Program-made: the position numbers and the translations under genes | The notes under the pieces: generated by a model | The model's input: only the letters and a program-made list of their open reading frames with translations | The model's database searches: none | Told to the model about the DNA's origin: nothing | In this document: piece after piece, positions 1-58,744 of the stretch | Numbering within the stretch: position 1 is the first letter of the stretch | Layout of the letters: each line of letters starts with the position of its first letter | NCBI GenBank assembly: GCA_002722245.1 | Contig: PBLA01000033.1 | Location: 6,206-64,949, forward strand | Source: Flavobacteriales bacterium | GTDB taxonomy: Bacteria > Bacteroidota > Bacteroidia > Flavobacteriales_C > GCA-002722245 | Direction of reading: 5' to 3' | Length of the DNA: 58,744 nucleotides

Positions 1-1
1 A

Positions 2-1435
2 AATGGAACTCCTGATTTAATTGATGAAGTTAAATGGGGGCTTGATCATCTTTTACGATTACAATTAACTGATGGCAGCATCATTTCCATTGTGGATGCG
101 GGCCATGCTTCACCACCTTCATCAGCTACGGAACAATCTTTATACGGAGGTGTTAATACAAGTTCAACTCTAGCATCATCCGGAGCATTTGCACTAGGGG
201 CGACTATTTTTAAAAATTTAGGCATGTCATCCTATGCAAGTCAACTACAAATTGCTGCTGAAAAAGCGTGGGATTGGGCTATTTTAAATCCAAGCACACT
301 TTGGCAAAACAATGATGCGGCATATAATTCAATAGGAATTGGGGCAGGAAAACAGGAAGTTGACGACTACGGCCGTTTGAAGTACAAGTTAAGAGCTGCC
401 GTTTACTTATTAGAAGCAACCGGTAAAACAAATTATAAAACTTTTTTCGATACTAATTACTCACAAATTCATATGATGCAATGGACACATGCTTATCCCT
501 TTGAAGATGAAGAACAAGACATCTTACTGGAATACACGAGATTAAACGATGCTACTGAAAACATTGCAAATAATATATTATCTACGTTTTCTACAGCCAT
601 GAATGGAAATGATAACTTTTCCGCTTACGAAAATGAAAAAGACCCTTACAGAGCTCATATGAAGGATTATACCTGGGGTTCAAACAAACAAAAATGCTCA
701 GTCGGAAATATGTTTTATCAAGTAGGACAATATAACGCAAACCCATCAAAAGCCAATTTAGGCATCGAAGCTGCCGAAGAATACCTTCACTACATTCATG
801 GCGTAAATCCAATGTGCTTAATGTACCTAAGTAATATGTATGACTATGGAGGTGATAATTGTGTGAACCAATTTTACCACTCTTGGTTTTATGAAGGAAC
901 TGATTATGATGAATATGGAGTTTCCTTATATGGACCAGCACCCGGTTTTTTAACTGGAGGAGCCAACCCTCAATACTCAATTGATGGTTGTTGTCCTAGT
1001 GGATGTGGGAGCTCCGAAAACAACGCCAAATGTAATTTTACCGGCAAAGACGACCTGCTTAACCAACCCGATCAAAAATCGTATTTGGATTTTAATAGTG
1101 GATGGCCCAGTAACTCTTGGGAAGTAACGGAGAACTCAAACGGATATCAAACCGAGTACATTCGATTACTGTCGAAGTATGTAACTCTGAGCAGCATAAC
1201 TACAAAAAAAGAAATGACAATCGATTTTAAAGTCTTTCCAAACCCAGCAAATGAATATTTTATAATTAGAGGTTCTGAAAAAATACAGTGGGAAATTTTT
1301 GACGCTTCAGGAAAAAAACTAAAGTCGGGTAAACAAAAGATTATTGAAACTAAAAATATCAGCTCAGGAATTTACTACTTGAAAATAAATCACTTAGACT
1401 ATTTTAAAACTATGAAGTTAGTCATTCGAAAGTAA
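2..1435 (+). CDS. Glycoside hydrolase family 9 cellulase with T9SS sorting domain (5' truncated by window)
   Basis: Probable secreted endo-beta-1,4-glucanase of family GH9. The frame is open to the window edge: before the GTG at 92 it already reads PDLIDEVKWGLDHLLRLQ, a classic GH9 segment, so 92 is not the real start. Later GH9 landmarks are HYIHGVNPMCLMYLSN, the glycine-rich GPAPGFLTGGAN, and near the end SWEVTENSNGYQTEYIRLLS, whose ENSNGYQ region matches the family's catalytic-acid motif. Roughly the last 75 residues form a type A T9SS sorting domain (FKVFPNPANEYFII, SSGIYYLKI, basic C-terminus), so export across the outer membrane is expected. It converges on the lipoprotein gene at 1471. 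The substrate is inferred from the family; cellulose or another beta-glucan is most likely. Confidence 0.9.
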   Translation, partial: NGTPDLIDEVKWGLDHLLRLQLTDGSIISIVDAGHASPPSSATEQSLYGGVNTSSTLASSGAFALGATIFKNLGMSSYASQLQIAAEKAWDWAILNPSTLWQNNDAAYNSIGIGAGKQEVDDYGRLKYKLRAAVYLLEATGKTNYKTFFDTNYSQIHMMQWTHAYPFEDEEQDILLEYTRLNDATENIANNILSTFSTAMNGNDNFSAYENEKDPYRAHMKDYTWGSNKQKCSVGNMFYQVGQYNANPSKANLGIEAAEEYLHYIHGVNPMCLMYLSNMYDYGGDNCVNQFYHSWFYEGTDYDEYGVSLYGPAPGFLTGGANPQYSIDGCCPSGCGSSENNAKCNFTGKDDLLNQPDQKSYLDFNSGWPSNSWEVTENSNGYQTEYIRLLSKYVTLSSITTKKEMTIDFKVFPNPANEYFIIRGSEKIQWEIFDASGKKLKSGKQKIIETKNISSGIYYLKINHLDYFKTMKLVIRK

Positions 1436-1470
1436 TAAATCCTGATTATACTAAGGTATACAAAATACCC

Positions 1471-3315
1471 CTACATCGATATTTCTTCATCACTTTGATC
1501 TTGATCCTCCTCTTCCTTATCTTGTGAATCATCCTCTAAATCTGTGTCCTCGGAATCGACTCCCTCTAAATCTTCTGAATCATCAGCAGGAGGTATCATT
1601 CCACATTGAGTTTTGAAAACCTTTACATACTCTTTATCGCCAAAGAGATATCGAACAGCTTCATCACTTGAACTCAGAACACAAAATCTTTCTTCAACAT
1701 CATTATCTTCTAGTACCTGGTTCAAAAGACCAATTATTTCCAAATAACAATTACTCTCCTTTTTAGAACTAAAAATGTATGCATTTTCATTAAATATCAA
1801 AGTAATTGATATTTGATTTTCATCTTCAAGTTCTGTTCCAATCAAAGTGTTTTCAAACGCATTGGAGCTGTTATCAAATAAATAATCAACGGTTGACCCT
1901 ACTTGTTCGGTAGGTAAACTCGTATCTAAATCAATAAACAACCCAGAAACGTGAAGCATATTGTATATGTGAGCATCTTTTCCAAAATAGCGATCATTGT
2001 ATTTGGCTTCCGAAATTAATGATGATTGAATTGGAGTATCAATTAAACCAATAAGATATAGTGCTTCTGCAATTTCTTCAGGATTGTTTCTAAGAATAGC
2101 GTATGAACTTAATAGATTATCCATTAAACCCTTTGACTTTACAACAGACTCTAAATTAGTAAACCACTGCGTTTGGTCCATTTTAATCAAAGTTTCTACA
2201 ACTTTATCAATACGTTGAACGCTATTGTTCTTAAACTTATCCAAACTTTCTAAAATCAACTTTGGGATTTCAGAATTTTTTCTGAATTTTTCATGATAGT
2301 ATTTGGCTGGAGCCAAGGCATAATCGAACTTCGAAGAGTCTGCAAAATACTCCTTAACACGTTTTAATTCACCCTCTCCATTTAAGCGAATTAATGCAAT
2401 TAAAGATTGTTCCTCTCGAACTCCTTTTTTTAACATGTTCGTAGCAATTGGAGCTGCCTTTTTATCTCCATAATTGTATATACAATACAAAATATTATCT
2501 GCTGAGGAATATCCCAATCTAGAATTTTTTAATTCATCAAATGATTTAGCAGGGACAACTTTTTTGTTGTACAAAGAAAGAGCAATTTGACCAACCTTTT
2601 CCTTAATGGATTTTCCGCCACTCCTTCCAAATTGTTTTAAACCACTTATAACATCTTTTTGAAAAGATTTATCCAATTTATTTGACTTTATTTTTTGTTC
2701 AACAAAGTCTAAAGCTTCAGCCCCCCTTCCAGAACCCCCAAGCCAATAGAAAAGTCTTCCCATGTTTTTAGAATCACCTTTCAAAATTTCTTTTTCAAAT
2801 ATACCAGCATAACCATTTACCCTCATTATTCCTGCCAACTGAATAGCATAATAACCAAACTGTGCGTCACTAATTTGAGACAGGATAGCTGTTTGTAATT
2901 CTTTTTGCCTGATTCTATAATCTGAAGGCGCGTCATATCTTGACTGCAGTGTTTTGAATGCTTCTATTCTATCCTCTTTCTCTCCACTTGTTAAAACCTC
3001 GATTAGGTCATCAACTATAGTAGTGTCTCCGAGTTTATACCTTTCGGCAAATGTTCTGGACTGTAAATCTTCCAGCTCTAATTCTTTTTTGAATGCTTCC
3101 TCCTCCAGTAATTTTTGACGAAGCTCTGCAACTTTTTCAGGATCAGAAATTTTAGTTAGATTGTCGCTTAACTTTTCATCTTGATCTACCTCCTCGACGA
3201 CAACTTCCTTTTTGATCTCAACTTTTTGAGATTTTTCCTCTTCGGCTTCTTCACCGCAATTTGAAACAAATAGATTTAATGCAAATAGAATCAGTACGCT
3301 TGCAAACTTTTTCAT
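1471..3315 (-). CDS. Large lipoprotein with HEAT-like helices and acidic ends, function unknown
   Basis: No enzyme family is recognised. The protein is 614 residues long, starting with a lipoprotein signal peptide whose candidate acylated Cys is residue 20 (LFVSNC). An acidic GEEAEEE run follows directly, which resembles the negatively charged lipoprotein export signals described in Bacteroidota, so surface exposure is possible. The middle is a series of short amphipathic helices with patterns such as DDLIEVLTSGEKEDRIEAF and GMIRVNGYAGIFEKEIL, suggestive of HEAT or other alpha-solenoid repeats. The last 36 or so residues are almost entirely Asp, Glu and Ser. It stands alone, converging with the GH9 gene. 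A scaffold or binding role is only inference from the fold. Confidence 0.75.
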   Translation of the reverse strand: MKKFASVLILFALNLFVSNCGEEAEEEKSQKVEIKKEVVVEEVDQDEKLSDNLTKISDPEKVAELRQKLLEEEAFKKELELEDLQSRTFAERYKLGDTTIVDDLIEVLTSGEKEDRIEAFKTLQSRYDAPSDYRIRQKELQTAILSQISDAQFGYYAIQLAGIMRVNGYAGIFEKEILKGDSKNMGRLFYWLGGSGRGAEALDFVEQKIKSNKLDKSFQKDVISGLKQFGRSGGKSIKEKVGQIALSLYNKKVVPAKSFDELKNSRLGYSSADNILYCIYNYGDKKAAPIATNMLKKGVREEQSLIALIRLNGEGELKRVKEYFADSSKFDYALAPAKYYHEKFRKNSEIPKLILESLDKFKNNSVQRIDKVVETLIKMDQTQWFTNLESVVKSKGLMDNLLSSYAILRNNPEEIAEALYLIGLIDTPIQSSLISEAKYNDRYFGKDAHIYNMLHVSGLFIDLDTSLPTEQVGSTVDYLFDNSSNAFENTLIGTELEDENQISITLIFNENAYIFSSKKESNCYLEIIGLLNQVLEDNDVEERFCVLSSSDEAVRYLFGDKEYVKVFKTQCGMIPPADDSEDLEGVDSEDTDLEDDSQDKEEEDQDQSDEEISM

Positions 3316-3416
3316 GCTGAATAAATTTATTTGGTGAATATACTAATAAAATCCAAAAAAGTTTCATGTATAAACCCAACTTCGTTTCCTGCAAAACCCT
3401 GATTATTAATATAATA

Positions 3417-3578
3417 TTAATTATAATTTGTGAAATGGCTAAAATCGAGAAGAGTATAATTTTCAATTTGCTCATACAAATTAACCAGTTCTTCTTCTTG
3501 TATTTCCGTACGGTTATCTGTATTTAACAATCCTATAATTCTCTTCAAAATTGCATCATATTGTTCCTCCGTTTTCAT
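3417..3578 (-). CDS. Small acidic protein, 53 residues (hypothetical)
   Basis: A short frame runs from ATG at 3578 to TAA at 3417 and encodes MKTEEQYDAILKRIIGLLNT followed by an acidic, predicted helical stretch (EIQEEELVNLYEQIENY). Composition looks protein-like: amphipathic, rich in Glu and Leu, with no rare residues. The upstream sequence offers only a weak AGG, which is normal for Bacteroidota. It lies 101 bases upstream of the HEAT-like lipoprotein on the same strand. No family is recognised, and it could be a chance frame. Confidence 0.4.
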   Translation of the reverse strand: MKTEEQYDAILKRIIGLLNTDNRTEIQEEELVNLYEQIENYTLLDFSHFTNYN

Positions 3579-3848
3579 ATCCAAAAAAATTTACCTTACA
3601 TATTTTTGGCAGCTGTTATTACTAATTCAAAAACAATTATTTACCAATAAGATGTTCACAACACCCATTAATAAATAATACCTTTTCAAGTTGAAAAAGT
3701 TTCTTTTACGAACGAAAACTTATTTGATTTTTTTACAATCAAGACTAAAGATTGTCAATTGAAATAATATAAATAACTAAACATTCAGAATTACAGTAAA
3801 GTCTATTAAAAAAATCAAGTTAACTTGATTTTTTTTCTTTTTAAATTC
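3579..3848. other. Gene-free spacer between the two small genes
   Basis: This very AT-rich stretch of 270 bases has no supported gene. It contains a short inverted repeat TTTTCAAGTTGAAAA near 3683, a weak hairpin ACAATC/GATTGT near 3740, and the strong palindrome listed separately at 3808-3836. No TAnnTTTG promoter box was found facing the 53-residue gene. Confidence 0.5.
3808..3836. terminator. Bidirectional intrinsic terminator
   Basis: A perfect palindrome ATCAAGTTAACTTGAT (3814-3829) is flanked by an A run on the left and a T run on the right, so it can end transcription from either strand. It sits 13 bases past the stop codon of the small lipoprotein gene (minus strand). Confidence 0.7.
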
Positions 3849-3971
3849 TCATGGATTACCGTATGCTCCACAACCTTTAGTATGACTTTGGCTTTTTGGT
3901 CCCGAACCAGAACAACTCGAAACTGAGACTGTAATGAGTACTAAAGCGAGAATAAACAGAATTTTTTTCAT
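3849..3971 (-). CDS. Small lipoprotein, 40 residues
   Basis: The frame runs from ATG at 3971 to TGA at 3849. The product starts MKKILFILALVLITVSVSSC, a textbook lipoprotein signal peptide with the acylated Cys at residue 20. The mature part is only about 21 residues (SGSGPKSQSHTKGCGAYGNP), Gly/Ser-rich with one more Cys. It is followed closely by the bidirectional terminator at 3808-3836, which supports a genuine single-gene transcript. Such mini-lipoproteins are common in Bacteroidota and usually go unannotated. The function is unknown; the mature peptide is too short for an enzyme. Confidence 0.65.
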   Translation of the reverse strand: MKKILFILALVLITVSVSSCSGSGPKSQSHTKGCGAYGNP

Positions 3972-4082
3972 CAGATGGTAATTAATTATTTAAAGATTAA
4001 AACTATAACGTATAAATTGAAAAAAAGTTGTCAATTTAACCACTAAAAGAAAAAAATAATAGTGTCTTAATTATAATTTATT

Positions 4083-5177
4083 TTAAGATACTCTTCTCCC
4101 CTTCCATTTATATCTTTTTTTAAAAGAAAGCAATAAGCCGCTTAAAAGATATATCGGATATATAAAAAACATAACTGGAAGAACACTAACAATTTTAAAA
4201 TCGCCGTAAAATCTAGTTATATTCCAACAAATTAAAAAATCAGTTATTAATTTCCACGCCAAACATGAACTAAAAATTAAGAGTGATTTTGGATGATAGT
4301 TTATTGAAAAAGCAGTAATGATCCACGCAAAATTAGCTAGAAATACAATTAGAGTAAATAAATAAGTAAGTTCATTTGTTGTCTTTCCTGACTTAGTTGC
4401 CCATCTTATTCTTTGCTGAAGTAAATCTTTCAAAGAATTAGGAAATTCGGTTTTTACAATCGCCTTTTTATCCAAATTAAAACTTATTTTTTTTCCTTTT
4501 TTTTGTAGGAATCGCATAAAAAACATATCGTCACCAGAAGCAAAGTGCGCACCAAATCCAGAATTGTAAAATTCTAAATAATCTTTTTTGAAAAATGTAA
4601 AATTAGCTCCATTAGCCATAGCAGGATTCTTAAGTCTTGCAGTTACAACTGTCATAAATTGAATAGCAATCCAATCCAGCCGAATTAGTCGATTTAAGAT
4701 TGTTTTTGATTTAAACGGATAAACAGGCCCCAAAACCAAAGCGCTATCAGTAGATAATAATTTATTAACGGAACTCATAACCCAATATTGATTCATTTGA
4801 CAATCGGCGTCTGTTTGAACAATTATAGAATTGGATGCGAATTTAACCGCTGTAGCAATACTCGACTTTTTGCCTTCACCATAATTAGGTAAAACCTTAA
4901 TTCGCTTATCTTTTAACGACCATTTAGTAAGTAAATTTAACGTTTCATCCCTACTGTTGTCATCGATTAGAATAAATTCAAGTTGTTGTGGATATTTCTG
5001 AAGAATCAAACCTTCAACAAGTCGATCAATATTCTTCTCTTCATTTCTTAAAGCTACAATTACTGAGACACCATTTGAAACAGGAGAGAATAAAGGCATG
5101 GATTTGTCTGAGCGTATTAGATAAACACCAAAAAATGCAAAAACCCCATAAAGAAGCGTTATTGAAATCAACAGCAT
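4083..5177 (-). CDS. Family 2 glycosyltransferase (membrane, processive-type motifs)
   Basis: This is a GT2 glycosyltransferase that transfers sugar from a nucleotide donor at the inner membrane. An N-terminal membrane helix (MLLISITLLYGVFAFFGVYL) is followed by a GT-A domain with SVIVALRNEEKN, ILIDDNSRDE, the metal-binding TDADCQM, GDDMFF, and QQRIRW, the QxxRW motif of processive GT2 enzymes. Further membrane helices lie in the last 100 residues. The ATG at 5177 is chosen because it overlaps the flippase-like gene's stop as TGATG. The longer frame from 5255 would add 26 unrelated residues read from inside that gene. The tight coupling suggests the two act on the same lipid-linked or membrane glycan. 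Confidence 0.85.
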   Translation of the reverse strand: MLLISITLLYGVFAFFGVYLIRSDKSMPLFSPVSNGVSVIVALRNEEKNIDRLVEGLILQKYPQQLEFILIDDNSRDETLNLLTKWSLKDKRIKVLPNYGEGKKSSIATAVKFASNSIIVQTDADCQMNQYWVMSSVNKLLSTDSALVLGPVYPFKSKTILNRLIRLDWIAIQFMTVVTARLKNPAMANGANFTFFKKDYLEFYNSGFGAHFASGDDMFFMRFLQKKGKKISFNLDKKAIVKTEFPNSLKDLLQQRIRWATKSGKTTNELTYLFTLIVFLANFAWIITAFSINYHPKSLLIFSSCLAWKLITDFLICWNITRFYGDFKIVSVLPVMFFIYPIYLLSGLLLSFKKRYKWKGRRVS

Positions 5178-6193
5178 CAACACTCTTTCAAAACTTTTAC
5201 TTGACTTAAAAAAACACTCCCTATTACGGCAGGAATAGCCAAATTCACCACCCATATAAAAAAGGAAGCTAAAGTAATACTCAAAGTAATTTGAGGTGTA
5301 AGCTCGGTGACTAATCCAAATGTTGTTAAGATTAGAGAAAGTATCGCTGTTCGAGTAACTCCTAATTCAACTGCATTAAAAACAGGAAGAAACTGAAGAA
5401 TAAAAAATAGGGTTCCGGCAGCTACAAAAGTTTGCCAACCTTCGATTCCAACTCCAAAAACCTCATAAACCAAAACATACTGATAGGTAATAGCTAAATA
5501 CCTCAAAACAGAAACAAAAATAAGAGTTATGGATAGTCGTGTATAACGGGAGTCATTTACCAATTCAAAATATTTACTCCAACTTTTTGTAAACTTCCAA
5601 CGTCCAAAAGCTGTTAGTAATATTCTGACATTTACAAAAAGAAACCAAAAGATGAGTACTAGAACTGAGCCTAAAAAACCGATAGCCGACAAAATTTTGG
5701 AGTTGACTCCAAAAATAAAACCATCAGCAAACAAACCCAAAAAACCTATAAACAGCAATCCAAAGAAGAAATTCACAATGAACATAGCCATTGCATTAAA
5801 CAATTGTAAAATCATACCTTTTCCTCTCATTCTATGAGGAAAAAGTGCAGCTTTTCCAAAAAAAGACCCCACCCTAAAAGGGGTAAAAACAGACGCTGCA
5901 ACGCCTGCCAAAGTACTCTTTGCAGCGAGTTTAAATGAGACAGGCATCATGTAGTTTGAGAGTAATCTCCACTTGAAAATTTCTGCTCCCCAATTCACAA
6001 ACATTAAAACAAAAACCAATATTAAAGGAAAAACAGCAATACTTTTATTCGAAAAATAACTGTTTATTTGTTCAAATAATCCAACTTTTTGAATCCCAAG
6101 CAAATATCCCAGATAGGCTATTGAACCACTTGAAATGACGATTTTCAATACAAGGTTCACAATCTTCTTTATTTGCTTATTTTTACTACTCAC
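5177..6193 (-). CDS. Flippase-like integral membrane protein (LPG synthase TM-domain family, UPF0104)
   Basis: A 338-residue polytopic membrane protein with about eight hydrophobic segments and the family pattern of small-residue-rich helices (STLAGVAASVFTPFRVGSFFGKAALF). It belongs to the lysylphosphatidylglycerol synthase transmembrane / YbhN-like group but lacks the soluble aminoacyl-transfer domain of MprF. It is translationally coupled to the glycosyltransferase at 4083 by a TGATG overlap. Lipid or lipid-linked sugar translocation is the usual proposal for the family; the substrate here is unknown. Its start is 29 bases from the divergent ruvC start, so control sequences must overlap coding DNA. 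Confidence 0.8.
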   Translation of the reverse strand: MSSKNKQIKKIVNLVLKIVISSGSIAYLGYLLGIQKVGLFEQINSYFSNKSIAVFPLILVFVLMFVNWGAEIFKWRLLSNYMMPVSFKLAAKSTLAGVAASVFTPFRVGSFFGKAALFPHRMRGKGMILQLFNAMAMFIVNFFFGLLFIGFLGLFADGFIFGVNSKILSAIGFLGSVLVLIFWFLFVNVRILLTAFGRWKFTKSWSKYFELVNDSRYTRLSITLIFVSVLRYLAITYQYVLVYEVFGVGIEGWQTFVAAGTLFFILQFLPVFNAVELGVTRTAILSLILTTFGLVTELTPQITLSITLASFFIWVVNLAIPAVIGSVFLSQVKVLKEC

Positions 6194-6222
6194 GTCAATT
6201 AAACTATAAAGAACGGAAGAAT

Positions 6223-6777
6223 TTGCAGAAGGAAAAAATCATATTAGGAATCGATCCCGGAACAAACGTTATGGGATATGGAGTTATTAAGGTTTCAAAC
6301 TCGGACATTAGTGTTCTGGATTCAGGCGCTCTCAGTATGAAAAAAGAAAAAGATTTAGGAGTAAGGCTTAAAATGATTTTTGAAGAAATGATACGTATAA
6401 TCGATACACACCTACCCGATGAATTGGCTATAGAAGCTCAATTTTTTGGCCAAAATGTTCAATCGATGCTTAAACTCGGTAAAGCCCAAGGTGTGGCAAT
6501 TGCAGCCGCATTATCACGAAGTATTCCTTTTGAAGAATATGCTCCGAAAAAAATTAAAATGAGTATTACGGGAAAAGGTACGTCAAGTAAAGAACAAGTC
6601 GCTTCTATGCTCACTCATATACTTAAAGTAAAGTCACTTCCTGAACCATTAGACGCTACAGACGGCTTGGCAGCAGCTGTTTGTCATCATTTCCAATCCA
6701 GTTCACCAAATGGAACTAAAAAGTATTCAGGTTGGGACTCCTTTCTAAAAAATAATCCTGGAAAAATTAAAGGTTAG
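6223..6777 (+). CDS. ruvC: Crossover junction endodeoxyribonuclease RuvC
   Basis: RuvC resolves Holliday junctions together with RuvAB. The protein has the normal length of 184 residues. The acidic catalytic residues are visible: Asp11 in GIDPGTNVMGYGV, Glu71 in AIEAQFFGQN, and Asp144/Asp147 in LDATDGLAAA. The start is TTG at 6223; no ATG precedes the conserved IILGIDPGT block. It is divergent from the flippase-like gene. At its 3' end it overlaps the stop codon of the opposing gene by four bases (the sequence TTAG serves both), so no terminator fits between them. Confidence 0.95.
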   Translation: MQKEKIILGIDPGTNVMGYGVIKVSNSDISVLDSGALSMKKEKDLGVRLKMIFEEMIRIIDTHLPDELAIEAQFFGQNVQSMLKLGKAQGVAIAAALSRSIPFEEYAPKKIKMSITGKGTSSKEQVASMLTHILKVKSLPEPLDATDGLAAAVCHHFQSSSPNGTKKYSGWDSFLKNNPGKIKG

Positions 6778-8066
6778 TAGGCGTAGAAGATATAACTTAT
6801 TACAATAGCAGCAATTATCCCGGCTAAATCAGCGATCAGCCCAGCACCCAAAGCATATCTGGTATTCTTGATGCCAACTGATCCGAAATACACAGCCAGA
6901 ACATAAAAAGTAGTTTCTGTAGAACCTTGAAAAACACCGCTTAGGAATGACGGAAAAGATTCAACAAGAAATCCTCCGGACTCCTTTAATGGATATGCAT
7001 CCATAGTTTCTATCATAGCGGCACGAGCGCCTCCTCCGCTCAAAGGCTTCATAATAGCTGTAGGCATAGCATCAACAAAATCAGTAGAATCAGTAAAAAG
7101 TGAAACTACAAAGCGAATTCCATTCAAAAGTAAATCCAAGGCACCACATTCACGAAACAAACCTATAGCAACAAGAATACCTACTAGGTATGGGATTATT
7201 TTTATTGATGATTCAAACCCTTCCTTTGCCCCCTCCAAAAATGAATGATATACATTTATTTTATTCTTTACCGCCAAAGCAATAAAACCGATAATAAATG
7301 ACATTAAAATCAACCCCGCTAATAAAGTGGACTGAGCCTGAACTTGGCCCTGTGGCAAATCATTAAAATGCCATATAATTCCGGAAATAATTAATGAAAG
7401 AGTTCCTAAGTAAGCCAATACAACCGGTTTCAGCAAGTTAATTTTTTGGAATAATGAAACAGTAATAATCCCCACTAAACTTGAGAAAAATGTAGTTATT
7501 AAAATTGGAACGAACACATCAGTGCTATTGCTTAAAAGCGGAATGCCTTCAAAAGCTTCCGCATTATCCGAAAGTTTCTTAAACCTAAGAGCCAAAATTG
7601 AAATAGGAATTAAAGTTAATCCAGAAGTATTGAGAACAAGAAACATGATTTGTGCATTAGAAGCGCGTTCCTTTTTTGGATTTAAATCTTGTAATTCTTT
7701 TATAGCTTTTAATCCCATTGGTGTGGCCGCATTATCCAATCCTAGCATATTGGCACTAAAATTCATAATCATACTGCCAAAAACAGGATGATTCTTAGGT
7801 AGCTCAGGAAAAATTCTATTAAAAAAAGGCGCAACGATTTTAGAAAGTATGCGGATAGCCCCGCCCTTTTCACCAATTTTCATTATTCCCATCCACAATG
7901 TGAAAACACCAATAAATCCGATACAAATTTCGGCTCCTAATTCAGCATCATAAAAAGTACGCTGTACAAGAAGCGAAAAAATATCTACTCCCTCAATAAA
8001 GTATTTGTACAACGCCATAAGAAACGCTATTCCAAAAAAACCAATAAACACATAGTTTAATGCCAT
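6774..8066 (-). CDS. Nucleoside-recognition (Gate) membrane protein, SpmA-SpmB fusion type
   Basis: A 430-residue polytopic membrane protein that joins in one chain the two halves encoded separately as spore maturation proteins A and B in Firmicutes. The SpmA-like half carries NMLGLDNAATPMGLKAIKEL. The SpmB-like half carries the glycine-rich LSGGGARAAMIETM and QGSTETTFYVLAVYFGSVG. Both are Gate / nucleoside-recognition domains. There is no sporulation context here, so the name reflects homology only; a transport role is inferred from the fold. It is a single gene, tail to tail with ruvC. Confidence 0.85.
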   Translation of the reverse strand: MALNYVFIGFFGIAFLMALYKYFIEGVDIFSLLVQRTFYDAELGAEICIGFIGVFTLWMGIMKIGEKGGAIRILSKIVAPFFNRIFPELPKNHPVFGSMIMNFSANMLGLDNAATPMGLKAIKELQDLNPKKERASNAQIMFLVLNTSGLTLIPISILALRFKKLSDNAEAFEGIPLLSNSTDVFVPILITTFFSSLVGIITVSLFQKINLLKPVVLAYLGTLSLIISGIIWHFNDLPQGQVQAQSTLLAGLILMSFIIGFIALAVKNKINVYHSFLEGAKEGFESSIKIIPYLVGILVAIGLFRECGALDLLLNGIRFVVSLFTDSTDFVDAMPTAIMKPLSGGGARAAMIETMDAYPLKESGGFLVESFPSFLSGVFQGSTETTFYVLAVYFGSVGIKNTRYALGAGLIADLAGIIAAIVISYIFYAY

Positions 8067-8231
8067 AGATTCAAGGTAAAGAATGCAATTACAATTTAGT
8101 AGCTCTTCTGTCTAATCTTTATAACATCCACTTTTGGAAAACCCTTCATTATGCTTTATTTAACTAAGAAATCTAGTATCATAAAACATGAGTAAATTCA
8201 TAGAAATTAACACAATCAACAACCACTCAAC

Positions 8232-8262
8232 TTTGGCATCCGTCTGAAATCCCGTATCTTAG
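8232..8262 (+). promoter_or_regulatory. Probable Bacteroidota-type promoter for the GH44 gene
   Basis: TTTG at 8232-8235 is followed after exactly 19 bases by TATCTTAG at 8255-8262, one base from the TAnnTTTG consensus. Transcription would begin about 8268, leaving a 5' leader of about 12 bases before the ATG at 8281. Confidence 0.5.
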
Positions 8263-8280
8263 CGGTCCAAAAACCGAACA

Positions 8281-10119
8281 ATGAAAACCTTTATTACTCT
8301 GTTTGTTTCAATAGCAAACCTTTACTGTTTTGCACAAAACACCATCACTGCAACCCTAGATAACCAAAACACTTATTCAATAAACCCAATGATATATGGA
8401 TACAATCAAGATCATTCAACACCAAACAGCTATGAAAACTGGGGTTCAAGAAGATTAGGCGGTAACAGAATGTCGGTATTCAATTGGGAAAATGGAGCAT
8501 CTAACTCAGGAAAAGATGTAGCCACCTTTACTAATGACAATAGAATCCCAAGTTTGGTTGGAACTACATGGAATGCTAGAAATGACGCAGGAGAGGCATA
8601 CAGAAAATTTCATCAAGACAATCTAGATGCTGGTTTAGAGTCCATAATAACCGTTCCTATTATGGGTTGGGCAGCAGCAGATAAAGATGGTCCAAACAGC
8701 ACAACTCCCCCATCATTAAGATGGCTTTATGTACAACCAAAAAAAACAGGTTCGTTTTCACTTACTCCAGACTTAACAGACGACACTGTATTTGTAGACG
8801 AATCAATCAATTGGCTGGTAAATGAATTTGGAAATGCCTCCACCTCAACTGGGGTAAAATATATATCCTTAGACAACGAGCCCGGATTATGGAACAATAC
8901 CCATCCACATTCTTTTCCGAACACAATAAGCCTCTCGGATTACGTAAATAAAGTAATTGAAACCGCTAAAGCCATTAAGGCTGTTGACCCTTATGTTAAA
9001 TTAATTGCAGGTGAATTTACCGGGATTCGAATTATTCAATTCAACGATGCTTCAGATTGGAGTTCTGAAACATCCGGTTACCCAGATTTTCCTTCTTATT
9101 TTTTAGACAAATTGGAACAAGCATCAATTGATGCAGGCATTAATTTAATTGATTACATTTCATTTCATTATTATCCTCAACATAAAGTGGACAGTGATAA
9201 CAATTTCAGCTCAAGTGGAGTTGTCATTAGAAATTCAAACAGCTCAGAAAATTACATCCGAAGAGAAAGAATGGATTTAGCAAGATCACTTTGGGATGAG
9301 AACTACGTAGAGCCGAGCTGGTTAACCAGTTCAAAATTAAACAATGAACCTCACAAAATCTTAAAAAGAATCCAAAATGCAATTGACACCTATTCTCCTG
9401 GAGTTGGAATTATGATTGGAGAATGGGATTTCGGACACGATATGGATATTTCTCATGGAATTTCAACAGTTGATGCACTGGGCGTATTCGCTCAATATCA
9501 AGTTCAGATAGCAAATCGCTGGAACACAAGCAGTGGCAATTCAGGAAATTACACAGAACAAGCATATAAACTGCTGAGGAATTACGACGGTTCATTTTCA
9601 ACTTATGGAGATATTTGTATTCCAACTACCTTTAGTAATAAAAACAAAGCATCTGTATGGGCATCAAAAAGTTCCACAGATCAAAAAATTCATTTACTTA
9701 TCCTTAATAAGGACTTAACTAAAATAAACAATTATGAAATTAAGTTAGGAGAAGAAAACTACTCGATAGAATCCATTTGGGGATTCAATGAGAGCTCCTC
9801 AATTACTGAAATCACGGGAACAACATCTCATGTATCTGCCGACTCACTCTACATTTCTACTCCTAATTTATCTGCATATCATATTGTTTTATCCCCTGAT
9901 AACGTCACAGGAACCCATTTAAATTATGTACCCGAAATTAAATTAACAAGACTAAACAGTAATCATTACATTCTTTCTCAAGCTGTTAATTGGGAACTTT
10001 TTGATATCAAAGGAAGTTTGATCGTAAAAAACTTTGGGAAAATAATTGATTTGAACTCAATGAATCCAGGAATCTATTTTATAAAATGCCCCAACATGAG
10101 TTGGAAAATTGTAAAATAG
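8281..10119 (+). CDS. Glycoside hydrolase family 44 glucanase with T9SS sorting domain
   Basis: A secreted GH44 enzyme; the family acts on cellulose derivatives, xyloglucan and related beta-glucans. A signal peptide (MKTFITLFVSIANLYCFAQ) is followed directly by the family's N-terminal block SINPMIYGYNQD and the signature RRLGGNRMSVFNWENGASN. The likely acid/base is Glu200 in SLDNEPGLWNNTHPHS, and the likely nucleophile is Glu381 in MIGEWDFGHDM. The catalytic part ends near residue 530. About 65 C-terminal residues (NWELFDIKGSLIVK, MNPGIYFIKC) form a divergent type A T9SS sorting domain. The gene is monocistronic, with its own promoter and a terminator shared with ilvN. It complements the GH9 enzyme at the window start. 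Confidence 0.93.
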   Translation: MKTFITLFVSIANLYCFAQNTITATLDNQNTYSINPMIYGYNQDHSTPNSYENWGSRRLGGNRMSVFNWENGASNSGKDVATFTNDNRIPSLVGTTWNARNDAGEAYRKFHQDNLDAGLESIITVPIMGWAAADKDGPNSTTPPSLRWLYVQPKKTGSFSLTPDLTDDTVFVDESINWLVNEFGNASTSTGVKYISLDNEPGLWNNTHPHSFPNTISLSDYVNKVIETAKAIKAVDPYVKLIAGEFTGIRIIQFNDASDWSSETSGYPDFPSYFLDKLEQASIDAGINLIDYISFHYYPQHKVDSDNNFSSSGVVIRNSNSSENYIRRERMDLARSLWDENYVEPSWLTSSKLNNEPHKILKRIQNAIDTYSPGVGIMIGEWDFGHDMDISHGISTVDALGVFAQYQVQIANRWNTSSGNSGNYTEQAYKLLRNYDGSFSTYGDICIPTTFSNKNKASVWASKSSTDQKIHLLILNKDLTKINNYEIKLGEENYSIESIWGFNESSSITEITGTTSHVSADSLYISTPNLSAYHIVLSPDNVTGTHLNYVPEIKLTRLNSNHYILSQAVNWELFDIKGSLIVKNFGKIIDLNSMNPGIYFIKCPNMSWKIVK

Positions 10120-10138
10120 TCCTATTAAAAAGAAACTT

Positions 10139-10173
10139 TAAAAAAAGGTCGATGTAAACATCGACCTTTTTTT
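10139..10173. terminator. Bidirectional intrinsic terminator between GH44 gene and ilvN
   Basis: Stem GGTCGATGT/ACATCGACC (10147-10155 with 10158-10166) is flanked by an A run and a T run, so it serves both converging genes. Confidence 0.85.
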
Positions 10174-10201
10174 ATCTCTTTAAGTTAAAAACGAATTTGT
10201 T

Positions 10202-10756
10202 TTATGAATTAACAACGAATTTATCGGTTAACCCGACTTCTTCAATCCACGAATGAAGATTAGGCATTGGCCGAGCAATCGCAACTCTACCAGAACGAAC
10301 AAATTCCAAAATACCAAAAGGCTTTAATTTTTCAAACAGCTCTTGAGTTTCCTCTTTATGACCTGTTTTTTCAATTACTGTAAATTCTTGATCAACATAT
10401 AAAATTCTCGCAGCATTTCTTCTAACTACCTTTTCAACATTACTTCCCAACAGCGTCGAAGATTTAATTTTATATAGCGCAATTTCCTGATAAACGACAT
10501 CATCTTCCTCGAAATAAAATGCAACCATAACATCAACAACTTTTTTGATTTGATTGACAACTTTAACAACACTCTCTTTCGTTACATGAATGACTATAGT
10601 AAAACGATAAATCCCCTCTATTTCGCTCTCAGAAGTTGTTAAACTATCAATGTTTATCTTTCTTCTGGTAAATATCTGCATTAATCTGCCCGCTAAACCG
10701 ATATGGTTTTCAGCATAAACAGAAATAGTAAATCTTTGTATAGTATCTGTACTCAT
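10202..10756 (-). CDS. ilvN: Acetolactate synthase small (regulatory) subunit
   Basis: Regulatory subunit of acetohydroxyacid synthase, which stabilises the large subunit and normally confers valine feedback inhibition. It has 184 residues. An N-terminal ACT domain carries the diagnostic NHIGLAGRLMQIFTRRKINI and SLTTSESE, followed by a C-terminal domain with KPFGILEFVRSGRVAIAR. It lies 23 bases downstream of ilvB and is the last gene of the ilvD-ilvB-ilvN operon, ending 29 bases before a terminator. The long two-domain form resembles IlvH as much as IlvN; the symbol follows ilvBN usage. Confidence 0.93.
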   Translation of the reverse strand: MSTDTIQRFTISVYAENHIGLAGRLMQIFTRRKINIDSLTTSESEIEGIYRFTIVIHVTKESVVKVVNQIKKVVDVMVAFYFEEDDVVYQEIALYKIKSSTLLGSNVEKVVRRNAARILYVDQEFTVIEKTGHKEETQELFEKLKPFGILEFVRSGRVAIARPMPNLHSWIEEVGLTDKFVVNS

Positions 10757-10779
10757 TTTAAACTCTTTAAATCAATCCA

Positions 10780-12522
10780 TTATTTTAATCTACACTCGGC
10801 AACACTAGCTCCTGTTGGAACCATTGGAAATACATTCCCCTCTTTCTCAACCATCACTTCCAACAAATAAGACTCCTTGGAATCAATCATTTCCTTTAAT
10901 GATGACTCTAAGTCCTTTCGTTCAGAGACAGACTTGGCCTTAATACCATATGCCTCAGCAACCTTGACAAAATTAGGGGACTCAATAACTGTTTCAGCAT
11001 ACCTTTTGTCAAAAAACAATTGCTGCCATTGACGCACCATTCCCAAAAATTCATTATTCAAAATCAGAATTTTTACAGGAATTTTTTCCTGCATAATAAC
11101 TCCTAATTCTTGAATTGTCATTTGAAAACCACCGTCTCCTATAATTGCTACAACTTCCTTGTCCGGACGAGCTACTTTTGCTCCAATAGCTGCGGGCAAA
11201 CCAAACCCCATAGTACCAAGACCTCCAGAAGTGACATTGGTATTAGTGTCCATGAATTCATAGTATCGAGCTGTAATCATTTGGTGTTGACCAACGTCGG
11301 TTGATATAATGGCTTGACCTTGCGTTAAATCCGATAGTTTACGAACAACTTCAGCCATTTTGAGATTATCTCCAGAAGGATTAATATCTTCATTAATCAC
11401 AAATTCTTCTTCTTTTTTATATAACTCGTCCCAAACATTAAACCAATCTTTACGTCCGTCGGATTCAATAATCATTCGATTTAAAGCTGTTACTGTTTCC
11501 TTACAATCTCCCAAAACAGGATAATGTGCAAAAACATTTTTATTCACCTCAGAGAAATCCAATTCAAAATGGACAATTTTTGCTTGTTTAGCATATCGAC
11601 TCAAATCACCCGTAACTCTATCGTCAAATCGCATACCAACCGCAATAAGCACATCGCATTCGTTTGTCATCAAATTAGGAGCATAAGAACCATGCATTCC
11701 TACCATTCCTTGAAACAAATCGTGTTTTGCAGGAAAAGCAGAGGCACCCAACCAAGTAGTTGTAACCGGAATTTGAGCTTTTTCAGCCAATTCCAAAACC
11801 TCTTTTTGAGCATTTCCCAATAGCACTCCATGGCCAACAATCATCATTGGCTTTTTTGCCCCATTAATAGCTTGAGCAGCTTCTTTAACTTGATCAAGAT
11901 TCACTTCAACCCGGGGATTATATGACCTTACAAATTCACATTTAGTATAATTAAAATCCAATTCTGCAAATTGCGCATCTTTAGTTATGTCAATCAAAAC
12001 GGGACCTGGACGTCCCGAGTTCGCAATATAAAAAGCTTTCGCTATAGCCCACGGAACCTCTTCTGCTTTGGTAACTTGAAAACTCCATTTTACCACAGGA
12101 GATGAAATTCCAATCACATCCGTTTCTTGAAAAGCATCAGTTCCCAATAAATGAGAAGCAACTTGTCCGGTTATACACACTAAGGGAGTACTATCTATTT
12201 GTGCGTCCGCAATTCCCGTAATAAGGTTAGTTGCACCTGGCCCTGATGTAGCAATAGCAACTCCAGTTTTATTATTGACTCTTGCTTCTCCCTGAGCAGC
12301 ATGGGCAGCACCTTGTTCGTGACGCACAAGTATGTGCTTAATCTTATCCCTGTACTTATAAAATTCGTCGTACACAGGCATAATCGCACCTCCAGGATAT
12401 CCATAAACCTTTTCTACTCCCTCTTCCAATAAGCTTAAAACCACAGCCTCTGCACCTGTGACTTTTTTAATTTTGTTTTCTTTTTGCATTTTACTCGGTT
12501 GAGTTACAGTTTTTTCACCCAT
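10780..12522 (-). CDS. ilvB: Acetolactate synthase large (catalytic) subunit
   Basis: Thiamine-diphosphate enzyme that condenses pyruvate to 2-acetolactate, or pyruvate plus 2-oxobutyrate to 2-aceto-2-hydroxybutyrate: the first common step of Val, Leu and Ile synthesis. It has 580 residues. Visible landmarks are [15 protein letters not shown], the catalytic Glu in [14 protein letters not shown], the FAD-region [15 protein letters not shown], and the ThDP motif [19 protein letters not shown]. These mark the anabolic form. The ATG at 12522 is used; ATG at codon 12 is an alternative. Only 11 bases separate this start from an intrinsic terminator, so expression depends on read-through (see the attenuator entries). 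Confidence 0.96.
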
Positions 12523-12533
12523 TTCAATTCCTT

Positions 12534-12565
12534 AAAAAAAGCTTTCCTCAATGAGAAAAGCTTTT
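12534..12565 (-). terminator. Intrinsic terminator immediately upstream of ilvB (attenuator)
   Basis: On the minus strand, arm 12565-12553 pairs with 12549-12537 over 13 base pairs (12 Watson-Crick, one G-U that is an A-C mismatch on the plus strand), with a three-base loop and a run of seven U ending at 12534. Just 11 bases remain before the ilvB ATG, too few for another promoter, so transcripts must read through this element to express ilvB and ilvN. Confidence 0.8.
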
Positions 12566-12618
12566 CAATATTATTAAATCCCAAAACATTTTCTTACTTA
12601 TACTGGAAAAGTCCTCTC
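12553..12618 (-). promoter_or_regulatory. Candidate antiterminator pairing
   Basis: Minus-strand RNA 12618-12606 (GAGAGGACUUUUC) can pair with the first arm of the terminator, 12566-12553. The helix has 13 pairs (two G-U) with a single bulged C at 12560. Pairing here prevents the terminator from forming. The upstream arm overlaps the last codons of the Leu/Ile/Val-rich frame at 12594-12653, so a ribosome finishing that frame would cover it. Confidence 0.5.
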
Positions 12619-12653
12619 ATCGATAATAAAACAATTAAGGCACTTTTTGATTC
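12594..12653 (-). other. Candidate branched-chain amino acid leader-peptide frame (no standard start codon)
   Basis: This minus-strand frame reads ESKSALIVLLSMRGLFQYK then TAA at 12596-12594. Five consecutive codons (12638-12624) specify Leu, Ile, Val, Leu, Leu, exactly the end products of the pathway encoded downstream. The frame is closed by TAG at 12656 and contains no ATG, GTG or TTG before the run. Initiation would have to use ATT at 12635, or ATC at 12652 followed by a shift in the A-run at 12649-12645; a one-base sequencing error in that A-run is also possible. Placement relative to the antiterminator matches classical attenuation. Confidence 0.35.
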
Positions 12654-12674
12654 CTAAGAAGAAATTCTCAACGT

Positions 12675-12705
12675 CAAAAATATTGAAGAAAAGAATAAAA
12701 GTAAA
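12675..12705 (-). promoter_or_regulatory. Candidate internal promoter for ilvB-ilvN
   Basis: TATTTTTG on the minus strand at 12682-12675 fits TAnnTTTG perfectly. TTTA (12705-12702), one base off TTTG, lies 19 bases upstream. Transcription would begin near 12669, just ahead of the leader frame and attenuator. Confidence 0.4.
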
Positions 12706-12812
12706 TTCGGATTTCTAGTTTTTTAAAACTCACTCCAACATCCAAAAGCAACAACAACAATCTAACTCATTGACAATAAGTGTTTTACAAACAAAGCACA
12801 TACTCAACCCAA

Positions 12813-14489
12813 CTAGAAACTATCGGTTAATGCTCCTTTGGACGCACTGCTCACTTGGCGAGCATATTTTGCCAAAATTCCTCTTTTGGGTAATTCTTTC
12901 GGTTTCCAATCTTTTCTTCTGTCTTCCAATTCATCATCAGAAACAGCTACATTCATGACATTATTCTCAGCATCAATCGTTATTATATCTCCGTTTTTCA
13001 CCAAACCAATTACTCCACCCTCCTGGGCCTCTGGAGAAACATGACCAACAACAAACCCATGAGACCCTCCTGAAAACCTTCCATCGGTAATCAACGCAAC
13101 ATCCTGACCTAAACCTGCACCCATTACAGCCGAAGTTGGCTTTAACATTTCAGGCATTCCAGGACCACCTTTTGGTCCCTCAAAACGAATTACTATAACG
13201 TTTCCTTTTTTTACTGTTCCATCTAAAATACCATCAATTGCCGAAAACTCATCATCAAAAACTACAGCAGGCCCTTCAAAACGCGTCCCCTCTTTTCCTG
13301 TAATTTTAGCAACTGATCCTTCAGTAGCCAAATTTCCATATAAAATCTGTAAGTGACCCTCCGGTTTAATTGGGTTATCTAAATCTCGTAATAAATCTTG
13401 CCCTTCAGCTAAACTTGGAACTTGAGCTAAATTCTCTGCGAGTGTTTTTCCTGTAACTGTCATTACATCACCGTGAAGTAGGCCTTTTTCTAATAAAAAC
13501 TTCATCACTGCCGGTACACCTCCTATAGCATGTAAATCTTCCATTAAATACTTACCCGATGGTTTCAAATCAGCCAAAAAAGGAGTTTCATCACTCATTT
13601 TTTGAATATCGTCTAAAGTCAACTCTACTTCAACTGCGTCTGCCATAGCAATTAGGTGCATAGTAGCATTAGTTGAACCACCTAATGCAATAATTACTCT
13701 CAAAGCATTATCAAATGCTTTACGTGTCATAATATCTCTTGGTAATATATTTTTCTCCATTAAGTTTCTAATGGCTGGCCCAACCTTGTTTAGCTCATCA
13801 ATTTTATCTTGAGAATTTGCTGGATTTGAAGAAGAATACGGAAGAGACATTCCCAATGCTTCAATTGCTGATGACATAGTGTTTGCGGTATACATACCCC
13901 CACATGCTCCAGCTCCTGGACATGAATTCTTAATAATCCCCTTGTATTGCTCATCATCAATTTCACCGGAATTTTTCTTTCCCAATGCCTCAAATGCAGA
14001 TACAATATTTAATTTTTCTCCACAAAACTCTCCTCCCGCAATGGTTCCTCCATACACTAAAATAGATGGTCGATTCAGCCTACCTATCGCCATCATTGCG
14101 CCAGGCATATTCTTGTCACAACCAACTACAGGAACTAATGCATCATAAAATTGAGCACACATAACAGTTTCAATAGAATCAGCTATTATATCTCTGGAAA
14201 CCAAAGAATATTTCATACCCGTTGTTCCATTGGATATACCATCTGAAACCCCGATTGTATGAAATACTAACCCAACTAAATCAGAAGCATTTACACTGGC
14301 CTTGATATCGGCAGCAAAACCATTTAAATGCATATTACAAGTATTACCCTCCCAACCTGTAGAAGCAATACCAACCTGAGCTTTATTCATATCATCCTCA
14401 GTTAATCCCACACCGTAAAGCATTGCTTGTGAAGCAGGCTGAGTTGGATCTTGAGTGATTGTTTTTGAGTACTTATTTAATTCAGACAT
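12813..14489 (-). CDS. ilvD: Dihydroxy-acid dehydratase
   Basis: Fe-S dehydratase that converts 2,3-dihydroxy-isovalerate and 2,3-dihydroxy-3-methylvalerate to the 2-oxo acids in Val, Leu and Ile synthesis. It has 558 residues, the standard length. Cluster-binding Cys residues are visible in [25 protein letters not shown] and [19 protein letters not shown]. The C-terminal signature [21 protein letters not shown] is present. It is the first gene of the ilv operon; ilvC and ilvA are not in the window. A TAnnTTTG box 22 bases upstream suggests a short 5' leader without an attenuator of its own. Confidence 0.96.
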
Positions 14490-14511
14490 TTGTTTATGAT
14501 TTAGTAAGAGA

Positions 14512-14519
14512 CAAATTTA
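14512..14519 (-). promoter_or_regulatory. Probable -7 box of the ilvD promoter
   Basis: TAAATTTG on the minus strand matches TAnnTTTG and would start transcription about 16 bases before the ilvD ATG. No clear TTG element was found about 19-21 bases further upstream. Confidence 0.4.
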
Positions 14520-14624
14520 CAAACTTCCGATGAGTTGTTTGTACTTTACCGCTATTTAGACGTGATTTAATTCAAAAGTAAATTCAACTTACTTGGAATG
14601 AGGAGTTCTGTAAAAGAACATAAT

Positions 14625-16283
14625 CTAATTGTTTATTATTTTTTTTACAATCAAATTAAGTAAAATCATAATTGCTAAACCTAATGCAAGTTTTCCAATA
14701 ACATCTCCGTACTTAACATAAAAAGTAATTTCATTATTACATTTAATTTTTTGTCTCAAGCAAGCCGGAATTAAATACTTTGATTTTTGCAATTCATCTC
14801 CCCTCTGATTGATAAAACCACTAATTCCTGTATTGGCAGACCGAGCAACAGACCTTCTTGATTCTATTGCTCTCAACCGAGCAAAACTCCAATGCTGCTT
14901 GTGACCGGGAGTATCTCCCCACCAAGAATCGTTTGTTATGATTCCAATAAAATTTGCTCCTTTATTTATATACTCCGTCAAGTATTCACCAAATACGCTC
15001 TCGTAACAAATAACTGGAGCGACAATTGAAGAATCACATATTCCTTTAAATACTTCTCGTTCAGGCTGTATTGCATTATTTGGGTTATAGATACTAGCGT
15101 TAGGGTTGCTGTTAAAATCAAACAAATATTTTTGAAAATAAACAAAATAACTGGGGATTCTTTCTACTCCAACAACCAACCTTGATTTATGATATTGTGG
15201 TAAGGTATCGCTTTTTCCATTGATGAGGACAGAGGAGTTATAATACTCAAAATAATAACCATCTTTTGTTCTTTGATAAGTTGCTGGAACTTCATCAAAC
15301 TTATTTACTCTACCTTTGAACTCCCTGTATGCTAAACCGGTAAGAATCGAGGTATTAGGATATTTCTCTTTTTGCCAATCTTTTAAAAATCCTATAGATT
15401 TTGAAAAAAAGATTGAACGATTGGTTTCTGCTTGAGGAAGAGCTGTTTCATGCATAAGCAACCAATCAACTTCGTTATCCATTACTCCCTCAGCCATTTG
15501 AACGAAGTCTCTCGCGTACTTCCATTTTTCTTCATCACTGTACTTTCTTATATTATTACCTTGAGAATCCATAAACGAATCTGAGTAGGGTTCCAAATTG
15601 GGCTGCAATACAACAACATCTTGCTCAAACCCTTTCTCATCATAGGTATAGTATTGAAAAAGTGAAATTACTACAGGGATAGTTATTACTGCACCCAGTT
15701 GAAGACCTTTCTTAAATCGAGTGAAAGACTCTTCCTTCTCCCTCCATGACTTTAAAATCAAAAAAACATAAATATTAATTACAATTAGCCATAAGCTTCC
15801 CCCCAATACTCCTGAATAAGAAAACCATTGAATTAATTTAGGCCAATTTCCGAAGGCATGACCTAATGTCAGCCATGGCCATGACAAGTCCCAATCCTGA
15901 AACTCGATGTATTCCCAACCGATAAAAAATGAAGGAAAAGCAATTAGTGCTGCTTTGAAACTTAATCTTCTTTTAACAGCGCTATATAAAACAATAAGCA
16001 AAGCAAAAAATAAACTATTTACCAAGACAGAAGCTCCAACACCCAACCAAGACGCATTCTTTACCCACCAAATAGTTAAAAAATTAAAACCAGCAAAAAA
16101 TAAAAAAGACGTCATGAATACAGACCGCATTTTGTACTCATTATTGGATGAAATTCTGTCTTCTATAAGGAACAAAGGAACCAATCCAATCATGGCTCCC
16201 GGTAAAAAATCAAAGGGAGGGAAACTGGAAGCCAATAAAATAGCTCCCAAAAAAAGTATACCTATGTTTTTAATCCATTTCAA
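14625..16283 (-). CDS. lnt: Apolipoprotein N-acyltransferase
   Basis: Inner-membrane enzyme that adds the third acyl chain to the N-terminal Cys of lipoproteins. About six to seven membrane helices lie in the first 210 residues, followed by a periplasmic carbon-nitrogen hydrolase domain with the expected triad: Glu279 in MHETALPQ, Lys366 in YHKSRLVVGVE, Cys426 in APVICYESVFG. A last membrane helix is at the C-terminus. The length of 552 residues is typical. It follows gpmI by 39 bases and is probably co-transcribed. The window also encodes several lipoprotein candidates as potential substrates. Confidence 0.93.
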   Translation of the reverse strand: MKWIKNIGILFLGAILLASSFPPFDFLPGAMIGLVPLFLIEDRISSNNEYKMRSVFMTSFLFFAGFNFLTIWWVKNASWLGVGASVLVNSLFFALLIVLYSAVKRRLSFKAALIAFPSFFIGWEYIEFQDWDLSWPWLTLGHAFGNWPKLIQWFSYSGVLGGSLWLIVINIYVFLILKSWREKEESFTRFKKGLQLGAVITIPVVISLFQYYTYDEKGFEQDVVVLQPNLEPYSDSFMDSQGNNIRKYSDEEKWKYARDFVQMAEGVMDNEVDWLLMHETALPQAETNRSIFFSKSIGFLKDWQKEKYPNTSILTGLAYREFKGRVNKFDEVPATYQRTKDGYYFEYYNSSVLINGKSDTLPQYHKSRLVVGVERIPSYFVYFQKYLFDFNSNPNASIYNPNNAIQPEREVFKGICDSSIVAPVICYESVFGEYLTEYINKGANFIGIITNDSWWGDTPGHKQHWSFARLRAIESRRSVARSANTGISGFINQRGDELQKSKYLIPACLRQKIKCNNEITFYVKYGDVIGKLALGLAIMILLNLIVKKIINN

Positions 16284-16322
16284 ATGATAAATATGAAAAA
16301 TCTTTATTTACAATGTTTTGAC

Positions 16323-17843
16323 TTATACCAAAACATCACCCGTCATATCTGAGGGAATTTCCACTTCCATCATTTTTAAGATGGTCGGAGCCAAATCGCC
16401 TAACTTTCCTGGATTGATGGATTTATAATCATCATCAATTAAAATACAAGGAACAGGGTTTGTTGTATGAGCTGTGTGGGGTGATCCATCAGGATTAATT
16501 ACAAAATCAGCATTTCCGTGATCGGCAATTATGATATATGAATAACCTTTTTCCAAACCTGTCTCAACAACCCTTTTTAAACAAGAATCTACGGTTTCAA
16601 CAGCTTTTACAACTGCATCATAAACTCCTGTATGACCAACCATGTCTGGATTAGCAAAATTCAAGCATACAAAATCCACTTCTCCTTTTTCGAGTTCAGC
16701 TGTGATTTTATCAGTCACTTCTGGCGCACTCATTTCAGGTTGTAAATCATAGGTTGCTACTTTTGGTGATGCAGCAATTAATCTCTTCTCGCCTACAAAT
16801 TCTTCCTCTCTTCCTCCTGAGAAAAAGAAAGTAACGTGAGGATATTTTTCAGTTTCAGCGATTCTAATTTGTGTTTTACCTGCAGACTCTAAAACCTCAC
16901 CCATTGTGTTGGTTAAATTGTCTTTTTCATATGCGATGTTTACATTTTTAAATGTTTCATCGTATTTGGTCATAGTAACATAATGTAACGGAATAGTCTT
17001 CATTCCTTCCTCTGGAAATTCTTGTTGGGACAATGCCTGAGTAATTTCTCTACATCTATCTGTTCGAAAATTAAAACAAATCACTACATCTCCTTGTTCA
17101 ATCAAACCAACAGGAACATTATTTTCATCAACGATTGATACGGGCTCAATAAATTCATCCGTCACCCCAGAATCGTATGAAGCCTGAATTGCTTCAATTG
17201 GATCTTGAAATTTAGTACCCGTCCCTTTTACCATTACATTGTAAGCTTTAGCAACCCTTTCCCAGCGCTTATCTCTATCCATAGCATAGTATCTTCCGGT
17301 TACCGAGGCGACAGTTCCATTTGAAGTTTTAAGATGAGATTGAAGCTCCTCCATATACCCCTTACCAGATTTTGGATCAACGTCTCTTCCATCAGTAAAA
17401 GCATGGACAAAAACATCATTAACTCCATACTGCTTAGCCATATCACATAAAGCGTGTAAATGAGCCTGTGATGAATGCACTCTGCCCTCAGAAACTAAAC
17501 CCAGATAGTGTACTTTTTTTCCATTTTCCTTCGCATAATTTAAAGCAGTCGACAACACAGGGTTTTCAAAAAAAGAGCCGTCTTTAACCGCTAAATTAAT
17601 TTTAACTAAATCCTGATAAACAACTCTACCAGCACCAATATTTAAATGTCCTACCTCCGAATTACCCATTTGTCCCTCAGGCAAGCCAACTTCTTCTCCA
17701 CTTGTAACTAATGTTGAATGAGGATACTTCTCATAAAGAGAATCCATAAAAGGGGTTTGTGCATTATAAATTGCATCTGACTCTGTTTTATCACCATGCC
17801 CCCATCCATCAAGAATCACAAGAGCAACTTTTTTATTCATCAT
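16323..17843 (-). CDS. gpmI: 2,3-bisphosphoglycerate-independent phosphoglycerate mutase
   Basis: Glycolytic and gluconeogenic enzyme that interconverts 3- and 2-phosphoglycerate through a phosphoserine intermediate with two metal ions. The N-terminal metal site is VILDGWGHG, and the nucleophile is Ser62 in GQMGNSEVGHLNIGAGR. The substrate-binding region includes HAFTDGRDVDPKSG, and the C-terminal metal-binding part has NFANPDMVGHTG and IIADHGNAD. It has 506 residues, as expected. The first two codons are both ATG. A TATCTTTG box lies 31 bases upstream. Confidence 0.96.
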   Translation of the reverse strand: MMNKKVALVILDGWGHGDKTESDAIYNAQTPFMDSLYEKYPHSTLVTSGEEVGLPEGQMGNSEVGHLNIGAGRVVYQDLVKINLAVKDGSFFENPVLSTALNYAKENGKKVHYLGLVSEGRVHSSQAHLHALCDMAKQYGVNDVFVHAFTDGRDVDPKSGKGYMEELQSHLKTSNGTVASVTGRYYAMDRDKRWERVAKAYNVMVKGTGTKFQDPIEAIQASYDSGVTDEFIEPVSIVDENNVPVGLIEQGDVVICFNFRTDRCREITQALSQQEFPEEGMKTIPLHYVTMTKYDETFKNVNIAYEKDNLTNTMGEVLESAGKTQIRIAETEKYPHVTFFFSGGREEEFVGEKRLIAASPKVATYDLQPEMSAPEVTDKITAELEKGEVDFVCLNFANPDMVGHTGVYDAVVKAVETVDSCLKRVVETGLEKGYSYIIIADHGNADFVINPDGSPHTAHTTNPVPCILIDDDYKSINPGKLGDLAPTILKMMEVEIPSDMTGDVLV

Positions 17844-17874
17844 AATAAGGAGTTTAGTATTTCAATATTTGCAG

Positions 17875-17882
17875 CAAAGATA
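17875..17882 (-). promoter_or_regulatory. Probable -7 box of the gpmI promoter
   Basis: TATCTTTG on the minus strand is a perfect TAnnTTTG box and gives a predicted 5' leader of about 25 bases. No convincing -33 element is present. Confidence 0.4.
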
Positions 17883-17968
17883 TACTTTTTAAAAGCCTGT
17901 TAAAATAATAATTTAAAGGATAAATCATTTTAATTAATCCATTGAAATTTTCACACTAAACTAAAAAT

Positions 17969-18763
17969 TCACCGATTATCGCCGTTTATTAAACCACCTA
18001 TTCCTCCCAGAATACTGCCCTCTCCTTTTCGACTTTCTCCTGAACTTGAAGCACTTTGAATGATGCGATCTGCTAATCTTGAAAAAGGTAAGCTCTGAAG
18101 ATAAACGACCCCATATCCACTTAAGGTTGCCAGAAATAATCCCTCGCCGCCAAAAAACATAGATTTCAGATTTCCTGCTTTTTGAATATCATACGTTATT
18201 CCATCGGTAAATCCTACAATACAACCAGTATCTACTTTGAGCGATTCTCCATTAAGTTCTTTCTTTACAACTGTTCCACCAGCATGCAGAAAAGCCTTTC
18301 CATCTCCTTCTAATTTTTGAAGTATAAATCCCTCTCCACCAAAAAAACCTACACCCAATTTCCTATTGAAAGCAATTGAAACCTTTGTTCCCAAGGCAGC
18401 ACAAAGAAAGGCATCCTTCTGACAAATCAAACGCTGCCCAATTCTATTCATATCAATAGGTATAATCTTCCCAGGATACGGAGCTGCAAAAGCTACCCTT
18501 TTCTTTCCTTGGCCAATATTTGTGAAATGAGTAATAAAAATTGACTCTCCAGTCAAAACTCTTTTAGCTCCATCGAATAATTTTCCAAAAATTCCTTTTT
18601 CTGGTTCTGAACCGTCACCCATCTTGGCTTCAAAATTTATGGAATCCTCCATCCAGTTCATTGCTCCTGCCTCTGCAATAACAGTTTCATAAGGGTCCAG
18701 TTCAACCTCAACGATTTGCATATCGTCTCCATATATTTCGTAATCTATTTCTTGACACTTCAT
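17969..18763 (-). CDS. AIM24 / TIGR00266 family protein
   Basis: 264-residue member of the AIM24 family, a beta-rich fold related to tubby-like domains whose bacterial role is not established. Family features include the early [40 protein letters not shown] and the repeated [17 protein letters not shown]. There is no signal peptide or membrane helix, so a cytoplasmic location is expected. The C-terminus is Gly/Ser-rich. It is separated from the upstream histidine kinase gene by 41 bases on the same strand and may share its transcript. No function is assigned. Confidence 0.85.
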
Positions 18764-18804
18764 ACGCTTATTTCTATTGTCGATTTAAGATTCTTTTATA
18801 CTTT

Positions 18805-19698
18805 TTATCTGAAGGAGGCAACGAAGATACTTCCGCTGGGGACGTTTGGTTTTACTTGAATCATACCATTGTGTTGTTCAACTAATTTCTTTACAATATA
18901 TAATCCTAAACCTGTACCTTTCTGACTTCTTGTTTCTTCATTTCCTGAGCGATAAAATTTATCAAATATTTTTTCTGTCTCGTCCATTGGAACACCGGGC
19001 CCCTCATCTGATATACTTAGAGCTGTTTCTTTTCCTTTTTGAACAAGAGTGACACAGATTGATGACTTCTCGGGTGAATACTTCAAAGCATTACCAATAA
19101 GGTTTATTAAAATTGAATAAAACGCATCCTTATCTCCTTGAAAATAAACTTCCGGCTCTATAAAAAACTCAACATCAACTGTTTTTCCTGAAGATTCCAA
19201 CATATCTAGTGTTACTTTTTCCATCATCTCTGAGAGATTGATACGCTCTGGATTTAGAGGAAGACCATTATCGTCAATTTTAGTGGCCAACAAAATATTT
19301 TCAACCAAAGCATTCAAACGATCGGCATCCTTTACCGATTTATTCAAAATCTCTTCTTGTTTGGATGGGTTTAAAGTCCTCTTCAGTAAAGTTTGTAAAT
19401 AAAGTTTCAATGAAGCTATGGGAGTTTTTAATTCGTGAGTTATAGCCAGTAAAAAATTTTTTTGTTGATTTCCTACTTGAATTTCTTTGTTGAACGAACG
19501 ATAAGTCAAAAGAAAACCTGTAAAAAGGATAATAAAAAACACCCCGCCTTCTCCTAAAATCATATAAAACTTTCGATCCATATCAGTTGGGTCCGTAACT
19601 TGAGCGGAAAGCCTGTATATGTTGTACAACCACCAAACAGATTGTAAAGAAACATATACCAAAAGTACTGTGAAGAGAATTAAATTCTTTCTTTTCAT
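18805..19698 (-). CDS. Orphan sensor histidine kinase
   Basis: Membrane sensor kinase of 297 residues. Two helices (about residues 7-25 and 50-67) enclose a short extracytoplasmic loop of about 25 residues. The dimerisation/phosphoacceptor domain has His88 in AITHELKTPIASLK. The ATPase domain shows the N box NLIGNALKYSPEKS, DEGPGVP, IFDKFYRSG and GTGLGLYIVKKLVEQH. No HAMP domain is evident. No response regulator gene is adjacent, so the partner is unknown. The tiny sensor loop suggests it senses a membrane signal or a partner protein rather than a large ligand. Confidence 0.92.
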   Translation of the reverse strand: MKRKNLILFTVLLVYVSLQSVWWLYNIYRLSAQVTDPTDMDRKFYMILGEGGVFFIILFTGFLLTYRSFNKEIQVGNQQKNFLLAITHELKTPIASLKLYLQTLLKRTLNPSKQEEILNKSVKDADRLNALVENILLATKIDDNGLPLNPERINLSEMMEKVTLDMLESSGKTVDVEFFIEPEVYFQGDKDAFYSILINLIGNALKYSPEKSSICVTLVQKGKETALSISDEGPGVPMDETEKIFDKFYRSGNEETRSQKGTGLGLYIVKKLVEQHNGMIQVKPNVPSGSIFVASFR

Positions 19699-19773
19699 AG
19701 TTTAAAAATATACATTCATTTTTACTAAATACGAAAAGAAGAATAGGTTTCTTCGATAAGGTACAATCAAAAT

Positions 19774-21063
19774 CTAGAAAATTACATCTCGAAGATAACG
19801 TTCCAGATCTTCTTTTGTCAAATTACTAGAGTTGACATTAACTAAATTATCATCGTTCGTAGTAAAATCAAGAAACGCCAATTTATTTTGTGACTTACTG
19901 GTTTGCAAAGCAAGGAGCGTAACCTCCGAACCCTTTGGTATTTCTGGCGTTTGATAAACTCCATTGGTTATTTTATAAATTGGGAGCACGCTATTGATGT
20001 CTTTAAAAATTAAATATACAGCAAAAGAATTATCACATATTCCATTATCAATACTGAAAGTCATTGTAATTTTTTCTTCGGCATCGTAGAATCGATCACA
20101 ATTAATCCAACCTAAATCACTGTATTCACCAACCAAATAATCTTGTTCACTTACTACATGTTTAACAAGAATCGCCTGCATTTCACCTGAGCTTAATTCA
20201 ATAAAAACGGTATCTGTGATTTCATTTTGATTTAAATAATTCTCTTCGTCTAATTCGTTCTCATCATTGTTTACCTCCGGAGACTCCTGATAAAATTTTT
20301 GCTGACTGTTTTTGACCCAAGTGAGCTGACCATTTGTTTCTTTGCCATAAAAGGAATAAAACGGAACATCAGATTTAGCCTCATTAATTTTTAGTGTGTA
20401 GGTTACTTGAGGTCTGAGATTAATTTTTACGTCATTGGAAAAAGCCTCAATAAAATACATTCCCTTTGTTTCAAGTATACCTTTATCACCAAGAGCAGTT
20501 ACTCCATACTTAACAAAATCATATTTGGAGTTAAATTCCTGAATACGAACTGTGATTACATCTGTACTACTTCCCTCAAAACTCATCGGTTTAAACTTTA
20601 TGATATTTCCAGATTTGAACCTTAAAAAACAGCCATCAATATTTCGGAAATCTTTTACAATTTGATTTGTGCTATCTTCTTTATTTTTCAGTTTAACAGA
20701 ACTTTTCAACCGAAGTGGTTTGTTGACCCAAAGGTTTTCAAAAGTACCGTACTTAAATTTGATCTGCTCACCGTCAATACCATTTTCTTTAAGGAAATCA
20801 GCAATTATTCTGTTCCTGATTTTTGCATTACTGTGAGCCAAATGTCTATTTTTTTCTATTTCAGATTCCTGAACCGTATTGAAATAGATCCAATCACCAG
20901 GACCTGTTTTAATATACATTTCGAGGATTTTTTCCTTATTTTCCCTGCTAAGAACACGTCCATTATTTTCAAATTCCAACTGCACACCTCGAGTTGTATT
21001 TTTAGCCGATACAACAAATCCCAAAACAAAAAGACCAATTAAAATAGTTAACCTCATACGCAA
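19774..21063 (-). CDS. Secreted protein of unknown function with OmpA-like N-terminal region
   Basis: 429 residues with a signal peptide (MRMRLTILIGLFVLGFVVSA). Residues about 30-110 (HSNAKIRNRIIADFLKENGI and nearby) resemble the helix-strand layout of OmpA-like peptidoglycan-binding domains, but the usual NxxLSxxRA core is degenerate. The middle (SFEGSSTDVITVRIQEF, GDKGILETKGMYFIEAF) recalls beta-sandwich modules found in Bacteroidota surface proteins, often described as ZU5-like. The remainder is beta-rich and unrecognised. There is no T9SS sorting domain, so periplasmic or outer-membrane association is more likely than release. The gene appears to stand alone. Function unknown. Confidence 0.7.
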   Translation of the reverse strand: MRMRLTILIGLFVLGFVVSAKNTTRGVQLEFENNGRVLSRENKEKILEMYIKTGPGDWIYFNTVQESEIEKNRHLAHSNAKIRNRIIADFLKENGIDGEQIKFKYGTFENLWVNKPLRLKSSVKLKNKEDSTNQIVKDFRNIDGCFLRFKSGNIIKFKPMSFEGSSTDVITVRIQEFNSKYDFVKYGVTALGDKGILETKGMYFIEAFSNDVKINLRPQVTYTLKINEAKSDVPFYSFYGKETNGQLTWVKNSQQKFYQESPEVNNDENELDEENYLNQNEITDTVFIELSSGEMQAILVKHVVSEQDYLVGEYSDLGWINCDRFYDAEEKITMTFSIDNGICDNSFAVYLIFKDINSVLPIYKITNGVYQTPEIPKGSEVTLLALQTSKSQNKLAFLDFTTNDDNLVNVNSSNLTKEDLERYLRDVIF

Positions 21064-21120
21064 AATTTAACTCATAACGATAAAAACCAATTGCGTAACA
21101 GATTAAAGTATCGATATAAA

Positions 21121-21145
21121 AAAAGGCAACAAAACGTTGCCTTTT
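21121..21145 (-). terminator. Intrinsic terminator of the pgi-glucan operon
   Basis: Stem AAAAGGCAAC/GTTGCCTTTT with a U tract on the minus strand, 22 bases past the GH57 stop codon. Confidence 0.8.
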
Positions 21146-21166
21146 AAGAATGTGATTTTAATTGTT

Positions 21167-22438
21167 TTAATTCAATTCTACACCTTCTGGTAAAAACTTT
21201 TTAAAGTTCTCTAATATTCCAGGATGAACTTCTCTGTACTCCTCATCCACACCCGCCGCATTACGAACTCTTTCTTCAAAATCAGTCAACACATTCATGT
21301 AATTTAAAAAAGCCTCGTAAGGTGAGTCATAATGCGAAAAGTATTTGTGAACATCCCCATCGCTCCAGAACTTGGTACACATATAGTAAAAATGATCGGA
21401 AGTTTGAAGTTTTACCCAATCGTCTTTTATTTTATCATCATCAATTTTATTAACGAGATACTCTAAAGCGTATATTGAGTCAAAAGCATCGTCCTGCATT
21501 GGATTACCCAACCAGGCCGTCAGGTCTCTCTCTGCATCTGCCCATGAAATAGTAGAGTGAATATCTATGCCAGATATCGGCTTCAGTTCTTTAGCTGCTT
21601 CGGAAGGAGTAACAAAATCAAATTGCGAATGATTTATAATTTGATTTGGTAATTCTCTCATAAAATCAAAAATACCACTGTCTTCCCATTGATGCTCCCC
21701 AAACGTCTCATAATCCATAAATAAATTGACAATTTCTTCATTCCATGGAATAGAATCTACCCAATGAGCAAATGTTTCAGACTTAAGAGGCCATGACTCC
21801 CAGGATCTTTCTGAAAAGCGAAAGGCAATATCATCTGATAATTTGTAATTCTTAAGCAACAACTTTAAATCAGGATGTTGACAATGACTATATAAAAAGT
21901 TAGGACTTCTCCATCCCATGACATGGTCTGCACCTTCAGTAATCATAGTTTTGTATCCCATATCCTGAACTATACTACCAATGTAGTTGTTGTAAATCAG
22001 CTCAGTATTTCTGAAGGTTTTAGGCGTTTGTCCAAAATGCTGTTCGATTTTAGCGGTTTGCTTCGCAACCTGCTTTTTAAATTCTTCTGGGGATTTCAAT
22101 GCTGACAGTGAATGTCCATAGGTTTCAGCAATAAACTCAACGCAACCCGTATCTGCCAAGCGTTTAAAAGACTCCAACACATCCTGAGCATATAATTCAA
22201 ATTGTTCAATACATACTCCGGAAATAGAGAAAGCCACCTTAAAGTTTCCATTATGAGCTTGAATTTGCTCTAATAAAAGTTGATTCATTGGTAAGTAACA
22301 CTTATGTGCTACTTTTCTCATAATATCGTGATTTTTCTTTTCATCAAAATATTGATTATCAACACTTATGTCAAAAAACCGATAATTTTTTAACCTGAAC
22401 GGTTGATGAACCTGAAAATAAAAACATAATTTTTTCAT
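21167..22438 (-). CDS. Glycoside hydrolase family 57 alpha-glucan enzyme
   Basis: A GH57 enzyme, a family of retaining alpha-amylases and glucanotransferases acting on starch or glycogen. The start MKKLCFYFQVHQPFR is GH57 motif 1. The nucleophile is Glu146 in FRNTELIYNN (motif 3), and the acid/base is Asp242 in MDYETFGEHQ (motif 4). It has 423 residues, typical of the short cytoplasmic Bacteroidota form, and no signal peptide, so it acts on intracellular glucan. It lies 5 bases after the glycosyltransferase gene and is the last gene of the operon pgi - debranching enzyme - glycosyltransferase - GH57. Confidence 0.93.
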   Translation of the reverse strand: MKKLCFYFQVHQPFRLKNYRFFDISVDNQYFDEKKNHDIMRKVAHKCYLPMNQLLLEQIQAHNGNFKVAFSISGVCIEQFELYAQDVLESFKRLADTGCVEFIAETYGHSLSALKSPEEFKKQVAKQTAKIEQHFGQTPKTFRNTELIYNNYIGSIVQDMGYKTMITEGADHVMGWRSPNFLYSHCQHPDLKLLLKNYKLSDDIAFRFSERSWESWPLKSETFAHWVDSIPWNEEIVNLFMDYETFGEHQWEDSGIFDFMRELPNQIINHSQFDFVTPSEAAKELKPISGIDIHSTISWADAERDLTAWLGNPMQDDAFDSIYALEYLVNKIDDDKIKDDWVKLQTSDHFYYMCTKFWSDGDVHKYFSHYDSPYEAFLNYMNVLTDFEERVRNAAGVDEEYREVHPGILENFKKFLPEGVELN

Positions 22439-22443
22439 AACTC

Positions 22444-23757
22444 CTAATTTCTAACGCTTCTTCTTCTATTAATCGTTTTATTGTATATCTCACGAACCTT
22501 TAAAGACGCATACTCCCACTTCATTTCATTGACTTCATGCGTACCATCGGCTGCTAATTTTTTAGAAACCTCTTCATTTTTCAAAAGTCCGATTATCGTA
22601 TCCGACAATGCATTTACATCCCAAAAATCAACCTTTATTGAATTCTTTAAAACCTCGGCCACACCCGATTGTTTGGATATAATTACCGGTACCCCGGTTC
22701 GCATTGCTTCAAGCGGAGTAATCCCAAATGGCTCTGAAACAGAAGGCATTACATACACATCTGTCATTCCAAAAAGATTATTGGTTTCAAAGTAATTTAA
22801 AAACCCTGTAAAATGGAATCGATTACTGATTCTTAACTCAGCAGCACGTTCTACGCACTTTAAAAACATATCTCCGTTTCCAGCCATAACAAAATGAGTA
22901 TCTGGCATAACATCCAAAACCTTTCTTGCTGCATCAACAAAATAATCTGGTCCTTTTTGAAAAGTAATTCTCCCCAAGAAAGTAACAATTTTTTTATCTA
23001 TTAAATTTCGTTTAGGATAGATTATAGCAGGTTTTGGAACTACAGCATTATGAACAACAGAAATTTTTCTTCCATCAATACCGTATCGATTCATTAGAAT
23101 TCTTCTTGTTAAACGTGAAACGCATATTATTCGATCAGCAGCTTCACATCCTCTTCTTTCCAAATCATACACCTCCTGATTAACAGATTCTCCAGAACGA
23201 TCAAATTCAGTAGCATGAACATGAACCACTAATGGCTTACCACTAACTTCTTTTGCCATAATAGCGGCGGGAAAAGTCAACCAGTCATGAGCATGAATAA
23301 CATCAAAATCCTGATCCTGTGCAATCTGCATGGCAACAACTGCATACTTCGAAACTTCACTTAAAAGGCTTTTACCATACCTTCCTCCAAATTGAAATTT
23401 TGCAGAGCTAAAATTGGAATCAACTTTAGAGATGGAATCAATATCAAACTCCTCTCTATCCATAAACTCCTGAGGAGAAGCATAAGGAATAATGTGAGAA
23501 TGAATTTGCATGTAATTTACCTTTTCAAGATTTTTTTGAAACTTACTGGTAGAAAAATTTACTTCAACATCGCTTGCTCCAACCAATCTGAATTTATCCG
23601 TTTCCTCAGATCCGTATAATTTAGGGACAACAAAGGTTACATCTACACCATTTTCAATTAAACCACTTACGAGTCCATAACAAGCGGTTCCCAATCCTCC
23701 TGATATTTCTGGTGGAAACTCCCATCCAAACATTAATACTTTAGGTTGCAATGCCAT
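22444..23757 (-). CDS. GT-B glycosyltransferase, probable glycogen synthase
   Basis: 437-residue GT-B fold enzyme. The N-terminus MFGWEFPPEISGGLGTACYG resembles the KxGGLGD glucose-binding loop of glycogen synthases. The C-terminal half has FLGRITFQKGPDYFVDAARK and the donor-binding E-x7-E motif in SEPFGITPLEAMRTGVPVI. Its place between a debranching enzyme and a GH57 enzyme, with 16- and 5-base gaps, argues for storage-glucan synthesis. The sequence is nearer the GT4-type synthases than the classical bacterial GlgA, so glgA is not assigned and the sugar donor (UDP- or ADP-glucose) cannot be told from sequence. Confidence 0.85.
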   Translation of the reverse strand: MALQPKVLMFGWEFPPEISGGLGTACYGLVSGLIENGVDVTFVVPKLYGSEETDKFRLVGASDVEVNFSTSKFQKNLEKVNYMQIHSHIIPYASPQEFMDREEFDIDSISKVDSNFSSAKFQFGGRYGKSLLSEVSKYAVVAMQIAQDQDFDVIHAHDWLTFPAAIMAKEVSGKPLVVHVHATEFDRSGESVNQEVYDLERRGCEAADRIICVSRLTRRILMNRYGIDGRKISVVHNAVVPKPAIIYPKRNLIDKKIVTFLGRITFQKGPDYFVDAARKVLDVMPDTHFVMAGNGDMFLKCVERAAELRISNRFHFTGFLNYFETNNLFGMTDVYVMPSVSEPFGITPLEAMRTGVPVIISKQSGVAEVLKNSIKVDFWDVNALSDTIIGLLKNEEVSKKLAADGTHEVNEMKWEYASLKVREIYNKTINRRRSVRN

Positions 23758-23773
23758 AGTTTTTAATTATTAT

Positions 23774-25717
23774 TTAACTTATTTTATTTATCAAAGCTTT
23801 TATTCTTATTAACTCCGAAATACTCCAGGCTTGAGCTATCGTCCCTTTAGGAGCAAACGGAGGTTTAGAATCGTATATTTCTCCAATTGAGCCAACACCA
23901 TAGTCTGCTAAATCAGAATTAAATTCACTTAAAATTTGCCGAAGTAAAGGTAATGCATTATATCCAAAAACATTAACATATCCCTGAGCAAAATGACCTA
24001 ATAACCAAGGCCATACAATTCCTTGGTGATAAGAATGATCTCTATTTTTTTGATTTCCGTTATAAATGCCAATAAATTTTTCATCTTCTTCACACAAAGT
24101 CCTTAAACCTTTGGGCGTCAATAGTTTATCTTTTACTTTTTTTAATATTGATCGACTCATTTCTAAATCACAAACCGAATATTTTAATGCGGTAGCAAAT
24201 ACTTGATTCGGACGAAAGCTCCAATCCTTAATTTTTTCCTCACAAGCATCGGCTAAATAGCCCTTTTTTTCATCCCAAAACATCTTTTTAAAGGCAATTT
24301 TTAGAGAAGAAGGTACATTTTTCCAATTTGCAATAAACTTATTATCTCCTGCTGCTTTTGCCATTTCCAGACTAAAACAAATTGCATTATACCATAATGC
24401 GTTCAATTCAACAGCATATCCTCCTCGTGGCGTTACAGGCACACCGTCAACAACCGCATCCATCCATGTTAAAGCTACGTCCTTCTGCCCTCCATACAAT
24501 AAACCACTCGATTTCATATGAATATTGTAAAGAGTTCCTTCTTTATATTTATCGAGGATGTGATTGATTTCTTTTTTGAAATATAACCATGTTTTTTCAG
24601 CCGTCCCTGTAAACTCAACGTATTCCTGTAAAGCCCAAAAAAACCACAATGAAGCATCTGCAGAATTATATCGAGCAGAGGATCCTACTCCAATATTTGT
24701 AAGCAATCCTCCTTTCAGATCTTTTAGCATAGTTTTCAAAACTTCCTTACACACCTCAGGCTGTGGAAGTTTTCGGTACAAAGTAAGCCCAGGTAAAGAT
24801 AAAAAGGTATCTCGTCCCCATCTGCCAAACCAATGCAAACCTGCGCAAATTTCGACCCCATTCTGAGGTGTTTTACAAACAAATTGATCCGCAGCTTTCT
24901 CCAAATAGCTGCTTAAGTCCTTCAAAACTTCCTTATTCTCTAAAATCTCACTAAATACCGAATCAATTTCATCTAAATTTTCTTGTTGTGTCGAAACCGA
25001 AACAACAACCGGACTTCCCTTTTTTAATTCAAAAAGAATTAATCCTATGGAGTATAGATCCTCTTTAAAATCATACCCTCTATTTAATTCTTCGAGATAT
25101 TCTGCTTTATAATGCCAATCACCATGAGCAATAAATTCATTTTCAACAGAGGTTTGAATGAATACACTATCGTATCCATTCTCCATACAATAACTGACTC
25201 CATTGCTATGTTTCAAAACACTTATTTTACGGTCATCTGCCTTGCGAAGCTTATGAATTCGTCGATAAGATGAAAAAGGCTTTAAGCCCAACTCAATTCG
25301 GTCACCCTCCAGAAGAGAATATCGAATCAACAATTGATTTTTATTTGGAGAAAACTGTATCTCCTTTTGAATTTTATGCCCGTCAACTTCAAAAATAAAG
25401 GTTGGTATTTTTTTTAATTGAAAATAAGATAAGTATTGATAACCTTCGGGATGAGCCGTTAATGAGTATTGATGCACTCCTAATTCATAAACATTATTAT
25501 TAACATCCAACACCTCATGTAAAGCGTTCAATAAAACATAGCTATGATGATCAATTTGCGGTTGTCTTACAACAAAAGTTCCATGATACTTTCGCGTGTT
25601 AACTCCAGCTAAGGTAGAACTTGAATAAGCACCAAGAGAGTTGGTTTCCAGAAACTCTCGTTTGCTTGATTTATCAAACTCTGTTAAAAATTCCTTATCA
25701 AAACTTACAGTACTCAT
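23774..25717 (-). CDS. Amylo-alpha-1,6-glucosidase (glycogen debranching enzyme, GH133 type)
   Basis: Removes alpha-1,6 branch residues from glycogen. It has 647 residues. The N-terminal domain carries EFLETNSLGAYSSSTLAGVN and TRKYHGTFVV, a family hallmark. The (alpha/alpha)6 catalytic domain has LHWFGRWGRDTFLSLPG, where the Asp is likely catalytic, then LTWMDAVVDGVPVTPRGG and YHQGIVWPWLLGHFAQGY. No signal peptide, hence cytoplasmic. It lies 8 bases after pgi and 16 before the glycosyltransferase gene, consistent with a single mRNA for storage-glucan metabolism. Confidence 0.93.
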   Translation of the reverse strand: MSTVSFDKEFLTEFDKSSKREFLETNSLGAYSSSTLAGVNTRKYHGTFVVRQPQIDHHSYVLLNALHEVLDVNNNVYELGVHQYSLTAHPEGYQYLSYFQLKKIPTFIFEVDGHKIQKEIQFSPNKNQLLIRYSLLEGDRIELGLKPFSSYRRIHKLRKADDRKISVLKHSNGVSYCMENGYDSVFIQTSVENEFIAHGDWHYKAEYLEELNRGYDFKEDLYSIGLILFELKKGSPVVVSVSTQQENLDEIDSVFSEILENKEVLKDLSSYLEKAADQFVCKTPQNGVEICAGLHWFGRWGRDTFLSLPGLTLYRKLPQPEVCKEVLKTMLKDLKGGLLTNIGVGSSARYNSADASLWFFWALQEYVEFTGTAEKTWLYFKKEINHILDKYKEGTLYNIHMKSSGLLYGGQKDVALTWMDAVVDGVPVTPRGGYAVELNALWYNAICFSLEMAKAAGDNKFIANWKNVPSSLKIAFKKMFWDEKKGYLADACEEKIKDWSFRPNQVFATALKYSVCDLEMSRSILKKVKDKLLTPKGLRTLCEEDEKFIGIYNGNQKNRDHSYHQGIVWPWLLGHFAQGYVNVFGYNALPLLRQILSEFNSDLADYGVGSIGEIYDSKPPFAPKGTIAQAWSISELIRIKALINKIS

Positions 25718-25725
25718 TAACTTTA

Positions 25726-27363
25726 TTAATCTCGATTCTCCTTATAAAACTGTATAAGCCCATTTGTTGAAGAATCGTGAGTTTCAACTTTATTATCATT
25801 TTCCAATTCAGGTAAAATAACTTTAGCCAATTGTTTTCCCAGCTCAACTCCCCATTGATCAAAAGCATTAATACCCCAAACAACACTCTGTGTAAAAATC
25901 TTGTGTTCATACATAGCAATCAAGCTGCCCAAAACCTTTGGAGTTATTTTTTTTACAAGTATTGAGTTGGATGGTTTATTCCCTTCAAATACTTTGTGAG
26001 GTAATAATTCAGCAATTTCAATATCACTGCATCCATTAGCCTCTAATTCATTCTTTGCTTGATCAACTGTTTTTCCTTTCATGAGCGCCTCAGTTTGAGC
26101 GAAAAAATTGGAAAGCAACTTAATGTGATGATCACCAATTGGATTTTGCGTATTTACAGGAGCTATAAAATCACAAGGAATCAATTTAGTTCCTTGATGA
26201 ATTAATTGATAAAAAGCATGTTGACCATTTGTTCCAGGTTCACCCCACACAATTGGACCGGTACTATAATCTACCTTTTCACCATTCTTTTTGATGTATT
26301 TACCATTACTCTCCATATCTCCCTGCTGAAAATATGCCGCAAACCTATGCATATACTGATCATAGGGAAGTATACAGTGGGATTCAGCATCAAAAAAATT
26401 ATTGTACCAAATTCCCAGCAAACCTAATACCACCGGAATATTTTCTTCAAATGGAGCTGATTTATAATGAACATCCATTTGGTGAGCACCCAATAGCAAC
26501 TCCTCAAAATTATCAAAACCAATATAAAGAGCAATACTCAATCCAATTGAACTCCAAAGGCTATATCTACCACCTACCCAATCCCAAAACTCAAACATAT
26601 TTTGAGTATCAATACCAAAGGCAGAGACTCCTTTTGAATTCGTAGACAGGGCAATGAAATGTTTAGCTACGTCACCATACTCGGCTTCAGAACTTAAAAA
26701 CCAATCCTTTGCTGAGTTTGCATTTGTTAAAGTTTCTTGTGTAGTAAACGTTTTAGAGGCAATGACAAACAAAGTCGTTTCAGGATTTATTGTCTTTAAT
26801 GTTTCAACAATATGAGTTCCATCAACATTAGAAACAAAATGAACATTTAAAGTACCACCATAAGGTTTTAATGCTTCAGTAACCATGAGAGGCCCCAAGT
26901 CTGAACCTCCAATACCGATGTTTACAACATCAGTAATTGATTTGCCAGAATATCCCTTCCATTTACCTGATCGAACTTTTTCTGTAAAGCATTTCACACG
27001 AAGTAAAACATCATTTACTTGGGGCATCACATTTTCCCCATTCACATATACAGGATCATTTGAACGGTTACGAAGAGCAGTATGTAGAACAGATCTCTTC
27101 TCTGTATTGTTTATTTTGTCACCGGAGAACATAGAATCAATTGCATTTCGAACACCCGCTTGGTGAGCCAAATCCATCAGCAAACGAAACGTTTCTTTAT
27201 TGATTCTGTTTTTTGAAAAATCGAATAAAATATCCTTGAACCGAATAGAAAACTCCCCAAAACGACGCTCATCTAAAAACAAATCGCGAAGATGAATATC
27301 TTTGAAAGAATTATAATGGTTCTGCAGGGCAGACCAAGCAGGTAGGTTCGTTAAATCAGCCAT
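25726..27363 (-). CDS. pgi: Glucose-6-phosphate isomerase
   Basis: Interconverts glucose 6-phosphate and fructose 6-phosphate. Landmarks are [69 protein letters not shown] and the C-terminal [18 protein letters not shown]. Start ATG 27363 is preferred (545 residues). The frame could begin at 27390, but that codon lies inside a TATTTTTG promoter box and would add only nine poorly conserved residues. It heads an operon with debranching enzyme, glycosyltransferase and GH57 genes, so hexose-phosphate supply is tied to glucan storage. Confidence 0.96.
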
Positions 27364-27387
27364 AGATGAGTTGAGCAAAATACGCAT

Positions 27388-27395
27388 CAAAAATA
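27388..27395 (-). promoter_or_regulatory. Probable -7 box of the pgi operon promoter
   Basis: TATTTTTG on the minus strand is a perfect TAnnTTTG box. It predicts a start near 27382 and a leader of about 19 bases before ATG 27363. No clear -33 element. Confidence 0.4.
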
Positions 27396-27521
27396 CATCG
27401 AAACCATTTAAAAACAGTCACTTTTCTGTAAATAAATCAACTTCATTCGAAATAAAAATTGAAGCAAAAAAACTTTAGGAAAACAAGAAATATTAAAAAA
27501 GAAAAAATATAATTCAATTTA

Positions 27522-28478
27522 CTACAATTGAATTCCAACAACAGCAATATCATCGGTTTGTTCATGAAAAAAATTACTGGGATTTTTCCAACGAGTCAAT
27601 TCATCAATCAGCATACTTTGTTGCGTTGACATAGAGTAATCGGATATTGACTGCAAATACTTTTTAAATTTGGAATACTTATATTTTTTATTCGATTCTC
27701 CTCCAAATTGATCTTGAAAACCATCAGTAAATAAATAAATCTGGTCTCCTTCTTTGTATGGCCAAACTCGATCCCAAGGCTTATTTTTAATAATTTGAGA
27801 AGCCTTTTCATCAGCTACAGAAACCCTATCTCCTTTAAACTCGATAATTTCCCGATTTCTTAAAACAATCAAAGACTGTTTAACCCCTCTGTATCTTACA
27901 ATTTGTGATTTTTCATCTACTACACACAAGGAAATATCGAAAGTATCAGCAAAATCTTCTGACTTATTCGAATCGAAAAAACTTTTAAAATAAGCATCAG
28001 AAACATTACATAAAAACTCAGTTGCAGACTCAAAAGTATTTGCCATTAATGTAGAGTTCAAAATATGATAAACCGACATAGCCAACATAGCTCCTGGAAC
28101 ACCGTGACCCATACAATCGACAACTGCAATTATTTTCCCGAACTTACATTTTTGAGTCCAAATCAAATCTCCACCAATTAAATTTTGCGGAGAATAAAAA
28201 GTAAAACTTTCTGGAAATAAATGAGCGACCTCATCCTTGCTGGCGTTAATACTATTTTGAATTATTCTCCCGTAACGCAAACTGGAATTCAATAGTTCTT
28301 GAGCCTTATTTATAGATTCATTTTGTTTTGTTAGAATATAATTTGCAGTTGTAAGCTCAACGAGATGATTATCCACTTTTCGATTGTTTTTTTGCAAAAC
28401 AGACTCAATAGTTTCAGTAATCTGCTGGTGGTCAAATGTAATCTGTTGGTCTCTCAAATTTAACTTGAAATCATTCAT
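27522..28478 (-). CDS. SpoIIE-type PP2C serine phosphatase
   Basis: 318 residues. A predicted coiled or helical N-terminal region (about 1-85) precedes a SpoIIE-like PP2C domain with ENLIGGDL-type metal site (NLIGGDLIW), VVDCMGHGVPGAMLAMS and LFTDGFQDQFGGE, which hold the acidic metal ligands. In Bacteroidota such domains usually sit behind TPR or sensor modules; here only the short helical region is present and there is no membrane segment. Its target, perhaps an anti-sigma-factor antagonist or other phosphoprotein, is not encoded nearby. It is 201 bases downstream of the large NtrY-like kinase gene, so joint transcription is possible but not shown. Confidence 0.88.
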   Translation of the reverse strand: MNDFKLNLRDQQITFDHQQITETIESVLQKNNRKVDNHLVELTTANYILTKQNESINKAQELLNSSLRYGRIIQNSINASKDEVAHLFPESFTFYSPQNLIGGDLIWTQKCKFGKIIAVVDCMGHGVPGAMLAMSVYHILNSTLMANTFESATEFLCNVSDAYFKSFFDSNKSEDFADTFDISLCVVDEKSQIVRYRGVKQSLIVLRNREIIEFKGDRVSVADEKASQIIKNKPWDRVWPYKEGDQIYLFTDGFQDQFGGESNKKYKYSKFKKYLQSISDYSMSTQQSMLIDELTRWKNPSNFFHEQTDDIAVVGIQL

Positions 28479-28679
28479 TAATAAACCTCAATGTATGACC
28501 GTAAATACATTCTCTAAAACCAATTGTATAAACACTTCTTTATGAAAAATTTATTTTGATTTAGGCAGATTCCTCAACAGTCAACATCGTCTTTCAACTG
28601 TTGTTTTTAAAAAAAGTTTCAGAAATTAGACTAGAAACCTGTTCACTTAGATTAACTTATGGAATTCAGCGATATAAAT

Positions 28680-31600
28680 TCATTTTATTTTTAACTCAAT
28701 AATAAATCGAGTACCTTCATTTTCCTCAGATTCAAAATAAATTGAACCTCCCATATTCTCAATAATCTTTTGAACCATTGCAAGACCAAGACCCATTCCT
28801 GAATTTTTTGTGGTAAAATTCGGAACAAAAATTCTATTGTAGTTGTCTTTTGATATCCCTTTACCATTATCCTCAACAATAATTTTTAACAATTCATTTT
28901 CTGATTTTGTAAGTACTTTAACCAAACCATCTTTATGATCAGGAATTGCCTGTATGGCATTCTTAATCAAATTATTAAATACTCTTAACATTTGATCTTT
29001 ATCGCCATGAACAATTAAATCATCCAATTCACTATCAAAAATTACTCGTACTCCATTTGTCCAGTTGTACACATCAACAGCAGACTTTATAATTTCAGTT
29101 AAATCAATTTCTCTAAATTCAGTCTCTCCCAGCTTAGCAAAAGAAGAGAACTCTCCAGCGATTGCCGATAAGGTATCAATCTGCTGAATCAAATTTTTGG
29201 CAAAATTGTCGAATCGCTCCTGTCTCTCTTTTTCATCAAATAATGCCCATCGCATTTGCAGATGTTGTATACTCAACTTCATTGGAGTTAACGGGTTTTT
29301 AATTTCATGCGCCACCTGTTTGGCCATTTCTCTCCAAGCATCTTCTCTTTCACTTTCAGCTAATCTTTTAGCACTCTCTGTCAATTCAATAATCATTCGA
29401 TTGTATTCATTTACAAGCTTCCCAACCTCATCTTTTCCAGTGTAATTAATCAATTCATTGGATTTTCCCAACTTGATGTTGGCCATTTTTTCCTGGATTA
29501 ATCTGAGTGGCTCCGTTATTTTATTTGTTAATATCAGTCCTATAACTAGTGCTAAAACAATTAATAAAACATATATGTTAAGCAATGCAACAATAAAATT
29601 TGATATTTCGTTTTTCAAATCATTCGACCGAGCAAAATAAGGAAGGTTTAAATACGCCATTAAATCACCATCATTATTATAAAAAGGAACATACGCCGAT
29701 AAAAATTGTATTCCTTCAATTTCTTCAATTTGAACGAACTGTGACTGTGCATTAAATAACATTTGATACATGGCCATTGGATTCATCCTTTCACCCACTA
29801 AACCTTCTTCAAACATTTTGTGTTGAGAGGAAACAACGAGCTTACCGTTGGGATCAAACAAATTGATATCCGTAAAAAATACTTTAGAAAATTTTTCTAA
29901 AATCAACTGCGCAAACTCTTTATCTGTTTTTTCAATGGACGCGTCTCCACCTAATTTTTGTTCTACTTCAATTTTAACCGATTTAATTTTTTCTGAAATA
30001 GCATCGAAATTTTTCTGATTATATTGATTTTTTAAATAATATACGCTTCCAACACCAATAAAAACAGTGCTAAAAAATAAAATAAAAATTATAACCGACT
30101 GAAATCTAGTTTTAAAGCTTGAAGCTTCATTAATTTTCCCGTAAAAAAATCGATAAACTACAATGGAAACAACAGTCAAAAGTGAGAAAAAAGCAAATAA
30201 GTAGGAATAAAATGCCATTTGATTCCAGGTACTGGTTATTGGCTGACTTAAAAAATAAACATGATCACCAACACGTTTTATTAAATGTCCAATTTGATCT
30301 CTTTCAATATAACTCCAATCTCCATCCTTTAGGACTAAATAGTAAGAAAGCTTTGTACTATATAAAACCGGACCCTTTTGCTTCACTAATTCTCCATGTT
30401 TAAAATGAGCAAAAGAGTAATCTGGATTTAGGGACATACGTTCGATTTGCTCATCCAGTAACAAAGTTGGAAAACCCACCCCATCCGGTTTAAACTTGGA
30501 ATCCAACTCAATAAAAACTTTAGCATTTTTTTGGAATGAGATAACTCCTAAATAGCTTATCCTTCCATTTTGATTTTCTAAATAGTAAAAACCAGGAGAA
30601 ACTTCTATTCCAGTAGACTCAATAATACCCGAAAAAAACTGTTCACAGGGAACGGGTTCTGATTCATTTAAAAACACAATACTATCTCCCTTAAAACACG
30701 GATTCACTTGTAAATCAAAGCGATTCCAAAAACCTTGGAAATATTTTTTTTTGAAATATTCAAAAATATCCTGGTCTGTATGAGAATAATCCGAAAGCAA
30801 ATCGTAAACATTATTATCCTCTCTAATAGCCTCTTGTACACTTTGAAAAAGATACTCCGCAATCAAATCTTTTTCTTTCGCCAATTTTGTTAGGAGTTGT
30901 TTTTTATCGTTAATAAGTTTTTCGTCCGTATAGCTTCGCAAAGACTGGGTTACCATTAAAGAAAAAAGAAACAACAAACTAATTGCAAAAGAAAAAGAAA
31001 CTGTTTTTTGGTTTCGATAATAAGAATAAGAAAGTAAAAAGACCACGGGAATTGACCATAAAATCTCGTAAGAATCAGAGAACCCAAAGAACAACCCGAA
31101 AATTGTTACCATCACCATTAAAAACAAAAATGAAATTAAAACGACTGAAAGTTTTAATGCCATTTTGTGCATCAACTCTATAAGTTTCCACGAAACAACA
31201 ACATAAACAGCTATGATTCCAGCAATGCAAAAAAGTGCAATAATTGATGTGTATTCAACAGATAAAATATGAGATAAATCTAGAGGGATTTCAGAATACA
31301 ATACAATACCCTCAATCGTTTCAACAATACCCCAAGTCATTAGATATACTATTGTAAAGCAAATTAATACAACCGTAAACTTAAATTTAAGCAGTCCATT
31401 CACGGAGTAACGAATGTGTTTGAAAAGAGAAAAAGTCAAAACCAAAGAAAAAATTACATAAAGTAACAAATCACCCAAAGAAGGAATTAGCTTTGAAAAA
31501 GCCAGCAATTTAGAATCAAATATTTCCAGTCCGTGTAAATTAATTGGAGCATCAAAAAACCAAAGTATAATTCTCCCAAATACAAGTAAACAAAAGAGAA

Positions 31601-32309
31601 AAACAATTTTACTTAAAAAATTCAGCCCTCTGACTAAAAGAATACATCCTGTAAAAAACAAAAACAATCCTATTACCTCCAAAACCATTAACGTTACATT
31701 ATGGGGGGCTTGAAAAAAACCGTTAGGTTTTATGAACAAGGTATCTTTATTCGAATTCAAGACAATTTCATAACCGCCCTCCATACCGTACAATTGGATG
31801 TCCCATCCTCCTTCCAGATATAATTTTTGATCAAAAGAATTTCTTACATATGAATTTTCAAAACCAAAAGATTTTTTGATAAAAAACTGAGCGATTAAAG
31901 TAACCTCACCCTCTTTGATTACCTCTTGCAAGTAATACCCATTTTTTAACTTAGATAGCCCTGATTTAGCTTGATGCTTTGGAATAATGAATTTATTTGT
32001 ACTCCAAAACTTTAAATTGTCCCCGGAATAAATGTAAATACCAACACCCTTTCGCTCAAGTTTCTTATGATAATTAACATCATTTTTAAGTAAAATCTCT
32101 AAACCAGAAGTGTCAATGATTGATTTATAATGATCGAGTTCATAAAAAAGTTGTTCATCAACTTCGTTGAGAGATTCCTGAAAATGATTTACCTGATGAT
32201 TTACGGCCCAGTTACGATCCTGGTAATACAATTTGTACAGTCCAGAAAACAGCAGCAAACCCAATCCAAATAGAATGAATCTTAAATAATATGACTTAAC
32301 CTGTTCCAA
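28680..32309 (-). CDS. Very large NtrY-like sensor histidine kinase
   Basis: 1209 residues. One N-terminal membrane helix and an extracytoplasmic domain (about 30-205) are followed by eight or so consecutive helices (about 205-460), a second soluble domain (about 465-690), two more helices, a third sensor-like domain (about 760-900) and a further helix. Next come a HAMP domain (TNKITEPLRLIQEKMANIKL), the phosphoacceptor AHEIKNPLTPMKLS, and the ATPase domain with NNLIKNAIQAIPDHKDG, VEDNGKGISKD and GMGLGLAMVQKII. The C-terminal half is NtrY-like. The multi-helix centre between two sensor domains is elaborate. No NtrC-type regulator is adjacent, so the partner is unknown. Confidence 0.9.
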   Translation of the reverse strand: MEQVKSYYLRFILFGLGLLLFSGLYKLYYQDRNWAVNHQVNHFQESLNEVDEQLFYELDHYKSIIDTSGLEILLKNDVNYHKKLERKGVGIYIYSGDNLKFWSTNKFIIPKHQAKSGLSKLKNGYYLQEVIKEGEVTLIAQFFIKKSFGFENSYVRNSFDQKLYLEGGWDIQLYGMEGGYEIVLNSNKDTLFIKPNGFFQAPHNVTLMVLEVIGLFLFFTGCILLVRGLNFLSKIVFLFCLLVFGRIILWFFDAPINLHGLEIFDSKLLAFSKLIPSLGDLLLYVIFSLVLTFSLFKHIRYSVNGLLKFKFTVVLICFTIVYLMTWGIVETIEGIVLYSEIPLDLSHILSVEYTSIIALFCIAGIIAVYVVVSWKLIELMHKMALKLSVVLISFLFLMVMVTIFGLFFGFSDSYEILWSIPVVFLLSYSYYRNQKTVSFSFAISLLFLFSLMVTQSLRSYTDEKLINDKKQLLTKLAKEKDLIAEYLFQSVQEAIREDNNVYDLLSDYSHTDQDIFEYFKKKYFQGFWNRFDLQVNPCFKGDSIVFLNESEPVPCEQFFSGIIESTGIEVSPGFYYLENQNGRISYLGVISFQKNAKVFIELDSKFKPDGVGFPTLLLDEQIERMSLNPDYSFAHFKHGELVKQKGPVLYSTKLSYYLVLKDGDWSYIERDQIGHLIKRVGDHVYFLSQPITSTWNQMAFYSYLFAFFSLLTVVSIVVYRFFYGKINEASSFKTRFQSVIIFILFFSTVFIGVGSVYYLKNQYNQKNFDAISEKIKSVKIEVEQKLGGDASIEKTDKEFAQLILEKFSKVFFTDINLFDPNGKLVVSSQHKMFEEGLVGERMNPMAMYQMLFNAQSQFVQIEEIEGIQFLSAYVPFYNNDGDLMAYLNLPYFARSNDLKNEISNFIVALLNIYVLLIVLALVIGLILTNKITEPLRLIQEKMANIKLGKSNELINYTGKDEVGKLVNEYNRMIIELTESAKRLAESEREDAWREMAKQVAHEIKNPLTPMKLSIQHLQMRWALFDEKERQERFDNFAKNLIQQIDTLSAIAGEFSSFAKLGETEFREIDLTEIIKSAVDVYNWTNGVRVIFDSELDDLIVHGDKDQMLRVFNNLIKNAIQAIPDHKDGLVKVLTKSENELLKIIVEDNGKGISKDNYNRIFVPNFTTKNSGMGLGLAMVQKIIENMGGSIYFESEENEGTRFIIELKIK

Positions 32310-32397
32310 TATGGAAATCTAGCAAAAACTATACCCGATTCAAGTTAATTAATTTTTTGGACTTTAGAGCTTTGGATCGTCCAATTGAGTAAATAAC

Positions 32398-32426
32398 AAA
32401 AAAGTCGCTTTATCAGCGACTTTTTT
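32398..32426 (-). terminator. Intrinsic terminator of the ATP synthase operon
   Basis: Stem AGTCGCT/AGCGACT (32403-32409 with 32415-32421), loop TTATC, with a U tract on the minus strand, 23 bases beyond the atpG stop. The A-run on the other side would let it work on the plus strand too. Confidence 0.85.
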
Positions 32427-32448
32427 GTTTGAAAATATTCTTAAAGTA

Positions 32449-33315
32449 TTACCCTTTTAGGGCTTCCGCACCACCAACAATTTCTAAAATTTCTGTTGTA
32501 ATCGCAGCCTGACGAGCTTTATTATACTCTAAAGTTAATCTATCAGCTAAATCTTTAGCATTATCAGTAGCTTTATGCATAGCAGTCATTCGCGCTCCGT
32601 GTTCACCCGCAACTGAATCCAAAAGAGCCTTATAAAACTGTGTTTTCAAAGATTTAGGAATTAACTCAGAAACAATATCCTCTTTGTTTGGTTCATAAAT
32701 GTAATCTGTAGAGCTTGAAGAAATTTGGCTTTCATCAACAACTATTGGAAGAAATTGTTCATTCTGAACTATTTGAATAGCTGCATTTTGAAAATGATTA
32801 TAAACCAAGATCACTTTATCGTACTTACCTTCTGCAAACTCTGACATCACACCCTCTGCAATTGGAGCAACATTATCAAAGTTCAACTCATTGAATACGT
32901 CAATCTCAGTTTTGATAACATTCAATCCCTTATTAGCTAAAAATTCACCTCCTTTTTTACCAATGCATAAAAAAGAAACATCCTTAGATGCAAATTCATT
33001 ATTAGCCAAATTTAAACAGCTTTTGGTTATGTAGGCATTAAACCCACCACACAAACCTCTGTTTGAGGTAACAGCAACAACCAAAACCTTTTCTTCGGGT
33101 CTTACAGATGCATAAACATTTTCATCAGCACTATCAGCTCCAGCAGTAAGATTCACAAGAATTTCTTGTAATTTCTCTGCATAAGGACGCATTTTTGTAA
33201 TTGCATCTGTCGCTCTTTTTAACTTTGCAGCCGATACCATTTTCATGGCACTGGTTATTTGCATTGTTGATTTAACCGATGTAATTCTATTTCTAGTTTC
33301 CTTTAAATTTGCCAT
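32449..33315 (-). CDS. atpG: ATP synthase gamma subunit
   Basis: Central rotating stalk of the F1 sector. 288 residues. The N-terminal helix MANLKETRNRITSVKSTMQI and the C-terminal helix with TAMHKATDNAKDLADRLTLE and YNKARQAAITTEILEIVGGA are the paired coiled coil that rotates inside the alpha/beta ring. SNRGLCGGFN in the middle is the conserved Rossmann-like segment. Last gene of atpBEFHAG, followed by a terminator. Confidence 0.97.
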   Translation of the reverse strand: MANLKETRNRITSVKSTMQITSAMKMVSAAKLKRATDAITKMRPYAEKLQEILVNLTAGADSADENVYASVRPEEKVLVVAVTSNRGLCGGFNAYITKSCLNLANNEFASKDVSFLCIGKKGGEFLANKGLNVIKTEIDVFNELNFDNVAPIAEGVMSEFAEGKYDKVILVYNHFQNAAIQIVQNEQFLPIVVDESQISSSSTDYIYEPNKEDIVSELIPKSLKTQFYKALLDSVAGEHGARMTAMHKATDNAKDLADRLTLEYNKARQAAITTEILEIVGGAEALKG

Positions 33316-33340
33316 TTAGCTCATTCAAATTTTATGGTAA

Positions 33341-33359
33341 GAGGTGGTTAAACCACCTC
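33341..33359 (-). other. Intercistronic hairpin between atpA and atpG
   Basis: A perfect inverted repeat, GAGGTGGTT/AACCACCTC around one base, gives at least a 7-bp stem. No U tract follows on the minus strand, so it is more likely an mRNA processing or stability element than a terminator. It lies 17 bases after the atpA stop and 25 before the atpG start. Confidence 0.6.
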
Positions 33360-33376
33360 ATTTAATCATTTTTTAA

Positions 33377-34954
33377 TTAAGCAAACTTTGATGCCACCTC
33401 TTTGGTTACCTTCGTTAAGGTCTCAACTACCTCGTCGCTTAATTTACCTGCTTTAAGTGCAGCTAACACATCCGAATGGCTTGCGTTTAAAACAGCTAAA
33501 TAATCCGTTTCAAATTGCTTCACCTTATTCACAGGAACGTCCATAATTAAACCATTTGTTCCTGAGAAAATAATCGCACACTGCTCTTCAACTGTATATG
33601 GACTATTTTGAGCTTGCTTCAAAATCTCAACGTTTCTGGCTCCCTTATCAATAACCGATTTAGTGGCTGCATCTAAGTCAGAACCGAACTTCGCAAAAGC
33701 CTCAAGTTCTCTGTACTGAGCTTGATCCAATTTAAGAGTACCAGAAATCTTTTTCATCGATTTAATCTGAGCAGAACCACCTACACGAGATACAGATATA
33801 CCAACATTAATTGCTGGACGAACACCAGAAAGGAACAAGTCAGATTCCAAGAAAATTTGACCATCAGTAATGGAAATAACATTCGTAGGAATATACGCAG
33901 AAACGTCTCCTGCTTGAGTTTCAATAATTGGCAGAGCCGTTAGTGAACCTCCTCCTTTTACTTTATCCTTTAGAACATCCGGTAAATCATTCATTTGAGC
34001 AGCAATCTCATCCGATGAATTTAATTTTGCGGCTCTTTCTAACAATCTTGAGTGCAAGTAAAATACATCACCAGGATATGCCTCACGACCCGGAGGTCTT
34101 CTTAACAATAGAGAAACCTCACGATATGCAACCGCTTGCTTTGATAAATCATCATAAACAATTAAAGCTGGACGCCCAGTGTCTCTAAAGTACTCACCTA
34201 TAGCAGCACCCGTAAACGGAGCAAAAAACTGCATTGGAGCTGGATCAGATGCACTCGCGGAAACCACTGTAGTATAAGCCATTGCTCCAGCCTTCTCAAG
34301 AGTAGCAACAATACCTGCTACAGTAGAACCTTTTTGACCTACAGCAACATAAATACAGTAAACTGGTTCACCAGCATCATAAAATTCTTTTTGATTTATG
34401 ATTGTATCAATAGCAACCGTAGTTTTACCAGTTTGACGGTCACCGATAATCAACTCTCTTTGACCTCTTCCTATTGGAATCATAGAGTCAACTGCTTTAA
34501 TTCCAGTTTGAAGTGGTTCATCAACAGGCTGACGATATATTACCCCTGGGGCTTTTCTTTCTATAGGCATGTCGTAAAGCTCTCCTTGAATCGGACCTTT
34601 ACCATCGATTGGTTCACCGAGTGTGTCAACAACTCGTCCAACGATACCTTCACCAATTTTTACTGAAGCAATTTTACCAGTTCTTTTTACTGTTGCTCCT
34701 TCTTTTATTCCTTTTCCACTTCCTAAAAGTACAAGACCTACATTGTCTTCCTCAAGGTTAAGAGCCATAGATTGTAATCCGTTTTCGAATTCTACTAACT
34801 CTCCGTACTGAACGTTTGATAAACCGTAAACACGAGCAATACCGTCTCCAATTTGAAGAACAGTACCAACTTCTTGTAACTCTGCTTCAGTTTTTAAGCC
34901 AGCCAATTGCTCTCTTAAAATTGCTGATACTTCTGCTGGTTTTACTTCTGCCAT
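33377..34954 (-). CDS. atpA: ATP synthase alpha subunit
   Basis: Non-catalytic nucleotide-binding subunit of F1, 525 residues. Walker A is GDRQTGKT at about 171-178. [44 protein letters not shown] matches the alpha signature region, quoted here only by its first part: [37 protein letters not shown] holds the arginine finger region. It follows atpH by 28 bases. The catalytic beta subunit (atpD) and epsilon (atpC) are not in this window and must lie elsewhere, as is usual in Bacteroidota. Confidence 0.97.
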
Positions 34955-34982
34955 TATAACTAGTTTTTAACTTTTCTAAATA

Positions 34983-35540
34983 TTAATAATCTTTCATATA
35001 TGTATTCTTACTGAATTCTTTTTCCAATTCAGCAAGTTTTCTGCTTATGCTTGCATCAACTTGTTTGTCACCTATTGTTAAAACAAATCCTCCAATTAAA
35101 GAAGGATCAATTTCTTCGATAATTTCGACATCTTTTTCGTATGCAGTTCTAACCAACTCAGTAACCTTAAATTTGAAATCATCGTTTAAACCGTCTACAG
35201 ATTTGATTACGGTTCTCAAAACATTTTTATGACTTAAATATTGATCTTCAAAAGCAAAAGAAATATCATTAATTAATGATTCCCTTCCCTTATTGGTTAG
35301 AATATTGATGAAGTTTTTGGTTAAATCAGAAAGTTTGGAACCAAAAACAGCATTTAAAACAGCAAGTTTTTTATCTGCTTTTACAACTGGACTTTGCAAC
35401 AACAAAACCAGCTCTTTTGATTCAGCACAGGTTGCACGAATTAAATCCATATCCGATTTCACAAGTTCAAGAGAATCTTGTTCAATAGAAAGTTGAATTA
35501 TAGATTTTGCGTAACGTACTGCAGCTCTCGCGTATGCCAT
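34983..35540 (-). CDS. atpH: ATP synthase delta subunit
   Basis: Peripheral-stalk subunit that links F1 alpha to the b subunits (OSCP family). 185 residues: an N-terminal six-helix domain (ARAAVRYAKSIIQLS start) and the C-terminal signature region SLIGGFVLTIGDKQVDASIS. It begins one base after the atpF stop, so translation is coupled. Sequence conservation in this family is low, but the operon position makes the call secure. Confidence 0.96.
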   Translation of the reverse strand: MAYARAAVRYAKSIIQLSIEQDSLELVKSDMDLIRATCAESKELVLLLQSPVVKADKKLAVLNAVFGSKLSDLTKNFINILTNKGRESLINDISFAFEDQYLSHKNVLRTVIKSVDGLNDDFKFKVTELVRTAYEKDVEIIEEIDPSLIGGFVLTIGDKQVDASISRKLAELEKEFSKNTYMKDY

Positions 35541-35541
35541 T

Positions 35542-36042
35542 TTAATTTAAGTTTACGTCTTCTACTAAATTGTTTACTAAAGCTTCCTGCTTTGATTTGT
35601 CGTCTAATTCAGCGGTTAAAATTTTCTCTGCAATTTCAAGTGAAAGTTTTCCTACCTGATTTTTTAATTCAGTAACTGCCTTCATTCTTTCATTAGCAAT
35701 TTGCTCATTTGCAAGAACTAGAATTCTATCCGCTTCTTCTTTAGCCTGACCTTTTGCTTCTGAAACAATAGCATCTTTAGCCTCTTTAGCTTCTCTAAGG
35801 ATAACGTCTCTTTCTTCTCGAGCTTGCTTTAAAAACTCTTCGTTCTGAGCAGTTAACGATGCCATTTTTTCTTCAGCTTCCTTAGCCGAATCCAAAGCTT
35901 TTTTTATACTTTCTTCTCTACTGTTAACAGCACCCAAAATTGGTTTCCACGCAAATTTTCTTAACAAGAAAAGAAGTGCCAAAAACAATAATGTTTGCCA
36001 AAAAAATAAACCTACTGAAAATTCTGCTATTAGTTTTTCCAT
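35542..36042 (-). CDS. atpF: ATP synthase b subunit
   Basis: Peripheral stalk of Fo. 166 residues: one N-terminal membrane helix (about 8-27, FFWQTLLFLALLFLLRKFAW) ending in the conserved KPILGAV, then a long charged helix rich in Ala, Glu and Lys (about 35-150) that dimerises and reaches F1. It is separated from atpE by 76 bases that contain a strong hairpin. Only one b-type gene is visible in the cluster, so a homodimer is expected. Confidence 0.96.
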   Translation of the reverse strand: MEKLIAEFSVGLFFWQTLLFLALLFLLRKFAWKPILGAVNSREESIKKALDSAKEAEEKMASLTAQNEEFLKQAREERDVILREAKEAKDAIVSEAKGQAKEEADRILVLANEQIANERMKAVTELKNQVGKLSLEIAEKILTAELDDKSKQEALVNNLVEDVNLN

Positions 36043-36077
36043 GAAAACTTATGATTAGATTTTAATTAATTTAAGAA

Positions 36078-36110
36078 ACAAGAGCTGCAGCCAATCGCTA
36101 CAACTCCTGT
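36078..36110 (-). other. RNA hairpin directly after atpE
   Basis: On the minus strand, 36110-36097 pairs with 36091-36078 over 14 consecutive positions around a 5-base loop. Eleven pairs are Watson-Crick and three are G-U. Those three positions are A-C mismatches on the plus strand, so the structure exists only in the operon mRNA. It begins 8 bases beyond the atpE stop and ends 35 bases before atpF. No U tract follows. A role in raising atpE mRNA over the rest of the operon is an inference. Confidence 0.7.
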
Positions 36111-36118
36111 TAGATTTT

Positions 36119-36325
36119 TTACACTGCAAATAAAGCTGCAAATCCAATCCCCTCGATAAGAGCGGCTGCGATTAACATCGCAGTTTGAATTTTGTTAGTA
36201 GCTTCAGGCTGCCGTGCAATTCCCTCCATCGCTGCACCACCGATTTTACCGATTCCAATTCCGGCACCGATTACGATAAGTCCAGCTCCAATGATTTTTG
36301 GGATTTCAATAGCTGCTTCTTCCAT
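36119..36325 (-). CDS. atpE: ATP synthase c subunit
   Basis: Proteolipid that forms the rotating ring of Fo. 68 residues: two membrane helices joined by the polar loop ARQPEATNKIQ. The ion-binding carboxylate is Glu58 in ALIEGIGFAALF. The residues that bind Na+ in sodium-type rings (Gln in helix 1, Ser/Thr after the Glu) are replaced: GIGIGK in helix 1 and EGIG in helix 2. This points to a proton-coupled enzyme. The gene sits between atpB and atpF with a hairpin at its 3' end. Confidence 0.97.
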   Translation of the reverse strand: MEEAAIEIPKIIGAGLIVIGAGIGIGKIGGAAMEGIARQPEATNKIQTAMLIAAALIEGIGFAALFAV

Positions 36326-36358
36326 AGTAAATATATATTAAAAGTTAAACATTCAAAG

Positions 36359-37441
36359 TTAGTGAGCGTGCTCATGATCATGTTCCTCTACTGCCATTCC
36401 AAAATACAAAGCAGTCAGCATTGTAAAAATGTAGGCTTGCAAAAACGCAACCAAAAGCTCAATCAACGATAAAAATACTGTTAGTCCCAAAAATGCGCCT
36501 CTGGCGAACCAATTTTGAAAAACAAACAACAATCCAATCAAACTCATAAGAACAATATGCCCTGCTGAAATATTCGCATACAAACGAATTAAAAGAGCAA
36601 AAGGCTTAATAAACACCCCAAGTAATTCAATTGGCATAAGTATGAATTTCATGGGTGTAGGAACACCCGGCATCCAAAAAATATGTTTCCAGTAATCTTT
36701 TTTACCTGAAAAAGTTGTAATTACAAAAGTCATTATCGCCAATGCAGTAGTCACCGCAATGTTTCCAGTAACATTGATACCAAAAGGAGTTAAACCTGTA
36801 AGATTGATGAACCAAATGAAGAAAAATACCGTGAGTAAATAACTCATGTAACGAGAATAATACTTTTCCCCAATATTTGGGATTGCTATTTCGTCACGAA
36901 CGAAAATTATTATTGGTTCAACAAACTTACCAAAACCTTTAGGAAGTAATGAAGTTTTGTAGTTTTTAGCCATTCTTCCAAACAAGAAGAAAATAAGAAT
37001 AGATACTAATACTACACTTAAAACACTTTTTGTAATTGAAATATCAAATGGCATAGCATTTGTTGGATGTTGACTATCATCTAAAGTTATAGTACCCTCA
37101 GAATCTGTTTTGTATATTTTTCCGTGATACAATTTGTAATAATTACCATTGGATTCGGCAACAGCTTCACCGTGATGAAATTTAGAGGACATAAACATGT
37201 GAAGACCTCCGTCAATCAAAACAACAGGTAGAGGAAAACCGTAATGTTTATCATCCTCCTTTTTTTCACCTTTTATAGTGAACAAATGAAAATCATGTGC
37301 ATCTTGTAAGTGATGCTGAATATCTTGTTTAATTTTTGATTTTCTCTCCGCTTTTGCCTCATCAGTAAGTTGTTCTTCAGAACAACCATATATATTTAGT
37401 ACTAAAACTAAAAGGAGTGATAACTTTAAAAACTTACTCAT
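36359..37441 (-). CDS. atpB: ATP synthase a subunit with lipoprotein-like N-terminal extension
   Basis: Proton-channel subunit of Fo, 360 residues, far longer than the 240-280 typical elsewhere. The core (about 136-350) has the essential Arg286 in LLIRLYANISAGHIV and ends in EEHDHEHAH. Before it come a signal-peptide-like helix with a possible lipobox Cys20 (LVLNIYGC) and about 115 polar residues rich in His and Lys. N-terminal extensions of this gene are known in Bacteroidota; whether Cys20 is acylated is not known. A TATTTTTG box 39 bases upstream suggests atpB heads its own transcript. Confidence 0.95.
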   Translation of the reverse strand: MSKFLKLSLLLVLVLNIYGCSEEQLTDEAKAERKSKIKQDIQHHLQDAHDFHLFTIKGEKKEDDKHYGFPLPVVLIDGGLHMFMSSKFHHGEAVAESNGNYYKLYHGKIYKTDSEGTITLDDSQHPTNAMPFDISITKSVLSVVLVSILIFFLFGRMAKNYKTSLLPKGFGKFVEPIIIFVRDEIAIPNIGEKYYSRYMSYLLTVFFFIWFINLTGLTPFGINVTGNIAVTTALAIMTFVITTFSGKKDYWKHIFWMPGVPTPMKFILMPIELLGVFIKPFALLIRLYANISAGHIVLMSLIGLLFVFQNWFARGAFLGLTVFLSLIELLVAFLQAYIFTMLTALYFGMAVEEHDHEHAH

Positions 37442-37479
37442 ATTCTGCTAAATCTAGTGTCTCTTATGAAAACTAGGTG

Positions 37480-37487
37480 CAAAAATA
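37480..37487 (-). promoter_or_regulatory. Probable -7 box for atpBEFHAG
   Basis: TATTTTTG on the minus strand, predicted start about 33 bases before atpB. No good -33 element was found. Confidence 0.35.
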
Positions 37488-37556
37488 CGAATAAAAAACG
37501 ATTGGGAAAGCGTATTTGAATATTTTTTAAAAAAAACAAAATTGGTATGAAACCAC

Positions 37557-37955
37557 TTATTCTTTAAGTACTCTGGACATGGTGAAAATTTCACCAAACA
37601 AAGCGAATGCATAAGGAATTATTAACGTTAAAAATTCTCCTCCATCAATTTCACCGTCCGAATTGAAATACGATTTAAACAGAAGATAAAACACCACAAA
37701 TTTGAAAAAGCTAGTATACATAAATATAAAGCCTAAACTGTTTATGTGTTTTTTTAACGATAACATCAAAACAATAAAAGAGGCATACCCCAAACAAAAA
37801 TTCAACACATACGACTCTACGATTCTATTCGAAAAGATTGGTTCTCCGACAAAATATTTGAAGCCTGCGTGTAGGCAAAAAACAACTGCCAACAAAAAAA
37901 TCAAAAACACAAAAAAACTACCCAGCCTTTTTCGAATCGTCCTTTTTATTTTCAT
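37557..37955 (-). CDS. Small four-helix membrane protein next to the ATP synthase genes (DUF6168-like)
   Basis: 132 residues with four hydrophobic segments (about 12-29, 46-63, 73-92, 108-126) and a basic N-terminus. Its place between atpZ-like and atpB genes, and the pattern ESYVLNFCLGYASFIVLML and SLGFIFMYTSFFKFVVF, fit a family found beside ATP synthase genes in flavobacteria (I believe DUF6168). It overlaps the preceding gene by 38 bases. By position it may assist Fo assembly, taking the place where atpI lies in other bacteria, but that is inference. Confidence 0.7.
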   Translation of the reverse strand: MKIKRTIRKRLGSFFVFLIFLLAVVFCLHAGFKYFVGEPIFSNRIVESYVLNFCLGYASFIVLMLSLKKHINSLGFIFMYTSFFKFVVFYLLFKSYFNSDGEIDGGEFLTLIIPYAFALFGEIFTMSRVLKE

Positions 37956-38169
37956 CCAATTGTTTATTTATTTTATTTACTTGACGTAAAAGGTTAACTA
38001 ATGAAATCGTCACCGCCAGCAGGGTAAAGATAATAGTAAACCAATTTTTATCCATCGGATACTTTCCATCCAACCATTTACCAAAATAAGCACCCACAAA
38101 AATCGTCCCTCCCATCTGGAAGGCTATTGCAGAAAAACGCGCATAATATTTAAGAGATCCGCTTTCCAT
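37918..38169 (-). CDS. AtpZ/AtpI-type ATP synthase accessory protein
   Basis: 83 residues with two membrane helices: FSAIAFQMGGTIFVGAYFGKWLDGK, quoted in part as FQMGGTIFVGAYFGKWLDGK, and WFTIIFTLLAVTISLVNLL. The glycine-rich first helix ending in GxxLD is the AtpZ/AtpI hallmark; relatives help c-ring assembly or Mg2+ supply. A charged tail follows (QLDENKKDDSKKAG). It overlaps the four-helix protein gene, so both are probably translated from one mRNA just ahead of atpB. Confidence 0.8.
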   Translation of the reverse strand: MESGSLKYYARFSAIAFQMGGTIFVGAYFGKWLDGKYPMDKNWFTIIFTLLAVTISLVNLLRQVNKINKQLDENKKDDSKKAG

Positions 38170-38257
38170 ATAAATTGCTTTTTAAAAATGTAATCAGTTA
38201 GAATACGACAAGAGGAAAGAAACGTTTTGTATATTTTACAACTTGCATATTGTTACA

Positions 38258-38851
38258 CTAACTCAACTCATCAAAAACCAACTTAATGGAATTGTAAGAA
38301 TTTGACCTTATTTCACCATACCTTTCCGGTAAAAACCACTCTACTCGTTCGATACCCTCCTCGGTTTGAGGCACCAAATTACCATTGAATTTTGTAACCA
38401 TTCTGTACCAATATGTTCGCTTTAAAACCCATTTCCCTTTTTTCGTTTGATAGCAATGATATGTGCTCGGCAGCTCGTTTATTATTTCCAATCCTGATAC
38501 TCCACACTCCTCCTCTACCTCTCTAACAGCGCAATTTTCAATATCTTCCCCTCTCTCCAGCTTACCTTTGGGTAAGTCCCATTTTCCATTTCTAAAAATC
38601 ACTAAAATCTCTCCCGTTGAATTCGAAACGACGCCACCAGCCGCAATAATGTTTTTAAAAAAAGATTGTAAAGACTCCCATTCTCGCATTGGATTATTAG
38701 TTATAACTTCTATTCCTTGAACACCCTCCTTTTCCGCGGTAAGAATTATTCTCTTTACATCCTCAGCGTTAGAAAACTGTTCATAACTTCCTTCTTTTTG
38801 AGGTTTTTTGTGTATTAAAACAGGCTTATCGTAAATAAAAACTTTATACAT
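38258..38851 (-). CDS. NUDIX hydrolase
   Basis: 197 residues from ATG 38851. The N-terminal 70 residues form a separate small domain of unknown role, followed by a NUDIX domain with a complete GX5EX7REUXEEXGU box: GKLERGEDIENCAVREVEEE then CGV. The substrate, a nucleoside diphosphate derivative or similar, cannot be inferred. The frame could begin at 38947, but that would overlap pyrE by 89 bases with a non-conserved extension, and a consensus promoter at 38884-38914 sits inside that extension. The 38851 start is therefore preferred. Confidence 0.9.
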   Translation of the reverse strand: MYKVFIYDKPVLIHKKPQKEGSYEQFSNAEDVKRIILTAEKEGVQGIEVITNNPMREWESLQSFFKNIIAAGGVVSNSTGEILVIFRNGKWDLPKGKLERGEDIENCAVREVEEECGVSGLEIINELPSTYHCYQTKKGKWVLKRTYWYRMVTKFNGNLVPQTEEGIERVEWFLPERYGEIRSNSYNSIKLVFDELS

Positions 38852-38854
38852 TTG
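38847..38854 (+). promoter_or_regulatory. Probable -7 box of pyrE
   Basis: TACATTTG ends only 4 bases before the pyrE ATG. Transcription would begin at or beside the start codon, implying a leaderless or nearly leaderless mRNA. The box includes the NUDIX gene's start codon on the other strand. No matching -33 element. Confidence 0.4.
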
Positions 38855-38858
38855 CACA

Positions 38859-39503
38859 ATGATTTTAAATCTGGAAACTGCAGCAAAAGTAGCAGAATAT
38901 TTACTACAAGCAAAAGCAATAAAATTACAACCCAAAGAACCTTTCACATGGTCGTCGGGCTGGAAGTCACCAATTTATTGCGATAACAGAATTACACTTT
39001 CCTTTCCAAGAATAAGAACTTACATAAGGCAAGAACTGGCCAAAGCCATTATTGAAAAGTATGGAACCCCTGATGTAATTGTTGGAGTTGCAACAGGTGC
39101 GATTGCCCAGGGAGCATTGGTAGCTGAAGAGCTGGGTGTTCCTTTTGCTTATGTTAGAGCATCTGCAAAAGATCACGGTCTCGGGAACTTAATTGAAGGA
39201 AAGGTTGACAGCGGTCAAAGAGTCGTTGTTATAGAAGATTTAATTTCTACTGCAGGAAGCAGCTTAAAGGCGGTTCAGGCTCTTAAAGAAGTTGGGGCAA
39301 CTGTTCTGGGTATGGCAGCTATTTTCACTTACAACTTTCAAATATCTTTCAATCGACTCAAAGAAGAAGGGTGTGAGTTGATTACACTATCGGATTACGA
39401 TGCTCTTGTTCAGCAAGCCGTTGAATCCAGCTACATCACCGAATCGGATGTTGCACTTATTAAAGATTGGCGATTAGACCCTGCAAGCTGGACTGGAAAA
39501 TGA
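38859..39503 (+). CDS. pyrE: Orotate phosphoribosyltransferase
   Basis: Joins orotate and PRPP to give orotidine 5'-phosphate in pyrimidine synthesis. 214 residues. The N-terminal orotate-binding segment is FTWSSGWKSPIYCDNR, followed by PDVIVGVATGAIAQGALVAE and the PRPP loop VVVIEDLISTAGSSLKAV. The loop reads STAGSS where STGGSS/STGKSS is more common, a mild variation. The start codon is 7 bases from the divergent NUDIX start. The stop codon overlaps the next gene as ATGA. Confidence 0.95.
   Translation: MILNLETAAKVAEYLLQAKAIKLQPKEPFTWSSGWKSPIYCDNRITLSFPRIRTYIRQELAKAIIEKYGTPDVIVGVATGAIAQGALVAEELGVPFAYVRASAKDHGLGNLIEGKVDSGQRVVVIEDLISTAGSSLKAVQALKEVGATVLGMAAIFTYNFQISFNRLKEEGCELITLSDYDALVQQAVESSYITESDVALIKDWRLDPASWTGK
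38884..38914 (-). promoter_or_regulatory. Consensus Bacteroidota promoter for the NUDIX gene, inside pyrE
   Basis: On the minus strand TTTG (38914-38911), exactly 19 bases, then TACTTTTG (38891-38884): a full match to TTTG-N19-TAnnTTTG. Start predicted near 38877, giving a 26-base leader to ATG 38851. The whole promoter lies within codons 9-19 of pyrE. Confidence 0.6.
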
Positions 39504-39898
39504 TTCATCTTTCAACTGAAAAAATAAAACTAAAAAGCTCTTCGCAAGAGCTTTTTGATTTTTTAGGTCAAACATCAAATATGGCCGAAATCATCTCCTT
39601 TAAAAAAACAAAACATGTTCAGGTGAATGGAGATAACATTACTTTTATTTTAAAATGGGCTGCTCGATTTAACTTCAGTATAACCGCAATAACTGAGGAA
39701 TATGTTTTGATTGAGTCTACAGAAGAAGTCCCATTTGCGACGGCAATTCGGTTTGATATTGAGAGCGAAAAAAAAGAATCACACATTACAGTCCATGCAG
39801 AAACCGACACTTCTCCGGTAATCGATTTCACTTTTGAATCAAAAGTAAAAACATGGGTCAGTGCGATAGTTGAAAACTTAAAAGAAAAATTCGGTTGA
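39500..39898 (+). CDS. SRPBCC-like small protein downstream of pyrE
   Basis: 132 residues. The pattern MIHLSTEKIKLKSSSQELFD, then alternating strands ITFILKWAARFNFSITAITE and a C-terminal amphipathic helix (KTWVSAIVENLKEKFG), fits the SRPBCC (START-like) ligand-binding fold. No catalytic residues are evident. ATG 39500 overlaps the pyrE stop as ATGA, so the two are translationally coupled. The frame is open further upstream to 39467 but that part lies within pyrE. The ligand is unknown. Confidence 0.75.
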   Translation: MIHLSTEKIKLKSSSQELFDFLGQTSNMAEIISFKKTKHVQVNGDNITFILKWAARFNFSITAITEEYVLIESTEEVPFATAIRFDIESEKKESHITVHAETDTSPVIDFTFESKVKTWVSAIVENLKEKFG

Positions 39899-39931
39899 TT
39901 GACTTTCAAAAAACTTAAAGGAAAATTACCA

Positions 39932-40675
39932 TTATTTCAAAAACTCAATCTGTTTCAATCCAAACTCCTCTATTTTCCCATATTGGTTAAACATTTGTAA
40001 ATCTCCCTTTTTGTTTACCGATTGTAAAGTAAAATATCGAATATCCTTACCTACTTGAAACGGATGCTCTTCTCCCTTGAGATAAAGTTCTTTGTGATAC
40101 ATGAAATTTATGGTATCATACCCTTTAAGTTTAAAAAGAGAATAGTATTGTTGAAGATGGAAACACATTCTTTCAATTACCGACTCACAATTAACATCTG
40201 AGCCAGTTTCTTTTGCAATTGAAGTTCCTTCTCGCTCAAACCCATCAAAAGATTTTTGATTTACATTTAAGCCCACACCGATGAAAGAACCTTTAAATTC
40301 TCCTCCTGAATTTTTGTTTTCAATCAAAACCCCAGCAATTTTCTTTCCATTTACCACTACATCATTGGGCCATTTAATTTCAACAACACCTCGGACAAAC
40401 TCACTCACGGACTCCCTAAGAGCTAAACTAACCATCATGTTTAAAACAAATACTTCACTCAAAGAAAATGTAGATTTCAAATAAAATGTCCCTAAAAAAT
40501 TTTCTCCAACAATACTGTTCCATTGGGAACCCATCTGACCCTTTCCATCTGTTTGAAAATCAGCGGTAAGCAACGTTCCATTTTCCAATTCCGATATTGA
40601 AAATAATCGTTTAAGCTCTTCGTTTGTTGAATCAACTTTTGAGTAGTGAATCCTATTTTTACCAAAAAACACCAT
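39932..40675 (-). CDS. birA: Biotin--[acetyl-CoA-carboxylase] ligase
   Basis: Attaches biotin to the biotin carboxyl carrier protein through biotinyl-AMP. 247 residues, catalytic and C-terminal domains only; there is no N-terminal helix-turn-helix, so it is the non-regulatory class. Signatures are KVDSTNEELKRL, QTDGKGQMGSQW (biotin/ATP loop, in the form GxGxxGxxW), VEIKWPNDVVVNGKKIAGVL and FIGVGLNVNQ. It is divergent from rsfS. Confidence 0.94.
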   Translation of the reverse strand: MVFFGKNRIHYSKVDSTNEELKRLFSISELENGTLLTADFQTDGKGQMGSQWNSIVGENFLGTFYLKSTFSLSEVFVLNMMVSLALRESVSEFVRGVVEIKWPNDVVVNGKKIAGVLIENKNSGGEFKGSFIGVGLNVNQKSFDGFEREGTSIAKETGSDVNCESVIERMCFHLQQYYSLFKLKGYDTINFMYHKELYLKGEEHPFQVGKDIRYFTLQSVNKKGDLQMFNQYGKIEEFGLKQIEFLK

Positions 40676-40757
40676 ACGTTTATAAAGTTAATACTCCGTA
40701 CTTAATAATATTTAACCATTTTGTAATCTTTTTAACACGGTACTAATAGAATTTAGT

Positions 40758-40765
40758 TACTTTTG
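40758..40765 (+). promoter_or_regulatory. Probable -7 box of rsfS-ftsH-cdsA
   Basis: TACTTTTG is a perfect TAnnTTTG box, predicted to start transcription about 8 bases before the TTG start of rsfS. No -33 element at the usual distance. Confidence 0.4.
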
Positions 40766-40779
40766 CTCATATATAAGCA

Positions 40780-41154
40780 TTGCGACAAAAAACAGTGAGC
40801 CTACCAACAGAGAAATTACTAGAGACCGTCATCGAAGGTTTAAAAAATAATAAAGCGAAAGACATTCGTGTTCTAAATCTTAAAAATTTAGACAATGCCG
40901 TTTCAGAATATTTTGTTGTTTGTCACGGAACTTCCAGAACTCATGTTTCATCAACTGCTCAATCCGTTGAGAAAGAAGTTAAAACCGTTTTGGGAGAATA
41001 TCCATGGAAAAAGGAAGGTCATACAAATGGAGAATGGGTGCTGGTCGACTTTTCTTCGATTGTTGTTCATGTTTTTCAAAAAGAAGTGAGAAATTTTTAC
41101 AACATTGAGGAACTTTGGGCTGATGCCGAAATAACCGTTTTAGAAGATGAATAA
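40780..41154 (+). CDS. rsfS: Ribosomal silencing factor RsfS
   Basis: Binds ribosomal protein L14 and blocks subunit joining in stationary phase. 124 residues with the family core SEYFVVCHGTSRTHVSSTAQ, PWKKEGHTNGEWVLVDF and IVVHVFQKEVRNFYNIEELW. There is no ATG ahead of the conserved part: TTG at 40780 is used, and GTG at 40795 is possible. It overlaps ftsH by 8 bases (ATGAATAA). The rsfS-ftsH-cdsA order recurs in Bacteroidota. Confidence 0.93.
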   Translation: MRQKTVSLPTEKLLETVIEGLKNNKAKDIRVLNLKNLDNAVSEYFVVCHGTSRTHVSSTAQSVEKEVKTVLGEYPWKKEGHTNGEWVLVDFSSIVVHVFQKEVRNFYNIEELWADAEITVLEDE

Positions 41155-43237
41155 TATGAAAGGAAAAAATACAGGGGGAAAAGGAGGACCAAAAAGTCCT
41201 AAAATTGTTCCAGTTTGGTGGATTTACGTAGCCATAGGAGGTTTAATCTTAAGCTTTCAATTTTTCAACATGTATAATGGGCCGACAAAAATCAGCTCAG
41301 ACGAATGCTATGAGTTCATCAAGAAAGGTGAAATAAAGCGGGTTATTATAGTAAAAGAAGGAGATTATGCCTATTGTGAAGCTTACGTAACAGAAGAAGC
41401 AAAAACCTTACCTGATCATCAAAAACTAAGAAAAGGTGGATACTATCAATTTGATATTCACGATGCATCTGATGCTAAAAACGAAATGAATAAGTTATCG
41501 AAATCGAGCCCCGATCAAGGTGAAAATTTCACAATAGTTTCCAGAAACAAACAACCATCGATGTGGGACAATTTATTCAGTTACATTATATTCTTCGGCT
41601 TAATTATTGCCATCTGGATGTTTATGATGCGACGTATGGGAGGTGGAGGAGGTCCTGGCGGACAAATTTTTAATATTGGAAAATCTAAAGCCAAACTTTT
41701 TGAAAAAGACACAACGGTAGATGTAAGCTTTAAGGATGTTGCTGGACTGGCTGAGGCAAAAGAAGAGATTGTTGAAATTGTTGATTTCCTTAAAAACCCT
41801 AAAAAATATACTGTCCTCGGTGCTAAGATTCCTAAAGGAGCCTTATTGGTTGGTCCTCCAGGTACCGGAAAAACCCTCTTAGCAAAAGCGGTAGCGGGTG
41901 AAGCTCAAGTACCTTTCTTTTCCTTATCAGGTTCTGATTTTGTTGAAATGTTTGTAGGAGTTGGAGCCTCCAGAGTAAGAGACTTATTCAAACAAGCAAA
42001 AGAAAAATCGCCATGTATCATCTTTATTGATGAAATTGATGCAATTGGTAGAGCACGAGGAAAAAACCCTGCTCAGCAAGCAAATGATGAACGTGAAAAC
42101 ACGTTAAACCAAATGCTTACAGAAATGGATGGTTTTGGTTCTAATAGTGGAATTATCGTTATGGCAGCCACCAACAGAGCAGATATTTTAGATAAAGCAC
42201 TTCTTCGCCCAGGTAGGTTTGATCGCCAAATCATGGTAGACATGCCTGATTTGAACGAAAGACAAGAAATATTTGAAGTTCACTTAAAGCCTTTAAAACT
42301 TGACGACAGTGTTGAAGTTGATTTCCTTGCTCGTCAAACTCCAGGTTTCTCAGGTGCTGATATTGCGAACATTTGTAACGAAGCAGCTCTAATTGCTGCT
42401 CGTAGCGAAAAAAAGTTCGTCGGTAAAGAAGATTTCCTTGCTGCAGTTGATAGAGTGATAGGTGGACTTGAAAAAAAGAACAAAATCATAAAACCAAAAG
42501 AGAAGAAAACAATTGCATTTCATGAAGCTGGTCATGCTACAGTGAGCTGGATGATGGAACACGCCTCTCCATTGGTAAAAGTAACTATTGTTCCCAGAGG
42601 TAAATCCTTGGGCGCGGCATGGTACTTACCCGAGGAAAGACAAATCACCACAAAAGAGCAAATTTTCCATGAAATGTGTGCGACACTTGGTGGTAGAGCC
42701 GCAGAAGAAATTATTTTCGGTGAAATCTCAACTGGAGCATTAAGCGACCTTGAAAAGGTTACCAAACAAGCTCAGGCAATTGTAACAATTTATGGATTGA
42801 ACGATAAACTTGGAAACATTTCCTATTACGACTCAACAGGTCAAAGCGAGTTCGCTTTTGGTAAACCGTATAGTGAACACACTGCACAAGTAATCGATGA
42901 AGAAATCAGTAAAATAATCGAGAAAGCTTACGTGAAAGCGAAAGATATACTTCTTGAAAACAAGGAAAAGCTGACCCAATTGGCAGAAGCATTACTTGAA
43001 AAAGAAGTCATATTCAAAGAAGATCTTGAAAACATATTTGGTAAAAGACCTGGGGCTGAAGTTGAGGAGGCTGAGATTAACACTGAATCGGATTCTGAAT
43101 CGACTGATACAGATAATAATCAAGAAGAAAACGCATCAAAAAATGGTGTCGCTGACGCTCAGCAACAGGAAGAAAACCAACCTCCTGTTGAAGAAGAGCA
43201 TGAAGAAGAGGAAAACAATGAGAACCCAACAACCTAA
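41147..43237 (+). CDS. ftsH: ATP-dependent zinc metalloprotease FtsH
   Basis: Membrane-anchored AAA+ protease that degrades misfolded and regulatory membrane proteins. 696 residues. Membrane helices are at about 22-40 and 144-161, enclosing a periplasmic domain. Walker A is GPPGTGKT (236-243), Walker B IIFIDEID (291-298), the second region of homology is [20 protein letters not shown], and the zinc site is HEAGH (459-463). The last 60 residues are an unusually acidic Glu/Asn/Asp-rich tail. ATG 41147 overlaps rsfS; ATG 41156 is an equally good start. Confidence 0.97.
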
Positions 43238-43239
43238 AC

Positions 43240-44058
43240 ATGCTTAAAAGAGCAATCACAGGTTCCGTTTTTGTCACTGTTTTAATTGTTTGCACCTATC
43301 TGCACCCAATTTCTTTGTTTGGGATGTATCTGTTTTTTGTTCTTATAGGAAGTTGGGAGTATTTAAATATTTTAAAATCAAACACCAAACTTTCACCCAA
43401 TATCGCCTTGGGCATGTTCAACTCTGCTATAGGATTTATTACCGTTACAGCAGAACCGATTTTAAAAATGAACAATGAACCGTTTTTAGCAGTATTATTA
43501 ATTGGTGTTTTTGCTACCCCTCTAATCGAACTCTATAATAAAAAAGAAGAACCGTTTTCAAACATCTGTCATTCACTTTTCCCTGTTCTTTATGTTTCAA
43601 TACCCTTTGGACTTCTTATTTTAGCAAACAGTCAAGCACCTGGTTATACAGAAAAATACAATGCTGAGCTCATACTTGGATTTTACTTTGTTTTATGGAG
43701 TAATGATACAGGAGCTTACCTATCGGGAAAAGCCTTTGGAAAGCACAAACTTTTTGAACGAATTTCACCTAATAAGACATGGCAAGGAAGTATTGGAGGT
43801 GGCCTTTTAGCAATTGGGGTTTCAGTTTTAATCAGCTTTATTTTTACGACATTGCCCATATGGCAATGGATAATCATCGGAATAATCATCTCTATATTTG
43901 GCTCCATGGGAGACTTAGCAGAAAGCCTCTTTAAAAGAAGTATGGGAGTTAAAGACTCTGGTAAGATAATGCCTGGACATGGAGGCATTCTGGATCGTTT
44001 TGACGGATTACTTATTGCCTCTCCTTTTGTTTTTGCTTTTCTTCTTTTGGTAGGTTAA
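43240..44058 (+). CDS. cdsA: Phosphatidate cytidylyltransferase
   Basis: Makes CDP-diacylglycerol from phosphatidate and CTP for phospholipid synthesis. 272 residues with about seven to eight membrane helices. The C-terminal family signature is clear: SMGDLAESLFKRSMGVKDSG then MPGHGGILDRFDGLL. It starts 3 bases after the ftsH stop and ends the rsfS-ftsH-cdsA unit. The 106 bases to the convergent hydrolase gene contain no strong terminator. Confidence 0.95.
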   Translation: MLKRAITGSVFVTVLIVCTYLHPISLFGMYLFFVLIGSWEYLNILKSNTKLSPNIALGMFNSAIGFITVTAEPILKMNNEPFLAVLLIGVFATPLIELYNKKEEPFSNICHSLFPVLYVSIPFGLLILANSQAPGYTEKYNAELILGFYFVLWSNDTGAYLSGKAFGKHKLFERISPNKTWQGSIGGGLLAIGVSVLISFIFTTLPIWQWIIIGIIISIFGSMGDLAESLFKRSMGVKDSGKIMPGHGGILDRFDGLLIASPFVFAFLLLVG

Positions 44059-44164
44059 TGTTTTAAAAACACAGCGCCAATGTTTTAGCACTCTTAAAAC
44101 AAAAGAGTTCTGGACATACAATATTCTCTTAAAAAATCAAATATGAGTATTGAAGAAAAAGATT

Positions 44165-45196
44165 TTAATTTAACAAACGTTTAATTTCCTTTGCAAGGTG
44201 ATTTGAAATGAATGTTGAACCTGAATCCGTGTAATGAACTGTGTCGTAAAAATACTCTTTTTTATCTTCCATTAATTTTTCTGCATCAACCAAGGAAACA
44301 TCAGAAATTCTGGCAACAGAACGTACTACTTTATTAAACTCCTTATGCAAAGAATCAAGGTTATAACCTTTAAATTTCTCAATGTTTTCAACTTCAAACT
44401 CCTTGAAGCAACTTGCCTGAGTCATTAAAACGGGTTGAACATTCCAGGATTTGGCATAATTTACTAACCCCGTTAAGCTTTTACTATAGAGCTGCTTCAA
44501 AGAGTCAATGTTCAAATCCGGTCTTAAAGCGTCTTTTGAAAATTCATTATTTTTAGGAATGTCCTGACCTTCAAATGTAGTAGGAAGAAGAACCAAAGAG
44601 ATGTGAGGAATAAAAGTTCTTACAAACCAATTTTTTGGATACCCGACTTTATAAGGGTTCAACTGATCAGAATGAGTCAAAATAAGAGATCTTTTAGGAT
44701 GCTGATTGAAATAAGTCCCCGTATTGAGTAAAATACTCAAATCGTTAACGTTGTGATTAATCACTACAACATCAGGAGACAAACTTATTATTTTATTTGC
44801 CAGCAAATTCAAAGAATGCATTGAATGGTTTCCACTATATCCCATATTTATACAGGATAAATTATCCAGTCTTTTTTCTATCTCCACGTGTATTCTTTTT
44901 TCTTCAGACACCTCAAGACACTCTGTTGTTGACCCACCAAGTAAAAAAACTGTTTTCGAAGTAGAGTCCGGAGAGGTGTAGGGTAGAATAAACCCCAAAG
45001 AATCTGTTCTGTAGTTGTTGAATTTTTGATTTTGTAAAGGCTGTCTTAGCCTTATTGCCTGAAGATTATTTTTGAGTGTATCTCTATATTTATAATAGGC
45101 ATAAGCACAATAGAGTTCAACAACTGCAAAAACGCCAATTATTAATCCAACAAAAATTACCGAGAGGAAAAACCAGTTTAAAAACTTCTTCAACAT
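44165..45196 (-). CDS. SGNH/GDSL-like hydrolase, membrane anchored
   Basis: 343 residues with an N-terminal membrane helix (about 10-31) and an extracytoplasmic domain. SGNH blocks are visible: the catalytic Ser89 in VFLLGGSTTE, a Gly/Asn block INMGYSGNHSMHSL, INHNVNDLS, and the terminal pair DTVHYTDSG with Asp and His near 318-321. The family removes or transfers acyl groups on glycans and lipids; the substrate is unknown. It lies 28 bases downstream of ppk1 and is probably co-transcribed. Confidence 0.82.
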   Translation of the reverse strand: MLKKFLNWFFLSVIFVGLIIGVFAVVELYCAYAYYKYRDTLKNNLQAIRLRQPLQNQKFNNYRTDSLGFILPYTSPDSTSKTVFLLGGSTTECLEVSEEKRIHVEIEKRLDNLSCINMGYSGNHSMHSLNLLANKIISLSPDVVVINHNVNDLSILLNTGTYFNQHPKRSLILTHSDQLNPYKVGYPKNWFVRTFIPHISLVLLPTTFEGQDIPKNNEFSKDALRPDLNIDSLKQLYSKSLTGLVNYAKSWNVQPVLMTQASCFKEFEVENIEKFKGYNLDSLHKEFNKVVRSVARISDVSLVDAEKLMEDKKEYFYDTVHYTDSGSTFISNHLAKEIKRLLN

Positions 45197-45224
45197 ATCT
45201 TTTAGACAAAAAAATCACACCAAT

Positions 45225-47297
45225 TCAAGCGTTTAATAACGACCTGAAATAATTGTATTGCTCTATTTGAGAACGAACCTTCTTCCCTTTTTTTGACACA
45301 TATTTGTTTCTACCTTTTTCGTCAACAATTCTTGCTTTTACATTATCTTTTAATTGTAAGTTCAAAAATTCACGCATATTGTCCTGAATTTTGGGATCAT
45401 AAATTGGAGTAGTAACTTCAACTCTTCGATCTAAATTTCGAACCAACCAATCTGCAGAACCAATAAAAAACAATTCGTTTCCGCCATTATGAAAATGAAA
45501 CATTCGAACATGTTCAAGATATCGATCAACAATAGAAACAACTTCAATATTTTCTGATAAATCTTTTATTCCGGGAACCAAAGAGCATATTCCTCTGATT
45601 ATCATTTTTATTTCAACCCCCTCACAAGAAGCTTCGTAAAACTTTTTTATCAATTCAGGATCATTGAAATTATTCAGTTTGATGGTTATTTTCGCTGTTT
45701 TACCTTTTCTGGCGTTTCTTATTTCTTGATTTATCAATCGAATAAACTTGGATCTGGTATTATAGGGAGAAATAATAATGTTGTTAAAGCGTTTATTGAT
45801 GTATGGTCGTTCAATAAAATCAAAAACTTTCTCTATATCATTGGCAATTCGCTTATCTGAAGTTAACAAAGACGCGTCTGAATATATTTTTGCTGTTTTC
45901 TCATGAAAATTACCTGTACCAACATGGACATAAGTATTCTCGCCTCTACCTTCTTTTCGCTTAACCATTATAAGCTTACTATGAATCTTCAAACCTCTCA
46001 AACCGAAGTGGACCTTTACCCCTTCATCCTCAAGCTCCCTACTCCACTGTATATTATTATGCTCATCGAAACGTGCTCTTAACTCAATCAAAACAGTTAC
46101 ATCCTTCCCATTTTTTGCAGCATTTACTAAAGCGTTTATAATTCTCGAATTATTGGCAACCCGGTAAATATTAATCTTTATGGTTGTTACATTTGGATCA
46201 ATTGCAGCCTGCCGAAGAAAATCAATCACGTAATCAAATTTTTGAAAAGGATAGAAACATGCTACATCTTTCTTCTTAATTACATCAATGATACTTGAAA
46301 CACCCTCTAAATCCTTATTGGCTAAAGGAGGCATTGAGGGATTTAATAATTTAGAATTACCAATTTGAGGGAATGCGATATAATCCTTAAAATTATGATA
46401 TCGACCACCAGGAATCAAGTTGTCACTCTTTTGTAACTTCATTTTTTTCTCGATCAACATCCTCATGTCTTTAGGCATCTCATCATCATATACAAAACGA
46501 ACAGGTTCACCTACTTGACGATTCTTAATCCCTTTAGAAAGCTTATCAACAAGTGATTTAGAAATATCCTCATCGATATCCAGTTCTGCATCTCTAGTTA
46601 ATTTAATATTGTATGCTTCAATGGTATCGTAATTAAATATTGAAAATACCTGAGGTAAGTTATAACGAATTACATCGTCCAACATAATCAAATACTTTTT
46701 TTTGTCGTTTGAAGGCAATATCAAAATTCGGTCTACTTGACTCGATGGAATTTCAATTAGTGCATACTCCGATTTATCACTCTTATCCCTCTTATTGTAC
46801 ATTTTTACGAACATGTAGGTAGAGGCGTCCTTCAGAAAAGGAAAACTTTTGCGTTTATTTATAATGATAGGAACAATATTCGTTCGAACTTTGTCAACAA
46901 AAAAATCTCTTACAAAATCTATATGTTCATCACTAATTTGAGTTTCGTTTAAAAAGTAAATATTTTCTTTTTGTAAATCTTTGATGAGTCTTTTAAAGAC
47001 TCGATCAAATCGAGTTTGCTGCTTCAATACCAACTTTAGAATTTGGTCTAAGACAACTTTTGGATCTTCACCAGTGGACAATAGGTTATTTCCTGACAAT
47101 TCTGCCACCCTCCTTATATTGGCAACCCTAACTCGAAAAAACTCATCTCTGTTATTGGAAAAAATACCTAAAAACCGCATTCTTTCAATAATGGGGTTAG
47201 AGTCGTCCTCAGCTTCTTGTAGCACCCTTTCATTAAAACTCAACCAACTTACTTCTCGATTTATAAATTTAGACGGCATTTTTAAAGACATACACAA
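45225..47297 (-). CDS. ppk1: Polyphosphate kinase 1
   Basis: Synthesises polyphosphate from ATP through a phosphohistidine. 690 residues, as usual. The N-terminal domain starts FINREVSWLSFNERVLQEA. The catalytic His439 is in GLKIHSKLIMVKR, and VGTGNFHEKTAKIYSDASLL holds the second conserved His. The domain order N-head-C1-C2 is intact. ATG 47297 is used; codons 3 and 7 are also ATG, and the conserved part starts at codon 8. A TACCTTTG box lies 17 bases upstream. Confidence 0.96.
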   Translation of the reverse strand: MCMSLKMPSKFINREVSWLSFNERVLQEAEDDSNPIIERMRFLGIFSNNRDEFFRVRVANIRRVAELSGNNLLSTGEDPKVVLDQILKLVLKQQTRFDRVFKRLIKDLQKENIYFLNETQISDEHIDFVRDFFVDKVRTNIVPIIINKRKSFPFLKDASTYMFVKMYNKRDKSDKSEYALIEIPSSQVDRILILPSNDKKKYLIMLDDVIRYNLPQVFSIFNYDTIEAYNIKLTRDAELDIDEDISKSLVDKLSKGIKNRQVGEPVRFVYDDEMPKDMRMLIEKKMKLQKSDNLIPGGRYHNFKDYIAFPQIGNSKLLNPSMPPLANKDLEGVSSIIDVIKKKDVACFYPFQKFDYVIDFLRQAAIDPNVTTIKINIYRVANNSRIINALVNAAKNGKDVTVLIELRARFDEHNNIQWSRELEDEGVKVHFGLRGLKIHSKLIMVKRKEGRGENTYVHVGTGNFHEKTAKIYSDASLLTSDKRIANDIEKVFDFIERPYINKRFNNIIISPYNTRSKFIRLINQEIRNARKGKTAKITIKLNNFNDPELIKKFYEASCEGVEIKMIIRGICSLVPGIKDLSENIEVVSIVDRYLEHVRMFHFHNGGNELFFIGSADWLVRNLDRRVEVTTPIYDPKIQDNMREFLNLQLKDNVKARIVDEKGRNKYVSKKGKKVRSQIEQYNYFRSLLNA

Positions 47298-47313
47298 AAA
47301 TTTTTCAGTGAAA

Positions 47314-47321
47314 CAAAGGTA
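47314..47321 (-). promoter_or_regulatory. Probable -7 box of ppk1
   Basis: TACCTTTG on the minus strand is a perfect TAnnTTTG box, placing the transcript start about 11 bases before the ppk1 ATG. No -33 match. Confidence 0.35.
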
Positions 47322-47386
47322 AATTTCAAATGTTAACTGTACTATTCTTTATTCAATTTTATTACAAAAAGGATTCCAGATTAAAA

Positions 47387-48283
47387 TCAATTTTTAAACG
47401 CTTTAATCACTCTGGGTAAATTATTGATTTTTAACACTCTGTAATTTTCTTCTGAAGACCCAAACCCAGAGTAAAAACGATTTAAACCTTCATTTTCTGA
47501 ACCTTCAAAATCTAAAATAAAACCTGATTTAGCATACCTCTTAATTACAGAATCGATAAGAAAAAACAATGCCCCCGAATCTTTTCCTTTTTTCGAATTA
47601 CCTGAAAAAAGAAAGGTAATACGATTTTTAAACTTTATAAAAATTCCTGCACAAACCAACTCACTATTACACTCTACCCCCATTGAAAAAAGAGCATTTT
47701 TACTCTTGGCCTCATTACACAAACTCAATAAATTCTGATAATCAGAATTTGAAAAAGTTTTTAATTTAGCCCCTCTGTTAGAGCGAAACAAATCAACCGT
47801 TTTTTCAGGTGAAACTTCTCTTTTTAAAACCAAACCGTTGTGTTCAGATTTTTTTAAATTTCGAAAATGGTTTTTGGAATATGATTTTTGAAGAATTGAA
47901 TATTCTGAAGGCAATGAAAGAACTAAATTTTTTCGAGACTCGCCATTTTTCGAGCTGAAATTCAAATTCAACTCAATAAATTTCCAATTTTTTTTAAGCA
48001 TATAAATAACTTCTTCTTCCTCTTTTTTTGAATATTTAAGAGAAAACAGTCCCAATTGTTGAATAAAAAATGGGGTATATACATACTTTATTCCGAATTT
48101 TCTTTTGTACGGAACAGGAAAAACTGATACGTAACAGCCCTTATCCTCTCTGACATAAGCACACCAATTCATGGCCAATCCATCCAAAAACCAGGTAAGG
48201 GCATATACCAAACCATTAGATGACTTCAGAACACAATCGTTCCATTTCTTTTCATCAATTTGATTTCTTTTTAAAAATTCCAT
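47387..48283 (-). CDS. FemAB/GNAT-like acyl- or aminoacyltransferase
   Basis: 298 residues, no membrane helix or signal peptide. The second half resembles the GNAT fold of the FemAB-like group: NHFRNLKKSEHNGLVL, LFSMGVECNSELVCAGIFIK and NRITFLFSGNSKKGKDSGAL. FYSGFGSSEENYRVLKI near the end matches the closing strand of such enzymes. It begins one base after the deacetylase gene and closes a four-gene overlapping run, which suggests modification of a surface sugar. The acyl or amino acid donor is unknown. Confidence 0.65.
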   Translation of the reverse strand: MEFLKRNQIDEKKWNDCVLKSSNGLVYALTWFLDGLAMNWCAYVREDKGCYVSVFPVPYKRKFGIKYVYTPFFIQQLGLFSLKYSKKEEEEVIYMLKKNWKFIELNLNFSSKNGESRKNLVLSLPSEYSILQKSYSKNHFRNLKKSEHNGLVLKREVSPEKTVDLFRSNRGAKLKTFSNSDYQNLLSLCNEAKSKNALFSMGVECNSELVCAGIFIKFKNRITFLFSGNSKKGKDSGALFFLIDSVIKRYAKSGFILDFEGSENEGLNRFYSGFGSSEENYRVLKINNLPRVIKAFKN

Positions 48284-49588
48284 TTATTGCTTACCGTATT
48301 CAATCATTTCCTCAAACACCCCTCTCCATCCTTTCCATTGCTTGTAATTATTTAAGCTATCGTTGTGCCAGAGAGATATAAAATTACCGTTAACCATTTT
48401 CACCTCGTCAATCAATCTCCTGTAATGTGGCATTGCATGATCTGGACCAATTCCCATATAATACTTTAATGTACCCTCCATTATTGCAAAGGGGTGTACT
48501 TTTAAATTTGTTTCAACCTCTAAATCCAAATCATAAAAATAAAAAGGAGTACAAATACCCGCTCTAAAACCATAATTGGAAGCGTATCCCATTGTAAAAT
48601 CATCCGTAATATCCAATTCAATCAAATTCCTATACGTTTCTGGAAGGTTTATTTTTAGAAAATGTTGTCGACTTCGCCAAATCTCACGATTAATGATTTT
48701 ACTCAAGCGACCAACTTCTTTTTGCAATTGAACAAAACTGGAATTTGATGCAAAAGAGGGATGTATTCCAATTTTTGAATGATCTGAAATTGATTTTATC
48801 AATGCCTGAAAATTTGTGTTGGCAACAGGTATATTCTTATCATTCAATCCATAATCTCCGAGCAGGAAAAAGTAAATAAAAGTCAACTTTTTGTCTTTGA
48901 CTAGTTTTTCCTGATAATCAAATGTATCGTAAGGATCTTTTTGCAAGCCAAGTAAAGTACGTGTTCTATCTTTAAATTCCTGTGTATTAAATGTGAGAAT
49001 AGATTTTGCATACCCCATTACAGTTCGCACAAATCCTTTTTCTTTATACGCATACGCATTATCTACATCTATTGTAGTAATGAATTTATAGTTTCTCTCG
49101 GGAATTTTAAATTCAGGGTAGAATTCCTGAACAGATTCCACCAGTTTTTTTACCCATATATTAATTACGGGTTGATGCAAAAAATCTTCTTTATAAGCTA
49201 AACTTTGGTCGGCATCAAAACGATTATAGTGATCTTTTTTATGAGGCAAGTACTCTTCATACCGAGACGCCAAATAAAAAGAAGCCGCAAAAACATCAAA
49301 CGAAAACATACTATTTCCGCCTACACTAAAAAAAGCTTTTGTTCTGTGAAAAGGAATTATATTAATATCCTGATCATTTATTCCTTGTTCGAACAAAAGA
49401 GGCTTGCTTCTTACAAAAAAAGAATCTCCAACGGGATTTAGAGTATATGAGATTTTAGTCCCTTTTTTTTCCTCAAAATCCTGTCTTTTTGTAATTATTT
49501 CAAACTCCACCTGCATCAAATCTCTAAAAATAAGATTGAATGCAAACTTTACTCTGCTGGTTATTTTATGCGTAAAAACATAAATCAT
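48284..49588 (-). CDS. Polysaccharide deacetylase-like protein (DUF7033-type N-terminal region)
   Basis: 434 residues. The N-terminal 170 residues form a domain seen ahead of polysaccharide deacetylase folds in Bacteroidota. The C-terminal half has the NodB-like pattern TTIDVDNAYAYKEKG (motif with Asp), KIGIHPSFASNS and WRSRQHFLKI, and a late SLWHNDSLNN. The catalytic metal-site residues deviate from classical NodB, so activity is uncertain. It overlaps wecB by 4 bases and abuts the FemAB-like gene. Its neighbours suggest a UDP-GlcNAc-derived surface glycan. Confidence 0.75.
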   Translation of the reverse strand: MIYVFTHKITSRVKFAFNLIFRDLMQVEFEIITKRQDFEEKKGTKISYTLNPVGDSFFVRSKPLLFEQGINDQDINIIPFHRTKAFFSVGGNSMFSFDVFAASFYLASRYEEYLPHKKDHYNRFDADQSLAYKEDFLHQPVINIWVKKLVESVQEFYPEFKIPERNYKFITTIDVDNAYAYKEKGFVRTVMGYAKSILTFNTQEFKDRTRTLLGLQKDPYDTFDYQEKLVKDKKLTFIYFFLLGDYGLNDKNIPVANTNFQALIKSISDHSKIGIHPSFASNSSFVQLQKEVGRLSKIINREIWRSRQHFLKINLPETYRNLIELDITDDFTMGYASNYGFRAGICTPFYFYDLDLEVETNLKVHPFAIMEGTLKYYMGIGPDHAMPHYRRLIDEVKMVNGNFISLWHNDSLNNYKQWKGWRGVFEEMIEYGKQ

Positions 49589-50691
49589 TTTAACTCTTTA
49601 ACTATTTTGTCACAAATAAAGTGACCTGCCTTTCCGTCTCCAAAAATAGGACTAAACGAAGGAATTAAATGCTTTATTTCACTATATCCATCAATAATTC
49701 TCTTGAAATTTGGACCAACAAGAAGCGCACCATTGTTTTCAATAATTTCTACCCATTCTGTCTCCTCTCTCAATACCAAAGATTTTTTCTTAAAAAAATA
49801 AGCTTCCTTTTGAATTCCGCCCGAATCTGTAACAATTAAATGTGCATTTGAAATTAAGAGAATATTATCCAGAAAACTTACTGGAGGAAGTAATAAAAAG
49901 TCACACAATTCTGAAGACAAAAAAGATTCACCAAAAAATTTGACAATCTGTTTTTGAGTTCTTGGATGAACAGGAAAAACAATTTTTTTTCCAGACTCCA
50001 AGCTTATACTCTTTAATGCCTTTAAAATTGACAATAAATTCTCTTTACTGTCCGTGTTGCCTGGACGATGACAAGTGAATAAAATATAGTTACCAGCAAT
50101 CAAATTATTATCCTTGAGAACAGCTGACGCAAGCTTTGCTTTTTCAAAGTAAAACAAACTGTTGTCGAACATAATATCTCCACAATGGAAAATATAAGAA
50201 CTGTTAATTGCCTCTTTTTTTAAATTCCTAACACCCTGCAAAGTTGGAGAAAAAAGCAACCTTGAGGAATGGTCGGTCAGTATGCGATTTCCTTCCTCAG
50301 GCATTTTTATATTAAAAGATCTCAAACCTGCTTCAACGTGAACCAATGGAATATTATTTTTAACAGCACTAATTGCACCTGCAAGTGTAGAATTGGTATC
50401 GCCATAAACAAGAATTAAATCAGGGTTTTCAATCCTTATTGCTTCATCAACTCCTTCTACCATTTGATTTATTGGGAATTGTTTTTTAAAGTTAATGGCG
50501 TGATTATATTTGGGAGGAGGTAAAAATAACTCTTCAAAAAACACAGCATTCATATTGGCATCATAGTGTTGCCCAGTATTCAATACTACCTCCTCAAGTT
50601 CAAGAGAAAAATCCGACCGAATAACTCGAGTTATTGCGGCTGACTTTATCACTTGAGGACGTGCACCCAATACAGTTAATACCTTTTTCAT
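49585..50691 (-). CDS. wecB: UDP-N-acetylglucosamine 2-epimerase (non-hydrolysing)
   Basis: Interconverts UDP-GlcNAc and UDP-ManNAc for surface polysaccharide synthesis. 368 residues, normal. Signatures are VLGARPQVIKSAAITR, VYGDTNSTLAGAI, HVEAGLRSFNIKMPEEGNR, FTCHRPGNTDSKENL and TDSGGIQKEAYFF. Its start overlaps the radC stop by one base and its stop overlaps the deacetylase gene by 4. No dehydrogenase (wecC) is adjacent, so the fate of ManNAc is open. Confidence 0.93.
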   Translation of the reverse strand: MKKVLTVLGARPQVIKSAAITRVIRSDFSLELEEVVLNTGQHYDANMNAVFFEELFLPPPKYNHAINFKKQFPINQMVEGVDEAIRIENPDLILVYGDTNSTLAGAISAVKNNIPLVHVEAGLRSFNIKMPEEGNRILTDHSSRLLFSPTLQGVRNLKKEAINSSYIFHCGDIMFDNSLFYFEKAKLASAVLKDNNLIAGNYILFTCHRPGNTDSKENLLSILKALKSISLESGKKIVFPVHPRTQKQIVKFFGESFLSSELCDFLLLPPVSFLDNILLISNAHLIVTDSGGIQKEAYFFKKKSLVLREETEWVEIIENNGALLVGPNFKRIIDGYSEIKHLIPSFSPIFGDGKAGHFICDKIVKELK

Positions 50692-51377
50692 TAAAGCTCC
50701 AATTCGTCGGCAAAGCTATAATAAGAATTTCCTGCTATTATAATGTGATCCAATAAATTAATTTCCAACAATTCACATGCTAATTTCATTTTTTGAGTCA
50801 CTTTTTTGTCTTGAATACTCGGATTTAAATTTCCAGATGGATGATTGTGAACCACAATTATTGAAGATGCCAAATTCAATAAAGCTTTTTTTAAAATGAT
50901 TTTCTGATCAACAACAGTCCCAGTAATGCCACCAGAACTAATTCTTTCTTTTTTAACTATAACGTTGGCTCTGTTTAAAAAAAGCACCCAAAACTCTTCA
51001 TGGTTGAGATCTGAAATAAATGGAAATAACTCATTAAAAACATCAACAGCTGAACTAATTTTAACCCTTTCTTCTATAACTGCCTTTCTTCTTCTTACCA
51101 ATTCAAAAGTTGAGCATAAAGTTACCGCCTTTGCCTGACCAATCCCCTTAAACTGCATTAAATCATCAACACCTAACTTTCCAAGTACCAATAAATTGTT
51201 TTGAGCATAATTCAGTATTTTTTTTGCTAAATCAACTGCCGATTCATTTTTTGTCCCACTTCCCAATAAAATAGCAACAAGTTCAGCGTTGCTTAAACTT
51301 TTTGGTCCTTTCTCAATGAGTTTTTCACGTGGACGATCGTCCATTGACCATGACTTTATCGAAGAAATAGTTTGCAC
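50691..51377 (-). CDS. radC: RadC family JAMM-domain protein
   Basis: 228 residues. An N-terminal helix-hairpin-helix-like region (LMQFKGIGQAKAVTLCSTFE) is followed by a JAB1/MPN domain with the metal site VVHNHPSGNLNPSIQD and the upstream Glu in EEFWVLFLNRANV. The historical link to DNA repair is weak; its biochemical role is unsettled. It is the first gene of a run with wecB, a deacetylase-like gene and a FemAB-like gene, all overlapping or abutting, although its job is apparently unrelated to theirs. Confidence 0.94.
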   Translation of the reverse strand: MQTISSIKSWSMDDRPREKLIEKGPKSLSNAELVAILLGSGTKNESAVDLAKKILNYAQNNLLVLGKLGVDDLMQFKGIGQAKAVTLCSTFELVRRRKAVIEERVKISSAVDVFNELFPFISDLNHEEFWVLFLNRANVIVKKERISSGGITGTVVDQKIILKKALLNLASSIIVVHNHPSGNLNPSIQDKKVTQKMKLACELLEINLLDHIIIAGNSYYSFADELEL

Positions 51378-51493
51378 GATGGAAATTTATAAAAATCAAA
51401 ACGACGTTTAAAAGAGAAATAAAACTATTCACAAAAAAAACACACAATACTCCAATTTGGTTTTTTTCTGAAAAAAAGAGAAAAATATAGAAA

Positions 51494-51525
51494 CAAAAAA
51501 AGGTTACCCATTTGAGTAACCCTTA
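51494..51525 (-). terminator. Intrinsic terminator of rpsT
   Basis: Stem GGTTAC/GTAACC (51502-51507 with 51516-51521) followed on the minus strand by a run of seven U, 22 bases after the rpsT stop. Confidence 0.75.
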
Positions 51526-51547
51526 AAATTGTGTATTATAAAATATT

Positions 51548-51802
51548 TTACTTTATTGAAGCAACACTTTTAGCAACAGAGCTTTTCAAATTAGAAGCTT
51601 TGTTTTTATGAATGATGTTTCTTTTCGCAACTCTATCAATTAAAGAAACTACTTTAGGTAAAGCATCCTCAGCAGCCTTCTTATCTTCCAAGCTTTTGAT
51701 ATCTCTAATAGCATTACGCATAGTTTTATGGTAATACTTGTTGCTGATTCTCTTTTTTTCAGCTTGTCTTATTCTTTTCTTTGCAGAAGCGTTATTTGCC
51801 AT
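51548..51802 (-). CDS. rpsT: 30S ribosomal protein S20
   Basis: 84 residues, a three-helix basic protein that binds 16S rRNA early in 30S assembly. The N-terminus MANNASAKKRIRQAEKKRIS and IHKNKASNLKSSVAKSVASI at the end are the family pattern. The ATG is only 14 bases from a 9-bp hairpin that follows tRNA-Glu. No separate promoter is apparent, so it is probably read from the tRNA-Glu promoter at 51949-51980. Confidence 0.96.
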   Translation of the reverse strand: MANNASAKKRIRQAEKKRISNKYYHKTMRNAIRDIKSLEDKKAAEDALPKVVSLIDRVAKRNIIHKNKASNLKSSVAKSVASIK

Positions 51803-51815
51803 AATTTTTAAATGT

Positions 51816-51837
51816 AAAAAGAGACGAATCTCTTTTT
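51816..51837 (-). terminator. Hairpin between tRNA-Glu and rpsT (partial terminator or processing element)
   Basis: Perfect 9-bp stem AAAAAGAGA/TCTCTTTTT with a TTCG loop on the minus strand and five U on the descending arm. It is 12 bases beyond the tRNA 3' end and 13 bases before the rpsT ATG. Confidence 0.55.
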
Positions 51838-51849
51838 GTATAATCTAAG

Positions 51850-51921
51850 TAGCCCGTAGGGGAATCGAACCCCTGTTTCCAGGATGAAAACCTGGCGTCC
51901 TAACCCCTAGACGAACGGGCC
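51850..51921 (-). tRNA. tRNA-Glu (anticodon TTC)
   Basis: A full cloverleaf can be drawn on the minus strand. The acceptor stem (51921-51915 with 51857-51851) includes one G-U pair. The D arm is GTCT/GGAC, the anticodon stem CCAGG/CCTGG encloses TTTTCAT with anticodon TTC, and the T arm AGGGG/CCCCT encloses TTCGATT. Discriminator base A is at 51850. CCA is not encoded. A strong promoter lies just upstream. Confidence 0.97.
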
Positions 51922-51948
51922 AATACATCCTCTTTTAATTGAGGACTG

Positions 51949-51980
51949 CAAATGTAAATCGATTTTTCTTGTAACGCAAA
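51949..51980 (-). promoter_or_regulatory. Promoter for tRNA-Glu and probably rpsT
   Basis: On the minus strand TTTG (51980-51977), 20 bases, then TACATTTG (51956-51949). The start would be near 51943, about 22 bases before the mature tRNA. A small hairpin CCTC/GAGG lies in this leader. Confidence 0.65.
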
Positions 51981-52034
51981 TTTTATTTTAAAAAAACACT
52001 CATTTATCCCACTATTATTGCAAAAGAAGTTTCC

Positions 52035-53510
52035 TTAATATGCTTTTGCAAACAAAACTCTTTGTTCAGAGGGCTTGCCCGAATAAATACAAACCCCGGA
52101 TTCCTGAGTATTCTCTAATGGAATACAACGGATAGTCGCCGATGTCTCTTCCTTAATTTTTAGTTCCGTTTCAGTAGTTCCGTCCCAATGAGCAGAAACA
52201 AATCCACCCTTATTTTTAAGAACTTCTTTAAATTCTTCGTAAGAATTTACTTCTGATATATGTTCATCTCTATATTTCTTTGCCCTGTTGAACAAATTGA
52301 TCTGAATCTCTTCCAGCAATTGGGCCACATGTTCGACAACAGCGTCAAAAGCAACTGTTTCCTTTGATTTATTATCTCTTCTGGCGACTTCAATTACTCC
52401 ATTTTCTAAATCTCTTTTACCAAGAGCCAAACGCACAGGAACACCCTGAAATTCATACTGAGCAAACTTCCATCCCGGTCTCTGATTGTCTCTGTTATCG
52501 AACTTAACTCTAATTCCAATCTTTTTTAGTCCCTGTATTATTGGGCTTAACTTATCAGAGATCGATTTCAACTGTTCCTCCCCTTTATAAATGGGAACAA
52601 TTACCACCTGAACAGGAGCTAATTTAGGAGGAACCACTAAACCTTCATCATCGGAATGGCTCATTATCAAAGCTCCCATAAGTCGCGTTGAAACACCCCA
52701 TGAAGAGGCCCATACGTGCTTTAATTTACCATCCTTATCAGTAAACTTTACATCAAAAGTTTCTGAGAATTTTTGCCCTAAAAAATGAGACGTACCAGCT
52801 TGTAATGCCTTACCATCTTGCATAAGCGCTTCGATACAATAGGTATCTAATGCTCCAGGAAACCTTTCATTTTCAGTTTTTCCCCCTTTAATTACCGGAA
52901 CCGCCATAAAATTCTCTGCAAAATCAGCATAAACATCCAGCATTAATTTAGTCTCTTCGACAGCCTCATCTTTTGTAGCATGTGCTGTATGTCCTTCTTG
53001 CCATAAAAACTCTGAGGTTCTTAAAAAAATTCTGGTCCTCATTTCCCAGCGCATAACATTTGCCCACTGATTGATTAATATCGGTAAATCTCTATGCGAT
53101 TGAATCCAACCCTTGTAAGTATTCCAAATTATTGTTTCAGAAGTAGGTCGGATGATTAACTCCTCCTCTAATTTTGCCTCTGGATCAACTACAACGCCGT
53201 CTCCCTCATCATTATTTTTAAGCCTGTAATGCGTAACAACCGCACATTCTTTAGCAAACCCATCTACATGATCAGCCTCCTTACTTAAATACGACTTTGG
53301 AATAAGCAAAGGAAAATAAGCGTTACTGTGACCTGTTTCTTTGAACATTCTATCGAGTTCACTTTGCATACTTTCCCAGATAGAGTATCCATATGGCTTT
53401 ATAACCATACAACCCCTAACATCAGAGTTTTGGGCAAGATCTGCCTTAATTACCAATTCGTTGTACCATTTCGAAAAATCCTCAGCTCTTGTTGTAAAAT
53501 CTTTAGCCAT
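52035..53510 (-). CDS. proS: Prolyl-tRNA synthetase (archaeal/eukaryotic-like, type 3)
   Basis: Charges tRNA-Pro. 491 residues, the short form without the editing insertion found in the E. coli-type enzyme. Class II features are [36 protein letters not shown], the motif 2 strand [17 protein letters not shown] and motif 3 [19 protein letters not shown]. An anticodon-binding domain follows ([25 protein letters not shown]). It ends with KAY, similar to the conserved Tyr C-terminus of this type. The type is common in Bacteroidota, so recent transfer need not be invoked. Confidence 0.96.
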
Positions 53511-53794
53511 ATTTTGGAATAATTTTATGCTTTACAATACAGTACTCAATAAAAGTATCGTTAAAATTTTCACTTCAATTAAATCATAAAAATACAAATA
53601 AACGATTGATATAGGAATGAAGCTGTTTAGACAAATTATAATTGTTCTACTTTCCACAGCAACACAAATGCAAACACGAAATGTTTAAAGAAAAAATACA
53701 TACTTCAAAAACAGGCTTCAGAAATAAAAACAATAAAACTAAAAATCGAACACAATAACATAAAAACCCACCAAAAGAAAAACAAAAGATTACA
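53511..53794. other. Gene-free spacer upstream of proS
   Basis: About 284 AT-rich bases. I see no TAnnTTTG promoter facing proS. The only reading frame of note is a 23-codon plus-strand frame at 53617-53688 that resembles a lone signal peptide; it is not supported as a gene. The terminator at 53795-53827 bounds the stretch. Confidence 0.5.
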
Positions 53795-53827
53795 AAAAAA
53801 GTCCCGGATAAACACCGGGACTTTTTT
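53795..53827. terminator. Intrinsic terminator after the zinc-ribbon gene
   Basis: Stem AAAAAAGTCCCGG/CCGGGACTTTTTT, perfect, with a 7-base loop. It lies 23 bases beyond the stop of the minus-strand gene at 53850; symmetry would let it work in both directions. Confidence 0.9.
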
Positions 53828-53849
53828 AATCAGTTTGATTTGCGATTAA

Positions 53850-54599
53850 CTAGGAAAGTTCTTCAGCTAAATCTGAATCAACTAAAATTCTTCCACAATG
53901 TTCACAAACAATTATTTTTTTTCTTAACCTGATTTCAAGTTGTCTTTGAGGTGGGATACTATTGAAACAACCGCCACAGGATTCACGCTCAACAGAAACA
54001 ACCGCCAAACCATTTCTCACAGAACCTCTCACTCTCTTATAAGCTATAAGAAGTCGATCATCAATAACTTTTTCGGCTTTTACGGACTTCGCCTGAAGAC
54101 TTTTTTCTTCTTTTTCGGTTTCAGTAATTATACTATCAAGCTCGTCTTGTTTCAATTTCAAATCAGAAGCTCTTGCCTCAAGCTTAGTTTCATTTTCAAG
54201 TAATATCTCTTTCTTACCCTCAATTTTTGCTTTTGCTTCTTTTATTCTTTTGTTGGCCAACTCAATTTCCAAAGTTTGAAATTCTATTTCTTTCGACAAT
54301 GAATCAAACTCTCTATTGTTTCTTACATTGTTTTGCTGCTCTTTATATTTCTCAATTGCAGACTCAGCATCAACAATAATATTTTTTTTATCTGAAACGT
54401 TTTGGTCAAGATCAGCAATCTCCTCATTAATCTTATTAATACGTTTATTTAAACCGGCAACTTCGTCCTCCAAGTCCTGAACTTCCAAAGGCAGTTCTCC
54501 TCTTACAATTCTAATTTTATCAATTTTGGAATCAATAAGTTGCAATGAGTATAATGCTTTTAACTTATCTTCTACTGTAATTTCCTTAACTTTTGCCAT
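53850..54599 (-). CDS. Coiled-coil zinc-ribbon protein (CT398 / DUF164-like)
   Basis: 249 residues. The first 190 form a long antiparallel coiled coil (heptads rich in Glu, Lys, Ile and Leu). A C-terminal C4 zinc ribbon follows, with Cys pairs in SCGGCFNSIPPQ and VCEHCGRILV. Relatives are cytoplasmic adaptor-like proteins with proposed nucleic-acid or secretion-related roles; none is established here. It is 8 bases downstream of the Nif3-like gene, a pairing frequently conserved in Bacteroidota. Confidence 0.9.
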   Translation of the reverse strand: MAKVKEITVEDKLKALYSLQLIDSKIDKIRIVRGELPLEVQDLEDEVAGLNKRINKINEEIADLDQNVSDKKNIIVDAESAIEKYKEQQNNVRNNREFDSLSKEIEFQTLEIELANKRIKEAKAKIEGKKEILLENETKLEARASDLKLKQDELDSIITETEKEEKSLQAKSVKAEKVIDDRLLIAYKRVRGSVRNGLAVVSVERESCGGCFNSIPPQRQLEIRLRKKIIVCEHCGRILVDSDLAEELS

Positions 54600-54607
54600 C
54601 TTAATCT

Positions 54608-55393
54608 CTATAAATAATTAATCGGATTCGTGTTTACTTTCGAAAAACAAGCCACAAATGTAGTGAATTTTTCAGACAGATAATCATAAATAAGCTCCTG
54701 CGTACAAATTTCAGACTCAAAATGACCAATATCGGCAATAACTATCTGTCCGTCAGCATCAAAAAATTGATGATACTTAAAATCACTGGTTATAAAAACA
54801 TCGGCTTTTGCTCGAATTGCATCTTCCAATAAAAAACTTCCACTACCTCCACAAACCGCAACTCTGCAAACAGATTTATTAAGAAGCTTTGTGTACTTTA
54901 ATGCACCTGTATTAAAAGTTTTTTTCACATTTTTCAAAAAGTCCATCTCATCCAAGGGCTCAGAAAGCTCACCAATCATACCTGACCCAACCTCATCCTC
55001 ACCTTTTTTTAAATTTAAAATGGAACGATTTTTTAATTTTAACAAGTCACATATTTTCGAATTAACACCAGTCATTACAGCATCCAAATTTGTATGACAA
55101 GCGTATATGGCTATGTTATTTTTTATGGCTTTAATCACAGTTCTTTCGATATAATTTGAACCATTAAACTTTTTTAAACCCTTAAAAACAATTGGATGAT
55201 GCGCAATAATAAGATTAGCACCTAAATGAATAGCTTCCTCAACAACCTCCTCTGTGCTATCCAGCGCAATTATAACACCCTTGATTTCAGTTTTAGGATC
55301 ACCTACTATTAAACCTGCATTATCATAACCTTCCTGATAGCTTAATGGCGCCCATTCCTCCAAGGAATCCATTACTTTTTGAATTGTTGTCAT
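54608..55393 (-). CDS. Nif3-like dinuclear metal-centre protein
   Basis: 261 residues. Metal-binding residues are visible in NLIIAHHPIVFKGLKK, ACHTNLDAVMTGVN and the C-terminal VIADIGHFESE, typical of the NIF3/YbgI family, which assembles as hexameric rings. Some relatives act in GTP cyclohydrolase-like or tRNA-related reactions, but the function is unsettled. Many Bacteroidota homologues are about 365 residues with an inserted PII-like domain; this one lacks it and is close to the short E. coli YbgI form. Operon with the zinc-ribbon gene. Confidence 0.92.
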   Translation of the reverse strand: MTTIQKVMDSLEEWAPLSYQEGYDNAGLIVGDPKTEIKGVIIALDSTEEVVEEAIHLGANLIIAHHPIVFKGLKKFNGSNYIERTVIKAIKNNIAIYACHTNLDAVMTGVNSKICDLLKLKNRSILNLKKGEDEVGSGMIGELSEPLDEMDFLKNVKKTFNTGALKYTKLLNKSVCRVAVCGGSGSFLLEDAIRAKADVFITSDFKYHQFFDADGQIVIADIGHFESEICTQELIYDYLSEKFTTFVACFSKVNTNPINYL

Positions 55394-55568
55394 ACGTGTA
55401 AATGTATAAAATCAAACACTTATATAGAAACCCTATTCCAAACAAAACACATAAATAAATGTTTTTAATTCCAATTAAAAAGTGTATCCTTTTTATGATT
55501 TATTAATTATAACAACACGCGTATGTAATTTATATTTAAATACCTCGTTTCAATAAAAAAAATAAAAT

Positions 55569-57548
55569 ATGTATTTAAGGATTCTGCTTTTTCTTCTCTT
55601 TTTCCAAATTTCAAATTCAGCAAAATCTCAAGTTGATCCTCAAACCATCTATAAGGACTTTAAAAACATAAGAATAGGTAATAAATCAGCTAAAGAAATA
55701 GCTCAAAAGCTTACTAAAGAATATTCTGATGATCTTAGTAAATATTATGCTATTTCATTTTGGATTATTCGAAAAATAAGATACGACTATAAATTATATG
55801 CCTCTCGCGGTAATAACCCAAAAACTGTTAAACAAACTCTTAAAACAAAAAAAGGTGTTTGCGGGGACTTCAGCAATCTTTTAAAAGAGATGTGCAACGC
55901 AGTTGGAATCCCTTGCGAAACAATTTATGGCTATACCAAAGAAGTCGATTTTATGAAAAATGATTCCCTTTTCAGGGCTGAACATGCTTGGTCGATTGTT
56001 AAACTCAATAACGAATGGCAATTAACAGATATAACATGGGCAAATGGAGGTGTTAAAGTCAAAAAAAAACCTATTAGATGGTTACTTTGGAAAGTATTTC
56101 AAATACCGTATTTAAGAGAATTATCCTACTCTGAAAAATTAACAAACTTTAAGTGGCTAACTCCTGATCCTATGTTTTTTGTAACCAGTCACTTACCGAT
56201 TTTGAATGAATTTCAACTATTATCGCCTGCTGTACCAATAGATAGTTTTACAATTGGAGGAAGTGCTGTTTTTAATTTTTTCACAGAAAAAAAGGTGAAA
56301 GAAATTGAGCATCCTAAAGTCGATTCTTATCAAAAGAAATCATTTTATGAACGATGGGAAGAATACAAAAACCAATCCTTAAAAAACAACCCACGAAACC
56401 ATAGAATTTCTGCTGTTTCAGGAATATTATTAGCCGATACTCTATGCAGAAAATACTTTAATAAATCCAGCGGAACTTTAAATTGTGACGACAAAGAATT
56501 AAAAAGAATTGAACACCTATTAAAGGAGGCAAAAAACCACTTAGCCGAAACGAAAAGTGAAACAAAAAGGGAGTTCAATATAAAAAAAACAAGAAATAAA
56601 GGCTGGAAATCCGATGTAAAGAAAACCAACAAACAAATATCCAAAGAAATAAATTCGAGAATAAAACTTAACAAGATCGAAATAAAACAATGTAAAAAAT
56701 CGAAAAAAGAGAGAAAAACACTGCGCAAAAAACTAAAAAAAAGTCAAAAAACAATCACCAGATACAAAACAAGATACAACAGAACCAAAAGGCCAAAACA
56801 AAAAAAATCAAATAAAAAATCAGGACAGAAATTTATTAAAGCAGCCGATTCACTTTGGCAACTTCAAATCAGTAAAAAGAAAGAAATGGATAGTTTAATA
56901 AAACCCTTTAAAATAGATACTTTCAACGCTCATTATGCATTTGAAAAAAAGAATAAAAGAATTCATAGAATGAATAAAAAATCAATGAAAAACATCACAA
57001 AAAATCCTGGATTGAGGCCTTGGTGGTATTTTAACGATTTCTACACTAAAAAAGAATGGTTTAAATTAAACCATAATAAGGCAGATAGTTTAAATAAGCG
57101 ATACAGTAAACTTCTTACCAACAAAAACGAAAACACTCTGAAGCAATTAAAAAGAAAAATAAAAATATACAACAAACATCAAAAATATGTTTTCAAAACT
57201 TTGAAAAAGGCAAAAAAGGCAAGTTTTAATAATCAAGGTGAAAACGAAAAAAACAAAGAGATTCTAATCAGTTATAGCCAGAATTTATTAAAAATAAGAG
57301 AAGATTTAACAGAGCATTTAAAACTGAAGAAAAAACTTCTATACAGGCTTAAAATTCAAAATAAAATACTAAAGAAATCCAAACGAAGAATTAAATTGGA
57401 TAATAAAGTGGAAAATTACCGTCACACTAAATACCATAGATACAGAATAATGATAAAAAAGGCTGAAGATAACAGAGTTAAAATACTTAAAAAGCACATC
57501 AAGAATCTTCAAAAATTAGTTGAAAACACCAGAAAAAAAGTTTCTTAA
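55569..57548 (+). CDS. Secreted transglutaminase-like protein with a long Lys-rich coiled tail
   Basis: 659 residues. A signal peptide (MYLRILLFLLFFQISNSAKS) is followed by a transglutaminase-like cysteine protease fold at about 25-165. The triad is Cys98 in KKGVCGDFSNLL, His139 in RAEHAWSIV and Asp154 in LTDITWANGG. A middle region of about 120 residues is unrecognised. From about residue 300 to the end the chain is dominated by Lys, Arg, Asn and Glu in helix-forming repeats (LKKSQKTITRYKTRYNRTKR is one example), probably long coiled coils. The basic tail may bind nucleic acid, teichoic-like polymers or acidic surface proteins; this is speculation. It converges on selO with 3 bases between. 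Confidence 0.8.
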   Translation: MYLRILLFLLFFQISNSAKSQVDPQTIYKDFKNIRIGNKSAKEIAQKLTKEYSDDLSKYYAISFWIIRKIRYDYKLYASRGNNPKTVKQTLKTKKGVCGDFSNLLKEMCNAVGIPCETIYGYTKEVDFMKNDSLFRAEHAWSIVKLNNEWQLTDITWANGGVKVKKKPIRWLLWKVFQIPYLRELSYSEKLTNFKWLTPDPMFFVTSHLPILNEFQLLSPAVPIDSFTIGGSAVFNFFTEKKVKEIEHPKVDSYQKKSFYERWEEYKNQSLKNNPRNHRISAVSGILLADTLCRKYFNKSSGTLNCDDKELKRIEHLLKEAKNHLAETKSETKREFNIKKTRNKGWKSDVKKTNKQISKEINSRIKLNKIEIKQCKKSKKERKTLRKKLKKSQKTITRYKTRYNRTKRPKQKKSNKKSGQKFIKAADSLWQLQISKKKEMDSLIKPFKIDTFNAHYAFEKKNKRIHRMNKKSMKNITKNPGLRPWWYFNDFYTKKEWFKLNHNKADSLNKRYSKLLTNKNENTLKQLKRKIKIYNKHQKYVFKTLKKAKKASFNNQGENEKNKEILISYSQNLLKIREDLTEHLKLKKKLLYRLKIQNKILKKSKRRIKLDNKVENYRHTKYHRYRIMIKKAEDNRVKILKKHIKNLQKLVENTRKKVS

Positions 57549-57551
57549 AAA

Positions 57552-58744
57552 TCACGTCCCACAAAAGGTTTTATATCCGAAATCTGAAAGCGGAGGACTT
57601 TGAAACCTATCGGATTTATAAGTATCATAGGGCTTTTTAAGTTTCTCCAAAACAGCATGGAAATCTTTTAAATCGCCTCCCTCACTTCCGTTTTTTAAAG
57701 CCTCTTCCACCAAATGATTTCTTGGAATAATTGATGGGTTAGCGCTGATTAAACATTCTTCATAACCATCAATAGATGCAACTCTCCTTTTCCATTTCGA
57801 TTTCCAAATTTGAAATTCTTCCAATTGAAAAACATCATCTTTATGCAGGTAACCGTTAACCAACCCACGGAAAGTATTTGTGAAATCAGGTTTTTCCTTT
57901 TCCATCCAATCCATTAATTCATCCAATAACTCTTGATCACCATCCTGTTCTTTTCTTATACCAATTTTTTTCAGGTGATTGTTTTTCCAAAGCTCGTTAA
58001 ACTTTTCTTCAAAATTATCGAACAAGGGCTGAACCTGTTCTACTGACTTTTCAGCATCTTTATCGATAAGGGAAAGTAATGTTTCGGCTAAACGCATTAA
58101 ATTCCATTTCGCCATTTTTGGTTGATTTGCATAAGCATAACGACCATTTTCGTCAATGGAACTAAAAACGGTATTCGGATTAAAGCCATTCATAAAAGCA
58201 CAAGGACCATAATCAATTGTTTCTCCTGATATACTCATATTATCGGAGTTCATTACCCCGTGAATAAATCCTACTCTCATCCATTCGTTTACCAGATGGA
58301 TTTGACGATCGATCACCTTTTCTAAAAAAGCAACAACGGAATTTTCAATGTCTTTTAATTCGGGATAATGCCGCTCCAAGGTATAATCAAATAATTTCCG
58401 AATACAATCCGAATCGCCCATTCTTGCCGCTAACTCAAAAGTTCCCACTCTTATATGGCTAGACGCTATTCGGGTTAAAACACCCATCTCATGAACCTTT
58501 TCTCGATATACAAGATCTTCACTTTTCACAACAGCTAAACTGCGAGTAGTAGGAATCCCCAAACCATGCATGGCTTCACTAATTAAGTATTCGCGCAACA
58601 TCGAATACAAAGTTGCCCTACCATCTCCTCTTCTCGAATAAGGAGTCTTTCCTGAACCCTTTAATTGTATATCGTATTTTTTAGCATCGACCCCTGTTAC
58701 TTCACCCAACAAAATTGCTCTACCGTCCCCAAGAGTATTAAAAT
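57552..58744 (-). CDS. selO: Protein adenylyltransferase SelO (5' truncated by window)
   Basis: SelO (YdiU/UPF0061) transfers AMP from ATP to protein hydroxyl groups using a pseudokinase fold. The frame is open to the window edge; the residues before codon 58712 read NTLGDGRAILLGE, the conserved nucleotide-loop start, so the real start is outside the window. Further motifs are KGSGKTPYSRRGDGRA, the metal-binding HGVMNSDNMSISGETIDYGP, and AYANQPKMAKWNLMRLA. The C-terminus FGYKTFCGT keeps the conserved Cys; no in-frame TGA (selenocysteine) is present near the end. It is tail to tail with the transglutaminase-like gene. Confidence 0.93.
   Translation of the reverse strand, partial: FNTLGDGRAILLGEVTGVDAKKYDIQLKGSGKTPYSRRGDGRATLYSMLREYLISEAMHGLGIPTTRSLAVVKSEDLVYREKVHEMGVLTRIASSHIRVGTFELAARMGDSDCIRKLFDYTLERHYPELKDIENSVVAFLEKVIDRQIHLVNEWMRVGFIHGVMNSDNMSISGETIDYGPCAFMNGFNPNTVFSSIDENGRYAYANQPKMAKWNLMRLAETLLSLIDKDAEKSVEQVQPLFDNFEEKFNELWKNNHLKKIGIRKEQDGDQELLDELMDWMEKEKPDFTNTFRGLVNGYLHKDDVFQLEEFQIWKSKWKRRVASIDGYEECLISANPSIIPRNHLVEEALKNGSEGGDLKDFHAVLEKLKKPYDTYKSDRFQSPPLSDFGYKTFCGT

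Follow-up and report, generated by a model that had tools for sequence, protein, structure and literature searches.

The ilv locus and its upstream gap

The window, a stretch of 58,744 nucleotides, carries lnt, ilvD, a 290-bp gap, ilvB, and ilvN in that order on the minus strand (Table 1). IlvB, IlvN, and IlvD are all intact, with the ilvB ATG at 12522. Beyond ilvN, a strong 16-bp bidirectional terminator (10139-10174) stands between ilvN and a convergent gene (8281-10119).

The window derives from a metagenome-assembled genome (G000, contig C9) with 4.15% contamination. A second contig of the same genome, C6, harbors another complete, syntenic ilv region (16000-30500; L118) with ilvB 89% and ilvD 97% identical, most likely the contribution of a co-binned relative. 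The window's order is represented here by only ten species in two genera, and its own genus provides five sequences in total, every one assembly-derived and one with an N nearby. Two missing enzymes probably reflect assembly gaps: IlvB has no close match in G002 (91% complete), and no IlvC passes the cut-off in G000 (95% complete).

Table 1. Genes and regulatory features around the ilvD-ilvB gap (window coordinates).
Feature	Position	Strand	Details
ilvN, acetolactate synthase small subunit	10202-10756	-	TIGR00119
ilvB, acetolactate synthase large subunit	10780-12522	-	TIGR00118
U7 tract	12540-12534	-	ends 11 nt before ilvB ATG
Intrinsic terminator hairpin	12565-12537	-	13 bp, AAAAGCTTTTCTC-ATT-GAGGAAAGCTTTT; conserved in 9/10 family sequences
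Antiterminator arm (strand 2)	12618-12606	-	pairs over 12 bp with the 5' arm of the terminator; one bulge
Strand 1, predicted anti-antiterminator helix	12647-12632 with 12622-12607	-	14 bp; overlaps LIV codons
LIVLL frame of the preliminary description	12653-12594	-	ESKSALIVLLSMRGLFQYK then stop; start-less; preceded by in-frame TAG 12656-12654
Neighbouring frame	12657-12598	-	LGIKKCLNCFIIDERTFPV then stop; no start codon; homologous to congeners' leader by alignment
TTA where leader ATG stands in G001, G004, and the C6 relative	12657-12655	-	lost start codon
-7 promoter box	12682-12675	-	TATTTTTG; TAnnTTTG type; direct match
Conserved block 5' of -7 box	12701-12738	-	TTGGAG...TTTTAAAAAACTAGAAATCCGAATTTAC; alignment of five genus members
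ilvD, dihydroxy-acid dehydratase	12813-14489	-	TIGR00110

A preliminary description of this DNA had proposed a branched-chain amino acid (BCAA) attenuator in the gap, and most of its individual elements are in place. The 13-bp terminator with its U7 tract, 11 bases ahead of the ilvB ATG, is present as it was described, including the single G-U pair of the minus-strand RNA. This terminator lies between promoter and structural gene (12565-12534) and leaves no room for a second promoter ahead of ilvB, which means that RNA polymerase has to cross it to transcribe ilvB. The hairpin is absent from the list returned by a generic scan for sigma-70 promoters and terminators, probably because its stem includes part of the U tract; sigma-70 hexamers are inapplicable in this host's case.

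The -7 box was likewise located correctly and fits the TAnnTTTG pattern. In a transcriptome study of Flavobacterium psychrophilum, this box sits at -12 to -5 relative to the transcription start (PMC9723704), a spacing that would place the start in the window near 12670. Further upstream, the conserved block reads TTGGAG...TTTTAAAAAACT.GAAATC.GAATTTA across the genus, is 81% identical between the window and its nearest relative, G003, and could be a -33 region or an operator.

Conservation of the promoter and terminator

Matches to TAnnTTTG are no more frequent in the window than expected by chance, and runs of at least five consecutive Ile, Leu, or Val codons turn up in some frame of 8% of leader shuffles, 23% of whole-gap shuffles, and 6% of 110-nt stretches of the AT-rich window. 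At such chance levels neither the box nor the codon run says much alone, and the case for the element is carried by its conservation. The distance from the box to the ilvB ATG is 156-168 bp in all ten sequences. Between the window and G003, four-fold sites are 54% identical (46% differ); the promoter block (86%) and the terminator (73%) exceed this level, while the leader region, at 51%, diverges at about the neutral rate. G004 and G001 differ at 30% of their four-fold sites; their terminators are identical and their leaders 82% identical. By these rates the promoter and hairpin have stayed under selection in the window's branch, with no such sign for the peptide.

The proposed check for covariation in the 12537-12565 stem returned one double change, a minimal signal at a divergence too small for it to count as evidence. 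In the C6 relative no terminator passes the criterion applied, and it is taken as lost there.

Leader frames in the window's genus

The leader peptide had been sought in a frame with consecutive Leu-Ile-Val-Leu-Leu codons, and these codons (TTA ATT GTT TTA TTA, 12638-12624) and the closing TAA (12596-12594) are present. The complete frame runs GAA TCA AAA AGT GCC TTA ATT GTT TTA TTA TCG ATG AGA GGA CTT TTC CAG TAT AAG TAA. The accompanying claim that it lacks a start codon needs qualification: a TTG does stand in frame at 12671-12669, but the in-frame TAG intervenes, and a transcript starting near 12670 would leave that TTG unusable. The in-frame ATG (12620-12618) comes only after the LIVLL codons. 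In the expected place, the window has no translatable leader ORF that carries BCAA codons and opens with ATG, GTG, or TTG.

The leader homologous by alignment is arguably the neighbouring frame rather than the LIVLL frame. There, TTA replaces the ATG of the congeners, two substitutions away, and the frame closes with TAA at 12600-12598; a second alignment instead sets GTTTTATTA in register with frame A. G004 and G001 carry 19-codon ATG leaders (MRHLKVISVELVLRSLFGF, MRHLKVTSVEFVLRTQVRF), and the C6 relative has a 15-codon ATG leader with few BCAA codons. In G003 the terminator is present, and the ATG nearest the expected place encodes only MEGL before a stop. An alternative longer ORF in G003 (MKDFNGRTIKRFYFHVLLRSFVPF, then stop) ends at the canonical distance; by the box-to-start spacing given in PMC9723704, its start would coincide almost exactly with the 5' end of the transcript. 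The leader stop lies 79-88 nt from the ilvB ATG in the nine of ten sequences with a leader ORF. As the working leader the LIVLL frame is not supported: it has no start within the predicted transcript, is interrupted by TAG, fails to align with the congeners' peptides, and lies in a leader region that diverges at a near-neutral rate.

Another frame, MFWDLIILKSFSH followed by a stop (12589-12548, minus strand), opens with ATG and overlaps the 5' arm of the terminator. It was rejected as a leader; the frame is broken in G003 and probably arises by chance.

Antiterminator and competing helix

The arm at 12618-12606 can pair with the 5' arm of the terminator as proposed, although the computed helix has 12 bp and a bulge rather than 13 bp. 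Its pairing energy of -11.7 kcal/mol (P 0.03 versus shuffled leaders) ranks among the strongest found, and the antiterminator and terminator would be mutually exclusive. The corresponding pairing in G003 is weak (P 0.43). A predicted 14-bp upstream helix (12647-12632 with 12622-12607), overlooked in the preliminary description, would compete for the antiterminator arm; in the folding model it would sequester that arm and complete a three-state layout. The whole leader ahead of the terminator folds no better than its shuffles (z 0.37).

An intact attenuator in the sister genus

An ATG leader peptide with a valine run stands before ilvB in every one of the five species of this genus, G005-G009 (MNTKNNNIIVVVVSSLG with its stop, MNFLNNNISVVVVSSLG, MKRSIQNISVVVVVSLRR, MKTSTKNIISVVVVVS, MKISTKNIISVVVVVS; cores NNNIIVVVVSSLG or SVVVVVS), and in each a terminator directly precedes ilvB. 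An arm, GAGAAAG, at, overlapping, or just past the leader stop is complementary to the terminator 5' arm, CTTTCTC, and a competing upstream helix pairs AGCGTC with GACGCT in three species and CGTG with CACG in two. On the AT-rich background, the raw BCAA fraction of these leaders is mostly non-significant (P 0.03-0.12). What identifies the unit, as judged from sequence comparison, is the conserved valine run with its synonymous changes together with the geometry, and on this footing the unit is a classical three-state, ribosome-mediated attenuator of ilvBN.

In G009 and G008 (L007, L008), a peptidase-like frame rather than ilvD lies upstream, so the unit belongs to ilvB. The proposal that a BCAA attenuator controls ilvBN apart from ilvD thus gains support from sister-genus leaders and terminators at the same place. 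The search for a conserved, properly started leader in relatives succeeded in this genus (5/5), but the LIVLL frame itself is not conserved in the window's congeners.

A probably eroding attenuator and its alternatives

The element in the window is probably a real ribosome-mediated attenuator of ilvBN, inherited by the family as a whole, whose leader peptide is eroding in the window's lineage. In the sister species, transcription of a short RNA would start at the TAnnTTTG-type promoter, and the peptide translated from it would be rich in Val (VVVV or VVVVV). When tRNA is uncharged, the ribosome would stall, the arm at or after the stop would pair with the 5' arm of the terminator, and transcription would go on; smooth translation would instead let the terminator form. 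The window retains the promoter, the terminator, and arms predicted to form all three helices. With no canonical start for a frame of BCAA codons at the expected place, ilvBN may be preceded by a terminator that is weakened or has lost most of its regulation, and not by a tuned sensor. Because it lacks this leader ORF, the window is filed as a worn relative and not as a demonstrated working attenuator. The classical layout first proposed is correct as the mechanism of the family and, in kind, as that of this locus, with partial support from the window.

Erosion is favoured over rescue by a rare start or a single-base error since G003, too, has a compromised leader where the start is expected. 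Several observations count against erosion: the strong antiterminator pairing in the window would be unexpected if the switch were dead, the longer ORF of G003 could serve if transcription there began slightly upstream of the predicted site, and terminator covariation is minimal in a genus with few sequences. One rival reading is an attenuator that is fully functional in the window, its leader read from a non-canonical start codon (such as ATT at 12635-12633 or an ATC of the neighbouring frame) or its transcript beginning at a somewhat different site. The conserved promoter and terminator, the LIVLL codons in or beside strand 1, and the predicted ability to form all three alternative helices agree with this view. 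It is nonetheless unlikely, given that the LIVLL frame is not a conserved peptide in congeners, that the leader diverges at about the neutral rate, that a run of this kind is expected in roughly 6-8% of stretches, and that the only TTG is followed by an in-frame TAG. It is also quite doubtful that the window's lineage keeps a working ilvBN switch in which the conserved terminator is now driven by a frame that has no start or a start other than AUG, or by some signal other than a peptide.

A leader ORF intact in the organism, with its start removed or its frame shifted by an assembly error, is very improbable. A metagenome-assembled source with 4.15% contamination and a co-binned syntenic copy invites this suspicion, and a join at the A5 run (12649-12645) could link the frames. 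The homologous site, however, needs two substitutions to become ATG, the ilv enzymes of the window are undamaged, and G003, assembled independently, is compromised at its expected start as well; one sequencing error is unlikely when the G003 leader frame is also affected and the C6 terminator is lost. The terminator might otherwise belong to another kind of switch, such as a riboswitch or a protein-binding leader, or might simply end the ilvD transcript while letting part of the transcription read through. Conservation of the promoter and terminator across the genus without the leader peptide, and the conserved block upstream, are consistent with that idea. Against it stand the Val-rich leader that the sister genus plainly has at this position and the presence of the unit in G009 and G008 without ilvD upstream. 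Rfam cis-regulatory RNA families (T-box or other) had no match at the gathering threshold in the window, where the only hit was a tRNA elsewhere, and relaxing the threshold over 12480-12830 brought up no near-threshold family. Together these make a different switch or a read-through transcript end rather improbable.

Wider occurrence and relation to known systems

A BCAA-rich ATG leader with a terminator precedes ilvD in 37 of 74 related loci (L036-L115), compared with 0/74 shuffled controls, and these leaders frequently take the form MKKQILNIISIIVIVIISQx. At six loci (L064, L080, L101, L079, L113, L062), two complete BCAA attenuators stand in series about 700 nt upstream of ilvD. Such tandem arrangements occur in several Flavobacteriaceae (Sinomicrobium, Zhouia, Lacinutrix, and one metagenome-assembled genome); in one example, MKTNFIHIITVIVIVIISP is followed by MVHQIVIIIIVIVNSLPG, and the second carries GTTGATACAG at its stop codon, pairing with CTGTATCAAC of the terminator. 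No published description of tandem attenuators for ilv was found. Leaders before ilvC and leuA were sought in the window's family and none was found.

In E. coli, the ilvBN and ilvGMEDA attenuators combine a short peptide, Val-rich for ilvBN or rich in Ile, Leu, and Val, with three alternative helices and a terminator before the gene. The VVVV(V) leaders of the sister genus are closely similar in logic to the E. coli ilvB leader. The units described here differ in belonging to another phylum and using a TAnnTTTG promoter, and the window is without a started leader ORF. Attenuators were reportedly also listed in Bacteroidetes/Chlorobi by Vitreschak and co-workers (2004).

Corynebacterium ilvBNC likewise places an attenuator and a small ORF directly before ilvB; there the host belongs to the Actinobacteria and the uORF is intact (PMC10272879, PMC11857589). 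Salmonella mgtCBR has two ORF-controlled attenuators in series, as do some flavobacterial ilvD leaders, although the signals differ and the window has a single unit (PMC3641672). Within the same bacterial class, leader-peptide attenuation ahead of amino-acid operons was proposed from transcriptome data in F. psychrophilum; the available text does not itemise ilv operons, and the window's unit lies before ilvB rather than ilvD (PMC9723704). The suggestion that the element is undescribed for this group therefore holds narrowly: none of the papers searched describes the ilvB unit of this family, but attenuation of flavobacterial amino-acid operons is already known in outline (PMC9723704).

The mechanism itself is known and ordinary, and the group is under-studied. 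The family adds a Bacteroidota lineage of order level with classical attenuation directly before ilvB, where Flavobacteriaceae have it before ilvD. Since one of its genera has the form intact and the other has it worn, the loss of a leader peptide while its terminator is retained becomes testable.
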